Positions 1-56,136 of a stretch of DNA of 56,136 nucleotides are shown in pieces (position 1 is the first letter of the stretch; each line of letters opens with the position of its first letter). A program made the position numbers and the translations under genes. Origin of the DNA: Bacteroidaceae bacterium (GTDB lineage: Bacteria > Bacteroidota > Bacteroidia > Bacteroidales > Bacteroidaceae). The stretch covers positions 1-56,136 of the forward strand of contig JAFUVZ010000059.1 in assembly GCA_017471185.1 (NCBI GenBank), given 5' to 3'. A model generated the notes under the pieces. It had not been told where the DNA came from, searched no databases, and saw only the letters and a program-made list of their open reading frames with translations.

Positions 1-23
1 ATGAAAAACAAAGTAAGGCTTTT

Positions 24-102
24 GCCCTTTCAGGGCGAACCTAACTGCATCCTTGTACCCAGGGCGATGCCCTGGGCTATTAGCTTTCTGCCCCTTCGGG
101 GC
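24..102. repeat. cluster of three short GC-rich palindromes
   Basis: Three hairpin-forming palindromes lie within 80 bases: GCCCT-TTC-AGGGC (24-36), CCCAGGGC-GAT-GCCCTGGG (58-76) and GCCCC-TTC-GGGGC (90-102). They stand just past the 3' end of the PqqD-like gene (minus strand) and could act as a transcription stop or RNA-stabilising structure, but no T-tract follows any stem. The arrangement resembles REP-like intergenic palindromes. Open frames across it are not credible genes. Confidence 0.6.
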
Positions 103-103
103 G

Positions 104-469
104 CTATTCGATAGCATATTCATCTACTTGCGAAACTTGAATCAATATTATAAATCCATCTTGGTGGAGCTTCGACAAATACAGGGCGATGCGCTGGGGC
201 AGGTTCTCTTCTTCGGGGTGAGACAGGGAAACCTGCCGTATCACCTCTTCTGCCGTTCTCTTGCCGTCAATCAACTGCCATATCTCACTGCCGAACTGTT
301 CCAATGGCACATGAATGACAGGGTCATACCAGCGGGCGAAAAGTTTCGCCATCCAGGGCTTGGGAAAGCGGTTATAGGCCAATGTCAGGCATCCGTCCTC
401 CCCTACTTCCGTCCATACATGGGATGCATGAACCGGCACCGTATCTAACAAACTTACTCTTTCTTCCAT
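104..469 (-). CDS. PqqD-family-like small protein
   Basis: A 121-residue protein starting MEERVSLLDTV. Residues about 55-115 fit the PqqD fold: a FGSEIWQLIDGKRTAEEV segment (the usual shape is hG..hW.hhdG.rtv.eI) followed by a two-helix tail ending in LYLSKLHQDGFI. PqqD domains bind precursor peptides for radical-SAM or similar enzymes, but no peptide-modification gene is visible nearby, so the role is unknown. An upstream in-frame extension to 634 is read entirely from the heptamer repeat tract (MFNVQCS repeated) and was rejected as the start. It probably follows the MFS genes on the minus strand. Confidence 0.65.
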   Translation of the reverse strand: MEERVSLLDTVPVHASHVWTEVGEDGCLTLAYNRFPKPWMAKLFARWYDPVIHVPLEQFGSEIWQLIDGKRTAEEVIRQVSLSHPEEENLPQRIALYLSKLHQDGFIILIQVSQVDEYAIE

Positions 470-762
470 TGAACATTGAACAGTGAACATTGAACATTGA
501 ACATTGAACATTGAGCTTCGCTCCAAATTGCTCACGCTCGGGAGAGTCCAAGCAAGCTTGGCGCTCCGCTCGCTCAATCGCAATTTTGAACATTGAACAT
601 TGCCATGCGGCATTAAACATTGAACATTATTCATTGTTCATTGTTCATTATTAATTATTCATTATTCATTGTTCATTATTCATTATTCATTGTTTAATGT
701 TCATTGTTTAATGTTCAATGCTCAATGTTCAATGTTCTTAATGTTCAATGCTCTTAATGTTC
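468..762. repeat. degenerate 7-bp tandem repeat tract
   Basis: Tandem heptamers of the form GAACATT (468-515), then after a 67-base non-repeat interruption (516-582, containing GAGCTTCGCTC-type palindromic bits) heptamers drifting through TGTTCAT, TATTCAT, TATTAAT and TGTTCAA (583-762). It fills the gap between the PqqD-like gene and the MFS gene and runs into the MFS 3' end. Both strands carry long spurious frames because 7-bp units give period-7 peptides without stops. Confidence 0.85.
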
Positions 763-2111
763 GGCTTCTCCAGCCCATATCCCTGCTTCTTGTCCAGATA
801 CAGCATAGCGACAGCAACCAATACGGCTGCCAAGCCAGTGCAGGCAAAAATCTGCATACCTGTGGTATAGGTAGGATCCGTCTCGTTGGCCTTGCCCACA
901 AACATCGGGATAATGGCCCTGCCGAAATTCTGGATGAAGAATATCAATGAATAGGCAGTGCCCAGACATTTCATCGGCATGATCTTTGGCACGATAGGCC
1001 ACAGGGCAGCAGGTGTCAAAGAGAAGCCGATGCTCAATAAGATCATCAGGAAGATAGCAAATGCGCTGGCATGTATCGGCAAGGAGAAGCAGAAATGTAC
1101 CAATGTCAACAAGCCCGTACCAATAATAATCAAGGTGACGCCACGACCGTATTTGTCATACACAGAGCCAAACAACGGTGTCATCAAGATGGTGCCAAAG
1201 GGGACAATAGATGAGAAGAACCCAGCTATGTCGGGTGCCACGGCGTATTTGTCAATCATCAAGCGGGTAGCGAACTTGAGGAACGGACTGACCGCTGAAT
1301 AGAACAAGACGACAAATAGCGTGATGAGCCAGAAGCCCGGACTCTTGAGTATCAAGCCTATGTCTCGAAGATGGAACTGGTCGTCATCGTTGACCGTTGA
1401 TGACTGAGCGTTGACCGTTGATGACTGGAGTCTTTGTTCATCTTTGTCCAAGCGGATGTCTAACACGCAGAAGACAAAGAAAGAGATCAGGCCAATCAAC
1501 AGACAGATAATGCCTAAGAGCAACGGAGCTGACAAGGAGAAATGCCTTGCCACCGGAGCACTGACACTCAATGCCGCAGCGGTGCCAAGACGAGCCATAG
1601 CCAGCTGGATGCCCATAGCCAACGCCAGCTCATGGCCTGTAAACCATCGTACCATGGCCTTGCTGACCGTGATGCCACACATCTCATAGCCCACGCCAAA
1701 GATGGCGAAACCCAGGCTGGCAATGGCAGCTGACATAGGCAGATGGACATCCCAGAACAAAGCGTTGAAATTGAATGTCTGACCTGCCAAAGGAGCTGTC
1801 ACGGCATAGTACTTGATACCTACACCGATAAGCATTAAAGAACAGGCGAGCACTCCCGTGAAGCGCACGCCCATCTTATCTAATATGAGTCCGCTGAAGA
1901 ACAGCATCAGCAGGAACACATTAATTAATCCACTTGAACCGGAGAAGAAGCCATAGTCTGTGCTTGTCCAGCCCAAACCGCCCTCTTCCACTGGCGTCTC
2001 AAGCATCGTCTCTAAAGGAGACATGATGTCGTTGAGGAAGTAGCCCATCATCATGGCGGTGGCCACAATGACCAGCACTGTCCATCTGGTAAATGCAGAA
2101 TCGTTTAACAT
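738..2111 (-). CDS. MFS transporter
   Basis: About 457 residues and roughly 12 hydrophobic segments, with the MFS signature loop LDKMGVRFTGV between the second and third helices. The start MLNDSAFTRWTVLVIVATAMMMGYF was chosen because residues before it (from 2153) are translated heptamer repeat. A central cytoplasmic loop contains SSTVNAQ-SSTVND, again encoded by an inserted repeat tract (1389-1430). The next gene upstream is a close paralogue with the same N-terminal plan (L-DKMGVRFTxVL). Substrate cannot be inferred; the pair could carry organic acids or peptides. The 3' end also reaches into a heptamer tract. Confidence 0.85.
   Translation of the reverse strand: MLNDSAFTRWTVLVIVATAMMMGYFLNDIMSPLETMLETPVEEGGLGWTSTDYGFFSGSSGLINVFLLMLFFSGLILDKMGVRFTGVLACSLMLIGVGIKYYAVTAPLAGQTFNFNALFWDVHLPMSAAIASLGFAIFGVGYEMCGITVSKAMVRWFTGHELALAMGIQLAMARLGTAAALSVSAPVARHFSLSAPLLLGIICLLIGLISFFVFCVLDIRLDKDEQRLQSSTVNAQSSTVNDDDQFHLRDIGLILKSPGFWLITLFVVLFYSAVSPFLKFATRLMIDKYAVAPDIAGFFSSIVPFGTILMTPLFGSVYDKYGRGVTLIIIGTGLLTLVHFCFSLPIHASAFAIFLMILLSIGFSLTPAALWPIVPKIMPMKCLGTAYSLIFFIQNFGRAIIPMFVGKANETDPTYTTGMQIFACTGLAAVLVAVAMLYLDKKQGYGLEKPNIKSIEH
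1389..1430. repeat. heptamer repeat inside an MFS gene
   Basis: Units GTTGACC and GTTGATG/ACTGAGC repeat with period 7 and, because 21 bases equal seven codons, are translated as a seven-residue repeat (SSTVNAQ, SSTVND) in the central cytoplasmic loop of the transporter. This is the same repeat family as the intergenic tracts at 468, 2104 and 14534. Confidence 0.75.
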
Positions 2112-2174
2112 TGAACGTTGACAATTGACAATTGGCAATTGACAATTATTCATTATTAATTATTAATTGTTCAT
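2104..2174. repeat. degenerate 7-bp repeat between two MFS genes
   Basis: Heptamers TTGACAA, TTGGCAA, TTATTCA, TTATTAA and TTGTTCA in tandem. The tract spans the whole gap between the two transporter genes, covering the start region of one and the stop of the other. Confidence 0.85.
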
Positions 2175-3793
2175 TTAATATTAGGTTCTTCCAAGCCCAG
2201 GCCTTTCTTCTTATCAACAGCCTTCAGTACCAAGCCTAAAATCAAGGCTGCCACACCCAAGCATGCCAGCATCACCAACGGCCAGGTATAGTCATACTGC
2301 GTCGGGTCTGTCACACCCGGATTGGTATTGTCGAGCACCTTGCCAATCAGCAACGGGAACAGCCACAAACCGATATTCTGAATCCAGAAGATCAGTGCGT
2401 AAGCGGAACCGATAATCTTGGCATCTACCAACTTTGGCACACTTGGCCAGAGAGAGGCAGGAACCAGTGAGAATGAAGCGCCTAATACCAGAATGGTGAG
2501 ATATGCCACGATGATACCACCTACCATGTTGCCCTTGAATCCCGGCAGGATGAAAGCGAAGGTAAGATGGCAGGCAATCAAAAGCAGTGAGCCGAGCACC
2601 AGCATGGAAGCCGCCTTACCCTTATGATCCACATAGCTGCCCAAGATCGGGGTGATGCCCATAGCCAGCAACGGGAACACGGCAAACACTGACTCTGCGC
2701 TCTGACGCATATAACCCATGTAGCAATAAACCACAAGAGCCACAATCGCCAAGGCCAGCAGACCGTATTTCTTCGCATTATCTTTCATGAAGTTACTGGT
2801 GAAAGAAGCGATAGCCACCACCAGCATGATGATATACTGCACGATAGTGACCGTACTGCCTGCCCAGAAAGAATTAGGGTCAACCTCCGTAAAGTCAAGG
2901 TTGCACTGCAGCATATTCACCGCGTATTTCTGGAAGGGGAAGATGGCACTGTAATACAGCACGCAGAGCAGAGACACCAGCCAGAAGCCGGTACTGGTCA
3001 GGATCTGTCCCAAGTCGCTGATCTTAAACGGATCATCTTTCTCTTCAGCCTCGCCGGTCTGCGCATCGAGCTTCTTATCCATGAAGAAGTAAACGATGAA
3101 CATGATCAAGCCGATGGCGAGCAGCACTACACCGAAAGCCACCGAACGACTCACGCTGATACTGCCTCCCAGCTTAGCGAAGAACGGAGAGAAAATCATA
3201 CAGGTGGCTACACCCAGACGGGCCAAAGCCATCTCGCTACCCATCGCCAAAGCCATCTCACGGCCCTTGAACCACTTCACGATACCACGGCTCACCGTGA
3301 TACCTGCCATTTCGCAACCGCAACCGAAGATCATGAAGCCACAGGCAGCGAACTTAGCGGAAGCAGGCATACCCTCATAGAAAGGAGAGACACCCAGCTC
3401 GTCGAAAACAGGGATATAGTTCAAATGGGTGGTAAACCACTCCTCCAGTCCGCTTCCGATAAACGAATCAGTGACGGCATACCATTTGATAACCGCACCC
3501 ACAAACATCACTGCGCCAGAGAGCACCGCCGTAAAGCGTACGCCCATCTTGTCGAGTATGATGCCTGCGAAAATCAGGAAGAACACAAACACGTTGAGGA
3601 ACACCTCACTACCCTGCATGGTACCGAACGCCGTAGAGTCCCAACCGCGCGTCTCCTGCATCAAGTCCTTGATTGGAGACAGGATATCCATGAAGATATA
3701 GGCAAAAAACATGCCTAATGCCAGCAGCAATAAGGCAGTCCAGCGCATTCCGGCGGAATCACGCAAAGTCTGTTGAATCTTATCTGTTGTCAT
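2171..3793 (-). CDS. MFS transporter (longer paralogue)
   Basis: 540 residues with about 12-14 membrane segments and the signature LDKMGVRFTAVLSGAV after helix 2. It shares its layout with the downstream transporter but has extra length in the periplasmic loop after helix 3 (residues about 110-150) and between helices 7 and 8. The N-terminus MTTDKIQQTLRDSAGMRWTALLLLALGM gives a short cytoplasmic lead before helix 1. The two genes are separated only by a heptamer repeat tract and probably arose by tandem duplication. Substrate unknown. Confidence 0.85.
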   Translation of the reverse strand: MTTDKIQQTLRDSAGMRWTALLLLALGMFFAYIFMDILSPIKDLMQETRGWDSTAFGTMQGSEVFLNVFVFFLIFAGIILDKMGVRFTAVLSGAVMFVGAVIKWYAVTDSFIGSGLEEWFTTHLNYIPVFDELGVSPFYEGMPASAKFAACGFMIFGCGCEMAGITVSRGIVKWFKGREMALAMGSEMALARLGVATCMIFSPFFAKLGGSISVSRSVAFGVVLLAIGLIMFIVYFFMDKKLDAQTGEAEEKDDPFKISDLGQILTSTGFWLVSLLCVLYYSAIFPFQKYAVNMLQCNLDFTEVDPNSFWAGSTVTIVQYIIMLVVAIASFTSNFMKDNAKKYGLLALAIVALVVYCYMGYMRQSAESVFAVFPLLAMGITPILGSYVDHKGKAASMLVLGSLLLIACHLTFAFILPGFKGNMVGGIIVAYLTILVLGASFSLVPASLWPSVPKLVDAKIIGSAYALIFWIQNIGLWLFPLLIGKVLDNTNPGVTDPTQYDYTWPLVMLACLGVAALILGLVLKAVDKKKGLGLEEPNIK

Positions 3794-3818
3794 GACAATA
3801 CTCTCTCTTCAGGACAAA

Positions 3819-4193
3819 TCAGTTAGCAGGAGTCTCTGCAGGAGCTTCAGCCGGAGTCTCGGTAGCAGGAGCCTCGGTAGCAGGAGCGTTAGTACCTACA
3901 GGCATGTTATAAGGATTGGTATTAGCGCTCTTCTGAGCCTGCTCCATGATAGCGTCCTGGCTGGAGTTAGCTGAAGGCAGCGTATAAGCTGACACCACAC
4001 TGCAGATCACCATAACGGCTGCCAAAGTCCAGGTAGCCTTCTCCAGGAAGTCCGTAGTCTTACGCACGCCCATGATGGCGTTAGAAGATGAGAAACCGGA
4101 TGCCAAACCGCCACCCTTTGAATTCTGAATCAAGACGATGCCGCACATTAAGATTGATGCGACCAACATTAAAATAATAATAAGTAAATACAT
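3819..4193 (-). CDS. secG: preprotein translocase subunit SecG
   Basis: 124 residues. SecG is the small inner-membrane partner of SecYE that stimulates protein export. The first helix (about 2-22) is followed by the family hallmark QNSKGGGLASGFSS and by TTDFLEKATW leading into the second helix (about 55-75). The C-terminal tail of about 50 residues is rich in Pro, Ala, Thr and Glu, a common extension in this phylum. It is the last gene of a minus-strand run with the TPR-like gene (8-base gap) and the LptE-like gene. Confidence 0.93.
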   Translation of the reverse strand: MYLLIIILMLVASILMCGIVLIQNSKGGGLASGFSSSNAIMGVRKTTDFLEKATWTLAAVMVICSVVSAYTLPSANSSQDAIMEQAQKSANTNPYNMPVGTNAPATEAPATETPAEAPAETPAN

Positions 4194-4201
4194 CTTTTTA
4201 T

Positions 4202-4894
4202 TTATGTTTTTGTTTTCTCATTAGTTACCAATTTCTCCAAAAATCGGATTTGGTCTGCAAAGTAAATATTTTTTTTTGGATATTTCAAGTTTAACTTTCT
4301 AATTATTTCCAAAGCCTTGGCATATCTGTGCTGTTTTATATATATTTTGGCCAAAGTCTCGGTAAAATAGCTGTCATCCAGCTCTTCATTATCAGAAGTA
4401 AGGGCAGGGCCTGACTGTTCTTTTTCCTCTTCCTGACCGGTAACATCAGAAACTGCGGTTTCCTCTTCCTCCTCACTGATATTCTCCTCTGTCAAGACAT
4501 AGCCCGTATAGTCAGCCGCCAGTTCCATCTCACTGCCTGCAGCCTGCTCATCAGGTTTCTCAGCCAGAAAAGAATTGATGAGCGAGAGCGTACGGTCCAC
4601 ACTGGGTTCCTCTTCCATCACCGTGGCCGGCCTGGCATTCTTGACAGGCTTCAAAGCAAACATATCTCCTTCTATCATATAGAAGAGTACCCTGCGGTCA
4701 GCCACATACAGCACCGACTTACGCAGTTCATGCCCGAAGGTCTCGTCATGAAGCAGGTAGAGATTCTTCAGATACAGCAGACGAAGCGACTGGAAATAAG
4801 GATAGCGCGCCACCATCGTACGCAACTCGTACAAGGTGCCGGCATTCAGCATTTCAGGATGCTCTATCCACTGTATGATCTGATTAATCGTCAT
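4202..4894 (-). CDS. conserved hypothetical protein with C-terminal TPR-like unit
   Basis: 230 residues, no signal peptide. The N-terminus (MTINQIIQWIEHPEMLNAGTLYEL) is helical, the middle is acidic and Glu-rich, and the C-terminal 50 residues (DSYFTETLAKIYIKQHRYAKALEIIRKL) match one tetratricopeptide unit, suggesting protein-protein contacts in the cytoplasm. The position between lptE-like and secG genes, with a 1-base gap to the former, suggests a role linked to envelope biogenesis, but no function is established. Confidence 0.75.
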   Translation of the reverse strand: MTINQIIQWIEHPEMLNAGTLYELRTMVARYPYFQSLRLLYLKNLYLLHDETFGHELRKSVLYVADRRVLFYMIEGDMFALKPVKNARPATVMEEEPSVDRTLSLINSFLAEKPDEQAAGSEMELAADYTGYVLTEENISEEEEETAVSDVTGQEEEKEQSGPALTSDNEELDDSYFTETLAKIYIKQHRYAKALEIIRKLNLKYPKKNIYFADQIRFLEKLVTNEKTKT

Positions 4895-4895
4895 C

Positions 4896-5423
4896 TTACC
4901 AATTGGCTACCGTTGAGTTAAATATCTGTTCGGAAATATCCTTCACCATCACTTCTATCAGCTGGTCTTGCACAGCAGTGAGCAACTGTGAGGCATCATA
5001 CGTCTGGAACGCGCTGAAAGTACGGTTCTCGAAATCATCCTCATGATTGGTGTTATTGGTATAGGTCACCTGCACCGTCAGCGTCAGCCTGACCTTAGAA
5101 GAGTATCCGCTGGCATCTATCGCCTCGTTGAACTGATTATAGCCGGTTATCTCACCCTCAATCACGATGTCACCCCCGTTATCCACCAGCTGCAGACGAG
5201 TCTGCTGCATGAACATATCCTTCATTTTGTCATTCAACGTAGTGGCGAGCGGGCCATACACATAATCCGCATGATTCTGGAAATCCACAATCTGCATCGT
5301 CTTCACCTTATTATAATCAATAGACGAGATAGGAGCCAGGCCTAACGACACCTTGCAGGCCGCGACTACCACCGCCACAGCCAGTAAACCCATAATCTGC
5401 GCCAACTTCTTATTCCAAGCCAT
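4896..5423 (-). CDS. LptE-like outer-membrane lipoprotein
   Basis: 175 residues with a lipoprotein signal ending AVVVAAC (Cys about 23). The body (KTMQIVDFQN, VDNGGDIVIEGEITGYN, VRLTLTVQVTYTN, TFSAFQTYD) follows the LptE/LptE-like family of Bacteroidota, the plug/assembly lipoprotein for the LPS translocon LptD. The N-terminus overlaps the 3' end of the sigma-54 activator by 14 bases, so they are co-transcribed and probably translationally coupled. Confidence 0.8.
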   Translation of the reverse strand: MAWNKKLAQIMGLLAVAVVVAACKVSLGLAPISSIDYNKVKTMQIVDFQNHADYVYGPLATTLNDKMKDMFMQQTRLQLVDNGGDIVIEGEITGYNQFNEAIDASGYSSKVRLTLTVQVTYTNNTNHEDDFENRTFSAFQTYDASQLLTAVQDQLIEVMVKDISEQIFNSTVANW

Positions 5424-6669
5424 ATACCTTAATCTTTCTATATAACGTACGTTCGGAGATGTTCAGTTCCTTGGCAGCCGCCCTACGCCTGCCCCTGTTC
5501 CTCTCCAACGCCTTCTTGATCATCTCCTTCTCCACTTCATCCAGCGACAATGTTTCCGCCTCTTCCACAGCCTCGGTGTCCTGAATGTTATCATCATTAT
5601 GCAGCGTAGTAGATGAAGAACGTACATTGTTAACCGGCTGCTGGATGATAGGAATCACAGAATCAGCATCTGGAGCCGCATGGTTGAAGTAAGAAGCATT
5701 AGGTGTAGCGGCAGAGACCGCCACCTGTTCGCCAGCCATCAGTTTCTTGACCACCTGCTTCAGTTCGCTCACCTCATTATTGAGATTATACAGCATCTTA
5801 TAGAGAAATTCACGCTCACCCTCGAAGCCTTGTCCGAAATCTTTCACTCCAAACAGAGCCGGCAACCGCTGTCCTTGCTCCTGTTCAGGCAGGTAACGCT
5901 TCAGGATTTCGGCAGTGATGGTCCTGTCAGTCTCGATGATGGAAATCTGCTCGGTAACATTCTTCAGCTGGCGCACATTGCCTGGCCAACGGAAATTCAC
6001 TAACATCCGCTTTGCCTCATCGGTCAGCTGGATGGCTGGCATACGGTATTTCGTGGCAAAATCGCTGGCAAACTTGAGGAACAACAAAGCCGCGTCATTA
6101 CCACGCTCACGCAAGGGGGGCACTTTGATAGGCACCGTACTGAGACGGTAAAACAGGTCTTCACGGAACCGTCCGTCAGCTATCGCCCTGTCGAGATTAA
6201 CGTTTGTAGCCGCCACGATGCGCACGTTGGTCTTCTCCACTTTTGAAGAGCCCACCCTGATGTACTCACCGTTCTCCAACACGCGTAGCAACCTCGCCTG
6301 CGTAGCCAGGGGCAGCTCTCCCACTTCATCCAGGAAAATCGTACCTCCGTCGGCCTCGCTGAAATAGCCGTTGCGGTCACTGATGGCACCCGTAAAGGCT
6401 CCCTTCTCATGACCGAAAAGCTCTGAGTCGATAGTACCTTCAGGAATGGCACCGCAGTTTACCGCAATGTATTTGCCATGTTTCCTACGGCTGAACTGAT
6501 GGATAATCTGAGGGAAGCTCTCCTTTCCCACACCGCTCTCTCCGGTAATGAGCACAGACACGTCAGTCGGCGCCACCTGTATGGCGGTATCGATGGCATG
6601 CAGCAGATTCTCATCATTGCCAATGATGCCGAACCTCAGCTTCACTTGTTGTATCTCAGCCCTCGTCAT
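5410..6669 (-). CDS. sigma-54-dependent transcriptional activator
   Basis: 419 residues. It begins almost directly with the AAA+ domain: Walker A GESGVGKE (43-50), the sigma-54 contact loop GAFTGA (90-95), Walker B GGTIFLDEVGE (108-118). There is no receiver, GAF or PAS domain at the N-terminus, so control must come from partner proteins or abundance. After a linker (about 280-380) a Fis-type helix-turn-helix closes the protein (RRRAAAKELNISERTLYRKIK). It overlaps pdxA by 4 bases upstream and the lptE-like gene downstream. Cognate promoters would need sigma-54; none was identified here. Confidence 0.93.
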   Translation of the reverse strand: MTRAEIQQVKLRFGIIGNDENLLHAIDTAIQVAPTDVSVLITGESGVGKESFPQIIHQFSRRKHGKYIAVNCGAIPEGTIDSELFGHEKGAFTGAISDRNGYFSEADGGTIFLDEVGELPLATQARLLRVLENGEYIRVGSSKVEKTNVRIVAATNVNLDRAIADGRFREDLFYRLSTVPIKVPPLRERGNDAALLFLKFASDFATKYRMPAIQLTDEAKRMLVNFRWPGNVRQLKNVTEQISIIETDRTITAEILKRYLPEQEQGQRLPALFGVKDFGQGFEGEREFLYKMLYNLNNEVSELKQVVKKLMAGEQVAVSAATPNASYFNHAAPDADSVIPIIQQPVNNVRSSSTTLHNDDNIQDTEAVEEAETLSLDEVEKEMIKKALERNRGRRRAAAKELNISERTLYRKIKVYGLE

Positions 6670-7772
6670 AATGTCTCTTCCTCTGGCTCAGCCATCTGTT
6701 TCAACTTGTCACTGTCATCACGTTTGTCATAATACTGTTTACGCAAAGGATTGGCCTGCGCTTCTTCTTCCAGCCTTCTGTTACGCAATACATCCATGCA
6801 AAGATAAATGGCATTACGCAATGAGCTCTCGTCAGCCAGGCCTTTTCCAGCCAGCTCATATTCCACGCCGTGTACAGGAGATGCGCAAATGGCAGAAAGG
6901 CCTGTAACAAACTTCACGCCTTCATTCATGCCCAACGCCTTGAACAGTCCCATACCCTGGTCGTGATACATGGCGAAGATGCCGTCAAAATGAACATAGT
7001 TGCTCGTCTCCATCAGATAATCTACAGAATAAGGGCCATAACAGATGACCTTTTCATCAATCAGCTCTTTGATAGCCGGCATGATTATCTCTTCTTCTTC
7101 CTTACCGGGATTGTCATTCACTCCTGCCACGGGATTGAGAGAGAGTACCGCGATGCGTGGAGCATAAATGCCGAAATCCATCTTCAGCGACTGGTTGAAG
7201 ACTGTGATCTTGTCCTTGATGTTTTCTTTGGTCAAGGCACCAGACACCTCCTTCATCGGTATGTTCTCTGTAGCCAACGCCACACGCAGTTCGTCTTTCA
7301 CCAATATTGACAACGCGGTTTCACCCGGCTCACCCAGTTCCTGCTGAATCAGGTTAGTCATGCCCGGATAATTGATGTCAGCCTGTTTCAGTGCCTGTTC
7401 ATTAAGCGGAGCCATTACCAGCACATCCGACAGTCCGTCACGATATTCGTCAATGGCCCTTTGCATGGCGTTCCAAGCGGCCTTGGCAGCCTCAGGGTCA
7501 GTCTTGGCGAACTCCACCTTCGTCTCCTCATCGCTACAGTTCACGAGATTAACTGTATCGTCTGCCGTATCAGCAGCAGATTTGATGATAGAGAAATTGG
7601 TAGGGATATCCATTGACTTGCGATGGAAAGCCGCCACCTTCGGCGAGCCATATATGACTGGTGTACACAGTTCGAGCATCGTAGGGTCTTGGAAAGCCTT
7701 CAGCACCAGTTCCAAGCCTACGCCGTTAATGTCTCCCTGCGTAATGCTTACTCTAATCTTACTGTCTTCCAT
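6666..7772 (-). CDS. pdxA: PdxA-family dehydrogenase with altered metal site
   Basis: 368 residues matching 4-hydroxythreonine-4-phosphate dehydrogenase along the full length: ITQGDINGVGLE near the N-terminus, LNP-AG (212-217), EEEEIIMPAI, and AMYHDQG (267-273). PdxA acts in the DXP-dependent route to pyridoxal phosphate and normally holds a divalent metal with three histidines. Here only the HDQG histidine (270) remains: the usual TTH/TGH-IP motif is TENIP (168-172), the usual LNPHAG is LNPVAG, and the GHTE motif is GMTN (137-140). Activity as PdxA is therefore doubtful. The C-terminus has an extra charged tail. First gene of the run down to secG. Confidence 0.8.
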   Translation of the reverse strand: MEDSKIRVSITQGDINGVGLELVLKAFQDPTMLELCTPVIYGSPKVAAFHRKSMDIPTNFSIIKSAADTADDTVNLVNCSDEETKVEFAKTDPEAAKAAWNAMQRAIDEYRDGLSDVLVMAPLNEQALKQADINYPGMTNLIQQELGEPGETALSILVKDELRVALATENIPMKEVSGALTKENIKDKITVFNQSLKMDFGIYAPRIAVLSLNPVAGVNDNPGKEEEEIIMPAIKELIDEKVICYGPYSVDYLMETSNYVHFDGIFAMYHDQGMGLFKALGMNEGVKFVTGLSAICASPVHGVEYELAGKGLADESSLRNAIYLCMDVLRNRRLEEEAQANPLRKQYYDKRDDSDKLKQMAEPEEETL

Positions 7773-7837
7773 GTATGAAGTATATTTATAAGTCCTTTAG
7801 TATTTCTGTTTTATGTTGAGGCGGAACGCCTGCGTTT

Positions 7838-8881
7838 TCAATCGTCTTGCAGAGGAATCTGCGAGTCAGTCACAGCCTTTCCCGGCAACTTGATGGTATA
7901 GAGCGCAGCCTCCATGCCACGCACCAGGTTACGCTTCATCTTCTCAGGCGCATAAATGAATATTTCCTCTGTAATCACACGTTGGTTGACGGTATCCACA
8001 CGGCTCTGTGACACAAACGGACCACCCATCATGTCGCCCTTCACTTTCCACAATCCACGCGCTTCGAAAATATATTCTCCATTGAGCTTAAAGGCACGGG
8101 TAGTGACAAAACGTGCGTCTGTAGCCATATAGGTGCCTTCTGCCGCGCCTGGAATATTGACTTTCATCACAGAGTCACGCTTCTGAATGAAGAAGTCCTG
8201 CGTAAAGGTACGACGGTCGTTGTATGGATAAGAATAAATCACATAGTTCTGGTCGCCGGATGCAGCGTTAGCACCTGCCCAGAAGAAATCCTCTCCCCGC
8301 TTGGACGACTTCAGCTCACCAGACACCCATACGTCGCAGTCAAACATCTCCTTCACACTCTTAGAGATCATGTCACTATGCTGATACTCCAGTACCTGAA
8401 TCTGCCGGTTCATCTCCGCACGGGTGAAGAAATCAATGATGGCCTGACCGTTCTTCGTCACATATTCAGCCACCGACTCAGCGTCTGGTCCCTGAATAGT
8501 GAGGATAGCCTGCGGGTTGGCATACACGTTCATTTCCGAACGGAACTTAGGCTGTGTATATGTGCCGGGGTCAATATCCACCTTGATGATGTTACGTAGC
8601 ATCTTGAGTGTGGCGTTATAGCCATAAGGCGTAGTATTCATGATGCGGAAGGAACGCTCAGCCTGAGGCAGTCCCGGCACATCGGTGTCAAGTACGTTAA
8701 ACAAGGCCCTGCCTGCGACACCCTCCCAGTTGGCGTCATCGCAGACCACCAGCAGCTCGTATGCCCTACCGCTGGAAGTAGGGGTGAAGACATTCAGCGA
8801 TGAGCGCTTGCCTCCACGGTTGCAGGCTGCCATCATCAGGGCAACCATCACGATAGTCATCAAATAAACCGTCTTTCTCAT
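7838..8881 (-). CDS. DUF4837 family lipoprotein
   Basis: 347 residues with a lipoprotein signal (MTIVMVALMMAAC, Cys about 20). The body, including SGRAYELLVVCDDANWEG and ERSFRIMNTTPYGYNATLKMLRNI, is characteristic of the DUF4837 family, which is confined to Bacteroidota and has no known function. It is separated by 65 bases from pdxA, with a weak AGGCG-GAA-CGCCT hairpin in the gap, and has its own promoter-like element upstream. Confidence 0.85.
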   Translation of the reverse strand: MRKTVYLMTIVMVALMMAACNRGGKRSSLNVFTPTSSGRAYELLVVCDDANWEGVAGRALFNVLDTDVPGLPQAERSFRIMNTTPYGYNATLKMLRNIIKVDIDPGTYTQPKFRSEMNVYANPQAILTIQGPDAESVAEYVTKNGQAIIDFFTRAEMNRQIQVLEYQHSDMISKSVKEMFDCDVWVSGELKSSKRGEDFFWAGANAASGDQNYVIYSYPYNDRRTFTQDFFIQKRDSVMKVNIPGAAEGTYMATDARFVTTRAFKLNGEYIFEARGLWKVKGDMMGGPFVSQSRVDTVNQRVITEEIFIYAPEKMKRNLVRGMEAALYTIKLPGKAVTDSQIPLQDD

Positions 8882-8914
8882 AACTCTTTTTTCTTTTTAT
8901 GTTTGCTTTTCCCT

Positions 8915-8923
8915 ACAAAGCTA
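8915..8923 (-). promoter_or_regulatory. Bacteroides-type -7 element before the DUF4837 gene
   Basis: Reads TAGCTTTGT on the minus strand (consensus TAnnTTTG), 34 bases before the start codon at 8881. Confidence 0.5.
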
Positions 8924-8967
8924 CGAATAAGTGAGAACAGATTATGCTATTTCCTTAATAATTAATA

Positions 8968-10002
8968 TTAATTCTTGTTAATCGCCTCCTGTTTTGCCGT
9001 TGAGAGCATACCGCAGGCAGCGAAAATATCTTCTCCCCGTGACGCACGGATGGTGGTAAACAATCCATGTTGTGTGAGATAATCACGCAGTTCAGTCATC
9101 TTCTGCATATCCACACCTTCCAGATCTACATTCGGAATAGCATGGAAACGTATCAGGTTTACACGGCAGTCTAAACCACGGAGCAGTTTCAGCAAGGCCT
9201 TCATATAGAGCGGAGAGTCATTCACTCCTTTGAAGACGATGTATTCAAAAGAGAGTCTTCGCTGATGGCTGAAGTCGTAGTTGCGCAGCAAATCCACAAT
9301 CTCCGTGATAGAGAAAGCCCTTTCCGCAGGCATCAGTTCGCGTCGCAAGGCTGGCACTGGTGCATGGAGACTGATAGCCAGATGGCACTCACTTTCCTCC
9401 AGAAAACGCTGCAGTCCCTTCTTCAAGCCTACTGATGAGAGCGTGATCCGCTTGGGACTCCAGGCGTAACCCCAAGGAGCCGTCATGATTTCCAAAGCCT
9501 TCATCACCTCATCGATATTGTCGAGAGGCTCTCCCATACCCATCATCACCACATTGGTAAGCTGCTCAAATTCGGGCAGCGACTGAATCTGGTTGATGAT
9601 CTGATTGGCGGTAAGACTGGCGTTGAAGCCTTGCTTGCCTGTCATGCAGAACTTACAATTCATCTTGCAGCCCACTTGCGAAGACACACAGATGGTTCCA
9701 CGCTCCTCGTCAGGGATAAACACCGTCTCCACGAAATGGCCATCAGGCGTATGGTAGAGGTATTTAACGGTACCGTCCGTAGATCGCATGGCATCTACCG
9801 GCGCATCGGCACCCACCTTATAGCTGTCTGAGAGCATCGTTCGGAATTTCAAAGAGAGGTTAGTCATCTCATCGATGCTCTTCACCCTCTTCACATAGAG
9901 CCATTGTGCCATCTGCTTGGCAGCGAAGCCTGGCATTCCCAAGCCTTTCGCCACATCCTGCAGTTCGCTGAGCGTCATTCCCAAAAGCGGTTTTCTATCC
10001 AT
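8968..10002 (-). CDS. rlmN: 23S rRNA / tRNA adenine-C2 methyltransferase RlmN
   Basis: 344 residues. A radical-SAM enzyme that methylates A2503 of 23S rRNA and A37 of some tRNAs. The radical-SAM triad CKMNCKFC is present, followed by MTGKQGFNASLTANQIINQI; VVMMGMGEPLDN and the C-terminal FAACGML cysteine loop are also intact. The start MDRKPLLGMTLSEL was preferred over an ATG six codons upstream (10020) because the family usually begins close to this motif; the earlier ATG cannot be excluded. A TAACTTCGC -7-like box lies at 10029-10037, close enough to support the shorter form. Confidence 0.93.
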   Translation of the reverse strand: MDRKPLLGMTLSELQDVAKGLGMPGFAAKQMAQWLYVKRVKSIDEMTNLSLKFRTMLSDSYKVGADAPVDAMRSTDGTVKYLYHTPDGHFVETVFIPDEERGTICVSSQVGCKMNCKFCMTGKQGFNASLTANQIINQIQSLPEFEQLTNVVMMGMGEPLDNIDEVMKALEIMTAPWGYAWSPKRITLSSVGLKKGLQRFLEESECHLAISLHAPVPALRRELMPAERAFSITEIVDLLRNYDFSHQRRLSFEYIVFKGVNDSPLYMKALLKLLRGLDCRVNLIRFHAIPNVDLEGVDMQKMTELRDYLTQHGLFTTIRASRGEDIFAACGMLSTAKQEAINKN

Positions 10003-10077
10003 GATAACGTACTTATGCAAAATCGGCTGCGAAGTTACGAAAAAAAGAGTGAATAGGCAAATATTATTCTCCTTATT

Positions 10078-10120
10078 AAAAAAACACGGTCTGGCTACCT
10101 GATTATGATAGCCAGACCGT
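10078..10120 (-). terminator. intrinsic terminator of the ECF-sigma operon
   Basis: A perfect 12-bp stem ACGGTCTGGCTA / TAGCCAGACCGT (10086-10097 with 10109-10120) is followed on the minus strand by a run of seven T. It stands 29 bases past the stop of the last gene of the sigma-factor operon. Confidence 0.85.
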
Positions 10121-10149
10121 CTGGGTTATGACAACTCTATATCGTGATA

Positions 10150-11415
10150 TTATTTTGTTTTCTCCAAGACAAACCAGCTGCCGCCCCAGCTGCTCAGCAT
10201 TGAATAAGGCCAGGCATAGCACTCCAGCTTGCTTTCTGTAAGCTGTGTAACCTTCAAACCAAACCCATAGCCTACATCTTTGTAAGGATCTCCATCTGAT
10301 ACCATCTTGATGGTATTGCCATTGATCGTATAGGCATATTCGCCCTTTGCCAACCAGTTGAGCTCCACCACTCCATGCTCTTTGAAAGTGATGGTCTGGT
10401 TCTCATCAAACGGATTACCGTAAGGATCAGAATGTCCGAAAGAGGTTACCCTCCATTTTCCCAACAGCTTATCTAAATGGGCCTGCACATCCAGCTCATC
10501 ATAGACTTTCATATCACTTCCAGTCGTAAGATTAATGACTTGCAGAATAGAGGTCGTTGTGGTGGTAAACGGATCCCAGAAATTAACATAAACCTCCAGT
10601 ATCTTCCGCGCATCTTCGCCATAGGCATTGTTGAAATCACCTATCTTCAGCACCGTCTTTACAAAAGGCAGCATAGTCAGACCTATATCTCCGGGAAGAA
10701 GAGTGAACAGATAAGGATAATTACGTTCCTTGATGAAATACTTGGCTGAGGAAGCCTTATAAAGCTCTGCCAATTGATTTTTCGTCAGCTGACTAAAGAA
10801 CGTGTCATTCTCTATCAGCAGTTCCACAAAGCCCCAGATGGCATAATTATGCTTGTTCGTCGATCCATCTGCAAATCCATCGCTTCCAGCAAACGGCAGG
10901 TCATTATAGGCAATCACCAGTTCCCACCCTGCATCAGGACGCTTGGCAAGTTCCTTAAAGGCATTGTTCTGACTGAGCAGGCGGGTAATGAACTTGCGGT
11001 AATAATCTTCACCCCGCATATAATGAAATGCCATAGGATGCTCGATGCAGGTTTCCACCAAAGCACGGGTAGTCATCTTCTCCACCAGTTCCTGTGGCAC
11101 TTGCGTCTTAGCCAGGTTTTCTTCCTCTGGAGCCAATTCATTCCAACCTGAGCCATAGCCCGGCTTGTTGGGATATTGATAGGGTTCATCCACCTCGTAC
11201 AGTCCAGCGTTGTCAATGGCGTCTGTCGTTGGGTCAAAAGCTACCGGATAACTACCAATTCCCACACCTCCCGACCAATGCAGCAGGCTCTTCAATGACA
11301 TCTCACCAGGATTGATTACAGGATCTATAATCAGATCCGGCTCATTATTATCTACATCTGCAGAACAAGCGGCAAGCAAAGGCAGCGTTGCCAGCATTAA
11401 AATCAGCTTTCTCAT
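10150..11415 (-). CDS. lipoprotein with C-terminal lipocalin-like domain
   Basis: 421 residues. Lipobox LPLLAAC (Cys about 17) indicates an outer-envelope lipoprotein. The central region (NNAFKELAKRPDAGWELVIAYNDLPFAG, TNKHNYAIWGFVELLIENDTFF) was not recognised as a family. The last 110 residues (LLGKWRVTSFGHSDPYGNP, TITFKEHGVVELNW) resemble the lipocalin-like small beta-barrel found in many Bacteroidota lipoproteins. It is the last of three lipoproteins in the sigma-factor operon (27-base gap) and is followed by a strong terminator. Confidence 0.75.
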   Translation of the reverse strand: MRKLILMLATLPLLAACSADVDNNEPDLIIDPVINPGEMSLKSLLHWSGGVGIGSYPVAFDPTTDAIDNAGLYEVDEPYQYPNKPGYGSGWNELAPEEENLAKTQVPQELVEKMTTRALVETCIEHPMAFHYMRGEDYYRKFITRLLSQNNAFKELAKRPDAGWELVIAYNDLPFAGSDGFADGSTNKHNYAIWGFVELLIENDTFFSQLTKNQLAELYKASSAKYFIKERNYPYLFTLLPGDIGLTMLPFVKTVLKIGDFNNAYGEDARKILEVYVNFWDPFTTTTTSILQVINLTTGSDMKVYDELDVQAHLDKLLGKWRVTSFGHSDPYGNPFDENQTITFKEHGVVELNWLAKGEYAYTINGNTIKMVSDGDPYKDVGYGFGLKVTQLTESKLECYAWPYSMLSSWGGSWFVLEKTK

Positions 11416-11442
11416 AACACATTGTCTTTTATTCGTTCTACC

Positions 11443-11937
11443 TCAAGATACAGGCGGCATGCCATCCACTTTCTTCCAACGCATCCGCAACTGTGGCTGG
11501 GCACTGCTGCTCAAAGAGCAATACATTCCGTCCTGCAATATCACTTCCATTTTACCGCCACTGATGGATTTCACCTCGAATACAGCCATATTGAGAGTAT
11601 CATACTTGGGATCATAGCAGCGGATGTTGTTGCCTTCCATCTGATAACGTGAGTAAACGTAAGGGAAGTCAGGCAAGCCTTGACTCTGTCTTTCTTCAAC
11701 CCGGTCTGAAGCCCCATAGTAAGTGGTGTAGCAGCGGCCGTCAGGCTCAAAGCAAAGGTAAATGTCTCCCCATACCTCCCGCCAACTATCCCATACCACG
11801 GCACCCAATGAAAACTCGTTCTGGATGTCTGTCACTTGCCAGACACCCACCAATGAATCAGGATTATCACTGATATCATCGTCTTTCCCGCAGGCCAGCA
11901 GCAAAGGCAAGGCCAAAAGTAAAAAAAGCTTCTTCAT
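11443..11937 (-). CDS. small lipocalin-like lipoprotein
   Basis: 164 residues with lipobox LPLLLAC (Cys 16) then an acidic GKDDDISD spacer typical of surface-exported lipoproteins in this phylum. LVGVWQVTDIQNEFSLGAV and IYLCFEPDGRCYTTYYG fit the lipocalin-like pattern (GxW start, repeating beta strands). Second of three lipoproteins; 27-base gap to the next gene and 12-base gap from the previous one. Confidence 0.75.
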   Translation of the reverse strand: MKKLFLLLALPLLLACGKDDDISDNPDSLVGVWQVTDIQNEFSLGAVVWDSWREVWGDIYLCFEPDGRCYTTYYGASDRVEERQSQGLPDFPYVYSRYQMEGNNIRCYDPKYDTLNMAVFEVKSISGGKMEVILQDGMYCSLSSSAQPQLRMRWKKVDGMPPVS

Positions 11938-11949
11938 ATATCAATTGTG

Positions 11950-12444
11950 TTATTGTTGTTTTATCATCAGAACCTTAATGGTTTCTTCCCCAACGGGTGA
12001 TTGAGAGCTGCCAGTGTACTCTGCCATCATAATGTAGTCATGAATCGATGTCACCGTCATCTTGGCGTAATATTGGCTTCCAGCGTTAGAGAGTCCAGAC
12101 TCCACACCGAACATCATCACATCATTATCCATAATCACATATCTGCCAGTAGGGAAATAACCCGTTACTGTATCTCCCACCATAGTTCCATCAGCATAGA
12201 ATGTCACCCACGGAGCTTCACCGCGTTCTTCTTCATTCCATTTATATTCGTTATCTATGACATCTATTTTCCAGGTTCCCAAGAACTGTGAGGGGCCAGT
12301 GGTTACACTAGCCAGATTTGCAGAGGCACGCTCATTTTGTGCCTTCGCATTCGAAGCAGCCTCTACGGTATCCCTTAAGTCATCATCCTTAGAGCAAGCT
12401 GACAACACCAACGCCACCAGTAAAAAGTAAATTATCTTCTTCAT
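11950..12444 (-). CDS. small lipocalin-like lipoprotein
   Basis: 164 residues. Lipobox ALVLSAC (Cys 17) followed by SKDDD, an acidic surface-export-like signal. FLGTWKIDVIDNEYKWNEE and WVTFYADGTMVGDT match the lipocalin-like pattern shared with the next gene, suggesting duplication. It lies 4 bases after the barrel protein gene in the same operon. Confidence 0.75.
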   Translation of the reverse strand: MKKIIYFLLVALVLSACSKDDDLRDTVEAASNAKAQNERASANLASVTTGPSQFLGTWKIDVIDNEYKWNEEERGEAPWVTFYADGTMVGDTVTGYFPTGRYVIMDNDVMMFGVESGLSNAGSQYYAKMTVTSIHDYIMMAEYTGSSQSPVGEETIKVLMIKQQ

Positions 12445-12448
12445 ATCA

Positions 12449-13918
12449 TCATTTATTTATATTAAACCTAATGCCCATGTTCAGGTTGAAGTTGAAGGGC
12501 TTCTCCTGATAGATGGTGGGCAACAAACTCTTGTTGTCGAAATAATAAGCCACGCCTGGCTCTGCATAAACGCTCAGCAGGTCGCTGATATTAAACTGAA
12601 CGCCTCCGCTTCCCATTACAGACAGCTGCCAGGGCTTCTCATCCACATTCTCCCGTACCGTTTTATCTGCCACATTGGATGTCATACTCACCGTGGTCTG
12701 CGTTCCCTTCACTAACTTCTCCACCTCGCCTCCGCCACTGAGATAGAAGTCAAACCTGCCTGGGCTCCATACGGAGAACGACACTGCCAATGGCACTCCG
12801 ATGAAATGCAGCTTCTGCTCTCCCTGAATCTGGCTGTTGTTAATCTGCCTGATAAGCTCGGAAGAATGATAGCTGTAGTCGATGCCTGTCTGCACGCTCC
12901 AACGGTCATCAATATGATAGCGCAGAGAGAGACCTACCTTAACAGGCTGCCGGTGGTGGGCATCTACATACATTCTCTGCAACTGCTTGTTGACAAATAC
13001 CACGCTGCTGACCGCAGATCGTGTAACCGCATAGTTAGAGCTGTTGCTTAGGTTACTTTCGTTATAGACGGTGCCGCTATTCTCCGGCAAAGGCTGTGCA
13101 TTGTTGTTGTAACCGGAACTACTATAGTTGCCATAACCCGAATTGCTGTTTACAGAAACCTTACCCACACCCACCGTCTCGTCGAAATAGGCTTGGTCAC
13201 TATATGACAGCGCATTGGCGTATGCCAGGTATTTATAGGTAGGACTGCTCAATCCTTGCAAGCCAGCTACATTGGCACCCACTTCCCAACGCTGTGTCTT
13301 GGCCTTTGAACGTCGAACGTTGACCTTTGAACGTTGACCATTGACCGTTGACCTTTGACCATTGACAACAGATGGTTGACGGGGGGCATCTGTTTCTGCA
13401 GCAACAGCCTTCTCAACGTTTTCTTCCTGCTCTATGATCTCTGGCACAGCTTCAGTTATCGGGATAACAGGAACCCTGTCAGCATCTGCGACAACCGTAT
13501 GTCTTTCCAATGAAAGGCTACTCTCATTAGTTTTCTGTGTATTATTGTCTGCCAGCAATTGTTCTGTCACCACGTTTGACTCTTCGGCAATATCATTATT
13601 ACTGGAGAGAATCTGCGTTTCAACCTCCTGTCCGTTTGTCACAGGCTGCTGTACATCACCTCTATCTGTCAGCAATAAGACACCAGTCCCAATCAACAGA
13701 GCCACCATTGCAGCCACAGCAGCTCCACGCAACCACAATGGTATCAGTTTACGATGGTTCTCTGCCAATGGTATATCATTCAATGGCTTCTGTTCCTCCA
13801 CAGGAACCAGACCCCGACGCTGCATCTCTCGTTGCACGTCAGCCAACAGACCCTTTGGCGCCGGCTTCTCAAAGTCAGCGAAACGGTCTTGCATGTCTTT
13901 CATCCAGCTTTCGTTCAT
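12449..13918 (-). CDS. inner-membrane-anchored outer-membrane-type beta-barrel protein, sigma-factor partner
   Basis: 489 residues with an unusual plan. Residues 1-60 are soluble and charged, one hydrophobic helix follows (LWLRGAAVAAMVALLIGTGVLLL, about 62-85), then a low-complexity linker, and residues about 205-489 look like an outer-membrane beta-barrel (SVQTGIDYSYHSSEL, FIGVPLAVSFSVW, FDFYLSGGGEVEKL, ending MGIRFNINK). Its start overlaps the ECF sigma gene by 4 bases, the place an anti-sigma factor would occupy, so the N-terminal domain may hold the sigma factor while the barrel senses the envelope (inference). The linker contains VNGQRST-VNGQRSK-VNVRRSK, translated from an inserted heptamer repeat. 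Confidence 0.75.
   Translation of the reverse strand: MNESWMKDMQDRFADFEKPAPKGLLADVQREMQRRGLVPVEEQKPLNDIPLAENHRKLIPLWLRGAAVAAMVALLIGTGVLLLTDRGDVQQPVTNGQEVETQILSSNNDIAEESNVVTEQLLADNNTQKTNESSLSLERHTVVADADRVPVIPITEAVPEIIEQEENVEKAVAAETDAPRQPSVVNGQRSTVNGQRSKVNVRRSKAKTQRWEVGANVAGLQGLSSPTYKYLAYANALSYSDQAYFDETVGVGKVSVNSNSGYGNYSSSGYNNNAQPLPENSGTVYNESNLSNSSNYAVTRSAVSSVVFVNKQLQRMYVDAHHRQPVKVGLSLRYHIDDRWSVQTGIDYSYHSSELIRQINNSQIQGEQKLHFIGVPLAVSFSVWSPGRFDFYLSGGGEVEKLVKGTQTTVSMTSNVADKTVRENVDEKPWQLSVMGSGGVQFNISDLLSVYAEPGVAYYFDNKSLLPTIYQEKPFNFNLNMGIRFNINK
13304..13368. repeat. heptamer repeat inside the barrel protein gene
   Basis: Nine or so tandem units of type GTTGACC, TTTGAAC and ATTGACC lie inside the coding frame and add a seven-residue peptide repeat to the linker. 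Same family as the intergenic tracts. Confidence 0.8.
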
Positions 13919-14496
13919 CTTGGTTCCTGTTTTAGTTTAACATATTCATTAATCTTTTTGGCCAGCATCCGCCTCGCTCTGAAAAACTGCGAGGCTGACG
14001 TCTGTTCCTGAATGCCGAGCAAGGCAGCTATCTCCTTGTGTTTCTTTCCTTCCACCACATACAGGTTAAACACCGCTCGATAGCCTGGTGGCAGCTCCCT
14101 GATCATCTGAAGCAGCACATCAGTGGGAACTACACCGAAGTCAGGTGGGTCACCACTCTCCTCCACACGGTCTTCTATCCTCTCCTCATCAAAGATCACC
14201 AGTCCATGTCTCTTTTCATTACGCAAATGCTGCAAAGATTCATTCACCACCACTTGTGTTACCCAAGCCTTTAAGGAGCCTTCGCCAGCATAATAAAAGC
14301 TTTTGGCTTTGGTGAAAATCTTGATGAAGCTTTCTTGCAACACATCCTTTATATCATCATCTGCAATGATATAGCGAGAGCAGACAGCAGTCAGGAAATT
14401 GGCGTATCTCGCATACAACTCCCCTAACGCCGAGGCATCGCCCCGGCGCAATTGGTCAGCCAGTTCCCGTTCATTGTTTATCTGCATCTTACTCAT
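13915..14496 (-). CDS. ECF RNA polymerase sigma factor
   Basis: About 193 residues. Region 2 (ALGELYARYANFLTAVCSRYI, DDDIKDVLQESFIKIFTKAKSFYYAGEGSLKAWVTQVVVN) and region 4 (LLQMIRELPPGYRAVFNLYVVEGKKHKEIAALLGIQEQTSASQFFRARRML) are complete. The start MSKMQINNEREL was chosen over an ATG six codons upstream because region 2 begins soon after; the alternative is 14514. It overlaps the membrane-anchored barrel gene by 4 bases and heads a five-gene operon with three lipoproteins. It probably directs its own operon. Confidence 0.92.
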   Translation of the reverse strand: MSKMQINNERELADQLRRGDASALGELYARYANFLTAVCSRYIIADDDIKDVLQESFIKIFTKAKSFYYAGEGSLKAWVTQVVVNESLQHLRNEKRHGLVIFDEERIEDRVEESGDPPDFGVVPTDVLLQMIRELPPGYRAVFNLYVVEGKKHKEIAALLGIQEQTSASQFFRARRMLAKKINEYVKLKQEPR

Positions 14497-14533
14497 TCCA
14501 TCCAGACGAAACACATCACATACTTAATTCCCT

Positions 14534-14598
14534 ACTCCATTCTTCATTCTCCATTCTCCATTCTTCATTCTCCATTCTTCATTCTCCATTCTCCATTA
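14534..14598. repeat. heptamer repeat upstream of the ECF sigma gene
   Basis: Tandem TCTCCAT / TCTTCAT units with period 7 occupy the presumed promoter region of the sigma operon. The remainder of the 220-base gap holds the TonB receptor terminator and nothing else recognisable. Confidence 0.85.
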
Positions 14599-14670
14599 AC
14601 CCTACGCCCTTCACCCATTAAATGCCGAAATTGCAAAACATTGCACGAGGAAACGAAGAATTTATATTAA

Positions 14671-14712
14671 AAAATCTTAAAACGAAAGAAGGCAGCCCAA
14701 AAAGCTGCCTTC
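14671..14712 (-). terminator. intrinsic terminator of the TonB receptor gene
   Basis: A 9-bp stem GAAGGCAGC / GCTGCCTTC (14688-14696 with 14704-14712) is followed on the minus strand by T-rich sequence. It begins 27 bases past the receptor stop codon. Confidence 0.85.
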
Positions 14713-14738
14713 CTATCTAAAGATTAAGAAAAATCAGA

Positions 14739-17700
14739 TTAGTTGAAGTAGTACTTCACACCGAACTGGATTCTCCAAGCCTGACCCCAAGCGCGGTTGT
14801 ACTCCCAAGTCTTGGTAGGAGCCTCACCCTTAGCGTCACGATAGAGAGAGAATGTAGGCTGGTTGCTCTCATTCTTACCCTCATACTTCAGGATAGCGCC
14901 GTTGTTAGCAGGAGTCATAGATTTAGCTACACCCCAAGTAGAGTTGATCAGGTTACCGATGTTCTCAACATCAGCAGAGATCTGCAGCAAGTGCTTGGTG
15001 CTACCGATATTCAGGGTGAAGTCATGAGCCCAACGGAAATCGAACTTGTGTACCCAAGGAGCGCGGGCTGAGTAAGCCTCTGCATATTCACCCTTGTGGT
15101 TCTTCAGGTAAGAATCCTGCTCAACGAACTTCCAGAAGTCAGCGCGGTCCTGAGTGGCAGAAGTGGTGAGGTTGCCATCCTTGTCATACTTGTCAACGAA
15201 TACGATCTCGCTGTCGTTCTTAGGAATGTACATCAGGTCAGAACCGATACCGTCACCGTTCATATCACCGTTATAGTAATAGCTGTTGCCATAAGGAGAA
15301 TAACCTGTGTAGAACAGAGAGAAGTGATCCTTGTGGTAAGTATAGCTTACAGAAGCGATGATACGGTCAGGAATTACATACTGAGAGTTCTGTACCTTAG
15401 CGCGGTTAGGACCATCGATGGTATAAAGTCCAGACCATGCGGAAGAAGCGTTTGAACCAGGCATACCGGAAACTTCCTTCATCACGGTATGAGTATAAGA
15501 TGCCATGATGTTCAGGTTCTCGATAGGAGTAGCGTTAACGGTGAAGTTAGCTGTCCATCCGTAACCCTTAGAAGTATTGGTCAGCATGTATGCCGGAGTC
15601 TTTCCGTATGTATAGCCGGAAGCCGGGTAAATCAGACGGTTGTCAGCACCAGCGAAACGCTCCCAGCTGGAAGTGTCGTCCATGATGTTCCAGTCAAGCA
15701 GACGCACGGCGTTGATGTTCTTGGTATAGTTGAACTCACCAGTCACGCTCAATGGGAATGAGGTAGGCAACTGGTAGTCAACAGCGATAGAAGTCTTCCA
15801 TACCTGAGGCATCTTGAAGCTGTGGTCCACACCGTTGATAGCACTTGGAACAGTACCGTCTGACGGAGAGATTGTGGTAGGTGCGCCCAGCATACTGATC
15901 ATCTGGTTCACATCGGTAACCATACCGCCAGTGAACTGATCCAGCCTTGAGTCACGACCAGTAACCACACCATTGGTATATTTGGTATTCGCAGTTACAG
16001 AACCCTGAACCATACCAGAGTTAGTAGGCATATTAGTGAAGAACACCAGAGGCAGACGACCTGCAAACAAGCCCGTACCACCACGAACCTTCAGCGTCTT
16101 GTCACCGAATACATCCCAAGAGAAACCAAAGCGAGGAGAAATCTGGATGTTGTTCTTTGGCCAAGAACCAGTATCCACGCGCCTGCCACCGAAATCAAGG
16201 TCATAAATAGCGTTGTTACGCATGATGTCATCCTTGTCGAAGTGGATGTTATCGAAGCGGATACCACCCGTCAGCTTCAGGTTGTCAAGCACGTTCCACT
16301 CGTCCTGAACATACACGCCAATCTGATTGAAGGTAACCTGAGCGGTAGGGTTCTTCTCGCCAGCGTAGCCGTAAGTAAGCGCGATAGCCTCTGGAGCCGC
16401 ACCGTTCATGAAGTCATCTACCGAACGATAGCGGTAGTAACCGGTACCGTTACGCATGTATGCGTTGTTAGCCAACTGATGCTCGAAGTTGAAGCCGGCA
16501 GTCAGCTTGTGTGCGCCTAAGTAAGCGGTGAAGTTATCAGTGACGGTAGTCACCTTGTTCTGCACCTTGTTGTTCCAGGTGAACAGCTCGTAACCCAGAG
16601 ACATATAGGGTTCCAGAGTCTGCTTTACATTGTAACCGCCGAAATCGTAGGCAGCGTTATACTCGTTGCCTTCCTTATCCTTAGCCATTACAGGGAAGTC
16701 ACCCTCCTGATAGCCGTACATGATATCAACGAACGGGAATGTAGAAGAGTTAGTACCACGTACATCCTGGATATCAGAGTAAGTGAACAACAGCTGGTTA
16801 GACAGGTTGCTGCCGAAGTGGCTGTTCAAATCCACTGAGATGGTGTTCACCTTGTTGTCCATAGAATACATAGCGTTGGCAAACGCCATAGAATACTTAG
16901 AGAAGCGGTCCATGTTCCTCAAGCGGTAGCCTGTATCTGAAGAGTTACCGTTGGTAGGGTTCCATGCGGTATTCTTGGTATAATTGTAACGCACTGCCAG
17001 GTGATGGTCCTTAGTGATGTTCCAGTCGATACGACCCAACAGCTTGATATTCTTCTCATCAGCAGGGAAGCTGGTGTAAGAGCCGGTGTCATAACCATAC
17101 TTAGACTTCACGAAGTCGCTCACCTTCCTCATGTTGGCCTGTGTGGTACGGGAAATCTTCTGGTCATCGATAGCCACGCCATCAGTAGAAGCCTGCCAGC
17201 TATTAGCCACATTAGGCACCTTAGAATACTCAAAGTTGGCGAAGAAGAACAGCTTGTTCTTGATGATAGGACCACCCAGGGTAGCGCCATAAATATATTT
17301 ACGGTCTTTCTGACGAGTGATGTCAACCCCACCCAGGCGAGTACCATGCAGGTTCTCATTGGTGTAGTAGGTATAAGCAGTACCCTTGAACGTGTTAGTA
17401 CCAGACTTCGTCACGGCATTGATACCGCCACCGATGAAGTTGCTCTGACGAACATCGAACGGAGCTACTACAACCTGCATTTCCTCGATGGCATCCACAG
17501 AGATAGGAGAGCCACCGCCAGGCAGAGCAGAACTCAGACCGAAGTTGTTGTTGAAGTTAGCGCCATCCACCGTGAAGTTAGTGGAACGACCGTCACCGCC
17601 TGCGAAACCCATACCGTTGGCGTATGGAGAAAGGCGTGCGATGTCAGTGATGCTACGGCTTACAGTAGGCAGCTCACGGATAGTCGCGTTGTTGATGTTG

Positions 17701-18113
17701 GTAGTTGCGCCAGTTTTTTCCTGAGCGAACTTAGAAGCAGTACCTGTAATCACAACTTCACCCAGCATTTCAGAAGACTCAGAGATCTCAGCGTTCAGGT
17801 TGAAGATTTCACCCAGCTGAAGCGTGATGTCCTTGAAGGTACGGGTCTGATAGCCTACATAAGAGATGGTCACTGTATAAGGACCACCGGTACGCATACC
17901 TTGGATAGCATAGCGTCCGTCAACGTTGGTGATTGCGCCATAAAGCGTTCCGGAAGGCTCGTGTACAGCCTGCACGGTAGCGCCAATGACAGGTTCGTTA
18001 GCATCATCGACCACTTTACCACCCATAGAAGAGGTAGTGATCTGTGCCTGTGCGCCTACAGTCATCAGCATAGCAGCGAGTGTAAGCAGCATGAATCTTA
18101 GTTTTCTTAACAT
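14739..18113 (-). CDS. TonB-dependent receptor with carboxypeptidase-regulatory N-terminal domain
   Basis: 1124 residues, Oar-like layout. Signal peptide (LLTLAAMLMTVGAQAQ), then a CarboxypepD-reg-like fold (GGKVVDDANEPVIGATVQAVHEPSGTLYGAITNVDGRYAIQGM), a plug domain (TIRELPTVSRSITDIARLSPYANGMG, then NFTVDGANFNNNFG), and a long barrel ending in an aromatic residue (FGVKYYFN). No SusD-like lipoprotein gene follows, so it is probably not a SusCD pair; Oar-type receptors have been linked to protein uptake or export. Monocistronic, with its own promoter and terminator. A 366-codon frame on the opposite strand is a shadow. Confidence 0.93.
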   Translation of the reverse strand: MLRKLRFMLLTLAAMLMTVGAQAQITTSSMGGKVVDDANEPVIGATVQAVHEPSGTLYGAITNVDGRYAIQGMRTGGPYTVTISYVGYQTRTFKDITLQLGEIFNLNAEISESSEMLGEVVITGTASKFAQEKTGATTNINNATIRELPTVSRSITDIARLSPYANGMGFAGGDGRSTNFTVDGANFNNNFGLSSALPGGGSPISVDAIEEMQVVVAPFDVRQSNFIGGGINAVTKSGTNTFKGTAYTYYTNENLHGTRLGGVDITRQKDRKYIYGATLGGPIIKNKLFFFANFEYSKVPNVANSWQASTDGVAIDDQKISRTTQANMRKVSDFVKSKYGYDTGSYTSFPADEKNIKLLGRIDWNITKDHHLAVRYNYTKNTAWNPTNGNSSDTGYRLRNMDRFSKYSMAFANAMYSMDNKVNTISVDLNSHFGSNLSNQLLFTYSDIQDVRGTNSSTFPFVDIMYGYQEGDFPVMAKDKEGNEYNAAYDFGGYNVKQTLEPYMSLGYELFTWNNKVQNKVTTVTDNFTAYLGAHKLTAGFNFEHQLANNAYMRNGTGYYRYRSVDDFMNGAAPEAIALTYGYAGEKNPTAQVTFNQIGVYVQDEWNVLDNLKLTGGIRFDNIHFDKDDIMRNNAIYDLDFGGRRVDTGSWPKNNIQISPRFGFSWDVFGDKTLKVRGGTGLFAGRLPLVFFTNMPTNSGMVQGSVTANTKYTNGVVTGRDSRLDQFTGGMVTDVNQMISMLGAPTTISPSDGTVPSAINGVDHSFKMPQVWKTSIAVDYQLPTSFPLSVTGEFNYTKNINAVRLLDWNIMDDTSSWERFAGADNRLIYPASGYTYGKTPAYMLTNTSKGYGWTANFTVNATPIENLNIMASYTHTVMKEVSGMPGSNASSAWSGLYTIDGPNRAKVQNSQYVIPDRIIASVSYTYHKDHFSLFYTGYSPYGNSYYYNGDMNGDGIGSDLMYIPKNDSEIVFVDKYDKDGNLTTSATQDRADFWKFVEQDSYLKNHKGEYAEAYSARAPWVHKFDFRWAHDFTLNIGSTKHLLQISADVENIGNLINSTWGVAKSMTPANNGAILKYEGKNESNQPTFSLYRDAKGEAPTKTWEYNRAWGQAWRIQFGVKYYFN

Positions 18114-18152
18114 AATACCTTTTTATTAGATAACATTGTCTATTTTGGCGGT

Positions 18153-18161
18153 GCAAAGATA
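18153..18161 (-). promoter_or_regulatory. -7 element before the TonB receptor gene
   Basis: Reads TATCTTTGC on the minus strand, a perfect Bacteroides-type -7 box, 40 bases before the start codon. Confidence 0.7.
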
Positions 18162-18215
18162 GGTATAATCTTTATATAATTATTAAATCTTTGTAAAAAA
18201 AGTTTTCAACAGCTA

Positions 18216-19913
18216 TCAATCATGGGTCAGTTTCCTGTAGTGTACCCTCGTTGGCTCAGTCTTACCCAGGCGTTTAAGCTTGTTCTCCTCATAGTCGGAA
18301 TAAGAGCCTTCAAAGAAGAACACGTTGGAATCGCCTTCGAAAGCGAGGATATGGGTACAGATCCTGTCGAGGAACCAGCGGTCGTGACTGATGATGACGG
18401 CACATCCCGCGAAGTTCTCCAGACCTTCCTCGATAGCACGGAGGGTATTCACGTCAATATCGTTGGTTGGCTCATCGAGCAGCAGCACATTGCCTTCTTC
18501 CTTCAAGGCCAACGCCAGCTGCAAGCGGTTTCTCTCGCCTCCCGACAACACGCCGCAGTGTTTCTCCTGATCGGCACCAGAGAAATTGAAGCGTGACAGA
18601 TAGGCGCGTGCGTTCACATCCCTGTTGCCGATACGCATCAGGTCCATGCCTCCGCTAACTACCTGGAACACGGTCTTCTCGGGGTCAATGCTGGTGTGCT
18701 GCTGGTCAACGTAAGCCAGCTTCACGGTTTCTCCTACCTCAAAAGTTCCTCCGTCTGGTTTCTCCAGTCCCATAATCAGGCGGAACAAGGTAGTCTTACC
18801 CGCGCCGTTAGGACCGATCACGCCAACTATGCCGTTAGGGGGCAGCACGAAGTTGAGGTCATCATACAACAGCTTGTCGCCAAAGGCTTTCGCCACATGA
18901 TGGGCTTCAATCACCTTGTTACCTAAGCGAGGTCCGTTCGGGATGTAGATTTCCAGCTTCTCCTCTTTCTCCTTCACATCGGCATTGAGCAGCTGCTCGT
19001 AAGAGTTCAGACGGGCTTTTCCTTTAGCCTGACGGGCTTTCGGAGCCATGCGGATCCATTCCAGCTCACGCTGCAAAGTCTTCTTGCGCTTGCTCTCGGT
19101 CTTCTCTTCCTGAGCCATACGCTGTGTCTTCTGCTCCAGCCAGCTGCTGTAATTGCCCTTCCATGGGATGCCCTCGCCTCGGTCAAGTTCCAGAATCCAG
19201 CCAGCCACATGGTCGAGAAAGTAGCGGTCGTGAGTGACGGCAATCACCGTTCCTTCATACTGCTGCAAGTGCTGTTCCAGCCAGTCGATTGACTCGGCAT
19301 CGAGGTGGTTGGTAGGCTCATCGAGCAGCAGCACATCAGGTTTCTGCAAAAGCAGGCGGCACAGAGCCACTCGTCTGCGCTCGCCACCGCTCAGGTGGTC
19401 GCAAAGCTGGTCAGCAGGAGGACATCGCAGGGCATCCATCGCGATCTCCAGTTTGGAATCCAGGTTCCAGGCATCGGTAGCGTCAATGATATCCTGCAGC
19501 TCAGCCTGGCGAGCCATCAGCTTGTCCATCTTGTCTGGATCCTCATAATACTCAGGGTCTCCGAACTTCAGGTTGATTTCCTCATACTCCTTCAGGGCAT
19601 TCACCGCCTCAGCAGCGCCTTCCTCCACGATTTCCCTCACTGTCTTCTGTGGTTCGAGATACGGGTCCTGAGGCAGATAGCCTACGGTATAACCTGGCGA
19701 GAACACCACCTGTCCTTCATACTGGTTGTCCAGTCCGGCGATGATTTTCATCAAGGTGGATTTACCGGAGCCATTCAGACCGATGATGCCGATCTTGGCG
19801 CCATAGAAGAATGACAGGTAAATGTTTTTCAATACTTGCTTGTTAGTCTGCCTGATGGTTTTGTTCAGACCTACCATAGAGAAGATGATCTTCTTGTCGT
19901 CAACTGTTGCCAT
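18216..19913 (-). CDS. ettA: ABC-F protein EttA (energy-dependent translational throttle)
   Basis: 565 residues with two complete ATPase domains: Walker A GLNGSGKS and signature LSGGE in the first, GPNGAGKT and LSGGE in the second, Walker B LLLDEPTNHLD and LLLDEPTND. The inter-domain linker carries the charged helical pair typical of ABC-F factors (RMAQEEKTESKRKKTLQRELEWIRMAPKARQAKGKARL). EttA binds the ribosomal E site and gates the first elongation cycles according to the ATP level; it is cytoplasmic and has no membrane segment. Length and linker fit EttA rather than Uup or ABC-F resistance proteins. Own promoter; divergent from the symporter gene. Confidence 0.92.
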   Translation of the reverse strand: MATVDDKKIIFSMVGLNKTIRQTNKQVLKNIYLSFFYGAKIGIIGLNGSGKSTLMKIIAGLDNQYEGQVVFSPGYTVGYLPQDPYLEPQKTVREIVEEGAAEAVNALKEYEEINLKFGDPEYYEDPDKMDKLMARQAELQDIIDATDAWNLDSKLEIAMDALRCPPADQLCDHLSGGERRRVALCRLLLQKPDVLLLDEPTNHLDAESIDWLEQHLQQYEGTVIAVTHDRYFLDHVAGWILELDRGEGIPWKGNYSSWLEQKTQRMAQEEKTESKRKKTLQRELEWIRMAPKARQAKGKARLNSYEQLLNADVKEKEEKLEIYIPNGPRLGNKVIEAHHVAKAFGDKLLYDDLNFVLPPNGIVGVIGPNGAGKTTLFRLIMGLEKPDGGTFEVGETVKLAYVDQQHTSIDPEKTVFQVVSGGMDLMRIGNRDVNARAYLSRFNFSGADQEKHCGVLSGGERNRLQLALALKEEGNVLLLDEPTNDIDVNTLRAIEEGLENFAGCAVIISHDRWFLDRICTHILAFEGDSNVFFFEGSYSDYEENKLKRLGKTEPTRVHYRKLTHD

Positions 19914-19937
19914 ATATCCTATTTTGATTTATTTTTT

Positions 19938-19946
19938 GCAAAGATA
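19938..19946 (-). promoter_or_regulatory. -7 element before ettA
   Basis: TATCTTTGC on the minus strand, 25 bases before the start codon. A diverging box TATCTTCGC for the symporter lies 25 bases further at 19971-19979 on the plus strand. Confidence 0.7.
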
Positions 19947-19998
19947 CGAAATAATCCTGACTTTTTCACTATCTTCGCAGCCCATAACTGACAAAATT

Positions 19999-21432
19999 AT
20001 GATTATAATAGCTACAGTCCTGATATATTTCGCAGTGCTGTGGGCGGTTAGCCGCCTGACAGCAGGCAAGAGCAGCAACGAGGCTTTTTTCCGCGCCGAG
20101 CGGAAGTCGCCCTGGTATATGGTGGCTTTCGGCATGATAGGCGCATCCATCTCAGGGGTAAGCTTCGTGTCAGTGCCTGGTATGCCTGTACATATCAACA
20201 TGTATTACCTGCAGATGTGCTTAGGTTTCATTCTGGGCTACTTCGCCATCGCCTTTATCCTGCTGCCCATCTACTATAAGCTGAACCTTACCACCATCTA
20301 CAGCTACCTAAAACAACGACTTGGCAAGAAGGCCTACAAGACGGGCGCATCATTCTTCCTGCTGAGCAAGATGACGCGTGCCGCAGTGAGCTTCTACGTG
20401 GTGTGCATGCTTCTCCACAGTTTCGTTTTCGAGGCACTGGGCATTTCTTTCTTCATCGTGGTGGCAGGCATGGTGGCGCTCATCTGGCTCTACACGCACC
20501 GTGGCGGTGTCAAGACTTTGGTGTGGACTGACACTTTTCAGACGCTCTGCCTATTCGGAGCCTTGATACTGATTATCATGAATGTGGCTGACGCCCTCGG
20601 CATGACGATGGGTGAAGCCGTTAAGGCCATCAAAGGAAGCAGCTATAGCCAGGTGTTCCTTTTCGACGACTGGATGTCGAAGCAGAACTTCTGGAAGCAG
20701 TTCCTCAGTGGCGTTTTCGTGGTGGTCGTGATGACAGGACTCGACCAGGACATGATGCAGAAGAACCTTACCTGCAAAACCTTGAAGGAGGCGCAAAAGG
20801 ATATGTGTACCTACGGCTTCTTCTTCGTGCCAGCCAACCTGCTGTTCCTTTCGCTGGGAGTGTTGCTCATTATGCTTACGCAGCAGTTGGGCATGGAACT
20901 GCCTGCCAAGACTGACGACCTGCTGCCTATGTTCGCTGCCACCGGAAAATTAGGCACTACCGTTACCGTCTTGTTCACCATCGGCATCGTGGCAGCCTGC
21001 TTCAGCAGTGCGGATTCGGCATTGACAGCCCTCACCACCAGCTTCTGCGTGGATATCAAGGAAAGGCCGCAAGACGAAAGCCTTCGTCGCAAGGCACATA
21101 TCGCCATCTGTCTGGTATTTACCGTGTTCATCCTCCTGTTCCGCATGGTGAACAGCACCAATGTCATCGACGCCATCTATACGCTTTGCTCTTATACCTA
21201 TGGTCCCCTGCTGGGATTATTTGCCTTTGGTTTGTTGACCAGACGTATTCCCAACGACCACTACGTTCCGTATATTGCCATCGCTTCACCTGTTATATGC
21301 TATCTGATAGATACCATCACTTCCCACTACACAGGCTATACCTTCGGCTACGAGTTACTAATGATGAACGGACTGCTAACCTTCATAGGGTTATGGATAG
21401 CAAGTAAAAAGTCCCATTCCATCGGAAAATAA
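19999..21432 (+). CDS. sodium:solute symporter (SSS family)
   Basis: 477 residues and about 13 membrane segments. The start MIIIATVLIYFAVLWAVSRLTAG begins directly at helix 1; upstream in-frame codons overlap ettA and its promoter and were rejected. The motif SRLTAGKSSNEAFFRAERKSPWYMVAFGMIGASISGVSFVSVPGM is the SSS N-terminal core, and GIVAACFSSADSALTALTTSFCVDI carries the sodium-site Ser/Ala pattern in helix 8. Substrate unknown; Bacteroidota homologues are often annotated for sugars or sialic acid. Expressed from its own promoter. Confidence 0.9.
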   Translation: MIIIATVLIYFAVLWAVSRLTAGKSSNEAFFRAERKSPWYMVAFGMIGASISGVSFVSVPGMPVHINMYYLQMCLGFILGYFAIAFILLPIYYKLNLTTIYSYLKQRLGKKAYKTGASFFLLSKMTRAAVSFYVVCMLLHSFVFEALGISFFIVVAGMVALIWLYTHRGGVKTLVWTDTFQTLCLFGALILIIMNVADALGMTMGEAVKAIKGSSYSQVFLFDDWMSKQNFWKQFLSGVFVVVVMTGLDQDMMQKNLTCKTLKEAQKDMCTYGFFFVPANLLFLSLGVLLIMLTQQLGMELPAKTDDLLPMFAATGKLGTTVTVLFTIGIVAACFSSADSALTALTTSFCVDIKERPQDESLRRKAHIAICLVFTVFILLFRMVNSTNVIDAIYTLCSYTYGPLLGLFAFGLLTRRIPNDHYVPYIAIASPVICYLIDTITSHYTGYTFGYELLMMNGLLTFIGLWIASKKSHSIGK

Positions 21433-21811
21433 TGTCTACTCCAATCCCAATGCCTTCTATTACCTGACGCAAAGCCTGCTATTGGTAACGCTAAGGCTTG
21501 CTATCATCCGACGCAATATCTTCCACGACCAGTTGCAGTATCTGCCATCACCTGACGCAGTATGTCCCTTACCCTAATGGAAAAGCCTCCTTTCGCGCGA
21601 GAGAGATATTGCGACTACCCATAGCAATGCCTCCGGCCGGCAATGGCAATATCACACGCCACCCATGTTCATCAGACGTTGTATAATACCCCCTATATAA
21701 GGGAGGGGTAACTAGGAGGGGGTATATACGAACTGATGAAATGACGTGATTTGTTTTGCCAAGTCGGCAAATCTTACTAACTTTACAACAAAAATTTGAA
21801 AAAGCATCAAA
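21433..21811. other. 379-base intergenic region with short repeats and a hairpin
   Basis: No gene seen. It holds imperfect repeats of CTGACGCAnnnT type (near 21466, 21509 and 21553) and a 9-bp stem ATACCCCCT / AGGGGGTAT (about 21687-21726) enclosing a second G-rich block. The hairpin could end symporter transcription, though no T-tract follows. The last 60 bases hold the promoter of the next gene. Confidence 0.45.
21755..21786 (+). promoter_or_regulatory. promoter of the Lys/Thr-rich protein gene
   Basis: A -33 TTTG (21755-21758) and a -7 TAACTTTAC (21778-21786) with a 19-base spacer, the standard Bacteroides layout, 25 bases before the ATG. Confidence 0.65.
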
Positions 21812-22186
21812 ATGGCAACCAAAAAGACAACCACCAAGAAGACCACGAAGAACGGGGTAACCGTGACTACCACGACGACCACCACTTCGACAGCTAAGAA
21901 GCGGAAGAAAAAGACTTCAGGCACACAGATCATTCCGGGCGTAAACCTCACTATCTCCTGGAAGAAACTGCTGGGCATCACTGCCCTGAAGCGGAAATTC
22001 ACCAAAGCCACAGGCATCCCTACTACGGAAGCAGGCATACAGCGCAAGATAGGCAAGTGGCTCATCGGCCTCATCACGGGCAAGAACAGCCAGCAGGACA
22101 CCCAAAAAAAGAAGCTGCTGGATGAAAACGTACAAAATACACCCGTAAACACTGAGGTAAAGCCAGAGGAGGAAAAGAACGGATAA
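21812..22186 (+). CDS. small basic Lys/Thr-rich hypothetical protein
   Basis: 124 residues. The first 40 residues are almost only Lys and Thr (MATKKTTTKKTTKNGVTVTT then eight or so Thr and a KKRKKK cluster), like histone-type tails. The core (SWKKLLGITALKRKFTKATGIPTTEAGIQRKIGKWLIGLITG) is a compact basic region that seems conserved in Bacteroidota small proteins, and the tail is acidic. No signal peptide. Nucleic-acid binding is plausible from charge only; no family was recognised with certainty. Followed by its own gap before the oxidoreductase gene. Confidence 0.7.
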   Translation: MATKKTTTKKTTKNGVTVTTTTTTTSTAKKRKKKTSGTQIIPGVNLTISWKKLLGITALKRKFTKATGIPTTEAGIQRKIGKWLIGLITGKNSQQDTQKKKLLDENVQNTPVNTEVKPEEEKNG

Positions 22187-22243
22187 ATTCTTAATAATGC
22201 AAAAAAAATCCCCAAATCATTATAAGTATTGTAAAACTTTTCC

Positions 22244-22252
22244 TAACTTTGG
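22244..22252 (+). promoter_or_regulatory. -7 element before the Gfo/Idh/MocA gene
   Basis: TAACTTTGG, 38 bases before the ATG. The intervening leader is AT-rich. Confidence 0.6.
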
Positions 22253-22290
22253 GCCGATTATGAACATTTTATAATTTTATTAAAAATATC

Positions 22291-23778
22291 ATGAAAGAAA
22301 AGAACGGAATTTCAAGAAGAGACTTCCTGGGCTATTCAGCTCTGGGTCTGGCCAGCTTGACCATCCTGCCAAGTTGGGCTAACGCTAACGGCGTCAAGGT
22401 TGCTCCAAGTGACCGTATCGTAATGGGTTTCATTGGCTTAGGCCAGCAGGCACTGAACGACTTCGGTGGCTTCGCAGGTGTTGACGGCATTCAGGTTGCA
22501 GCTTGCTGCGATGTTGATACTCTGAAGACCGAGCGTTTCCGCAGAAGAATCGCTGCATGGCAGAAGCAGAAGGGCATGAACGAGCGTTGCGACAAGTATG
22601 AGTTCTATGAGGACCTGCTGGAGCGTAAGGATATCGACGCTGTAGAGGTTGCTACTCCAGACCACTGGCATGCACTGCAGGCAATCCACGCTTGCCAGGC
22701 CGGCAAGGACGTATATTGCCAGAAGCCTCTGACTTACACCATCACTGAGGCATACGCAGTTGAGGCAGCTGTTCGCGACAACAAGCGCGTGTTCCAGGTA
22801 GGTAGCCAGCAGCGTTCAAGCGGCGAGTTCCAGAAGGCTATCGAGCTGATTCAGGCTGGTAAGATCGGTCACGTAGAGAAGATCTATTCTAAGGTTGGTA
22901 ACCCTCCACGTCCAATCGAGAAGATGTACGAGGAGTTCGGTGGCGTTCAGCCAATCCCTGCTAACCTGAACTTCAACCTGTGGTTAGGCCCGTTGAACGA
23001 TCCTAAGATCGAGTACAACGACCAGCTGTGTCCTCCTATCGCTCTGGATCCAGAGAAGCGTGAGGCATTCTGGGGCGCATGGCGCTGGTATCGTGAGACC
23101 GGTAACGGTTACACCGCTGACTGGGGTGCTCACATGCACGACATCGCAAACGCTGCTATGGGCTTCGACGGCCTGCAGCCAGTTGAATACTTCCCACGCG
23201 ACACATGGGGTGAGGGTGAAGCTTACTCTGCTAAGTATCCTAATGGCACCATCCTGATGGAGCATGCATATCTGACTAAGGATATGGACGGTGAGGACAA
23301 CCCAGATGCACAGGGTCTGAAGTTCATCGGTACCAAGGGTTGGATCAATGTAGCCCGCGGTTATCTGGAGTGCTCAGACAACTCACTGGTTCCTGAGAAC
23401 CTGCGTGGTAACAAGCCTCGCTACATGACTGCTGAACAGCGTCAGAAGATGTATGAGGAATACATGAAGCGTGCTGCTCAGGCAGAGCGTGGTGGCCAGC
23501 GTCAGGCTGCTCAGAACTTCGAGACCAGCTCTCCTCACATGCAGAACTTCGCTGACTGCGTTCGCAGCCGCAAGAATCCTATCGCTCCTGTTGAGGCTGG
23601 TACAAGCTCTGCAGTATTCTGCTGCCTGTGCAACATCGCATACGAGCTGAACCGTCCTGTTAAGTGGAATCCTGCTACCCGCTCATTCGTTGATGATAAG
23701 GAAGCAGCTGCACACCGTCTGTACTACTACGACTATCGTCGTCCTTATAGCTTGCCATATCTTGACAAGCGTTGCTAA
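22291..23778 (+). CDS. Tat-exported Gfo/Idh/MocA family oxidoreductase
   Basis: 495 residues. The N-terminus ISRRDFLGYSALGLASL is a twin-arginine signal. The Rossmann NAD(P) domain starts at IVMGFIGLGQQALN, followed by the family motif DAVEVATPDHWHALQAIHACQAGKDVYCQKPLTYT (the EKP-like catalytic motif appears as QKP), and the C-terminal alpha/beta domain contains NGYTADWGAHMHDIANAAMG. Such exported enzymes act on sugars in the periplasm in this phylum; substrate unknown. Codon choice strongly favours CGT, GCT and ATC, suggesting high expression. Monocistronic, with a clear terminator. Confidence 0.9.
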   Translation: MKEKNGISRRDFLGYSALGLASLTILPSWANANGVKVAPSDRIVMGFIGLGQQALNDFGGFAGVDGIQVAACCDVDTLKTERFRRRIAAWQKQKGMNERCDKYEFYEDLLERKDIDAVEVATPDHWHALQAIHACQAGKDVYCQKPLTYTITEAYAVEAAVRDNKRVFQVGSQQRSSGEFQKAIELIQAGKIGHVEKIYSKVGNPPRPIEKMYEEFGGVQPIPANLNFNLWLGPLNDPKIEYNDQLCPPIALDPEKREAFWGAWRWYRETGNGYTADWGAHMHDIANAAMGFDGLQPVEYFPRDTWGEGEAYSAKYPNGTILMEHAYLTKDMDGEDNPDAQGLKFIGTKGWINVARGYLECSDNSLVPENLRGNKPRYMTAEQRQKMYEEYMKRAAQAERGGQRQAAQNFETSSPHMQNFADCVRSRKNPIAPVEAGTSSAVFCCLCNIAYELNRPVKWNPATRSFVDDKEAAAHRLYYYDYRRPYSLPYLDKRC

Positions 23779-23809
23779 TACCCTGTCAACAGGATTTAGA
23801 CATGAATAT

Positions 23810-23841
23810 CCCCGAGGCTTCCGAGCCTTGGGGATTTTTTT
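23810..23841 (+). terminator. intrinsic terminator after the oxidoreductase gene
   Basis: Stem CCCCGAGGCTT / GAGCCTTGGGG with a tight loop, followed by seven T. It touches the Crp/Fnr-type box of the next promoter. Confidence 0.92.
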
Positions 23842-23884
23842 GATTTAAATCAATTTCTCCAGTCAGAAAAACGATTATCTTTGC
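23840..23884 (+). promoter_or_regulatory. FNR-type box and promoter of the Crp/Fnr gene
   Basis: TTGATTTAAATCAA (23840-23853) is a perfect TTGAT-N4-ATCAA palindrome. The -7 box TATCTTTGC lies at 23876-23884; the box centre is 29.5 bases before the -7 box, an activator-type position near -43. The same arrangement occurs at 28111 and 28959. It sits just upstream of the Crp/Fnr gene, suggesting autoregulation. Confidence 0.75.
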
Positions 23885-23898
23885 AGAAAGCAAATTAT

Positions 23899-24498
23899 AT
23901 GATTATGGCGACCATAGAAAAAAAGACATCCTTAGAGATAGCACGTGAGATGACGGAACGCTTCACACACTTAGATGATACTGACCTGCAGCTGTTGGCT
24001 GGCATACTGGTACGCAAGGAAGTGAAACGCGGAGAAATCATCATTCCCGACGGAGTGATCAGCAGTGATCATATTTATATAGAGAAAGGACTGATACGAC
24101 AATATTACTACAAGAACGGGCATGATGTGACAGAACATTTCTCTACCGAAGGAGATACGGTAATGAGCATAGAGAGCCTCTATGCCGGCGTCACCAACCA
24201 CCTATTGGCAGAGGCGCTGGAGCCCTGCATCTTATGGTATCACAACTACAAGAAGTTTATTGAACTGACGGAACGTTCTTTCGGCATTGCACGCTACTAC
24301 CGCATTTTCCAGGAAGACGACCTCATCATCACGCAGCACAAGGCAGACGCTTTCCGCTTTGAAAGTTCCCGTGAGCGCTATGAACGCTTCGTGAAGGAAT
24401 ATCCCGAAGCCGCCAAGCGTGCCCCTCTGCAGCACATCGCCTCTTACCTGCTGATGACTCCCGAAACGTTGAGCCGCATCAGAGCAGGGGTGAAATAA
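23899..24498 (+). CDS. Crp/Fnr family transcriptional regulator
   Basis: 199 residues. The effector domain (residues about 25-125, KEVKRGEIIIPDGVISSDHIYIEKGLIRQYYYKNG) is a cyclic-nucleotide-binding-type barrel, then a long helix, then a short HTH ending APLQHIASYLLMTPETLSRIRAGVK. The recognition helix has E-T-L-S-R, the same E-xx-SR spacing by which FNR reads TTGAT half-sites. Only one cysteine is present, so it is not an Fe-S FNR. The start at 23899 was chosen as the first ATG past the promoter; 23905 is possible. The neighbouring genes are redox/stress related. Confidence 0.88.
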   Translation: MIMATIEKKTSLEIAREMTERFTHLDDTDLQLLAGILVRKEVKRGEIIIPDGVISSDHIYIEKGLIRQYYYKNGHDVTEHFSTEGDTVMSIESLYAGVTNHLLAEALEPCILWYHNYKKFIELTERSFGIARYYRIFQEDDLIITQHKADAFRFESSRERYERFVKEYPEAAKRAPLQHIASYLLMTPETLSRIRAGVK

Positions 24499-24506
24499 AT
24501 CCGCCC

Positions 24507-24896
24507 CTACTCCGTTATCTCTATCAGAATATTCTCTGGCCCCACAATGCAGCTCTCATAATAGCCATCCCCTGTAGTACGTGGTCCGCTGAGCACCTGA
24601 TGTCCGGCATCAACTAACTGAGCCGTAAGGTCATCTACCAGCTCTTTGCCACCCGCCGACATAGAGATGTGGATATAGCCCAGATGCAGAGACTCATCAA
24701 CCCTACCCTCCTGCACATCGGGGCGGTTCATCAGTTCCAAGCGGGTTTCACCATCAGGGAATGACAAAATATAAGTCCTCAGCCCCGTCCTCGGATTATG
24801 ATACAGGTCGTTAGATTGAGCGGCAAAGAAGTGCATGAAGAAACTCCTCATGCCCTCCAAGTCTTTGCAATACAATGCTATATGGTTTATCTTCAT
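24507..24896 (-). CDS. VOC (glyoxalase/dioxygenase fold) protein
   Basis: 129 residues. MKINHIALYCKDLEGMRSFF opens the first beta-alpha-beta-beta-beta module with a metal-ligand His 5; TRLELM, HLGYIHI and ENILIEI supply the other usual ligand positions. It is a close paralogue of the gene at 27127, sharing TGDGYYESC. Substrate unknown; glyoxalase, fosfomycin-resistance and dioxygenase proteins share the fold. Follows the nitroreductase gene by 6 bases in one operon, convergent with the Crp/Fnr gene. Confidence 0.87.
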   Translation of the reverse strand: MKINHIALYCKDLEGMRSFFMHFFAAQSNDLYHNPRTGLRTYILSFPDGETRLELMNRPDVQEGRVDESLHLGYIHISMSAGGKELVDDLTAQLVDAGHQVLSGPRTTGDGYYESCIVGPENILIEITE

Positions 24897-24902
24897 TCTC
24901 TA

Positions 24903-25439
24903 TTAATAGAATTTCGCCACTTCATCCACCGCCTTGCGTTTAGGCCTCACCCCGTCCTTGCTTCTATGGCCTACCATAATGACAGACACGATAATCTCAT
25001 CTTCAGGAATCTCTAGCAAAGCCCTCACCTTATCGGCATCACGAAGCCCCGTCACAATGGTATCAAGTCCCATCTCAGTAGCCTTTAGCAGGAAATAAGC
25101 CCCTTGCAGTCCCAAGTCATAGCTGCCCCAAGCATCGCCCAGGTCGTTTACAGGCTCACCCTTCTTAAAGCCAGAGCGACCCTTTACAAAGGTCGTGACC
25201 ACCATCGCGCCTGCCCCTTTCGATACCATTGCGTTTTGAGGAGCCACACACTCCCTCAGCTTGGCTTTCATCTCTTCAGACATCACCACATGATAACGGC
25301 TTGTCTGGGCATTATCCCAAGAGGGAGCTTCCAAAGCTGTAGCGATAACAGACTCAAGTTCTTCTTTCAAAACAGGTTTTGTCTCATCATATGAGCGAAT
25401 GCTCCTACGTCTTGCAACAATCTCATCAAATGTATTCAT
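24903..25439 (-). CDS. nitroreductase family protein
   Basis: 178 residues, FMN-dependent nitroreductase fold: RRSIRSYDETKPVLKEELESVIATALEAPSWDN (N-terminal FMN phosphate contacts), SYDLGLQGAYFLLKATEMGLDTIVTGL, and a C-terminal IIVSVIMVGHRSKDGVRPKRKAVDEV. These enzymes reduce nitro compounds, quinones or enones using NAD(P)H in the cytoplasm. Transcribed with the VOC gene. Confidence 0.9.
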   Translation of the reverse strand: MNTFDEIVARRRSIRSYDETKPVLKEELESVIATALEAPSWDNAQTSRYHVVMSEEMKAKLRECVAPQNAMVSKGAGAMVVTTFVKGRSGFKKGEPVNDLGDAWGSYDLGLQGAYFLLKATEMGLDTIVTGLRDADKVRALLEIPEDEIIVSVIMVGHRSKDGVRPKRKAVDEVAKFY

Positions 25440-25464
25440 AATCTAAACTGGTTTTTATTGTTAC

Positions 25465-25473
25465 GCAAATGTA
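25465..25473 (-). promoter_or_regulatory. -7 element before the nitroreductase/VOC operon
   Basis: TACATTTGC on the minus strand, 26 bases before the start codon at 25439. Confidence 0.65.
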
Positions 25474-25531
25474 ATCAATTTGCAGTTAATCGCCAAAGTG
25501 ACAATAATGTTTTTAACTAATTAAATACTGT

Positions 25532-26137
25532 TTACTTATATATCACATTCTCTGACTTCCATTTGTCAATAGGCTTATGAACTCCTGCAGGATGCCCTAT
25601 CGGCACCATACTTAACGGTATCAGATAAGATGGCATATCTGTAATCTTTCTAATCGGGTCTTCTATCCACTTCCTTGGATATATGCCAGTCCACACGGCT
25701 CCCAGCCCCATTGCATTAGCTGCCAGCAAAATGTTTTCTGTTGCAGCAGCGGCATCATCCACCCAATAATCCCGCAAGTCACCTTCTGCCATCTTACGCT
25801 GGTCACCAGCCACTATAATTGCCAGGTCAGCCCCAGCCACAATGCGAGCATTCGATAAAGAATCTGCCAATTCCTGCAACATAACTTTATCACGAATCAC
25901 TATGAATTTCCATGGTTGCGCATTAGCAGCTGAAGGTGCAGCCATACCAGCCCTTAATAGTTTTTCTACCTGCTTATCAGAAACAGGCTCATTGGTGTAT
26001 GACCTGATGCTGGTGCGTGTCATAATGTTTTCAAGGGCAGCCTCTTCAGCAGATGGCCCATTAAAGATAAAAGCTTTTACAGCAAACGACAATGCCAATA
26101 CCGCTAACACACCTGTTGTCAATTCAGTTTTTCTCAT
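25532..26137 (-). CDS. membrane-anchored or exported nitroreductase family protein
   Basis: 201 residues. An N-terminal hydrophobic segment (TTGVLAVLALSFAVKAFIF) precedes the nitroreductase fold: RTSIRSYTNEPVSDKQVEKLLRAGMAAPSAANAQPWKFIVI, then GADLAIIVAG, ENILLAANAMGLGAVWTG and LIPLSMVPIGHPAG. The family is usually cytoplasmic, so the anchor is notable. It is divergent from the HxlR gene with overlapping promoters, the usual layout for HxlR control. Confidence 0.88.
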   Translation of the reverse strand: MRKTELTTGVLAVLALSFAVKAFIFNGPSAEEAALENIMTRTSIRSYTNEPVSDKQVEKLLRAGMAAPSAANAQPWKFIVIRDKVMLQELADSLSNARIVAGADLAIIVAGDQRKMAEGDLRDYWVDDAAAATENILLAANAMGLGAVWTGIYPRKWIEDPIRKITDMPSYLIPLSMVPIGHPAGVHKPIDKWKSENVIYK

Positions 26138-26189
26138 CTTTATTCTTTTTTTTGTTAAACAATAATTTGCCCATATCTGTATTTTTCAT

Positions 26190-26208
26190 TAATTTTGCTG
26201 CAAAGATA
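26190..26208. promoter_or_regulatory. overlapping divergent promoters of nitroreductase and HxlR genes
   Basis: On the plus strand TAATTTTGC (26190-26198) and on the minus strand TATCTTTGC (26200-26208) are back-to-back -7 boxes, so polymerase on one side should exclude the other. Confidence 0.6.
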
Positions 26209-26235
26209 TTTCATAAATTCATTCTTGTCAAGTAC

Positions 26236-26267
26236 TTACCAAACGGGAACCTGGTTACCAAAAGGGA
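26236..26267. promoter_or_regulatory. direct repeats before the HxlR gene, candidate operator
   Basis: TTACCAAACGGGA (26236-26248) and TTACCAAAAGGGA (26255-26267), spaced 19 bases start to start, immediately before the HxlR start codon at 26274. They match in 12 of 13 positions. Confidence 0.55.
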
Positions 26268-26273
26268 GAAAAT

Positions 26274-26642
26274 ATGGATAGACAGATTATTTCAGAAAAA
26301 TATTTTTTCAAAGGGCGTGAATTTTCTTGCTCACTGATGCTTGCCATTGATGTGATTGGAGGTAAATGGAAATCACTTATCATCTACTACCTCAAAGATG
26401 GGGCGTTGCGTTCAGGCGACTTGCAACGCAGGATTGGCAAGCCCAGCAACAAGGTATATGCCCAATCCCTTCACGAATTAGAAGCTGACGGACTAATCCG
26501 AAAGAAGGCCTATCCTGTCAGCCCTCCTTATGTTGAGTATTCCCTGACTGACGAAGGGGTTAAAATTTTGCCCATCATCAAGGAGATGGCAGAATGGGGA
26601 AAAAGCATTGCAGAAAACATAGAAAAAACACACCAGTCATGA
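26274..26642 (+). CDS. HxlR family transcriptional regulator
   Basis: 122 residues, winged helix-turn-helix with the family pattern CSLMLAIDVIGGKWKSLIIYYLKDGALRSGDLQRRIG and RKKAYPVSPPYVEYSLTDEGVKILPII. A conserved-looking Cys near residue 19 is typical of redox/electrophile-sensing HxlR members. It overlaps the PNPOx-like gene by 4 bases (ATGA) and is divergent from a nitroreductase gene, probably its target. Confidence 0.93.
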   Translation: MDRQIISEKYFFKGREFSCSLMLAIDVIGGKWKSLIIYYLKDGALRSGDLQRRIGKPSNKVYAQSLHELEADGLIRKKAYPVSPPYVEYSLTDEGVKILPIIKEMAEWGKSIAENIEKTHQS

Positions 26643-27124
26643 GATACAATTCTAAAGATTTGAAGAGGCAGGAGCGATTGATGCCAGAAGAGAGGGCACT
26701 GGAACTGCTCAATACTTGCGAATACGGCTATCTGTCAATGGTGACGGAGGCTGGTGACGCATACGGTGTACCTATTAATTATGTATGGGACGGAAAAAGC
26801 TCCATCTACATGCACTGTGCCCCAGAGGGGAGAAAGACAGATGCGATAGCAAATCACCCACAGGTGAGCTTCTGTATTGTGGGCTATGTACACCTGCTGC
26901 CAGAGAAGTTTTCTACAGAACGGGAAAGTGTCATCCTAAACGGCACTGCACGGATGCTGGCTACTGATGAGGAAAAATTAGAAGCCCTGCACCTGCTGTT
27001 GCACAAGCTGTCGCCCCAGCATTTGGAGAAAGGCTACAAGTATGCGGAGAGTTCACTCAAGCGTGTAGCCATCATCCGCATGGACATCTCCGACTTTTGC
27101 GGCAAATGGAAAGTGTTGCGGTGA
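26639..27124 (+). CDS. pyridoxamine 5'-phosphate oxidase-like (NimA-type) flavoprotein
   Basis: 161 residues, split-barrel FMN-binding fold: MPEERALELLNTCEYGYLSMVTEAGDAYGVPINYVWDGKSSIYMHCAPEGRKTDAIANHPQVSF. This form resembles the NimA/PNPOx-like group that binds flavin or haem and can reduce small molecules, not the true vitamin B6 oxidase. The start at 26639 overlaps the HxlR stop; longer in-frame starts lie inside hxlR and were rejected. Confidence 0.88.
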   Translation: MRYNSKDLKRQERLMPEERALELLNTCEYGYLSMVTEAGDAYGVPINYVWDGKSSIYMHCAPEGRKTDAIANHPQVSFCIVGYVHLLPEKFSTERESVILNGTARMLATDEEKLEALHLLLHKLSPQHLEKGYKYAESSLKRVAIIRMDISDFCGKWKVLR

Positions 27125-27126
27125 CG

Positions 27127-27519
27127 CTATACCGTAATCTCTATCAATACATTCTCGGGGCCTTCCACGCAGCTTTCGTAATAGCCGTCACCAGTGGTGC
27201 GGGGATTGCTATGTACCTGATAGCCGGCTTTCATCAGGCGGAGTGTCAGTTTATCCACCTGCTCCTTGCTGCCTACGGAGAATGAGGCATGAATATACCC
27301 CAAATGAAGGTACTCGTCCCCTATTTGCTTACTGGCATCGGTGCGGTGCATAATTTCCAGTCTTGTGTCTCCATCAGGGAAAGACAGGATGTAAGTCTGC
27401 AAACCAGTCTTTCGATTATGGTAAAGTTCGTTAGGCTTCGCCTCGAAATAATCCATAAAGAACCACCTCATTGCTTCCAGGTCATTACAGAACAACGCTA
27501 TATGATCTATTTTCATCAT
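27127..27519 (-). CDS. VOC (glyoxalase/dioxygenase fold) protein, paralogue
   Basis: 130 residues and clearly homologous over its whole length to the VOC protein at 24507 (shared YHN-TGL-TYILSFPDG-TRLE and TGDGYYESC). The metal-ligand positions His 5 and the C-terminal ENVLIEI are kept. It is convergent with the PNPOx-like gene (2-base gap) and overlaps the PHP pseudogene by 4 bases, suggesting the pair was once co-translated. Confidence 0.87.
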   Translation of the reverse strand: MMKIDHIALFCNDLEAMRWFFMDYFEAKPNELYHNRKTGLQTYILSFPDGDTRLEIMHRTDASKQIGDEYLHLGYIHASFSVGSKEQVDKLTLRLMKAGYQVHSNPRTTGDGYYESCVEGPENVLIEITV

Positions 27520-27979
27520 TTCCTCTCCTTTCTGACTGGTATAAAGAAATCATCACGCGTCAAGCCGCAAAGATTGGCAATCTGCATGCAGTAATCCAAG
27601 CGGAAGGAACGATGGTCACGAGTATCACTGCCAAAGGTAAACTTGCATCCTGCCTTCTTTGCCATCAGGATAAACTCTGCATGAGGGGTGCGTGCCAGGT
27701 CATTAATTTCAAAAGCCACCCCACGTTTTCGCTCAGCTTCAATGATTATCTCCATACGCTCTTTTGTCCAAAGCCGATAGTAGCCTTAGCTTTCTCCACA
27801 ATCTGTTCTTGAGTCTGATTCACAGAAGTATGAACATGTAAGTCATACAAGGGAAATGTTTCTACTGACGGTGTACGATTTGCTGGCGCTTCGTTTGCTT
27901 TCACTTGCTGGAAGCCAGCACCCAATCCAATGGATGCCAGCATCATACTTGATGTCCTGATAAATTCTTTGCGTTTCAT
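27516..27979 (-). pseudogene. PHP-domain protein, internally deleted and frameshifted
   Basis: Two frames together make the two ends of a PHP-type phosphoesterase. The N-terminal part (MKRKEFIRTSSMMLASIGLGAGF export signal, then LYDLHVHTS metal motif) ends soon after; the C-terminal part (EIIIEAERKRGVAFEINDLARTPHAEFILMAKKAGCKFTFGSDTRDHRSF) continues in another frame, with stop codons between them. About 100 or more central residues are missing, so the protein is probably non-functional. The last 79 codons (27516-27755) are still open from an ATG. Confidence 0.75.
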
Positions 27980-28037
27980 ATTTGAGATTCGTTTTGATAT
28001 GTAGAAGCAAAGTAAAGCAATTTCTCTCGCATCTGAA

Positions 28038-28155
28038 TTGATATGGGTCAAGAAAAGCTCTCTGCGTTATAACTTGACATAAATCAAGAAATAAGCCTCG
28101 TTCATCAAAGTTGATTTAAATCAATTTGATTGAGAAGGGAAATCGTGAACTTTGT
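28038..28155 (+). promoter_or_regulatory. three tandem Crp/Fnr-type boxes and a promoter
   Basis: TTGATATGGGTCAA (28038-28051), TTGACATAAATCAA (28074-28087) and the perfect TTGATTTAAATCAA (28111-28124) have centres 36 and 37 bases apart. The -7-like GAACTTTGT starts at 28147, again 29.5 bases from the nearest box centre, as at the other two promoters. The gap to the divergent PHP pseudogene is also covered. Confidence 0.65.
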
Positions 28156-28200
28156 TGTGTCAAATAAATGACATAAGAATTGTCTAATTATTAAAACAAC

Positions 28201-28908
28201 ATGATTATGAAAAAAGTTTTATTATCAGCAGTAGCGGCATTAGTCATAAGCGCAGGCGCAATGGCACAGGGCAGTTTCAGTACCTTGACAGCAGGATACT
28301 ACAAGGTACACGTGTATGAACCCGATGAGGCATCACAACCCAGGGCACTGATTGTTGAAGGGGACAAAGGACTGGTAGTAGTGGACCGCCCCCATTCATC
28401 TGCATCATTTGATGAACAGCTGGCGAATTTCTACATGCCTGTCATCATGGAAATCAACGGATTCAGGCCCAGTGGAGAAGATGTTCCGAGCAGTGTCAAG
28501 GCAGGAGGGACAATCACCAAAGGCGGCATGAAGTTCAGTTTTACTGAAAGCACAGATGAAATCGACGCGCAGGCAGCACTGATTATCGGAGGCAAGTTCT
28601 ACTACAGCCGTTTCGCTCCGTCAAGGGAACACATGTCTGCAGAGCGTCTGAATAGTCGCGAAGCCGTAAACGCCGAATTTAATGCTGCGCAAAAGGCGTT
28701 TAGAAAGAAATGCCTCTATTATCTGGGGCAGTATGGCGATTACGGCAATCAGTCAGGACAAGGTTTCGTGCTGAACTACCTGCGTGATGTGAAGAAGCAG
28801 ATGGAGAAATGCCAGTCTGCCGAGGAATTCATTGCAGCCATGAAAAAAGCTTATCCTAAACTGAAAGGAGAAGAGAATCTGGAGGCTGTGGCAGCGAGAC
28901 TATATTGA
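28201..28908 (+). CDS. secreted hypothetical protein with a metallo-beta-lactamase-like start
   Basis: 235 residues with a type I signal peptide (VLLSAVAALVISAGAMAQG). The opening STLTAGYYKVHVYEP-ALIVEGDKGLVVVDRPHSSASF resembles the first strands of metallo-beta-lactamase folds, but the HxHxDH metal motif is absent, so it is not an active hydrolase of that class. The C-terminal third is helical and basic. Preceded by three Crp/Fnr-type boxes and followed by a TonB receptor gene under the same box type, so likely co-regulated. No function is known. Confidence 0.7.
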   Translation: MIMKKVLLSAVAALVISAGAMAQGSFSTLTAGYYKVHVYEPDEASQPRALIVEGDKGLVVVDRPHSSASFDEQLANFYMPVIMEINGFRPSGEDVPSSVKAGGTITKGGMKFSFTESTDEIDAQAALIIGGKFYYSRFAPSREHMSAERLNSREAVNAEFNAAQKAFRKKCLYYLGQYGDYGNQSGQGFVLNYLRDVKKQMEKCQSAEEFIAAMKKAYPKLKGEENLEAVAARLY

Positions 28909-28958
28909 GAGTTTATTATTGTCAGAGAGGGTGTGTTTTCCTCGGTATTACTCTTTTT

Positions 28959-29003
28959 TTGATTTATATCAATTGGAACGACAGGAAATAGTTGTATCTT
29001 TGC
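28959..29003 (+). promoter_or_regulatory. FNR-type box and promoter of the outer-membrane receptor gene
   Basis: TTGATTTATATCAA (28959-28972) and -7 TATCTTTGC (28995-29003); box centre to -7 distance is again 29.5 bases. It lies 20 bases before the ATG at 29023. Confidence 0.75.
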
Positions 29004-29022
29004 GTAATTTAATCAAAATGAG

Positions 29023-31263
29023 ATGAAAACCAGACTGATCTTATGTTGCCTGATGGCTTGCTGTATATCACAAAGTGCAATGGCTCAAGAGACTGCCGTG
29101 AAAGATTCTGTACCCCATACCAAAGAGGAACGCAACCGCAACGTGATGCTGAACGCATCGAGTGACAACCAGCCCCGACAAATCTCTATCGGGCTTCCTG
29201 ACGGTGAAGCAGTGGATATCTTTGAGGATGGCACTCCCGTGAGCTATCTTTTCTGGCCTGACTATCCTTATTACTCCTGGCGAGGAGGCGTAACCACTTC
29301 GTCACAAAGTCTGCTATCGCTTAGTGAGAGTGCGTTGCAATACGGCAAGTGCAGCTATGTGCTCAACTCCACAACAGTGAAGGCTGGAGAGCAGTTTCAA
29401 GGTTTGGTGAACTATACCACTAACATTTTCCGCAAGCAGGTGGCTGACATCAATGTGTCGGGTCCTATTGCCAAGGGCTGGGGCTATATGGCCGGCGCAT
29501 ACATCGGCTTCGACCCAGGCAGTAACCGCTTAGATGCATTGGATCCGCAAGACCAGATGCAGATATATAAGATTGGCATCAACAATCGGTTTGCCGACGG
29601 CAAAGGCGAGATAAGCCTGCTCTACAAGTACGCCAACTATGTGTCTATGCCGGATAATTACGGCCTGTTCTATTATAACGGCAAGGATGGCAGCGTGGAT
29701 GAGCTGGAGGATTTCAACTTAGGCAGAGACCAACTGCTGGCAGACTACCAATACATCAACTACATTGATGTAAGGGACGGACAGCGTGTACGCCGCACCA
29801 TGAGACGTGCCAATACGGTGGAGAACCACCAAATTACTTTCAATTTGGGCTATCAACTGAATGACAACATGAAGCTGGATGTCAGCAGCAAAGTGAAGTT
29901 CGCTGACATAAATAAGGTGATGATGAAGTTGGGTGGTATTTTCACGGCTCAAGCTGATGATGGTTATACTTATACTACTGGCATCCCCTATACCGGTACT
30001 ATCCAGAACCGATACATGCTCTACTTCGAAGGCTTTGAGAAGAGCTGGATGACTACCGCACAGCTGACTGGTAAGTCTGACAGGCACAGCTGGCGATTGG
30101 GATTGAACGAATGGTACAACCGTGCAGGCATCTACACCGCCACAGGACTTTATGCCCACGAGGCGAAGGCTACCCCTTCCCGTCTGCTGAAAGATGGTGA
30201 GGAGGGCGCTTCTTATAACGACGGTAGCGAATACTACAACGGACATGAGAACCGACTGGCTCTGATTGCATCAGACGACTGGACCGTAAGCAAGAACCTC
30301 TGGCTGTCGGCAGGTGTCCGTCTGGAATGGATGACGCAAGGAGGCAGGGCAGCATTGGCTTATACTGATGACGGACAGGTGATTGAGCCTAAGAACGACC
30401 GTACCTATATGTATAACCTGAAGGCAGGCGTGAAGAACCGCTTCGGAGGCTACAGCTGGTTCAATCCGTCAGCTACCTTCAATTTCCGCTATACCATCGC
30501 AAACGGCTTCGGGCTGGTGGGCGAATATGTGTATGTGAAGCAACGCCCCAACTTGCAAGACTATGCAGGGCCGTACATGCCGCTGATGGATCCCATTAAC
30601 GTTCACATGGCCAAGGGTGGCATCTATTGGAACAACGACTGGATGCAGCTGACCTCACAAATTACTTACATCAACCAGACCAACTATAAGTTCCGCGAAC
30701 AGTTTACCAACCCCAATGACCAGAGCGAGACTGTGGTGCTGCCTATCGTGAACGATGTGGCGACGCTCGGATGGACCACCGATGCCGTGTTCTCCTACAA
30801 GGGCTTCAGCTTCCACGGATTGCTGACCCTGCAGAATCCTAAGTACAAGAACTTCACGTTCCAGCCAGTGTTCAGCGATGGCCCTGGACAGCTCTACAAC
30901 TTCAATGACAAGAACGTGATTGCGATGTCTAAGCTCATCATGGAGCTTGATCCGTCCTACCAATGGAACAAATGGCGCGTGTGGCTGAGCTTCCGCTACC
31001 AGAGCAAGCAATACATCAACCGCACCAACACGCTCTATTTCAAAGGCCGTTGGGAAACATTCGGAGGCATCGACTTTGAGGTGAACAAGCACCTGTCATT
31101 GTCATTGAACGTCATCAACATCCTGAACCAGAGGGGTGCCAGCGGCAACATCCCCGCAGCAGACTTGGCGACAGACGTAAGTGCATACCAGCATCATTTC
31201 CTCATGTCGGGCACCTACATCCGTCCGTTCACCATGGAGATGACTGCTTCCGTGAAATTCTAA
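29023..31263 (+). CDS. TonB-dependent-receptor-like outer-membrane protein
   Basis: 746 residues, signal peptide MKTRLILCCLMACCISQSAMAQ. RNVMLNASSDNQPRQISIGLPDG, VDIFEDGTPVSYLFWPDYPYYSWRGG then many barrel strands ending MEMTASVKF with a C-terminal Phe. The plug is short and atypical, no CarboxypepD-reg domain is present, and no TonB box is obvious. It may carry a small ligand. It is under a Crp/Fnr-type box, next to the secreted 28201 protein, which may be its partner (inference). Confidence 0.82.
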   Translation: MKTRLILCCLMACCISQSAMAQETAVKDSVPHTKEERNRNVMLNASSDNQPRQISIGLPDGEAVDIFEDGTPVSYLFWPDYPYYSWRGGVTTSSQSLLSLSESALQYGKCSYVLNSTTVKAGEQFQGLVNYTTNIFRKQVADINVSGPIAKGWGYMAGAYIGFDPGSNRLDALDPQDQMQIYKIGINNRFADGKGEISLLYKYANYVSMPDNYGLFYYNGKDGSVDELEDFNLGRDQLLADYQYINYIDVRDGQRVRRTMRRANTVENHQITFNLGYQLNDNMKLDVSSKVKFADINKVMMKLGGIFTAQADDGYTYTTGIPYTGTIQNRYMLYFEGFEKSWMTTAQLTGKSDRHSWRLGLNEWYNRAGIYTATGLYAHEAKATPSRLLKDGEEGASYNDGSEYYNGHENRLALIASDDWTVSKNLWLSAGVRLEWMTQGGRAALAYTDDGQVIEPKNDRTYMYNLKAGVKNRFGGYSWFNPSATFNFRYTIANGFGLVGEYVYVKQRPNLQDYAGPYMPLMDPINVHMAKGGIYWNNDWMQLTSQITYINQTNYKFREQFTNPNDQSETVVLPIVNDVATLGWTTDAVFSYKGFSFHGLLTLQNPKYKNFTFQPVFSDGPGQLYNFNDKNVIAMSKLIMELDPSYQWNKWRVWLSFRYQSKQYINRTNTLYFKGRWETFGGIDFEVNKHLSLSLNVINILNQRGASGNIPAADLATDVSAYQHHFLMSGTYIRPFTMEMTASVKF

Positions 31264-31265
31264 TT

Positions 31266-31299
31266 ATTAGAGACAGGGCGTGCCCTGTCTCTAATTTCA
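31266..31299 (+). terminator. hairpin after the receptor gene
   Basis: A perfect 14-bp inverted repeat ATTAGAGACAGGGC / GCCCTGTCTCTAAT immediately after the stop codon, with only a short T stretch after it. Probably a terminator or mRNA-protecting hairpin. Confidence 0.6.
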
Positions 31300-31389
31300 C
31301 TCCTACGCCCTACTAAACTTTTTCTCAAAAAAAACTTGTATCTCTCTCACACATGTGTTAATTTTGTGCGACCAAAAAGAAGATACGAG

Positions 31390-32562
31390 ATGGGCTTCCT
31401 ACAAGTGAATGATATTGAGCTGATACTGGCAGGTATTACAGGCGTTATGCTCCTGATACAACTGCTCTATTATTTCTCACTCTATTTCCGCATTCACTAC
31501 CGAAATGCCCAGGTATCCAGACGAGGCTCCCAATTCACTGAAGACCTGCCTCCCATCTCCATCATCATCTATACAGACGAGCAATGCGAACAGCTGAAAC
31601 GCAGCCTTCCCTTAATATTGGCGCAAGACTATCCTGCCGGTTTCGAAGTGGTTATCATCAATGGCAGCAAGACTGACGAGACGGAAGACTACCTGAAACT
31701 GATGCAACGTGAGCATGAGAACATCTACCACTCGTTCCTGCCAGACTCATCACGCTATTTCAGCAGGAAGAAACTGGCGATTACCCTCGCCATGCGGGCC
31801 TGCAAACACGACTGGGTGCTGATGACGGAGCCTGGATGCGTTCCCGCCAGCGACCAATGGCTGCGACTGATGGCAAGCAACTGCACCCCTCGCACGGAAA
31901 TCATTTTAGGCTACAGCGGCTACACTCATGCCAAAGGCTGGAGAAACCGCATGATATCTTTTGACAACCTGCTGCTCTCCATGCGCTACTTAGGCGCTGC
32001 TCTCTCAGGTAGCCCTTATATGGGCATAGGCAAGAACCTGCTCTATCGGAAGGAGCTGTTTTACAAGGACAAAGGCTTTACTTGGCAGCATGACCTGCAG
32101 AGAGGTGACGACGACTTATTTGTGAACCGACTGGCTAACGGAAGGAACACCCGTGTGGAGACAGACAGCCGTGCCGCTATGGTCTCAGACACTCCCACCC
32201 CCAAGGAATGGAAGGATGAGAAGACTGGCTTCGCCATCACAGCCCACAGGTACAAGGGCACGCAACATTACCTCATGGGCTTCGAAACCACCACCCGTCT
32301 TGTTTTCTACCTTTCTTTACTGGCTATGAAATGGGAAGCTCTGTTCAGCGGACATTATATCTTTATCGGTGTAGCCGCTTTAGCCTGGCTCGTCAGATGG
32401 GTTTTCCAGTGTATGGTGTTCAACATCACCGCTAAAGACCTGAATATGCACAGGCGTTTCTATCTTTCCCTGCCCCTTTTCGACTTCATCCAGCCTTGGC
32501 AGTCGCTTCGCTGGAAGCTACGCAGTTTGAACAAACACAAGCATGATTTCCTGTGGCAATGA
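31390..32562 (+). CDS. membrane-bound glycosyltransferase family 2
   Basis: 390 residues. One N-terminal membrane segment (IELILAGITGVMLLIQLLYYFSLYF), a GT-A domain (PPISIIIYTDEQCEQLKRSLPLILAQDYPAGFEVVIING, WVLMTEPGCVPAS, the catalytic-type RGDDDLFVNRLA) and two C-terminal segments. The usual DxD after the first strands is not obvious, and the acidic DDD near residue 240 may serve. Probably polymerises or transfers a sugar at the cytoplasmic face; the neighbours give no pathway. The upstream in-frame ATG at 31336 overlaps the promoter and was rejected. Confidence 0.85.
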   Translation: MGFLQVNDIELILAGITGVMLLIQLLYYFSLYFRIHYRNAQVSRRGSQFTEDLPPISIIIYTDEQCEQLKRSLPLILAQDYPAGFEVVIINGSKTDETEDYLKLMQREHENIYHSFLPDSSRYFSRKKLAITLAMRACKHDWVLMTEPGCVPASDQWLRLMASNCTPRTEIILGYSGYTHAKGWRNRMISFDNLLLSMRYLGAALSGSPYMGIGKNLLYRKELFYKDKGFTWQHDLQRGDDDLFVNRLANGRNTRVETDSRAAMVSDTPTPKEWKDEKTGFAITAHRYKGTQHYLMGFETTTRLVFYLSLLAMKWEALFSGHYIFIGVAALAWLVRWVFQCMVFNITAKDLNMHRRFYLSLPLFDFIQPWQSLRWKLRSLNKHKHDFLWQ

Positions 32563-33807
32563 TTACTCGTATCTCATGGAGTTAGCCGGATGAATCTTCG
32601 TGATGAGGTATGAAGGTCCTATGAGCATCAGCACCGAGATAACTAATGTACCGATATTCAGCAGCAACCATACAGGCAGGCTCAGCGACACAGGCACAGT
32701 GTCCATATAATAGGTGTCAGGATCCAGGTGAAGCAGACCTGTGCTTCGCTGGATGAAATAGAATGCCAGTCCGATGACATTGCCCCACAGCATCCCCCTA
32801 CCGATGAGGAATACCGATAGCCAGAGGAACAGCTGGCGGATGGTGATGTTGCTGGCACCCACCGATTTCAAGATACCGATCATCTGCGTGCGTTCAATGA
32901 TAATGATCAGCAATCCGGCTATCATCGTAAAACCTGCGATGCCAGTCATCAGTACCAGGATAACCCAGATATTCACATCAAGCACCTCTAACCAGGAGAA
33001 TACAGCCGGGTTCTGCTGCTCCACATTGATGGCGCAATAGCGTGTCCCATGCCTGTCGGTCACATCGTTCAGCATCGCGCCAATGTCATAGGTCGTCTGC
33101 TCCAAGGCAGCGTAATCCTTAACAGCTATCTCCACACCCGTAGCCTCATCGTCCTGCCAACGGTTCAGACGGTTTACCGTATATAGGTCAGTAAACACAT
33201 ACAGGTTGTCAAAGGCAGAGAAATGCGTCTCAAAGATGCCAGCCACCAGCATTCGCCTCGCCCTTACTGACTCATCCATGAAATAGATGTCAATCTTATC
33301 GCCTATCTGCAGCTTCAGCTTGTCGGCGATGATTCGTGAAATAACCACTTGGTTGGAAGAAACGGAATCAGTGAACTGCGGGAACTCACCGTCAGTCAGA
33401 TGATTGGCGAAGAACTGCCGGTCATAATCCTGAGCGATGCCCTTGAACACCACCCCTTGAAAAGTATCGCTGGTCTTCATCATCCCCGCCTTTTGCGAGA
33501 AGCGTTGCAGGTGTTCCACCTGCTGATGGCTCTGCAGCAGCTGCCGCAGATTATCGTCAACCACCAGTGGCGTTGTCTCATAACCCGTCAGTGCATTTAC
33601 ATCCGTCACCGTCAGATGCGAGGTAAAGCCCGTCACCTTGTCCCTCACCTCTCGCTTGAATCCCGTCACCACCGACACAGAAACAATCATCACCGCCAGA
33701 CCGATGGCGATGCCAATCATAGAGATAATCACGGCTGGGCGTGATACCTGTCTCGACATAGCAGGCCCCTTGTATATCCGTCGGGCAAGGAATACAGGCA
33801 GATTCAT
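32563..33807 (-). CDS. LolC/LolE-like lipoprotein-releasing permease (FtsX family)
   Basis: 414 residues. N-terminal segment after RRIYKGPAMSRQVSRPAVIISMIGIAIGLAVMIVSVSVVTGFKREVRDKVTGF, a large periplasmic domain, then three C-terminal membrane segments (WVILVLMTGIAGFTMIAGLLIIIIERTQMIGILKSVGASN). This layout fits MacB/Lol permeases that extract lipoproteins from the inner membrane with a LolD ATPase, which is not encoded in the window. Its ATG shares one base with the stop codon of the aminotransferase gene (TGATG), so the two genes are coupled. Confidence 0.88.
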   Translation of the reverse strand: MNLPVFLARRIYKGPAMSRQVSRPAVIISMIGIAIGLAVMIVSVSVVTGFKREVRDKVTGFTSHLTVTDVNALTGYETTPLVVDDNLRQLLQSHQQVEHLQRFSQKAGMMKTSDTFQGVVFKGIAQDYDRQFFANHLTDGEFPQFTDSVSSNQVVISRIIADKLKLQIGDKIDIYFMDESVRARRMLVAGIFETHFSAFDNLYVFTDLYTVNRLNRWQDDEATGVEIAVKDYAALEQTTYDIGAMLNDVTDRHGTRYCAINVEQQNPAVFSWLEVLDVNIWVILVLMTGIAGFTMIAGLLIIIIERTQMIGILKSVGASNITIRQLFLWLSVFLIGRGMLWGNVIGLAFYFIQRSTGLLHLDPDTYYMDTVPVSLSLPVWLLLNIGTLVISVLMLIGPSYLITKIHPANSMRYE

Positions 33808-35006
33808 CAGACAGTCCTTCCCGGATATGCCTCCAACGCTTTCTGCAGCACGAACAACGCCCTGAAAAGGTCATTCTTCTTCAGCACGTAGGCTATACGC
33901 ACCTCATCCTTTCCGAGGCCTGGAGTAGTATAGAAGCCCGATGCGGGAGCCATCATCACCGTCTCGCCCTCAAAGTTGAAATCAGTCAGGCACCACATAC
34001 AGAATTTCTCAGCGTCATCCACTGGCAGTCTGGCTACAGTATAGAAAGCGCCCATCGGTATCGGAGAGTACACGCCTGGAATACGGTTCAGCCCGTCAAT
34101 CAAGCACTTGCGCCGCTCCACATATTCATCATATGTCTCACGCAGGTATTCCTCCGGCACATCCAATGAAGCCTCAGCGGCTATCTGTCCTATCAAAGGA
34201 GGGCTCAGCCTTGCCTGGCAGAACTTCATCACGGCAGCCCTGATCTCCGGGTTCTTGGTAATCAAGGCCCCGATGCGGATGCCGCACTCAGAATAACGCT
34301 TTGAAACAGAGTCAATCAGCACAACATTCTGCTCGATGCCCTCCAGATGGCAAGCAGAGATGTAAGGAGAACCCGTATAGATGAACTCGCGATAAACCTC
34401 GTCAGAGAAGAGGAAGAGGTCATATTTCTTCACCAGGTCGCGAATCTGGTTCATCTCCCTGCGTGTATAGAGATAACCCGTCGGGTTATTGGGGTTGCAG
34501 ATCAGGATGGCGCGCGTGCGCTCATTAATCAGTTCCTCAAACTTCTCCACCTTAGGCAATGAAAAGCCCTCCTCGATGGTGGTAGTCACAGTACGAATCT
34601 TCGCGCCAGCCGAGATAGCGAAAGCCATGTAGTTAGCATAGGCAGGCTCAGGCACGATAATCTCATCGCCCGGGTTCAGACAAGAGAGGAAAGCGAACAG
34701 TACTGCCTCAGAACCGCCAGAGGTAATGATGATGTCATCAGGCGTCAGGTTGATGTTATACTTGGCGTAATAGCCCGTCAGCTTCTGCCTGTAGCTCAAG
34801 TAGCCCTGGCTCGGACTGTATTCCAGTATCTTGCGGTCGATATTCTTGATGGCGTCAATGGCGCATTGGGGAGTGGGCAGGTCAGGCTGTCCTATATTCA
34901 GGTGATATACTTTGATTCCCCTGCTCTTAGCATCGTAAGCCAAGGGAGCCAGTTTCCTGATAGGTGATGCAGGCATCTCAGTGCCTCGTATGGAAATCTT
35001 CGGCAT
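33807..35006 (-). CDS. PLP-dependent class I/II aminotransferase
   Basis: 399 residues. Motifs include GQPDLPTPQ, the SGGSEAVLFAF cofactor-phosphate loop, NPNNPTGYLYT, and SVSKRYSECGIRIGALI containing the Schiff-base lysine region. Closest in layout to aspartate/aromatic aminotransferase family I. Cytoplasmic. The gene is coupled to the LolE-like permease; a -7-like TAAATTTGC lies at 35034-35042. Confidence 0.92.
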   Translation of the reverse strand: MPKISIRGTEMPASPIRKLAPLAYDAKSRGIKVYHLNIGQPDLPTPQCAIDAIKNIDRKILEYSPSQGYLSYRQKLTGYYAKYNINLTPDDIIITSGGSEAVLFAFLSCLNPGDEIIVPEPAYANYMAFAISAGAKIRTVTTTIEEGFSLPKVEKFEELINERTRAILICNPNNPTGYLYTRREMNQIRDLVKKYDLFLFSDEVYREFIYTGSPYISACHLEGIEQNVVLIDSVSKRYSECGIRIGALITKNPEIRAAVMKFCQARLSPPLIGQIAAEASLDVPEEYLRETYDEYVERRKCLIDGLNRIPGVYSPIPMGAFYTVARLPVDDAEKFCMWCLTDFNFEGETVMMAPASGFYTTPGLGKDEVRIAYVLKKNDLFRALFVLQKALEAYPGRTV

Positions 35007-35078
35007 AAATTATTGTGTATTATAAAAATTTGTGCAAATTTAGTGCAAATTGAAAGCAAAACCAAACTTTTTATGTCT

Positions 35079-36029
35079 TTATTTCAACCACACGCGCTCT
35101 CCCACCTCAGGAATATGGTCTTCCGCCATCTTGTTGAGTTTGTAGAGCGTCTTGAGCCTCACGCCATACACCTGTGAGATGGTATGCATGGAGTCACCCT
35201 CGCGCACCACGTGGTAAATCACGTCAGCCACCGTCTTCTTGTTCTTCTCCTTCAGATAGATGATGTCGCCCTCCTCCAGCGTATAGTCGCGCTGCAGGTC
35301 GTTATACTTCGGCAGTTTCTTCCAACTGATATCAAACTCACCGCCCAGCAACCTGAAGGTATCGCCCTCACGCGCCACTACATACGCCAGTCCGTTGGCA
35401 ATCTTCACCTCATGCGGATTAGCCAGCCAAGGTTTCTTCTTCAGCAGCTTCTGCCATTTCTTGGCCTCGCGCTTGCTCATGCCATCGGTGTCATACTTAT
35501 ACAGGTCGTATGTCTCAATGATGGTAATCAGCTTGTTCGCGTAAGAGGGGTCTGTGGCATAACCAGCCTTCTTCAAGCCCTTTGCCCAGCCCTTATAATC
35601 GGTCTTCTTCAGTGAGAAGAGCGATGAGTAGCGTTGGTTGCCCACCAGGAAGAGCGAATGGTCCTGATAGGAATCCTCCACCTTGCGGTATGCTCTGAAA
35701 CATTCGTTAGGCGCGTCATCATTGGCCCTTACGCTTCTGCCCTTCCATCCCAAGCCGCACTTGATGCCGAAGTGGTTGTTGCTCTCGAGTGCCAGCTTGC
35801 TCAGTCCTGCCCCGCTCTCTAAGAGTCCTTGCGCCAAGGTAATACTTGCAGGCACATTGTGTTGCTTCATCTGCTGCACCGCTAAAGGCGCATACTGCTT
35901 GATGTAATTGTTATAGCTTGTATGGCGTCGTTGTGCGGAAACGCTGCCCACTGTCAGCAGGCAAAGCGCCAGGAATATATATAGGTTTCTGTGTCTCACT
36001 TTCCGGTTCTTTTCAGTTTCAGGAAACAA
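35079..36029 (-). CDS. glucosaminidase with LysM domains
   Basis: 316 residues. Signal peptide (IFLALCLLTVGSVSAQ), a FlgJ/glucosaminidase-type catalytic domain (VPASITLAQGLLESGAGLSKLALESNNHFGIKC, with the catalytic Glu in LLESG), and two LysM-like segments (NGLAYVVAREGDTFRLLGGEF; VIYHVVREGDSMHTISQVYGVRLKTLYKLN). It should cleave peptidoglycan in the periplasm or at the cell surface. Divergent from cytidine deaminase. Confidence 0.92.
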   Translation of the reverse strand: MFPETEKNRKVRHRNLYIFLALCLLTVGSVSAQRRHTSYNNYIKQYAPLAVQQMKQHNVPASITLAQGLLESGAGLSKLALESNNHFGIKCGLGWKGRSVRANDDAPNECFRAYRKVEDSYQDHSLFLVGNQRYSSLFSLKKTDYKGWAKGLKKAGYATDPSYANKLITIIETYDLYKYDTDGMSKREAKKWQKLLKKKPWLANPHEVKIANGLAYVVAREGDTFRLLGGEFDISWKKLPKYNDLQRDYTLEEGDIIYLKEKNKKTVADVIYHVVREGDSMHTISQVYGVRLKTLYKLNKMAEDHIPEVGERVWLK

Positions 36030-36096
36030 AATTCAGTAAAAATATTGAAATATGCAATCCCTTTTATATATTTGTAACATAAAAGATACAGAAACC

Positions 36097-36582
36097 ATGA
36101 AAGAACGCAAGATTGAGATACCTGTCAAGGTATATACATACGATGAGTTGAACGAGGGCGACCGCCAGTTGATAGATCGTGCCAAGGAGATGACTTACCA
36201 CAGCTATGCTCCCTATTCCCGTTTCTCAGTAGGTGCAGCCGCCTTGCTGGCTAATGGCGAGACCGTTTGTGGCTCCAACCAGGAGAACGCTGCCTATCCT
36301 TCAGGCCTTTGTGCCGAGCGCACCACCCTTTTCTATGCCAACTCCCGCTATCCCGATGTAGCGGTAAAGGCTCTTGCCATAGCGGCGCGCAATGAGAGCG
36401 GCAAGTTCGTACAATCTCCCTGTTCCCCTTGCGGCGCCTGCCGTCAGGTGATGCTGGAGAGCCAGGCGCGCGGAGGTGAGCCCATGCGCATACTCCTTTA
36501 CGGCACCAGCGGCATCTATGAGCTTTCCTGCGTAGAAGACCTTCTCCCCCTCTGTTTCACTGCGGCGGATATGGAAGTGTAA
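36097..36582 (+). CDS. cdd: cytidine deaminase
   Basis: 161 residues. Zinc motifs are complete: NQENAAYPSGLCAERTT (ligand Cys with catalytic Glu) and PCSPCGACRQVM (two ligand Cys). It salvages cytidine and deoxycytidine to uridine forms. The start MKERKIEIPVKVYT was chosen; the in-frame ATG at 36052 lies in the leader, and the -7-like TATATTTGT overlaps it. Confidence 0.94.
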   Translation: MKERKIEIPVKVYTYDELNEGDRQLIDRAKEMTYHSYAPYSRFSVGAAALLANGETVCGSNQENAAYPSGLCAERTTLFYANSRYPDVAVKALAIAARNESGKFVQSPCSPCGACRQVMLESQARGGEPMRILLYGTSGIYELSCVEDLLPLCFTAADMEV

Positions 36583-36673
36583 TTGTGTAGCGGCTAAAAT
36601 TATCCTTCGTCAAGGTTATTACGGGCTTAAAAGCTCATAAATGATTTAATTTTGAAAAAATAATGCCAAAAGA

Positions 36674-36706
36674 TTTGCGTATGACAGAACTTTCCATTAC
36701 ATTTGC
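36674..36706 (+). promoter_or_regulatory. promoter of tRNA-Ser
   Basis: TTTG (36674-36677) and TACATTTGC (36698-36706) with a 20-base spacer, ending 26 bases before the tRNA. Confidence 0.7.
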
Positions 36707-36732
36707 ACCGCATTTCAGGGGAGATGCGGATT

Positions 36733-36819
36733 GGAAGTTTGGGTGAGTGGCTGAAACCAGCAGTTTGCTAAACTGCCGTACGGGTAACCGTACCGGGGGT
36801 TCGAATCCCCCAGCTTCCG
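36733..36819 (+). tRNA. tRNA-Ser(GCT)
   Basis: 87 bases. Acceptor GGAAGTT pairs with AGCTTCC, anticodon loop TTTGCTAA (anticodon GCT, reading AGC/AGU), a long variable arm (GTACGGGTAACCGTAC) as expected for serine tRNA, T arm GGGGGTTCGAATCCCCC, and discriminator G. CCA is not encoded. The 3' end abuts the mobile element, which makes it a likely integration target. Confidence 0.95.
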
Positions 36820-37115
36820 CTAATGTGTACTGATAATCAGGGAGTTACGCTATTTTACCCCCCTTTTTTTGAAATAAAGAGGTAAAATTGACTTTTTGGA
36901 TGACGTGAGTGAGTATGGGAATAATTATTCTTTTCCCTATTGTTGAATACATTTTGCTGAAGTATTATTATTAATATTCTGCAAAGATTGTTAAAATTTG
37001 ATTAAGCTCCGCTTTGCTTCTAGAGGTTATGCTGAATCAAATTTTCGTCAATTTTGGTTTTATCATTATTTTATCACTTATAACTGTTGTTAAAACATTT
37101 TTTCTTTATAGAAAA

Positions 37116-37191
37116 AACCCCTATAATTATTAATTATTATAGGGGTTATGTTATGAGTCCTAATTTTATAATTAACTAATAAAATTAGGAC
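37116..37191. repeat. two perfect 12-bp inverted repeats near the replication origin
   Basis: AACCCCTATAAT / ATTATAGGGGTT (37116-37127 with 37136-37147) and GTCCTAATTTTA / TAAAATTAGGAC (37157-37168 with 37180-37191). They stand in AT-rich sequence 18 bases before the first iteron and may belong to the origin or terminate an origin transcript. The rest of 36820-37115 is AT-rich with no gene. Confidence 0.8.
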
Positions 37192-37208
37192 GTTAAAATA
37201 GGTGTGTC

Positions 37209-37417
37209 GGTAACGGATTGGGAGTTATTTTTTTTATTTGGTAACGGATTGGGAGTTATTTGGTAACGGATTGGGAGTTATTTTTCATTCCTTACACTTG
37301 CATGTAAAATGTGGTAATAAATATTTACAATAATTCATCGTTATTTTGTGATTTTATATTGTTTTATACTGAAGTAGCCGTTGATATTCATGATTGGTAA
37401 CGGATTGGGAGTTATTT
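37209..37417. other. iterons, probable plasmid replication origin
   Basis: Four identical copies of a 22-base repeat beginning GGTAACGGATTGGGAGTTAT start at 37209, 37240, 37262 and 37396 (two are directly adjacent). They lie in AT-rich sequence 135-340 bases before a Rep gene, the standard layout of an iteron-controlled theta origin. Confidence 0.88.
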
Positions 37418-37552
37418 TGTTTTCTATATATTCAGACTGTTGTCTTCCCTTTTTTTTCGAAGAAGCTGCTGGATTGTTAACTGTAAGAAAAGGGATTTGC
37501 ACTTTGTTTTTATTTTCTCTATATTTGCTGTCGAAATTAAAAACTACACATT

Positions 37553-38677
37553 ATGGCGGTACGAATTACTAAAAAGACATTGCCAGAGAAACTCTTTCCA
37601 AAGAAAGAACACTACAGTTGGTTAATACAGCCAGCAGCTCTCACATTCATGCGGTATGACTATTCCGTGCATGAGCAGCGAATATACGCTACTATCATTG
37701 AAGTTCTTCAAAAATCTTTCAACGACGAAAAGAATAACGTCTTCCGCAACGGTTATCCAGAGAACCGTTTGTTACTCGAAAATTCTTGGGATGACTTTCG
37801 AAAGGATTTCGACCAAAAAGACGTTGAATATGAAAAGTCGATGGACTCCCTGCCTATCAAGATTATGATGAAAGACTTCGGTGTACCCTCCAATCATTAT
37901 GACCAGTTGAAAAGAGATTTTGTCAATTTTGGTTCTTCGCCAGTAGGCTTGAGGATTATAGGCAGCAAGGGTGTAGAGTGGATCGAGTACCAATGCCTTT
38001 GTCGTATGAGGATTCCGACAAACTTGCAGCGCATAAACCGTGTTTATGCGTTATTCACGAAGCCTGTTGCCTTAGAAATGTACCGTGCCATGCACGCAGG
38101 TTATACAACCTTCATGAAAGAAGTGATATTGAAATCCCAGAGTAAGTATACTCCAAGGATATATATGTTCCTTAGCGCTTACCCTAACAAACAGTCCTGT
38201 TTTATTCCATACGAGGAACTTCGACTGTATCTGAGGCTAGATGTAAGTTACAAAGATTTTAAGAATTTCAAAGATAAAATCCTGTGCGTCGCCTGTGAAG
38301 AACTTAAAATATTGTACAACAAAGGTCTGTCCAATTTGTATTTTGATTACAGCCCCGTATTTGATGGGGATCAGGTTTCCGGTATTAGTTTCCAAATTAA
38401 GCGATTCGACAATATAAAAGAAATCGAAATCCCTTATTATGACGATATTCTAAAGAAAAACCTATTCAGGTTGTTGACCGTTTATTGTGGCTGTACTGAT
38501 AAAACGGCATCATTCATTATAGATAAATCTGATAACGATTCATATCAGCAGATTTGTCTGAAGATTGATGAACTTTACGAGAAATTTTCCTCGGAATTCT
38601 GTAAAGTTTCCGACATGGAAGCTTATACATTGAAGGTGTTTGAGAATTTCTTTAAATCTAATTCTAAAGCTGTGTGA
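37553..38677 (+). CDS. replication initiator (RepB/Rep_3 family)
   Basis: 374 residues. LIQPAALTFMRYDYSVHEQRIYATIIEVLQKS and ALFTKPVALEMYRAMHAGYTTFMKEVILKSQSKYTPRIYMFLSAY follow the two winged-helix domains of iteron-binding Rep proteins in Bacteroidota plasmids. It would bind the four upstream iterons and start replication. Promoter-like TATATTTGC at 37520-37528. The next gene begins 1 base after the stop, so they are coupled. Confidence 0.87.
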   Translation: MAVRITKKTLPEKLFPKKEHYSWLIQPAALTFMRYDYSVHEQRIYATIIEVLQKSFNDEKNNVFRNGYPENRLLLENSWDDFRKDFDQKDVEYEKSMDSLPIKIMMKDFGVPSNHYDQLKRDFVNFGSSPVGLRIIGSKGVEWIEYQCLCRMRIPTNLQRINRVYALFTKPVALEMYRAMHAGYTTFMKEVILKSQSKYTPRIYMFLSAYPNKQSCFIPYEELRLYLRLDVSYKDFKNFKDKILCVACEELKILYNKGLSNLYFDYSPVFDGDQVSGISFQIKRFDNIKEIEIPYYDDILKKNLFRLLTVYCGCTDKTASFIIDKSDNDSYQQICLKIDELYEKFSSEFCKVSDMEAYTLKVFENFFKSNSKAV

Positions 38678-38678
38678 C

Positions 38679-39146
38679 ATGGTGTTTACTGAGGTTGAGA
38701 GGAAATTGACAGTTCTTCATGAGAAGAAACTTGTGGTGCCATATTTTGCGCCAGGCTTTTCTATGTCTAACACAGCCATAAGGACGATTATAAATCATGG
38801 CAACTATCGTATGGATAGTTTTATCGATTATGTATTTTCTCTTGGACTGTATGTGACCATGAATACGTATGTCATAATTTCCATGGAGGAACTATCTTTC
38901 GTTTTAGTCAAGACAAGGAAGGAGTTGGGGTATCTTCAGAAGGATATTCTTGCAATGGTGCAGAATAAATACCCATCATTCACTCCATCTAGGATTTGTT
39001 CTGTTGAAAATGGCAGAAATGTTCAGAGAAAAACATTTCTTGCATATTGCACAGCTTTGGAAAGTATTTATAAAGAACCGTATAAATGGGATTTATGTGT
39101 TGGGAGTAATTCTCATCTTACAGATGATGATTTAAGTCTTATTTAA
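38679..39146 (+). CDS. hypothetical protein with XRE-like helix-turn-helix
   Basis: 155 residues. The C-terminal half (LVKTRKELGYLQKDILAMVQNKYPSFTPSRICSVENGRNVQRKTFLAYCTALESIY) matches an XRE-type HTH. The N-terminal half is unrecognised. It starts 1 base after rep and may control replication or copy number. A convergent hairpin terminator follows. Confidence 0.65.
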   Translation: MVFTEVERKLTVLHEKKLVVPYFAPGFSMSNTAIRTIINHGNYRMDSFIDYVFSLGLYVTMNTYVIISMEELSFVLVKTRKELGYLQKDILAMVQNKYPSFTPSRICSVENGRNVQRKTFLAYCTALESIYKEPYKWDLCVGSNSHLTDDDLSLI

Positions 39147-39170
39147 TACATTGTATTTATTGTCCGCAAT

Positions 39171-39210
39171 ATTGGGGAGGTGCTACAAATATAGCATCTC
39201 CCCAATTTTA
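39171..39210. terminator. bidirectional hairpin between convergent genes
   Basis: A 15-bp stem ATTGGGGAGGTGCTA / TAGCATCTCCCCAAT (one G-T pair) with a short loop, followed by TTTTA on the plus strand. It overlaps the stop codon of the recombinase gene. Confidence 0.8.
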
Positions 39211-39813
39211 TGACTTCCATTCTTTTTTTGGTCTTCCCGGGTTTTCTCTTAGTTTTACCTTACCTGTCCGGAGATATCTGTAAAGAGTTGCTGTTGAGAT
39301 TTTCAGCGACTGGCAGATGTCATCAGATGTCATTTTCTGCTTATACAAATCACATGCTGCCTTTGCCACAATCTTCCTGTCTTCTGTTAAACCTTTCCTT
39401 CTTCCTAACTGAACACCTCGTTCTCTTGCTGCAGCAAGACCTGCATTTGTTCTCTCTATCATTAGATTTCTTTCAAGCTCTGCGAAGGCTCCTACGATAG
39501 ATAGGAAACAGATACCCATTGGTGTGGTAGTATCAATGTTGTTGGTCAGACATATGAAATCTACCTGTCTCTTTCTGAATTCTTCAATCAAAGACAAAAG
39601 GTGACTCAGACTTCTTGCCAGTCTGTCTAATTTCCAAACCACCAACTGGTCACCTTGTCGAAGATACTTCATCATTTTTTCCAATTCCGGTCTCTCTTTT
39701 ACCGAACTTTTCTTTTCCTTGTAAATAATGTCACAGCCAGCTTTTTCCAAAGCCGAAATCTGTAAATCCAAATTTTGGTCAGTCGTACTGACACGTGCAT
39801 AGCCAATTTTCAT
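39208..39813 (-). CDS. serine recombinase (resolvase/invertase)
   Basis: 201 residues. N-terminal catalytic domain MKIGYARVSTTDQNLDLQISAL with the nucleophile Ser 9 (ARVST), VWKLDRLARS, FAELERNLMIERTNAG; C-terminal HTH SDDICQSLKISTATLYRYLRTG. Small resolvases resolve plasmid multimers or invert DNA; here multimer resolution next to rep is the simplest role. A -7 box TAAATTTGT lies on the minus strand at 39837-39845. Confidence 0.92.
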   Translation of the reverse strand: MKIGYARVSTTDQNLDLQISALEKAGCDIIYKEKKSSVKERPELEKMMKYLRQGDQLVVWKLDRLARSLSHLLSLIEEFRKRQVDFICLTNNIDTTTPMGICFLSIVGAFAELERNLMIERTNAGLAAARERGVQLGRRKGLTEDRKIVAKAACDLYKQKMTSDDICQSLKISTATLYRYLRTGKVKLRENPGRPKKEWKS

Positions 39814-39920
39814 AATATCTCAAAAAATAAGTTAGTACAAATTTAGTCAATTAATAATCTTTTCACAAAAGGAAGGATTATTGACACAATAAATAGTAAG
39901 TGTAAATAACTGATATATAA

Positions 39921-40403
39921 ATGTTTGCGAAGTTCGTAATAATTTTATTGGCTGTAGTGCTATGCTATTATGCCGCTGTTGTACTGTATGACATTTACTT
40001 TACTCACGACAGAAAAAAAAGGAACGAGGAGGTGATAATAGACATTTCCAAGGTGGTGGAGGAATATGAGCCGGTAGATGCAAGAAACCTGGTAAGGAAA
40101 GAAGAAGAACAGAACAGGACAATGGAGACGGGGGGCAGGAGTGAGGCGGAAACAGCGATAATGGCTGAAAGAAGCCAGGAGCTCGAAGAGGAAGAGGAGA
40201 TAGAGGAGATGGATGACGAGGAGAAGAGATATGAGGAACTGTCAGAAAGTGATGAAGACTACGCTCCGATAAACACCAGCTATGAATATACACCTTTAGA
40301 GTTCAAGAAAATGCTTGAAGATGCTGGAGGAGAAAAAGACTTGTTCGCAAGCGTATTCACCGAAGCGACATACACAGAAGAGAAAGAAGAAGCATATAGA
40401 TAA
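39921..40403 (+). CDS. membrane-anchored acidic hypothetical protein
   Basis: 160 residues. One N-terminal membrane segment (MFAKFVIILLAVVLCYYAAVVLYDIYF) then a cytoplasmic-type stretch rich in Glu (EEEEEIEEMDDEEKRYEELSE). It precedes the DUF4134 gene by 33 bases, so it may be a conjugation-cluster component, but no family was recognised. Confidence 0.6.
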   Translation: MFAKFVIILLAVVLCYYAAVVLYDIYFTHDRKKRNEEVIIDISKVVEEYEPVDARNLVRKEEEQNRTMETGGRSEAETAIMAERSQELEEEEEIEEMDDEEKRYEELSESDEDYAPINTSYEYTPLEFKKMLEDAGGEKDLFASVFTEATYTEEKEEAYR

Positions 40404-40436
40404 TTTTATTGTTTAACTTTTAAAAGGAGATTTTTT

Positions 40437-40799
40437 ATGAAAAAAAATTTTATGAAAACCATCAGTAAAATGAGGAAATCAATGTCACCAGCACTGGTAA
40501 GGTGCATGGTGGTGGCGGTGTGTATGCTGGCGGTAGCCGGTGATATATACGCAGGCAGTGCTGGAGCAAGTCAAGTTCAAAATGCTATTGAGACTGATAT
40601 AGGTGCATACTGGGGCCCTACAAAGCTTGGCTTGAGAATTATCGGCGGTATATTGGCGGGTGTAGGTGGATTCCGTGTATACAACAAATGGTCAAACGGT
40701 GATCAGGATGTACAGAAGACAATGGTGTCATGGATAGGAGGTATAGCTTTCGTGCTATTGGTTCCGACGATTATTGAAGCTGTGTTCGGGATAGGATAA
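40437..40799 (+). CDS. DUF4134 family protein (TraE/VirB2-like pilin)
   Basis: 120 residues. A signal-like N-terminus (VRCMVVAVCMLAVAGDIYAG) and two hydrophobic helices (LGLRIIGGILAGVGGFRVYNKW and TMVSWIGGIAFVLLVPTIIEAVFG). This is the DUF4134 pattern, corresponding to TraE of Bacteroides conjugative transposons, a VirB2-like pilin. The DUF4133 gene follows by 8 bases as in those elements. Confidence 0.85.
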   Translation: MKKNFMKTISKMRKSMSPALVRCMVVAVCMLAVAGDIYAGSAGASQVQNAIETDIGAYWGPTKLGLRIIGGILAGVGGFRVYNKWSNGDQDVQKTMVSWIGGIAFVLLVPTIIEAVFGIG

Positions 40800-40807
40800 T
40801 AATAAAA

Positions 40808-41098
40808 ATGGAAAACAGGGAATTTAATGTCTATAAGGGACTACAAAAACCAATCGTACTCTTCGGACTCAAAGGCTCGAACATAGCTTGGGCAGCGGGG
40901 ACGATAGCGGCGGTAGCGATCGTGTTTATCTTGGCGTCATCAATGACCGGGACAGTGCCGTCAATATTGGCGGCACTGGTACCGGCAGCAGTGGGCGGGT
41001 ACAAGATAAACTACAAGGCGAAAAACGGACTGCACGAGAAGAAAAGGCACAAGGGCGTGATATTGGTAAGGAAGACAATGTCTCCTCTGGTGAAATAA
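40808..41098 (+). CDS. DUF4133 family protein (TraF/VirB3-like)
   Basis: 96 residues, two hydrophobic segments after the N-terminal YKGLQKPIVLFGLKGSNIAWAAG. This matches DUF4133, corresponding to TraF of CTnDOT-type elements and VirB3 in type IV secretion. In conjugative elements a VirB4-like TraG normally follows; here it does not. Confidence 0.85.
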   Translation: MENREFNVYKGLQKPIVLFGLKGSNIAWAAGTIAAVAIVFILASSMTGTVPSILAALVPAAVGGYKINYKAKNGLHEKKRHKGVILVRKTMSPLVK

Positions 41099-41132
41099 CA
41101 AAACAGTAAGATACTGAAATAAAAATGGGCTT

Positions 41133-41378
41133 ATGAACTACGTTGAGAAAATAATGAAACTGGAAGAACTGACCGACAGGATAAAGAAAGGCCGGACAGG
41201 AACTCAGATCCAGCTGGCAAAGGAGATGCATACGTCCAAGACCTCACTCAACCGATGGTTCAGTGAGCTGAAAGACATGGGTGCGGAAATAGAGTTCGAC
41301 AGAATCATGAACACCTATTATATTAATAACGAGTTCACCATCCATGTGGAGGTGACAGTAAACGACAGAAGACAATGA
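41133..41378 (+). CDS. small helix-turn-helix protein
   Basis: 81 residues. MKLEELTDRIKKGRTGTQIQLAKEMHTSKTSLNRWFSELKDMGAEIEFDRIMNTYYI fits an HTH_11/DeoR-type DNA-binding domain with a short wing. It may regulate the downstream GldK-fimbrillin array (inference from position). The start could also be the second ATG at 41154. Overlaps the next frame by 4 bases. Confidence 0.6.
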   Translation: MNYVEKIMKLEELTDRIKKGRTGTQIQLAKEMHTSKTSLNRWFSELKDMGAEIEFDRIMNTYYINNEFTIHVEVTVNDRRQ

Positions 41379-41644
41379 AAGCGAACCTGGTCATATCCGT
41401 CATCATAGACGGTAAGGACGTATCGACGACATTCGGTACGAAAGAGATAGAAGGCATGGACCCTGCACTGATGGCACAGCTGCTGAAGGTGTTCGGAGAC
41501 ACACAGAAGAAGACAAAGGCCACAGTGGAAAGGTACTATGGCACGGAAGAGACAACGGATGGACAGGAAGGACGTCCGGAAGAGACACAGGCAGGAGATG
41601 AAGACCGCCAGCCTGCTGAGGAAAAGGAGAACGGAACGGTCTGA
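41375..41644 (+). CDS. small hypothetical protein with acidic tail
   Basis: 89 residues. NLVISVIIDGKDVSTTFGTKEIEGMDPALMAQLLKVFGDTQKKTKATVERYYG then a charged tail. No family recognised. It overlaps the HTH gene by 4 bases and ends 22 bases before the GldK-like start, so all three are probably one transcript. Confidence 0.55.
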   Translation: MKANLVISVIIDGKDVSTTFGTKEIEGMDPALMAQLLKVFGDTQKKTKATVERYYGTEETTDGQEGRPEETQAGDEDRQPAEEKENGTV

Positions 41645-41666
41645 ACAGAAACATCCTCATGAAATC

Positions 41667-43649
41667 ATGAAAAAGGCAATTTGCAGACAATACGGGAGAG
41701 GCACCGCGGCGGTGGCACTGGCAGTCCTGCTGCTAACGACAGGGACGGTGACGAGCGCAGGGACAGCCAGGGCACAGAAGGACGGCGTATATACCAACGC
41801 CTTCCGTGACAACTGGGAGGTGTCATTCGGTGCGGAGGGGATGTCATTCTTCTCCGGAAGGGAGAAAGGGACGGGACTGTCAAAGAACCCGTTCAAGGAC
41901 TTCCGCACGTCACTGGGCGCGGCGGCGTCAGTGACTAAATGGTTCACACCGCAGATAGGACTGCGCACGAAAGCGTCAGGATACTGGGGGAAGGCGTTCT
42001 CCATAAACGGGGACGGCACGCCGGAGAAAGAGACGGTGCGGTTCTACTCCTTCCAGGAACAGGTGATGGTCAACCTGACCAACATCATCTGGGGATACCG
42101 TCAGGCACGCAGATGGGACCTCATACCGTACGCGGGAGCGGGATTCGTACGCATAGCCTCACACAACGAGAACTCCCTGGGAGCGTCACTGGGCGTGAGG
42201 AACACACTCAGGATCGGCAGCCATGTCAAGCTGCACCTCGACGCAGGGGTGAGCTTCGCCGGAGAGAACTACAGGTCGGCAGGGCTGAGGACAGTCATGG
42301 GCAAGTACCGATGGTACTCACTCGAAGCGGGGCTGACATTCAGCCTGGGACGGAGGACGTGGACGACGGCAGGCAGCAGATACGCCGCACAGTCACCGCA
42401 GCTGTACCCCGTCAGCGGACGGAAGGCACGCAAGGCGGCAGGGTCACTGGCGGACGCTGAATACACGCACATAACGGCACAGGGGCCGGTACCGGAAGGG
42501 ATGGCGCTCGTGAGCCGCGGACACGTACGCATGGGAATAGGCGACCGTGACAGCCTGTGGGACGCGCAGACACCCCTGCGCGACATATCGGTGGATGACT
42601 TCTGGATGGACCGCACGGAGGTTACGAACGCACAGTACAGGGCGTTCATAGACGATGTGAAGGAAAGGCTCGTCATGTCAATGGTGACTGACTCCACGTC
42701 ACTGTACTTCGGTGACAGGACGGGAGCGGAGGAGAGCCTGTACAGGACAAACGCCGTGACGGGAGAGAAGACTCTCGACGGCGGCAGGCTGCTGTTCAGC
42801 TACGAGACATACGACCGTCTGGAATCCATGAGGAAGGAATACAGGGAAGGCGTACCGGTGACAAAGGACACCGCATACATAGACAACGGCAGGATCATAC
42901 GCCAGAGGCTGACAAGGCCGCACACGTCGGAATATGACTTCGTAAACACATACATAACCCAGATATACCCCGACACCACGGTGTGGGTGAACGATTTCCC
43001 AGGCGCGGACAACGGGCTGTACGCGAGGTACTACTTCTCACACCCGGACTATAAGGACTATCCCGTCGTAGGCGTGACATGGGAGCAGGCGATGGCATAC
43101 TGCGCATGGCGCACGCAGAAGATGATGGAGGAGATGGGTGACGCATACGGAGACACGCAGCCGTTCCGCCTGCCTACGGAGGCAGAATGGGAATATGCGG
43201 CGAGAGGAAACGGACAGGACACCTTCCCCTGGGAAGAGGCGCAGGCCGGACAGGGAAGAGCGATGTTCAAGGCCAACTTCATGGCGGCGGAGGGTGACTA
43301 CACACGAGACGGCAACATCATAACCTCACGCGTGGGAATATTCCCCGCAAACGGCAACGGACTGTACGACATGGCGGGCAACGTGGCGGAATGGACGATG
43401 ACGCCTTACACCGTGAGGGGCGTGGACGGGACAAGCAACATCAACCCCTACCTGGAGGATAAGGACAACACCGTGAGGAGCGTACGCGGCGGGTCATGGA
43501 AAGACCCGGAGAGCCATATACGCTCAGCATGGAGGCAGAAGGAATACAAGGACACTCCAAGGTCATACATAGGCTTCCGCTGCGTGAGACCGATAGCCTC
43601 CAAGCCATCAGAGAAAGCGGTGGTGGTCATCACCGGCAGGAAAAGATAA
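41667..43649 (+). CDS. GldK/PorK-like protein fused to an N-terminal beta-barrel
   Basis: 660 residues. Signal peptide ending TSAGTARAQ; residues about 45-230 are alternating strands (NWEVSFGAEGMSFF, WFTPQIGLRTKASGYWG, WYSLEAGLTFSLGRR), an OmpA-like outer-membrane barrel. Residues about 275-640 are the FGE-sulfatase (SUMF1) fold seen in GldK/GldJ/PorK: PEGMALVSRGHVRMGI, VTNAQYRAFI, PTEAEWEYAARG (503-514), LYDMAGNVAEW (566-576), RGGSW and GFRCVR. Canonical GldK is a lipoprotein; this one has no lipobox cysteine and uses a barrel instead. It starts the GldK-L-M-N order of type IX secretion and gliding. Confidence 0.85.
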   Translation: MKKAICRQYGRGTAAVALAVLLLTTGTVTSAGTARAQKDGVYTNAFRDNWEVSFGAEGMSFFSGREKGTGLSKNPFKDFRTSLGAAASVTKWFTPQIGLRTKASGYWGKAFSINGDGTPEKETVRFYSFQEQVMVNLTNIIWGYRQARRWDLIPYAGAGFVRIASHNENSLGASLGVRNTLRIGSHVKLHLDAGVSFAGENYRSAGLRTVMGKYRWYSLEAGLTFSLGRRTWTTAGSRYAAQSPQLYPVSGRKARKAAGSLADAEYTHITAQGPVPEGMALVSRGHVRMGIGDRDSLWDAQTPLRDISVDDFWMDRTEVTNAQYRAFIDDVKERLVMSMVTDSTSLYFGDRTGAEESLYRTNAVTGEKTLDGGRLLFSYETYDRLESMRKEYREGVPVTKDTAYIDNGRIIRQRLTRPHTSEYDFVNTYITQIYPDTTVWVNDFPGADNGLYARYYFSHPDYKDYPVVGVTWEQAMAYCAWRTQKMMEEMGDAYGDTQPFRLPTEAEWEYAARGNGQDTFPWEEAQAGQGRAMFKANFMAAEGDYTRDGNIITSRVGIFPANGNGLYDMAGNVAEWTMTPYTVRGVDGTSNINPYLEDKDNTVRSVRGGSWKDPESHIRSAWRQKEYKDTPRSYIGFRCVRPIASKPSEKAVVVITGRKR

Positions 43650-43678
43650 CAATATCAACAAGACAAACGGTAACGGTT

Positions 43679-44197
43679 ATGAAATACTCAAGATTCAATA
43701 TCATTTACAGGCTGCAGAAATGGATGGACAGCGTGGCGGGACAGACGTTCCTCAACTACGCCTACTCATGGGGCGCGTCAATAGTTATCCTGGGAACGCT
43801 CTTCAAGCTCACACACATGCCGTCGGCAGACCTGTGGCTGTTCCTGGGCATGGGGACGGAGGTGCTGGTGTTCTTCATATCGGCCTTCGACCGTCCGTTC
43901 GACAAGACGCTGGATGGCATGGCACTGCAGAACTCCGTGACACAGGGCATGGCGCCGCAAAGCCAGGGCATGCAGGATGTCAACACCGGCAAGGCGAACG
44001 GCAAGGCGCATGAGGAGGCGGAGAGGATGGTCAAGGCTATCAGCGAGGCATACCGCAGGCAGCTGGAAAGCATAGAGGAAGGCACGCGCGTGAGCGAGGA
44101 CATAAGCCGCGAGCTCAAGCAGCAGGCATACGAGCTGTCAAGGATAAGCAGGACAATGGCGGGCGTAAGCAAGGCCGTCGCAGGAAAGAGCGAGTGA
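43679..44197 (+). CDS. GldL/PorL-like proton-motor stator protein
   Basis: 172 residues. Two membrane helices near the N-terminus (NYAYSWGASIVILGTLFKLTHM, then DLWLFLGMGTEVLVFFISAF) with Lys 43 and Glu 61 placed like the charged residues that GldL/PorL need to use the proton motive force. The C-terminal helix-rich half is cytoplasmic. Family knowledge: GldL pentamers surround a GldM dimer in a rotary inner-membrane motor. An upstream in-frame start lies inside gldK and was rejected. Confidence 0.9.
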   Translation: MKYSRFNIIYRLQKWMDSVAGQTFLNYAYSWGASIVILGTLFKLTHMPSADLWLFLGMGTEVLVFFISAFDRPFDKTLDGMALQNSVTQGMAPQSQGMQDVNTGKANGKAHEEAERMVKAISEAYRRQLESIEEGTRVSEDISRELKQQAYELSRISRTMAGVSKAVAGKSE

Positions 44198-44235
44198 GAG
44201 ACCTAAGTTTTACCCTATATATATAAATAAGGTAT

Positions 44236-45792
44236 ATGGCAATAAGGAAAAGACCGGTGTCACCAAGGCAGAAGATGATAAACCTGATGTACGTCATCCT
44301 CATGGCCATGCTGGCGCTCAACGTGGACGGTGACGTGCTCACAGGCTTCGACCGCATAGACGGGAGCCTGACACGCACCGTGGCGGCGGCAAGGAAGGAG
44401 AACATGCTCATGTATGACAGCCTGGCGGCGCTGATGGGGATAAACCCCGTCAAGACGGAGCCATGGAACGAGAAGGCCGAGGAGGTGAGACGCGCAAGCG
44501 AGAGGATGATGCGCATGACAGTGAGCCTGAAGGACATGATAGCCCGTGAAGCGGACGGCAAGGACAGTGATCCTATGGATCTCCGTAACAAGGAGGATAT
44601 GGAGGCCGTGGCGCAGGTGATGCTCTCACCCGTGAACGGCAAGGGACGCGAGCTCAGGGAGGCGATAGAGGCGTACCGCGACCTGGCGGTGTCAGTGACA
44701 GCCGACCCTGAGAAGAGAAGGCTCATAGCCGACAACCTGTCAACGGACGTGCCGCAGGGTGCCAGTGGCAAGGACTGGGAACACTATATGTTCGAATCCA
44801 TGCCGGCGGTGGCGGCGGTGACGTTCCTGACAAAGCTGCAGGCGGACATCACGCAGGCGGAACGCGAGGCGCTGCACACGCTGCTGGCGTCGATAGACGA
44901 GGGTGACATGCGCATGAACGCCTTCCGCGCGGTGGTGGTGCCGTCCTCACTGACAGTGGTCAGGGGTGGCGAATTCAAGGCCGGCGTGATGATGGCCGCG
45001 GAGGACACGACGAGCGTCTGGGACATGTACATCGACGGAAGGAAGGTGGATTACAACGACGGACAGTACTCCCTGAGAACAGGACAGACGGGCGAGCATA
45101 CGCTCAGCGGATACCTGCAGATGACGGGACGTAACGGCGGGACCGTACGCAGGGAGTTCACACAGAGATATACGGTCATAGATCCCATAGCAACAGTATC
45201 GGCGGACATGACGAACGTGCTGTACGCAGGCTATGACAACCCCGTAAGCGTCAGCGTGCCGGGACACTCCCCTGGCGAGGTGAAAGCCGTCATGGAGGGA
45301 GGAGTCCTGACACAGCTGGCACCGGGAAAATACACGGCAAGACCCTCAGGAGAGGGAGAGGCCTCCATAAGCGTATCCGTCACGAAGGACGGAAAAGTTA
45401 CCGACATGGGACGCTACGCGTTCCGCGTGCGCCAGCTGCCTGACCCCACGCCCTACATACCGGTGACGGACGGCGAGGGACGGACAAGGCGCTACAGAAG
45501 CGGAGCGATACCCAAGGCATCGCTGGCAGAGGCTACGGAGCTCAGGGCGACCATAGACGACGGCATACTGGACACACCCTTCAGGGTGACATCCTTCGAG
45601 GCGGTGTTCTTTGACAGCAGAGGCGACGCCGTGCCGGTGGCATCCGACGGGCCGCGATTCTCCGAGAGGCAGAAGGACACGTTCCGACAGCTGGCACGGG
45701 GCAAGAGGCTCTACATCACCAGGGTGACGGTGACGGGTCCCGACGGGGCGTCAAGGACGCTGGACAGCTCCATGGAGCTGATAGTAAGGTAA
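44236..45792 (+). CDS. GldM/PorM-like motor shaft protein
   Basis: 518 residues. The opening SPRQKMINLMYVILMAMLALNV is the hallmark GldM membrane helix. The large remainder is periplasmic and should form the four-domain shaft that reaches the outer-membrane GldK/GldN ring; ending LDSSMELIVR. Length is near that of typical GldM. Located directly after gldL, as expected for the motor pair. Confidence 0.92.
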   Translation: MAIRKRPVSPRQKMINLMYVILMAMLALNVDGDVLTGFDRIDGSLTRTVAAARKENMLMYDSLAALMGINPVKTEPWNEKAEEVRRASERMMRMTVSLKDMIAREADGKDSDPMDLRNKEDMEAVAQVMLSPVNGKGRELREAIEAYRDLAVSVTADPEKRRLIADNLSTDVPQGASGKDWEHYMFESMPAVAAVTFLTKLQADITQAEREALHTLLASIDEGDMRMNAFRAVVVPSSLTVVRGGEFKAGVMMAAEDTTSVWDMYIDGRKVDYNDGQYSLRTGQTGEHTLSGYLQMTGRNGGTVRREFTQRYTVIDPIATVSADMTNVLYAGYDNPVSVSVPGHSPGEVKAVMEGGVLTQLAPGKYTARPSGEGEASISVSVTKDGKVTDMGRYAFRVRQLPDPTPYIPVTDGEGRTRRYRSGAIPKASLAEATELRATIDDGILDTPFRVTSFEAVFFDSRGDAVPVASDGPRFSERQKDTFRQLARGKRLYITRVTVTGPDGASRTLDSSMELIVR

Positions 45793-45822
45793 GGCAGGAT
45801 ATCAATCTAATAATATGATGAC

Positions 45823-46050
45823 ATGGAAAAGCTGATAATTTGTGACAAGTATATAGTCAATCTTGAAAAAGTGGAGATGATAGAAGCCAATGAGGATGAG
45901 AACATGATGATAATCCATTTCCCGCAAGAAAAAATTAAGATAAGCTAAGGGAAAGGACAGGATGTTTCAAGCCTCATGCGAGACTTGATTGAAAGTCTGG
46001 AATTACAAGATGATGATTATAGTGTAACGATGGAAATAAATGAAATTTAA
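45823..46050 (+). pseudogene. small gene interrupted by an in-frame TAA
   Basis: A frame of 76 codons opens at 45823 (MEKLIICDKYIVNLEKVEMI) and stops at TAA (45946-45948), then continues in the same frame without further stops to 46050 as SSLMRDLIESLELQDDDYSVTMEINEI. The two halves read as one small acidic protein of about 75 residues, so a point nonsense change is likely. Either the 41-residue form is the product, or the gene is broken. Between gldM and gldN; no family recognised. Confidence 0.6.
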
Positions 46051-46057
46051 AAAATAT

Positions 46058-47056
46058 ATGGAAATGAGAAGGAAGAATCTACTGGTTGCGCTCTCTCTGG
46101 CAGCAGCGACATCAGCCGTGGCACAGGGACAGTGGAGCCGCGAGGTGTACCGGGAGCTGGACCTGAGGGACTACGCCAACCAAGGGCTGTACAGCCCACG
46201 AACAGCGGAGGGCGACAACAGGGGACTGTTCGCACCACTCATGGAAAGGGCGCTGGAAGGCGGCGTGACGCTCTACGCCTACGCCGTGAGCGGCAACGAG
46301 ACATTCACGCCCGAAGGGACGGTGGACGTCAGGGACGTGCTGGACGCCTATGACATACCCTTCACCGTCAGGGACGGTAAGGTACTCGTCAAAGGCTCCG
46401 ACATGCCGTCACAGGAAGTGACGCGCTACTACATACGGGAACGCAGGTACTTCGACGGCACGGACTCGTCGTTCCGCAGCGAGGTGACGGCCATCTGCCC
46501 CGTGCTGGAGAGAGGCGACGGCCTTTCCGAAGGCCTGACACGCTATCCCATGTTCTGGGTGATCTGCAGCGACGTAAGGGACTTGCTGGAAGACACGCCC
46601 GTGGTGGCGGACTACCGTAATACCGGCCGGGCGATGAGCGCGGCGGACTATTTCGCCCTGGGAAGATACAAGGGTTCCATATACAGAGAACGAAACGCCA
46701 TGGGACTGCCGCTCTCATACGGTGATCCGTCTGACTCGGCCTATGCGGCAGAGCAGCGGAGGGTGGAGAAGGAGCTCGTGACGGTAAGGGAAAAGACCTA
46801 CGACACATACTATACGGAAGCACTGGCGGAGCCGGAGCCTCAGTACCGCAGGTTCCTCTTCTTCAAGATAAAGAAGAAAGCGACGAAAGCGCAGTATGAC
46901 GCGCAGGCTGTGAAGGCTCAGGCGTCTGACACCGGAGTGAAGGAGGACACCGCCGTGAAGGCAGAGGAGACGGCTGATGGCGGAGAAGAGCCCGCCAAGC
47001 CCGGTGAGAAAAGGGAAAGGAAAGGATTCTCACTATTCAAGAGGAGGAACAGGTGA
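46058..47056 (+). CDS. GldN/PorN-like protein
   Basis: About 332 residues. Signal peptide (RRKNLLVALSLAAATSAVAQG) then QWSREVYRELDLRDYANQGLYSP, the GldN/PorN start, and the body (LFAPLMERALEGGVTLYAYAVSGNETF) characteristic of the family. GldN binds GldK at the outer membrane ring. The C-terminus has an unusual Lys/Glu-rich tail (KKKATKAQYDAQ, KRERKGFSLFKRRNR). The start at 46058 was chosen for its A-rich leader; 46040 overlaps the interrupted small gene. Confidence 0.85.
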   Translation: MEMRRKNLLVALSLAAATSAVAQGQWSREVYRELDLRDYANQGLYSPRTAEGDNRGLFAPLMERALEGGVTLYAYAVSGNETFTPEGTVDVRDVLDAYDIPFTVRDGKVLVKGSDMPSQEVTRYYIRERRYFDGTDSSFRSEVTAICPVLERGDGLSEGLTRYPMFWVICSDVRDLLEDTPVVADYRNTGRAMSAADYFALGRYKGSIYRERNAMGLPLSYGDPSDSAYAAEQRRVEKELVTVREKTYDTYYTEALAEPEPQYRRFLFFKIKKKATKAQYDAQAVKAQASDTGVKEDTAVKAEETADGGEEPAKPGEKRERKGFSLFKRRNR

Positions 47057-47742
47057 TGAAAAAAGACGTTAAACAAGAAACAGGAATGGCGAAGACCGGG
47101 GCGATAATGCTCCTTTCCCTGCTGTTGGCATTCCCCTTCAGGATGGCGACGGCACAGGAGGTCTATCGTATGGAAACGCCGGCGGCGGCGGTGATGCTCA
47201 GGACGAACGCCCTGTATGACCTGGCTCTCTCACCCAACGTGGGCGTGGAGATACAGACGGACCTCGGCCTGGCTTTCCAGCTGGACTATGTGGGGGCGTG
47301 GTGGAACTCACGCGAGAGAAACCGCTACTTCTCCAACTACGCCTTCCAGAGCGAGATAAGGTACTACCTGGACAGCTGGCGCATGCCTATGCCGTACAGG
47401 GGACACCACATAGGGTTCTACGGACAGATGGCAACCTATGACTTCGAGTTCGGAGGCAAGGGCTACATGAGCCGTAACCTGGACAAGAGCTTCGGCCTGG
47501 GACTGAGCTACGGATGCTCGCTGGCCCTGGGACGCAGGTGGAACCTCGACCTCACCGTGGGCTACGGATGGTTCCACACGACCTACGACGTGTACCATCC
47601 CGACGGTAAGGGAGGGTTCCAGTACGATGAGACACACGTGAGGAACTTCTTCGTGCCCACGAAGCTGGAGGCGTCGCTGGTATGGCTGCTCAACGGCGCC
47701 AATGACATCAAACACATCAAACGTAAGAACGGGAGGAGATGA
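47053..47742 (+). CDS. DUF3575-like outer-membrane barrel protein
   Basis: 229 residues, N-terminal signal region followed by strands: VMLRTNALYDLALSPNVGVEIQTDLGLAFQLDYVGAWW, FGLGLSYGCSLALGRRWNLDLTVGYG. This fits DUF3575 proteins that accompany fimbrillin operons of Bacteroidales and probably help pili reach the surface. Overlaps gldN by 4 bases, which links the motor genes to the pilus genes in one transcript. Confidence 0.75.
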   Translation: MMKKDVKQETGMAKTGAIMLLSLLLAFPFRMATAQEVYRMETPAAAVMLRTNALYDLALSPNVGVEIQTDLGLAFQLDYVGAWWNSRERNRYFSNYAFQSEIRYYLDSWRMPMPYRGHHIGFYGQMATYDFEFGGKGYMSRNLDKSFGLGLSYGCSLALGRRWNLDLTVGYGWFHTTYDVYHPDGKGGFQYDETHVRNFFVPTKLEASLVWLLNGANDIKHIKRKNGRR

Positions 47743-47743
47743 T

Positions 47744-48721
47744 ATGAGTACAAACAGACACAATATCCATATATGCGCATGGGCGGTGGCGGCCGTGGTG
47801 GCTCTGGCTTCATGCGACTACAAGGACATAGGTCCCGGCCACGAGACGGTACAGAGGGGGCAGCCCGTGGAGCTGCGCTTCGACTTCTCCAGGGTGGACA
47901 GCGTGCCGGCATCGTACAGCATCATGTTCTACCCTGCGGGTGACAAGGCCAGGAGCTTCCGGCGTGACGTGACGGCGAGTGACCAGACCATACTGCTGCC
48001 CGTGGGAGACTACGCCGTGACGGCATGGAACAATGACACACCGCACGTGCTGGTGGAGGAGCAGGACAACCGTGACAGGGTGAGCGCCACGACATTCGGA
48101 CTGGAGACAAGGACGGAGATAAGCGCGGAGTCAGTGCTGGACAGCATCTTCGGCGGACAGAAGCTGTTCGACTGGCCGGACTACCTGACAAAGGCCAACG
48201 TGGAGGAGTTCGCTGTGGACGAGGACACGGAGGTACCGCCCGTGCTGACACTCACGCCCGACAGCGCGACGGTGACGGTGCACTACCGCATAGGTGGCGT
48301 GAAAGGCCTGGGATGGTGCTACCGTGTCAAGGGAGCGCAGAACAACGTGTGGGGCAGGAGGTTCCTGGCCTATGAGGAAATGGGAGGCGATGCGGTGTCC
48401 GTGATGTTCGAGAGCGGCTACGACGAGAAGGAGGAGACCGTCTTCGGCGAGTACCAGATATTCGGACTGGCGGACGGCGGGCAGGTCATGCAGGACAGGG
48501 ACAGGCTCGTGCTCTTCTTCTGGCTGCAGAACGGCAACGGCGGGTATGTGCCTATAGACATCACCAGGGCGCTAGCTCCCTACAGGAACAGGACGGTGAG
48601 GCACATATACATAGACATCCCCGACCTGGACGTCAACCTCATCGACTTCCTCGACGGTGACGACGCGTTCAACATAGACATCAACGAATGGCAGAACGTG
48701 AACATTGACATAAGGATTTAG
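47744..48721 (+). CDS. fimbria-associated lipoprotein (DUF5119-like)
   Basis: 325 residues, lipobox VVALASC (Cys 24). RGQPVELRFDFSRVDSVPASYSIMFYPAGDKARSFRRDVTASDQTILLPVGDYAVTAWN begins a fimbrillin-like N-terminal beta domain, and the C-terminus ends FNIDINEWQNVNIDIRI. Such proteins are pilus accessory or anchor subunits. It starts 1 base after the DUF3575-like gene. Confidence 0.75.
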   Translation: MSTNRHNIHICAWAVAAVVALASCDYKDIGPGHETVQRGQPVELRFDFSRVDSVPASYSIMFYPAGDKARSFRRDVTASDQTILLPVGDYAVTAWNNDTPHVLVEEQDNRDRVSATTFGLETRTEISAESVLDSIFGGQKLFDWPDYLTKANVEEFAVDEDTEVPPVLTLTPDSATVTVHYRIGGVKGLGWCYRVKGAQNNVWGRRFLAYEEMGGDAVSVMFESGYDEKEETVFGEYQIFGLADGGQVMQDRDRLVLFFWLQNGNGGYVPIDITRALAPYRNRTVRHIYIDIPDLDVNLIDFLDGDDAFNIDINEWQNVNIDIRI

Positions 48722-48762
48722 TTAATGGAAAATGGATAATGGAAATTATAATAAATGAATGG
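48722..48762. repeat. short heptamer repeat on the mobile element
   Basis: Units of type AATGGAA / AATGGAT with period 7, the same kind of repeat as in the chromosomal first 15 kb, right before the first fimbrillin gene. Confidence 0.65.
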
Positions 48763-48815
48763 TGATATAGAACCAGATACAGTTAACTTTTTGTTTAATT
48801 TAATTTTTTTTCAAG

Positions 48816-50000
48816 ATGAGAAAAACTATTCTTTTCGCGGCTATGGCCGCAGTGGCAGCTGGCTTCGCGAGCTGCAGTAATGATGACAGCGTCATCGAGT
48901 CACAGGCAATCGGCAAGGTGCAGAAGGAGATGATGGGCTTCGTAGCCAACAGCAACCGTCAGGCCGGCACACGCGGCACTGAGATCACCACCGCCAATGC
49001 AAACACCATGGTGCCATCGTTCCAGGTATGGGCATACGGCGCTGCTGCCAACGGCGCATCGGCTACCGTAGCTCCGGGCAACGACTACATGGGCGCCGCA
49101 GGCACGCTGGTGAGCCGTAACGCTTCAGGCGAGTATTTCCCAGCATCACCGGTCTATTGGCCTGAGGCTGCATCTAAGCTGGACTTCCAGGCTATCGCGC
49201 CTGCTACCGACGCCTCTTACCAGAGCGGCTCGCCTGCGCTGACCCTGGACGACACCAAGAAGTACGGCCGTCTGCAGGCTACCGTGGTCATCCCATCGGC
49301 AGTGGCAGACCAGAAGGACATCATCTTCGCCAAAGCTGACGCCAAGAACACAGACGTGGCTGGCGTTACCGACGGCAAGGTGGCCCTGACCTTCGACCAT
49401 GCCCTCTCACAGGTGCTCTTCAGCGCACGCGTGGCTTCCGCTTCCATCAGCGCTACCATCAACAGCGTGGCTGTGTGCCAGGTGGAGAACAAGGGTACCG
49501 TAGGCTACATCACCGCCAACGGTGACAAGTATGACCTCGGCGTATCACTGCCTGTAGAAGCACAGAAAGGCTGGCAGGCTGAGTTCCCTATCGGTCTGAA
49601 CGCTTCTCCTGTAGCGCTGACATCTACCAGCGCAGTGAACATCACCGCTGAGAACGGCGCACTGATGATGCTGCCACAGACAGTGAGCGCATGGACAACA
49701 GCTGCGGGTGCTGCCGTGCCTCTGACAACAGCCCAGACCAACCACAACAGCTACCTGAAGATCCACTGCACAGTGACCGACCTGGGTTCAGGCACCAACA
49801 TCATCAACGACCAGGATATCTACATCCCTCTGGCTGTCAACTGGGTACAGGGCAACAAATACACCTACACCCTGGTATTCGGTGAGGGCGAGGGCGCTTT
49901 CGACGAGAACGGAGATCCTATCGTGACACGCGTGCCAATAGGCTTCACCATGACCGTGAACGCATGGAACGCTGTTGACGGCGGTGAGATCGCATTCTAA
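48816..50000 (+). CDS. fimbrillin family protein, probable major pilin
   Basis: 394 residues, lipobox AAGFASC (Cys 20) with the N-terminal QKEMMGFVANSNRQAGTRG opening of fimbrillin/Mfa-like pilins and a C-terminal strand VPIGFTMTVNAWNAVDGGEIAF. In type V pili such lipoproteins are exported, cleaved and joined by donor-strand exchange. Unlike its neighbours, it uses host-like codons (CGT, ATC and CTG in place of AGG and ATA), and a terminator follows it, suggesting much higher expression than the downstream minor subunits. Confidence 0.85.
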   Translation: MRKTILFAAMAAVAAGFASCSNDDSVIESQAIGKVQKEMMGFVANSNRQAGTRGTEITTANANTMVPSFQVWAYGAAANGASATVAPGNDYMGAAGTLVSRNASGEYFPASPVYWPEAASKLDFQAIAPATDASYQSGSPALTLDDTKKYGRLQATVVIPSAVADQKDIIFAKADAKNTDVAGVTDGKVALTFDHALSQVLFSARVASASISATINSVAVCQVENKGTVGYITANGDKYDLGVSLPVEAQKGWQAEFPIGLNASPVALTSTSAVNITAENGALMMLPQTVSAWTTAAGAAVPLTTAQTNHNSYLKIHCTVTDLGSGTNIINDQDIYIPLAVNWVQGNKYTYTLVFGEGEGAFDENGDPIVTRVPIGFTMTVNAWNAVDGGEIAF

Positions 50001-50021
50001 CGGAACGGTTCCGGGAATACG

Positions 50022-50124
50022 CCTGCGGGGAAACCCGCAGGGCGTAATGATTAATTTCTTCATACATTCGAGGCGGCCTGTCCTTCCACAGCCCTAACAG
50101 GCGGAACGGCAGGCCGCCCTTTTT
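50022..50124 (+). terminator. hairpin pair between the first and second fimbrillin genes
   Basis: CCTGCGGG-GAAA-CCCGCAGG (50022-50041) and GGCGGCCTG / CAGGCCGCC (50072-50080 with 50110-50118) followed by CTTTTT. The second is terminator-like and may attenuate downstream genes to raise the share of major pilin. Confidence 0.7.
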
Positions 50125-50147
50125 AAACATGCAAAAGGACAATTACG

Positions 50148-51290
50148 ATGGGAAAGATAACGACACTCCTAAACATGACCCTCTGCCTCCTGGCCACGAT
50201 AGTGGCGGGATGCACCGACGAGGTCACCGGCACAGGGGGTACTCCTTACCGTGACGGCGGGTCAACCATTGCGTTCCACGCCGGCTGCCCCGGCACGGAG
50301 GCGGAGACCAGGGGTATGCAGCTCACTGCCGCCAAGACGGTATCCTTCGGCGTCAGCGCCTCATACTACACCTCGGGGACCTACGCCACGGCTCCCTGCG
50401 GCTCATACTTCCTCAACCAGCAGGTGCTCACGGCCATAGGCAACAGCGGACAGATGTGGCCGGGGGCTGAATACACGCTCTCGTTCTTCGCCTATGCCCC
50501 CTACTCCAACCTTGTGGGCATAGTGTCGGGAGACGATCCCGGCAGACCGGTATATACCTATACCGTACCCACTGACATCACCTCGCAGATAGACTTCATG
50601 ACGGCCGAGAGCCTGGAGGTAAACGGTGCGGAGACGACAGACCCCGTGGTCCTGTCTTTCTCACACCGTCTTGCAGACATACGCTTCAGCGTCTATAACG
50701 AAGGAGAGAACGACATGACCGTGCACTCCATAGCGCTGCACGGACTAAAGTACAGCGGCACCTATGATGATGAAAACGGATGGATCCTGGACTCTGCCGT
50801 CAACAGCGCCTCGCAGCACCCGTTCAAGCTCGACCTGGGCAGCAAGAGCGACCCCGATGACGGCGTCACCGTGGAGCCGCTGCAGGAGTCAGGCGAGGTG
50901 ACTGGCACGGCCGACCATTTCATGATGCTGCCGCAGACGGTCGCCTCCGGCACACAATGGCTGGAGATTGACGCTACCATCAACGGCACACGCCAGCTAT
51001 GGCATCACGCGCTGCCGTCCGGCCTTACCCTGTCCATGGGACAGTCATACGGCATAAGGCTCCGCATGGGCTACAACCATATAGGCGTCGAGATCATCTC
51101 TATCGAGGACTGGACGTTCGGAGCTGACTATTCTTCAGCGACTCCTCGTGAAAGAACGGAAGGAAATATAGACACCGAGGATATCGGCAACTGGTCACAG
51201 CAGTCCGACGAGTCAGGTGCTACACCCAGACAAAGGGAAGGTTCCGACCAGCAGGCCACAGGCATAGAGGACTGGACAGCGCAGGAATAA
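50148..51290 (+). CDS. fimbrillin family minor subunit
   Basis: 380 residues, lipobox ATIVAGC (Cys 22). IAFHAGCPGTEAETRGMQLTAAKTVSFGVSASYYTSGTYATAP and YTLSFFAYAPYSNLVGIVSG match fimbrillin-like proteins. The C-terminal third (IEDWTFGADYS... GIEDWTAQE) carries a duplicated ED-W-T segment. Probably a minor or shaft-tip adaptor subunit. 44 bases before the large tip gene. Confidence 0.8.
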   Translation: MGKITTLLNMTLCLLATIVAGCTDEVTGTGGTPYRDGGSTIAFHAGCPGTEAETRGMQLTAAKTVSFGVSASYYTSGTYATAPCGSYFLNQQVLTAIGNSGQMWPGAEYTLSFFAYAPYSNLVGIVSGDDPGRPVYTYTVPTDITSQIDFMTAESLEVNGAETTDPVVLSFSHRLADIRFSVYNEGENDMTVHSIALHGLKYSGTYDDENGWILDSAVNSASQHPFKLDLGSKSDPDDGVTVEPLQESGEVTGTADHFMMLPQTVASGTQWLEIDATINGTRQLWHHALPSGLTLSMGQSYGIRLRMGYNHIGVEIISIEDWTFGADYSSATPRERTEGNIDTEDIGNWSQQSDESGATPRQREGSDQQATGIEDWTAQE

Positions 51291-51334
51291 ATATAATCAA
51301 ATGTCTGACAAATACTAATATAAATAATAAGGAA

Positions 51335-53614
51335 ATGAAAAAGACAGAAAAAACAAACAGACGCTTCATGCCGGCGCTCATGCTGGCACTGGCAGGCATG
51401 ATGCCGCTCGCGTCATGCTCGGATGACGCTTTCGAGAAAGCGGCGGGTAACGTGACTAAGGATGACGGCAGGTCCATCCTCGTGGAGGTGGACAGCGAGA
51501 CGCCGGACGCGGACACCAGGACGCAGTACAACCTGGCGGCATGGCACACCGAGTTCGCCTCGGGCGACGAGATAGGAGTGTTCGCCTACAACGGAACAGA
51601 CCCGGTGGCATCCAATATAAAGTTCACATACGACGGTACACGATGGAACGGAGAAGTGACGATACCATACAACGAGAACTATACATATTTCGCTTACTAT
51701 CCGTATGCAGGTGAAAGGAACAACCCGCCCTACACGGTAGGTACGTCAGGCACCGTGGACTCGCGCTTCTCAAGCTTCATCAGCGACTCCAACAACAAGT
51801 TCCACTATGCTGACCAGTCCACGGCGGCGAACTTCGCCAAGTCGGACTATATGCACGCACAGGGTACGGACGCAGGCTTACGCACCATCACCTTCACCAT
51901 GCAGCACAAGAAAGCGCTGGCGGTGATAGGACAGACCGTCAACAAATGGTATGACACCACAGATCCGATGACACCGCATGACACCTACGTCACCTTTTCG
52001 GATAACATACCCTATACTTCAGGGGACAACAGGTATTTCCTGTGCAAGAACAACGTGGTCACGACTGTCGGCGGCACAAGTTTCACGGGACAGGGAGGCA
52101 AGTACGTCATCAAGGACGCTTCGGTGCTTACAGGCACACCCAGCTTCACCTATTCGGTATCGACGGACGGAGGAAACACATGGGGATACTTTTCCTCAAA
52201 TAGACCGTCCTGGCTGACCGTGACGGGAGACGTGGCAAGCGGTGAGCCTACTGACTTCAATGTTACAATGACAAACAGTAAGACAACAGAACTCTCACTG
52301 GGTCCCGTTACTTTCAGGAACGTACCGAACGATGATATCCTCAAGGCTGCCTCCGCAGTCTCTAATGTGGATCTGTCAATGATGAAAAACGACGGCACGT
52401 CAAGGGGCTCACGCACCACAGCCAACTGCTATCTGGTACACGCGCCCGGCACGTACAGGCTGCCGCTGGTCTATGGCAACGCCATCAGGAACGGTGACGA
52501 GAGCTCTAGCTCATCGTTCTATACCACACAGACGAGCAACACCCTGCAGCGACTGGTCAACCATCTGGACCAGGGCATCACAGCGCCATGGATCAAGGAC
52601 AACGGCATAACCGTCGATGGCGGCAGGCTCATCTGGGAAGACGTAAAGGGCATGATAAAGAATGTCGCTGTCAGCGGTGACTACCTCACCTTCGAGGTTA
52701 ATGCTGACAAAATAGCAGAGGGTAACGCCGTCATTGCAGCCACGGCATCAGGCACGACCGTCTGGTCATGGCATATATGGGTCACAGCCGAGACACTTAC
52801 CTATACGACATCCGTACCGGTTGACGGCAGGGCGAACCCATACATCGTCACTCCCGTCAACGTGGGACAGATCAACGGCACATGCGAGACAGGTACAATA
52901 TATGCAGGCAGCCAGTGCAAGGTAAGGGCCACCGGTACGGGAGGAACAGTGGAATTCCTTGTCGTGCAGCCCGACTATCTGCACAGCAATACATATTACA
53001 ACCCTTCCCCTTATTACCAGTGGGGCAGGAAAGATCCGATGTTCTCTCCTATAGGAGCGTATGACGCAGGCGGCAACGCGCTGACATACAGCACAAGTGA
53101 CGCAACCTCATATGTCAGCTCTACAGACACGACCATAGGCAGCACGATTCAGAACCCACGCATATGGTATTACAACTCGTCTAGCACCGGGCCTTACGGC
53201 AACGGTACCAATGCGAAGAAATACAATTACTGGGACATGAATAACACATCGGCAGATGATAATGACCTTACCCCTACCGTAAAGACAGTTTATGATCCAT
53301 GCCCACCGGGCTTGTGTATCCCGACTGGTGGGCTATACGTATATATAAAAAGAAATTATTCGTCATACTTCCCGTGGGACACTAACAGACGTACATGGAC
53401 GAAGAACATACCAAACATCACATTCCCCGCGGCGGGCTATCGTGACTACATTAACGGTAGTCTCAAATATGCCGGTGACTACGGCAACTATTGGTCGGTG
53501 TCGCCCGTCAATAGTACGAACGGCCGCGCGCTGGGCTTCACTTCAAGTAACGCCAGCTGGGTCTACGACTACCACTCTAGCGGTTACCCCGTCCGCGCGG
53601 TGCTCGAAGAATAA
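51335..53614 (+). CDS. large fimbrillin-like lipoprotein with FISUMP/C-type-lectin-like C-terminus
   Basis: 759 residues, lipobox MPLASC (Cys 28). The first part (EVDSETPDADTRTQYNLAAWHTEFASGDEIGVFAYNG, GEVTIPYNENYTYFAYYPYAG) is a fimbrillin-like N-domain; a BACON-like module follows near residue 275 (RPSWLTVTGDVASGEPTDFNVTMTNS). The final 130 residues (YDPCPPGLCIPTGG, WTKNIPNITFPAAGYRDYINGSLKYAG, GNYWSVSPVNSTNGRALGFTS, SGYPVRAVLEE) are of the FISUMP/CLec type used by diversified pilus-tip adhesins. It probably forms the pilus tip. A GC-rich hairpin lies 22 bases past the stop codon. Confidence 0.82.
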   Translation: MKKTEKTNRRFMPALMLALAGMMPLASCSDDAFEKAAGNVTKDDGRSILVEVDSETPDADTRTQYNLAAWHTEFASGDEIGVFAYNGTDPVASNIKFTYDGTRWNGEVTIPYNENYTYFAYYPYAGERNNPPYTVGTSGTVDSRFSSFISDSNNKFHYADQSTAANFAKSDYMHAQGTDAGLRTITFTMQHKKALAVIGQTVNKWYDTTDPMTPHDTYVTFSDNIPYTSGDNRYFLCKNNVVTTVGGTSFTGQGGKYVIKDASVLTGTPSFTYSVSTDGGNTWGYFSSNRPSWLTVTGDVASGEPTDFNVTMTNSKTTELSLGPVTFRNVPNDDILKAASAVSNVDLSMMKNDGTSRGSRTTANCYLVHAPGTYRLPLVYGNAIRNGDESSSSSFYTTQTSNTLQRLVNHLDQGITAPWIKDNGITVDGGRLIWEDVKGMIKNVAVSGDYLTFEVNADKIAEGNAVIAATASGTTVWSWHIWVTAETLTYTTSVPVDGRANPYIVTPVNVGQINGTCETGTIYAGSQCKVRATGTGGTVEFLVVQPDYLHSNTYYNPSPYYQWGRKDPMFSPIGAYDAGGNALTYSTSDATSYVSSTDTTIGSTIQNPRIWYYNSSSTGPYGNGTNAKKYNYWDMNNTSADDNDLTPTVKTVYDPCPPGLCIPTGGLYVYIKRNYSSYFPWDTNRRTWTKNIPNITFPAAGYRDYINGSLKYAGDYGNYWSVSPVNSTNGRALGFTSSNASWVYDYHSSGYPVRAVLEE

Positions 53615-53635
53615 TCATTATTCACCCGTTAATAC

Positions 53636-53662
53636 GGCGGCGGGCCTTAAAAGCCCGTCGCC
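53636..53662. terminator. GC-rich hairpin after the tip gene
   Basis: 10-bp stem GGCGGCGGGC / GCCCGTCGCC with a CTTAAAA loop and no strong T-tract. It may terminate the pilus transcript; its position just past the putative variable region also resembles target hairpins of diversity-generating retroelements. Confidence 0.55.
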
Positions 53663-53683
53663 TATAATAAACTGACACAGTAT

Positions 53684-54004
53684 ATGACAATCAGGGAAAG
53701 ACTTGCCATGGAAGAGGGAAACACCGGCAGGATGTACATTCATCTTGACGGAGGGCTGTTCCATAAGCTCTACGAAAGGTCTGCCTTCGCTTTCTGCACA
53801 AGGATCAAAAGTTTCAAGGTGAACGTCAAGACCATACAAGGTCTTGACGCTCCTTTTGTATCAATCGGTGTGCCGGTCAACAGGAAGGAAGAATACAGAC
53901 AAGGAGATGTCAAGGGAAAGACAAGGTGGTTGAACAAATATATTCTCAAGAGAGAGGAAGCCTTGGGGATTCCAGCCGTAATGAACACAGGAACCGTCTG
54001 TTGA
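53684..54004 (+). CDS. small protein resembling MutS domain I
   Basis: 106 residues. NTGRMYIHLDGGLFHKLYERSAFAFCTRI-KSFKVNVKTIQGLDAPFVSIGVPVNRKEEY parallels the start of MutS mismatch-recognition domain I (the FFRxGDFYELFxxDA...PMAGIPxHxxxxY pattern). Stand-alone MutS-like proteins of this size are associated with some diversity-generating retroelements, but no reverse transcriptase is in the window. Function unknown; assignment tentative. Confidence 0.5.
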   Translation: MTIRERLAMEEGNTGRMYIHLDGGLFHKLYERSAFAFCTRIKSFKVNVKTIQGLDAPFVSIGVPVNRKEEYRQGDVKGKTRWLNKYILKREEALGIPAVMNTGTVC

Positions 54005-54023
54005 ATAATAAAATCACTTGCGG

Positions 54024-54057
54024 CCTTGCAAAACCAACGGTCAATGTGTATCTTTGC
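54024..54057 (+). promoter_or_regulatory. promoter of the conserved hypothetical gene
   Basis: -33-like CTTG and -7 TATCTTTGC (54049-54057) with 20-base spacing, 25 bases before the ATG at 54082. This is outside the pilus transcript. Confidence 0.6.
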
Positions 54058-54081
54058 AGAGACAATAAAAAAAACGATAAT

Positions 54082-54687
54082 ATGACGATAGACAGATCTT
54101 CCCGGAAAGAACATGATGACACCATCTCACTGATGGAGAACTTCCTCTCTCCTGAACAGCCCAAGCTGGGCATCTTCTGGTATGACTACAGGAAGGAACA
54201 GCTTTTCGGCGTAGAAAAGAGAGAAATCAGCGAAGATGACATGAAGGGAGTACACACCCTGGAGAAGCTACACCGCACATTCTGGCAGAAATGGCACCAC
54301 AGGGCCGTCGCGAAAAACGACATCAGCTCAATCTATTACCAGCAGCACAACTATACATTGATTCCGAGAGGGAGGATATTCGTCATAGACGGTGAAATCT
54401 CTGTAAGGGTCGGGGAATGGATAACGGAAGGCATAAACGGCGTGAAAATCAACCTTGAAAAGTTCCACGACCTGATTTGCGACGAGTTTGACCTGCCGGA
54501 GGACGTGAGGTTCGTCATTGACGAACACTGGAACCTGGGGCACGGATGGTCTGAAAGGGATAACCTAATTGACAGGAAAGCGAAGTCCCTCGACATGCTG
54601 GCGCCGGACATAAGCGCAAGGGAAAGCCGGGAACAGACTGAGACTGAAGCCGCACCGCAGAAAAGGAAAAACGGAAGGAAACTGTAA
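54082..54687 (+). CDS. conserved hypothetical protein
   Basis: 201 residues, no signal peptide. KLGIFWYDYRKEQLFGVEKREI, KLHRTFWQKWHH, YTLIPRGRIFVIDGEISVRVGEWI, LICDEFDLPEDVRFVIDEHWNLGHGWSE is a pattern I associate with small Bacteroidales accessory proteins, but with no named function. The C-terminal tail is charged. A longer in-frame ATG at 53926 overlaps the MutS-like gene and was rejected. Confidence 0.7.
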   Translation: MTIDRSSRKEHDDTISLMENFLSPEQPKLGIFWYDYRKEQLFGVEKREISEDDMKGVHTLEKLHRTFWQKWHHRAVAKNDISSIYYQQHNYTLIPRGRIFVIDGEISVRVGEWITEGINGVKINLEKFHDLICDEFDLPEDVRFVIDEHWNLGHGWSERDNLIDRKAKSLDMLAPDISARESREQTETEAAPQKRKNGRKL

Positions 54688-54709
54688 ACTCTGGGAGGAT
54701 GTTCGGATT

Positions 54710-54769
54710 ATGATAACAGTAAGCGCAAGAGAGTTCCGCATGAACCAGGGCAAGTTCCTGAATGCCTGT
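54710..54769 (+). pseudogene. truncated Phd/YefM-type antitoxin start
   Basis: About 20 codons, MITVSAREFRMNQGKFLNAC, match the opening of Phd-type antitoxins (V-AREF--NQGK). The homology then stops and the frame runs into the reverse of the AbiEii-type gene, ending at 54835. No partner toxin follows. It looks like an antitoxin gene cut by a rearrangement at about 54768-54780. Confidence 0.55.
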
Positions 54770-54780
54770 TTATATGACCT

Positions 54781-55455
54781 CTATATCTTCAACCCCCTCC
54801 TTCTCACATTTGACAGGATAGGGAAGTCCTTGTAGATTTTATCAGGATGCCTGGCCATGTCATTCAGCCTTTTCTGGATGAGCTTCCAGTCATACTTTCC
54901 GGAAATAAGGTTGACAGGCTCGCCCTGAATGACGTCATCATAATACAGAAGGGCCTTCATGACAGCCATTGTGCTTGCACCCTGATATTTCCTGGCATAA
55001 TCGGCAAGCATATCGTTAAGGGAAAACTTTGTAGAGAAGAAGGAGACATCCACAAAATCCTTTTCCCTGTCGCCTGAATCCGTGATTGCGGAAAGCTTCA
55101 TCGCCAGAATGTCCGGAATGCCACTGACCCTGATACCGTCCTCGATGGTAACAGGGGATATGTCCGGGTAATCATATCTGATACAATCGATAAATACCCC
55201 GTCAATCTCACCTTTCAAGGCCTGGGATTCGGAAAACCTTTCCTTAAAGCCATACTCGCCTGCCAGATGCCGCCTCAATCCGCCAACATCAAATTCCCTT
55301 TTGGAGAACAGGTCGAGGTCAATGCTCTTCCTGTGTCCTAAATACAGGGACAGGGCTGTGCCGCCAACCAGGTTGAACCCATCCAGCATGGGGTCCTGCA
55401 TCAGCGATTTCAGAATCCTATACGTTCCCGTCTCAATGACTTCCTTCTGTAACAT
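54781..55455 (-). CDS. AbiEii-type nucleotidyltransferase toxin
   Basis: 224 residues. NLVGGTALSLYLGHRKSIDLDLFS is the AbiEii nucleotidyltransferase motif (GGTALSL...RxSxDLDLF). These toxins transfer nucleotides and are neutralised by a partner antitoxin. The gene overlaps the next minus-strand gene by 46 bases, typical of a coupled pair. Confidence 0.87.
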   Translation of the reverse strand: MLQKEVIETGTYRILKSLMQDPMLDGFNLVGGTALSLYLGHRKSIDLDLFSKREFDVGGLRRHLAGEYGFKERFSESQALKGEIDGVFIDCIRYDYPDISPVTIEDGIRVSGIPDILAMKLSAITDSGDREKDFVDVSFFSTKFSLNDMLADYARKYQGASTMAVMKALLYYDDVIQGEPVNLISGKYDWKLIQKRLNDMARHPDKIYKDFPILSNVRRRGLKI

Positions 55456-55733
55456 TCCATTTCTTCCTTTTTCAGATTAAACAAAAAACAAGCCCAGTTC
55501 AGGTCTTTGCCCGACAGACTGGGTATCCTCCGCACAATCTCCGCCGTCTTCTCAAAGCCACCGTACATCTGCAGGAGGGCGTAATAGTCATTTGCCTCAC
55601 CGTACTGTATCACACGCTGAGCGACACGGGGAGCCATGACATTCCAATCCCACTCGGGAGAAGTGGTATCATAGTCCCACAAAATGACAGGGGACACGGA
55701 CTGCCGGGGATATGTCTTGTAATCGTCAAACAT
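55410..55733 (-). CDS. DUF6922-like partner of the AbiEii-type toxin
   Basis: 107 residues. SPVILWDYDTTSPEWDWNVMAPRVAQRVIQYGEANDYYALLQMYGG fits the small helical proteins that precede AbiEii-like genes in Bacteroidota and probably acts as the antitoxin or its regulator. It starts 16 bases after a -7 box and overlaps the toxin gene. Confidence 0.75.
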   Translation of the reverse strand: MFDDYKTYPRQSVSPVILWDYDTTSPEWDWNVMAPRVAQRVIQYGEANDYYALLQMYGGFEKTAEIVRRIPSLSGKDLNWACFLFNLKKEEMECYRRKSLRRERIGF

Positions 55734-55748
55734 AACACTGCTCTTTTT

Positions 55749-55757
55749 GCAAAGTTA
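55749..55757 (-). promoter_or_regulatory. -7 element of the AbiEii-type pair
   Basis: TAACTTTGC on the minus strand, 16 bases before the start codon at 55733. Confidence 0.65.
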
Positions 55758-56136
55758 CACTTTTTCCCGCAATCAGCCAAACAATGGCGGGAAATTGTAT
55801 ATCCATGGCAGGAAAGGAAGTCTCTTCCTTTCCCTATCGTTCCATCCTGTCTTCGCCGGTTTTCCGAAAGCGGAGAGGGAACATCCTACCATCACTTTTT
55901 CCCGACAGGAGGCTTACCCCCACTCCGCTCCAGGCATCAGCTTCCCCGTGGCAAAGGTATTGCGCTGCATGTCTTTGTCAAGGCCGGGGCGGCAAGCCGT
56001 CATTTCCGGAAATCTCCACGCCTTACGGGTAGTATTTCCCTCATGAGCCTTGACAAAGACACTCCACTGACCATGATTATGCCACAGGAAGCTGAAGCCA
56101 GCGGGCTCAGGTAAGCTCCAATCCTGTCGGAAATTG
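55758..56136. other. 379-base non-coding stretch at the window end
   Basis: Spurious frames only. It contains a 14-bp inverted repeat GTCTTTGTCAAGGC / GCCTTGACAAAGAC (55971-55984 with 56047-56060) around a 62-base GC-rich core. No template repeat resembling the tip gene's C-terminal region and no RNA gene was recognised. Confidence 0.4.

Follow-up and report, generated by a model that had tools for sequence, protein, structure and literature searches.

A putative barrel-GldK fusion in a GldKLMN gene set adjoining type V pilus-type genes on an integrated mobile element of Bacteroidaceae

With respect to its gene content, the 56,136-nucleotide stretch of DNA from a gut bacterium of the Bacteroidaceae analysed here (the window) codes for a predicted GldK protein that is fused behind an OmpA-type barrel and has neither a lipobox nor the client-linking cysteine, and it is this protein, as judged from its sequence, that is new. 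The gene opens a cassette in which gldK, gldL, gldM and gldN are followed on the same strand by type V pilus-type genes, and which lies on a mobile element inserted at a tRNA-Ser gene; the fusion, the two losses, the foreign origin, the mobile context and the gene content can all be read from the DNA itself. The reading we favour is that of a portable GldLM motor independent of the type IX secretion system (T9SS), the track of which would be linked covalently to a barrel in the outer membrane and would act on a type V-like pilus, and we consider this plausible but somewhat short of an even chance.

The barrel-GldK fusion

The first gene of the cassette (41667..43649, + strand) scores 369 bits against the GldK profile TIGR03525 (curated cut-off 350 bits). 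The GldK part of its predicted product is C-terminal to the OmpA-type barrel, which is similar to the region ahead of the Pfam OmpA domain in an annotated OmpA-family protein; there is no lipobox, and Met533 occupies the position of the client-linking cysteine, while the cysteines of the SME fold are retained. According to a report from 2025 (PMC12635249), the client cysteine joins the outer-membrane clients SprF or PorG to GldK by a disulfide. A lipobox, as scored with a loose pattern, is found in 65 of 66 ordinary GldK proteins and in none of four barrel-GldK proteins among the matches listed, and the cysteine in 70 of the 77 GldK rows of the alignment and in none of the four fusions (0/4). 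It is also missing in some GldK proteins that are not fused, namely two copies of family f72 and the copy on a Cardinium plasmid.

In addition to the window's gene, at least three genomes from a different family of Bacteroidales (f20) hold a second GldKLMN set whose GldK is similarly fused and has lost both lipobox and cysteine, the long GldK frames being those among the matches listed in 393 genomes of the order, where further ones may exist. The f20 set resembles that of the window in its N-terminally extended GldK without lipobox and client cysteine, and the two align from within the barrel onward; in contrast to the window, it stands beside an ordinary GldK, which keeps the cysteine in all three genomes, and lacks pilins. 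No pilin profile matched at the three f20 barrel-GldK loci, and the only one of them with typed neighbours has metabolic genes around it. In an AU test, the groups of which were chosen after the sequences had been seen, a grouping of the window with f20 was rejected for GldM (p 0.0058) and not rejected for GldK (p 0.07); the two barrel fusions probably have separate origins.

The motor genes

The remaining gld genes likewise pass the curated cut-offs of their NCBIfam profiles, and the original prediction of all four homologues in canonical order thus holds on the + strand: GldL (43679..44197; 172 aa) reaches 80 bits with TIGR03513 (cut-off 68.3), GldM (44236..45792; four Pfam domains) 495 bits with TIGR03517 (cut-off 180), and GldN (46040..47056) 128 bits with TIGR03523 (cut-off 85.9). 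In GldL, E61 lies at the position of the glutamate in TMH2 and is conserved in every row of a 15-row alignment; by its position in TMH2 it corresponds to E49 of Flavobacterium johnsoniae GldL, a species outside these 15 rows, where this residue is described as the essential glutamate of the proton-driven motor (PMC8986121). The conserved residues and domains suggest that GldL and GldM form the usual proton-driven motor of the inner membrane. The C-terminal tail of GldL is missing, and the branches leading to GldM and GldK are very long, and therefore some drift is possible. The interval between gldM and gldN contains a short ORF with an in-frame stop.

The pilus-type genes

Downstream of gldN follow, again on the + strand, genes for a DUF3575 protein (47053..47742; Pfam 3.4e-34), a DUF5119 lipoprotein (47702..48721; Pfam 2.6e-23), two fimbrillin-like lipoproteins (48816..50000, Mfa_like_1 1.4e-17, and 50148..51290, Mfa_like_1 1.9e-21) and a 759-aa lipoprotein (51335..53614), the last four with lipoboxes. 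The two Mfa_like_1 proteins with lipoboxes represent one trait of type V pili, lipoproteins of the fimbrillin family; by contrast, the third of the predicted fimbrillins, possibly a tip adhesin, passes no Pfam or NCBIfam family cut-off, and its label as a fimbrillin goes back to a lipobox and its position. The 4-base overlap of gldN and the DUF3575 gene (46040-47056 versus 47053-47742) is as originally described. The single strand could be corroborated as well, but not gaps of just a few bases throughout, as there are also gaps of 247 bases between gldM and gldN and of 94 bases ahead of and 147 behind the first fimbrillin gene. The main reading frames of the cassette are all open, and a high GC content and a positive AT skew are common to the entire region from ~41 to 53 kb.

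The mobile element and its insertion site

The integration site, which like the barrel fusion and the short GldL goes beyond the original prediction, is a tRNA-Ser(gct) gene (36733..36820, +; ARAGORN). Homology to one relative, in which chromosomal genes come next, ends at 36823, and in two further relatives the contigs terminate at the tRNA. A 40-bp perfect direct repeat (36806..36845, +) represents attL, the second copy, attR, being located at 7465-7504 on contig C80 of the same draft assembly (85 contigs, 80% complete). Between attL and the cassette there are four iteron-like repeats GGTAACGGATTGGGAGTTATTT (37209..37422, +), a gene for a Rep3-type replication initiator (37553..38677, +; Pfam Rep3_C 1.2e-07, Rep3_N 5.7e-06), the plasmid relatives of which show at most 28% identity, and a serine resolvase gene (39208..39813, −; Pfam Resolvase 1.1e-45). 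These are followed on the + strand by genes for a TraE-like VirB2-type protein (DUF4134; 40437..40799, Pfam 1.3e-16) and a TraF-like protein (40808..41098), the latter with a weak DUF4133 match below the cut-off (E 0.0058) and an order as in the Prevotella plasmid pE2-28, by a small, weakly HTH-like protein (41133..41378; HTH_3 E 0.011, below the cut-off) and by an 89-aa protein without Pfam match (41375..41644). Beyond the cassette lie an AbiEii-like and a DUF6922 gene (54781..55733, −; Pfam), possibly a toxin-antitoxin pair, and a repeat (55861..56136, +) that is shared at 95.7% identity with the start of contig C80 (15-289), on which the element seems to continue.

The far end of the element on contig C80 codes for a relaxase and for an integrase with a Pfam match barely above the cut-off (28.7 versus 27.1 bits), and a NikA-like gene is also part of the element. 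The att repeats, integrase and relaxase that define an integrative mobilisable or conjugative element are therefore present, in agreement with the mobile location proposed at the outset. TraG (VirB4; TIGR03783) had no match in the 80% complete assembly, and a stretch may be missing between the contigs.

Origin, distribution and linkage

In phylogenetic trees, GldM and GldK group with Prevotellaceae on very long branches, and GldM falls outside the chromosomal clade of the host genus, an outcome that the original prediction had made its own touchstone. Apart from the own genome, GldM identity reached 53% at best, both in 200 other genomes of the family and among 27 loci of a collection of named species. 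This collection and the viral contigs were searched by pattern scans, which reach close relatives only, and in such scans the viral contigs gave no match to GldM, GldL, relaxase or DUF3575. Close relatives of the cassette were found neither in the family genomes and named species nor in viral contigs and plasmids. Within the fetched flanks, none of 50 other gld loci had a DUF3575, DUF5119 or fimbrillin gene nearby, and the linkage of gld and pilus genes is therefore known from this genome alone; the second touchstone of the original prediction, an array kept together in relatives, thus speaks neither for nor against it. Of 48 plasmid records with DUF3575, 47 had no match to GldM, and in the remaining one the two are separated by 63 kb. 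GldM itself occurred in two plasmid records, the ordinary T9SS locus of a Parabacteroides record and the Cardinium plasmid pcBtQ1. In the titles and abstracts searched, drawn from published journals and few of these by subscription, there was no gld/por cassette with fimbrillins or on conjugative or other mobile elements.

The host genome

In the 80% complete host assembly there was no match to SprA, whereas the same model matches 33 of 158 genomes of the genus, 32 of them over the cut-off, and in every one of these 32 there is an ordinary-length GldK as well. The CTD cargo tail (TIGR04183) had no match in the assembly either, which is a weak test since 88 of the 158 genus genomes have none; of the 70 with matches, 38 lack SprA over the cut-off and have one to four. 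A second GldL or GldM was not found in the assembly (80% complete), nor a second GldK at E 1e-30 among the matches listed, and profile searches gave no PorP in the gene run of the cassette. The host thus appears to be without a T9SS, which accords with the absence of SprA stated in the original prediction: no T9SS translocon was found in this assembly.

A possible machine and alternative explanations

According to our proposal, the integrated mobilisable element would carry a force machine independent of the T9SS. GldL and GldM would provide the proton-driven motor in the inner membrane, and GldM would, by homology, push a periplasmic track of GldK and GldN. Ordinary GldK, a lipoprotein, engages barrels of the outer membrane via a disulfide; here, the barrel would reside within the GldK chain and permanently tie the track to the outer membrane, a coupling of motor, track and barrel that is predicted from the protein sequences. 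The moving barrel would act on the surface lipoprotein pilins encoded just downstream, resulting in a type V-like pilus that the proton-motive force would move or put under tension, that is, in a device resembling gliding machinery but lacking SprA, SprB and CTD cargo. That the pilus is the load of the motor is suggested by the gene order in one genome; the assembly and motion of the machine are likewise inferred. In its full form, in which type V pili would be moved by a transferable and proton-driven machine free of the T9SS, with fusion in place of disulfide coupling and a lipoprotein pilus as load, the proposal is still more tentative.

An unlikely but by no means negligible alternative assumes two independent cargo modules that are neighbours by chance, an accessory GldKLMN set and a pilus unit common on plasmids, serving separate functions. 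DUF3575-DUF5119-fimbrillin units indeed exist on plasmids without gld genes (48 DUF3575 records; three regions viewed), accessory barrel-GldK sets occur without pilins, and the 50 loci yielded no further linked case; however, the shared strand, the gldN/DUF3575 overlap and the common base composition speak against this. Rather improbable is the view, put forward in the original prediction of a surface-export machine, that the motor powers the export or assembly of the pilins and not their movement. GldLM does power export in the T9SS (PMC8986121), and the pilin genes lie downstream on the same strand, yet a translocon is neither part of the cassette nor found in the assembly. Type V pilins are described as starting out on the surface as lipoproteins (PMC12632263), and GldK is without the cysteine by which T9SS clients are engaged; for both reasons, a transfer of force to the outer-membrane barrel is more likely than export.

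The TraE- and TraF-like genes just upstream in the same-strand run, the integrase, relaxase and NikA-like genes, and, on pcBtQ1, a gene for a T4SS DNA-binding protein that lies 23 bases ahead of gldK would also fit a mating aid, in which Tra proteins, motor and pili make or stabilise contacts for transfer of the element. The chance of this is slim, as TraG is unmatched in the assembly, although a borrowed transfer system or a missing part between contigs is possible. That the cassette is a non-functional remnant or a product of misassembly, for which one might cite the fragmented draft, the long branches and the in-frame stop between gldM and gldN, is very improbable given the open main frames, the preserved GldL glutamate and SME-fold cysteines, and the recurrence of the att repeat on another contig. 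Least probable is a plug-in energiser for the T9SS of recipients that own SprA: GldM and GldK come from a Prevotellaceae-like source, where the two sets viewed stand with PorP, but the client cysteine and lipobox are lost, the gene run has no PorP, and the present host appears T9SS-free.

The favoured force machine bears on the recent question of how force passes from the GldKN track to the outer membrane, for which a coupling by disulfide was described in 2025 (PMC12635249). The naturally occurring fusion, which has lost both cysteine and lipid anchor, is an independent clue to covalent barrel-track coupling as the working principle; it further suggests that the GldLM engine is separable from type IX secretion and can be carried on mobile DNA, and it provides a small set of genes with which the movement of pili by a motor could be put to the test. 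Should the proposal hold, a type V pilus driven by a motor, and a gliding-type engine handed from one species to another as one unit together with its load, would each be described for the first time.

Comparison with known systems

The cassette shares with the PorKLMN/GldKLMN energy chain of the T9SS its four genes, their order and their families, but differs in that no SprA or TIGR04183 cargo was found, PorP is missing from the gene run, GldL is short, and GldK is barrel-fused without lipobox and client cysteine. The gliding track model (PMC12635249) likewise has an outer-membrane barrel covalently coupled to GldK, there by the SprF/PorG disulfide and here by gene fusion. In P. gingivalis, cargo proteases of the T9SS process pilins (PMC10202324), and hence a pilus is not in every case independent of the T9SS. 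The Cardinium plasmid pcBtQ1 is likewise a mobile replicon with genes for GldK, GldM and GldN, and its GldK lacks the client cysteine, but this GldK has no barrel and no pilin profile matched nearby; the role of such genes is called debatable (PMC12342168).

Bacteroides plasmids such as p5482 contain DUF3575, DUF5119 and fimbrillin genes, the same three families in the same order as in the window, but without gld genes. The window's DUF3575 protein shares 40% identity, over 182 columns, with the DUF3575 portion of a plasmid protein. The plasmid DUF3575 protein has an additional N-terminal portion, which looks OmpA-like by eye and has no Pfam match. The idea that the window's protein is unusual in missing this portion was dropped, as DUF3575 genes annotated elsewhere, next to DUF3868 or DUF6562 genes, measure 561 and 708 bases.

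Gene content of the cassette and the fusion of its GldK

On the forward strand of the window (41667..53614), profile searches place GldK, GldL, GldM and GldN all above the NCBIfam cut-offs, and gldN is followed on the same strand by genes for a DUF3575 protein, a DUF5119 protein, two Mfa_like_1 fimbrillins and a last protein of 759 aa, for which no family is found above cut-off in Pfam or NCBIfam; of three fimbrillin genes originally predicted, two can thus be upheld. The four-base overlap of gldN with the DUF3575 gene is borne out by the gene coordinates, whereas the intergenic gaps in the run, thought to be of a few bases throughout, reach up to 247 bases. The GC content amounts to 51–59% across 41 to 53 kb as compared to 34–37% across 37 to 40 kb. 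Between gldM and gldN lies a short low-GC ORF (45824–45949), the frame of which continues past an in-frame stop.

The first cassette gene codes for 660 aa from the ATG at 41667, with a barrel-like N-terminal part and GldK as the remainder. This N-terminal part resembles the barrels of OmpA-type proteins in the genus genomes (up to 3.6e-21) and matches an OmpA-family protein of B. finegoldii (1e-13) ahead of the Pfam OmpA domain; the window barrel itself is matched by no Pfam or NCBIfam model. Among the matches listed in a search of 393 genomes of the order, three genomes of another family (f20) carry a second GldKLMN set with a GldK of 720–729 aa. By BLASTP, the long GldK of one of them (locus L104, where the neighbours typed are metabolic and transport genes) shares 32% identity with that of the window over 571 columns; the alignment runs between window residues 122, which lies in the barrel, and 641. 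As only the multiple alignment covers the first part and the f20 part matches no family model, the f20 proteins likely, but not more than likely, carry a barrel, too. At a further locus (L041, 10398–17999), an open frame of 2533 aa or more terminates in a GldK domain, FGE-sulfatase being the sole domain recognised in it, and GldLMN come next.

Loss of the lipobox and of the client cysteine

PorK is a lipoprotein building rings with PorN, as a passage of PMC4980022 states, and PMC12635249 describes two outer-membrane proteins, SprF and PorG, as disulfide-bonded to one GldK/PorK cysteine on the moving track. In a multiple alignment of 77 GldK rows, which includes near-duplicates and same-genome repeat fetches and excludes some repeat fetches and fragments below 440 aa (except for a 341-aa Cardinium protein), this cysteine is present in 70. 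The seven rows without it are the window (Met533), the three long f20 proteins (Leu), two f72 proteins (Val) and that of Cardinium pcBtQ1 (Asn); in their ordinary GldK, the three f20 genomes do have Cys at this position. The remaining two fold cysteines are retained in 75 and 77 of the 77 rows, the window among them. Of 66 ordinary GldK with at least 440 aa, 65 carry a lipobox by a loose pattern; the four long GldK all lack it. On the simplest reading of these sequences, the fused barrel would stand in for the lipid anchor as well as for the client bound by disulfide. Two f72 loci (L107 and L108) are PorP-GldKLMN operons with two GldK copies each, one with Cys and the other with Val at the client position.

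Origin of gldM and gldK

In a GldM tree of 68 rows (without repeat fetches or rows shorter than 480 aa), the window protein falls into a nine-row set (97/96) with five Prevotellaceae and three own-family rows, apart from the eight GldM rows of host-genus chromosomes. A single clade of the latter with the window is rejected (p 0.0047), so that the window GldM lies outside the host chromosomal clade, as the original prediction had proposed to check. In the GldK-domain tree (54 rows, 16 of 19 short genus loci excluded for size), the window belongs to a six-row set (100/98), its nearest rows by path being those of Prevotellaceae (L042–L046), and grouping it with the host genus as one clade is again rejected (p 0.003). 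A union of the window with the f20 sets can be rejected on the GldM data (p 0.0058), while the GldK data do not reject it (p 0.07). The window end branches are very long (1.8 for GldM and 2.0 for GldK vs medians of 0.088 and 0.066) and the GldM composition was flagged as odd, and the exact placement is therefore unsure.

An integrative mobilisable element at tRNA-Ser

A tRNA-Ser gene is located at 36733–36820 of the window, and homology to the relative G247, the only clear empty site among the relatives compared, ends directly beyond it at 36823. In G247 chromosomal genes come next, by eye a TrkA-like and a TrkH-like gene. A perfect 40-bp direct repeat is found at window 36806–36845 and at 7465–7504 of another contig of the assembly, C80, where it adjoins a gene for a tyrosine integrase (5822–7261; Pfam match barely above cut-off), a NikA-like gene, a relaxase gene and a ParA-type gene. 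With the TrkA-like protein of G247 as query, the own genome yields C80 43433–44116, about 36 kb past the repeat, and hence the chromosome round the site is unlike that of G247. The final 276 bases of the window equal the C80 start at 95.7% and occur at no third place in the assembly; provided that both contigs join at this shared repeat, which is likely, the element would measure about 26.5 kb or more. It further has a Rep3 initiator, four iteron-like repeats, a resolvase, and TraE-like and (weak) TraF-like genes; TraG has no match in the assembly, and we call the whole an integrative mobilisable element. In Prevotella plasmid pE2-28, a long tra run comes after a distantly related Rep (25% identity) and DUF4134/DUF4133 genes; in the window the gld genes take its place.

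A 242-aa protein of no assigned family near the C80 start (737–1465) probably belongs to the element. In two relatives (L123, L125) the contig breaks off where this tRNA-Ser ends (3′), as would be the case with other elements occupying the site, and in three more (L126–L128) this gene is inverted relative to the adjoining deaminase gene.

Type IX secretion in the host and possible role of the cassette

The own assembly (2.76 Mb, 85 contigs, 80% complete) contains a single GldL and a single GldM, each encoded in the window, and, among the matches listed at a threshold of E 1e-30, one GldK. SprA, said to be absent from the window, has no match in this whole assembly either. Across 158 genus genomes, GldK (E below 1e-80, frames of 477–517 aa) occurs in 33 others and SprA above cut-off in 32, all within these 33. 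The exception, G283, carries its ordinary PorP-GldKLMN set at the edge of a contig, and SprA may simply be missing from the draft; besides the own genome it is the sole genus genome with GldK but without SprA above cut-off. The eight closest relatives at the tRNA locus (E 0), most of them incomplete (73–90%), are outside both sets. The TIGR04183 tail, with no match in the own assembly, is found in 70 of the 158 genomes, namely all 32 with SprA and 38 others (one to four matches each), and the model is silent in 88; since the 38 match as well, its absence says little. A gld set serving as a plug-in to the type IX secretion system is a very unlikely explanation.

We tentatively prefer a model in which the GldLM motor would drive the GldKN track, which, fused to an outer-membrane barrel, would act on a lipoprotein pilus; a lipobox is found in the DUF5119 protein and all three proteins after it. 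This model is weakened by its dependence on one genome, the 80% completeness of the assembly and the shortened GldL. Moreover, pilins and type IX secretion are not always apart: P. gingivalis has its pilins processed by secreted proteases (a passage of PMC10202324). Decay or artefact is very unlikely. All four Pfam domains are found in the window GldM, and its match to solved PorM covers residues 3–517, and GldL E61, the TMH2 glutamate, is conserved in 15 of 15 aligned rows, while GldL, at 172 aa, lacks the C-terminal tail found in 14 compared relatives. By its TMH2 position, E61 would correspond to E49 of F. johnsoniae (a species outside the 15-row alignment), a residue that is essential there according to a passage of PMC8986121.

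It is also conceivable, if unlikely, that the gld set and the pilus unit are neighbouring but unrelated modules. DUF3575 matches occur in 48 plasmid records, in many of which it is annotated beside DUF5119, and three regions viewed, p5482 among them, have the order DUF3575-DUF5119-fimbrillin; GldM is present in one of the 48, a chromosomal-looking Parabacteroides record, 63 kb from DUF3575. Small profiles of the three pilin-unit genes, for which the window and these plasmids supplied the sequences, had no hit in 50 other gld loci, several with short flanks, so that fimbrillin genes following gld, which were to be sought elsewhere, are seen in the own genome only and the linkage rests on it. 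That the motor serves export or assembly of the pilus is rather improbable. A mating aid is more doubtful still. For gld genes on a plasmid, Cardinium pcBtQ1 is a precedent, where the part played by genes of this kind is termed debatable in a passage of PMC12342168.

On pcBtQ1 (8891–14285), a gene for a type IV secretion DNA-binding protein lies 23 bases ahead of the GldK without the client cysteine, and GldM and GldN follow, giving a second case of gld beside conjugation genes.
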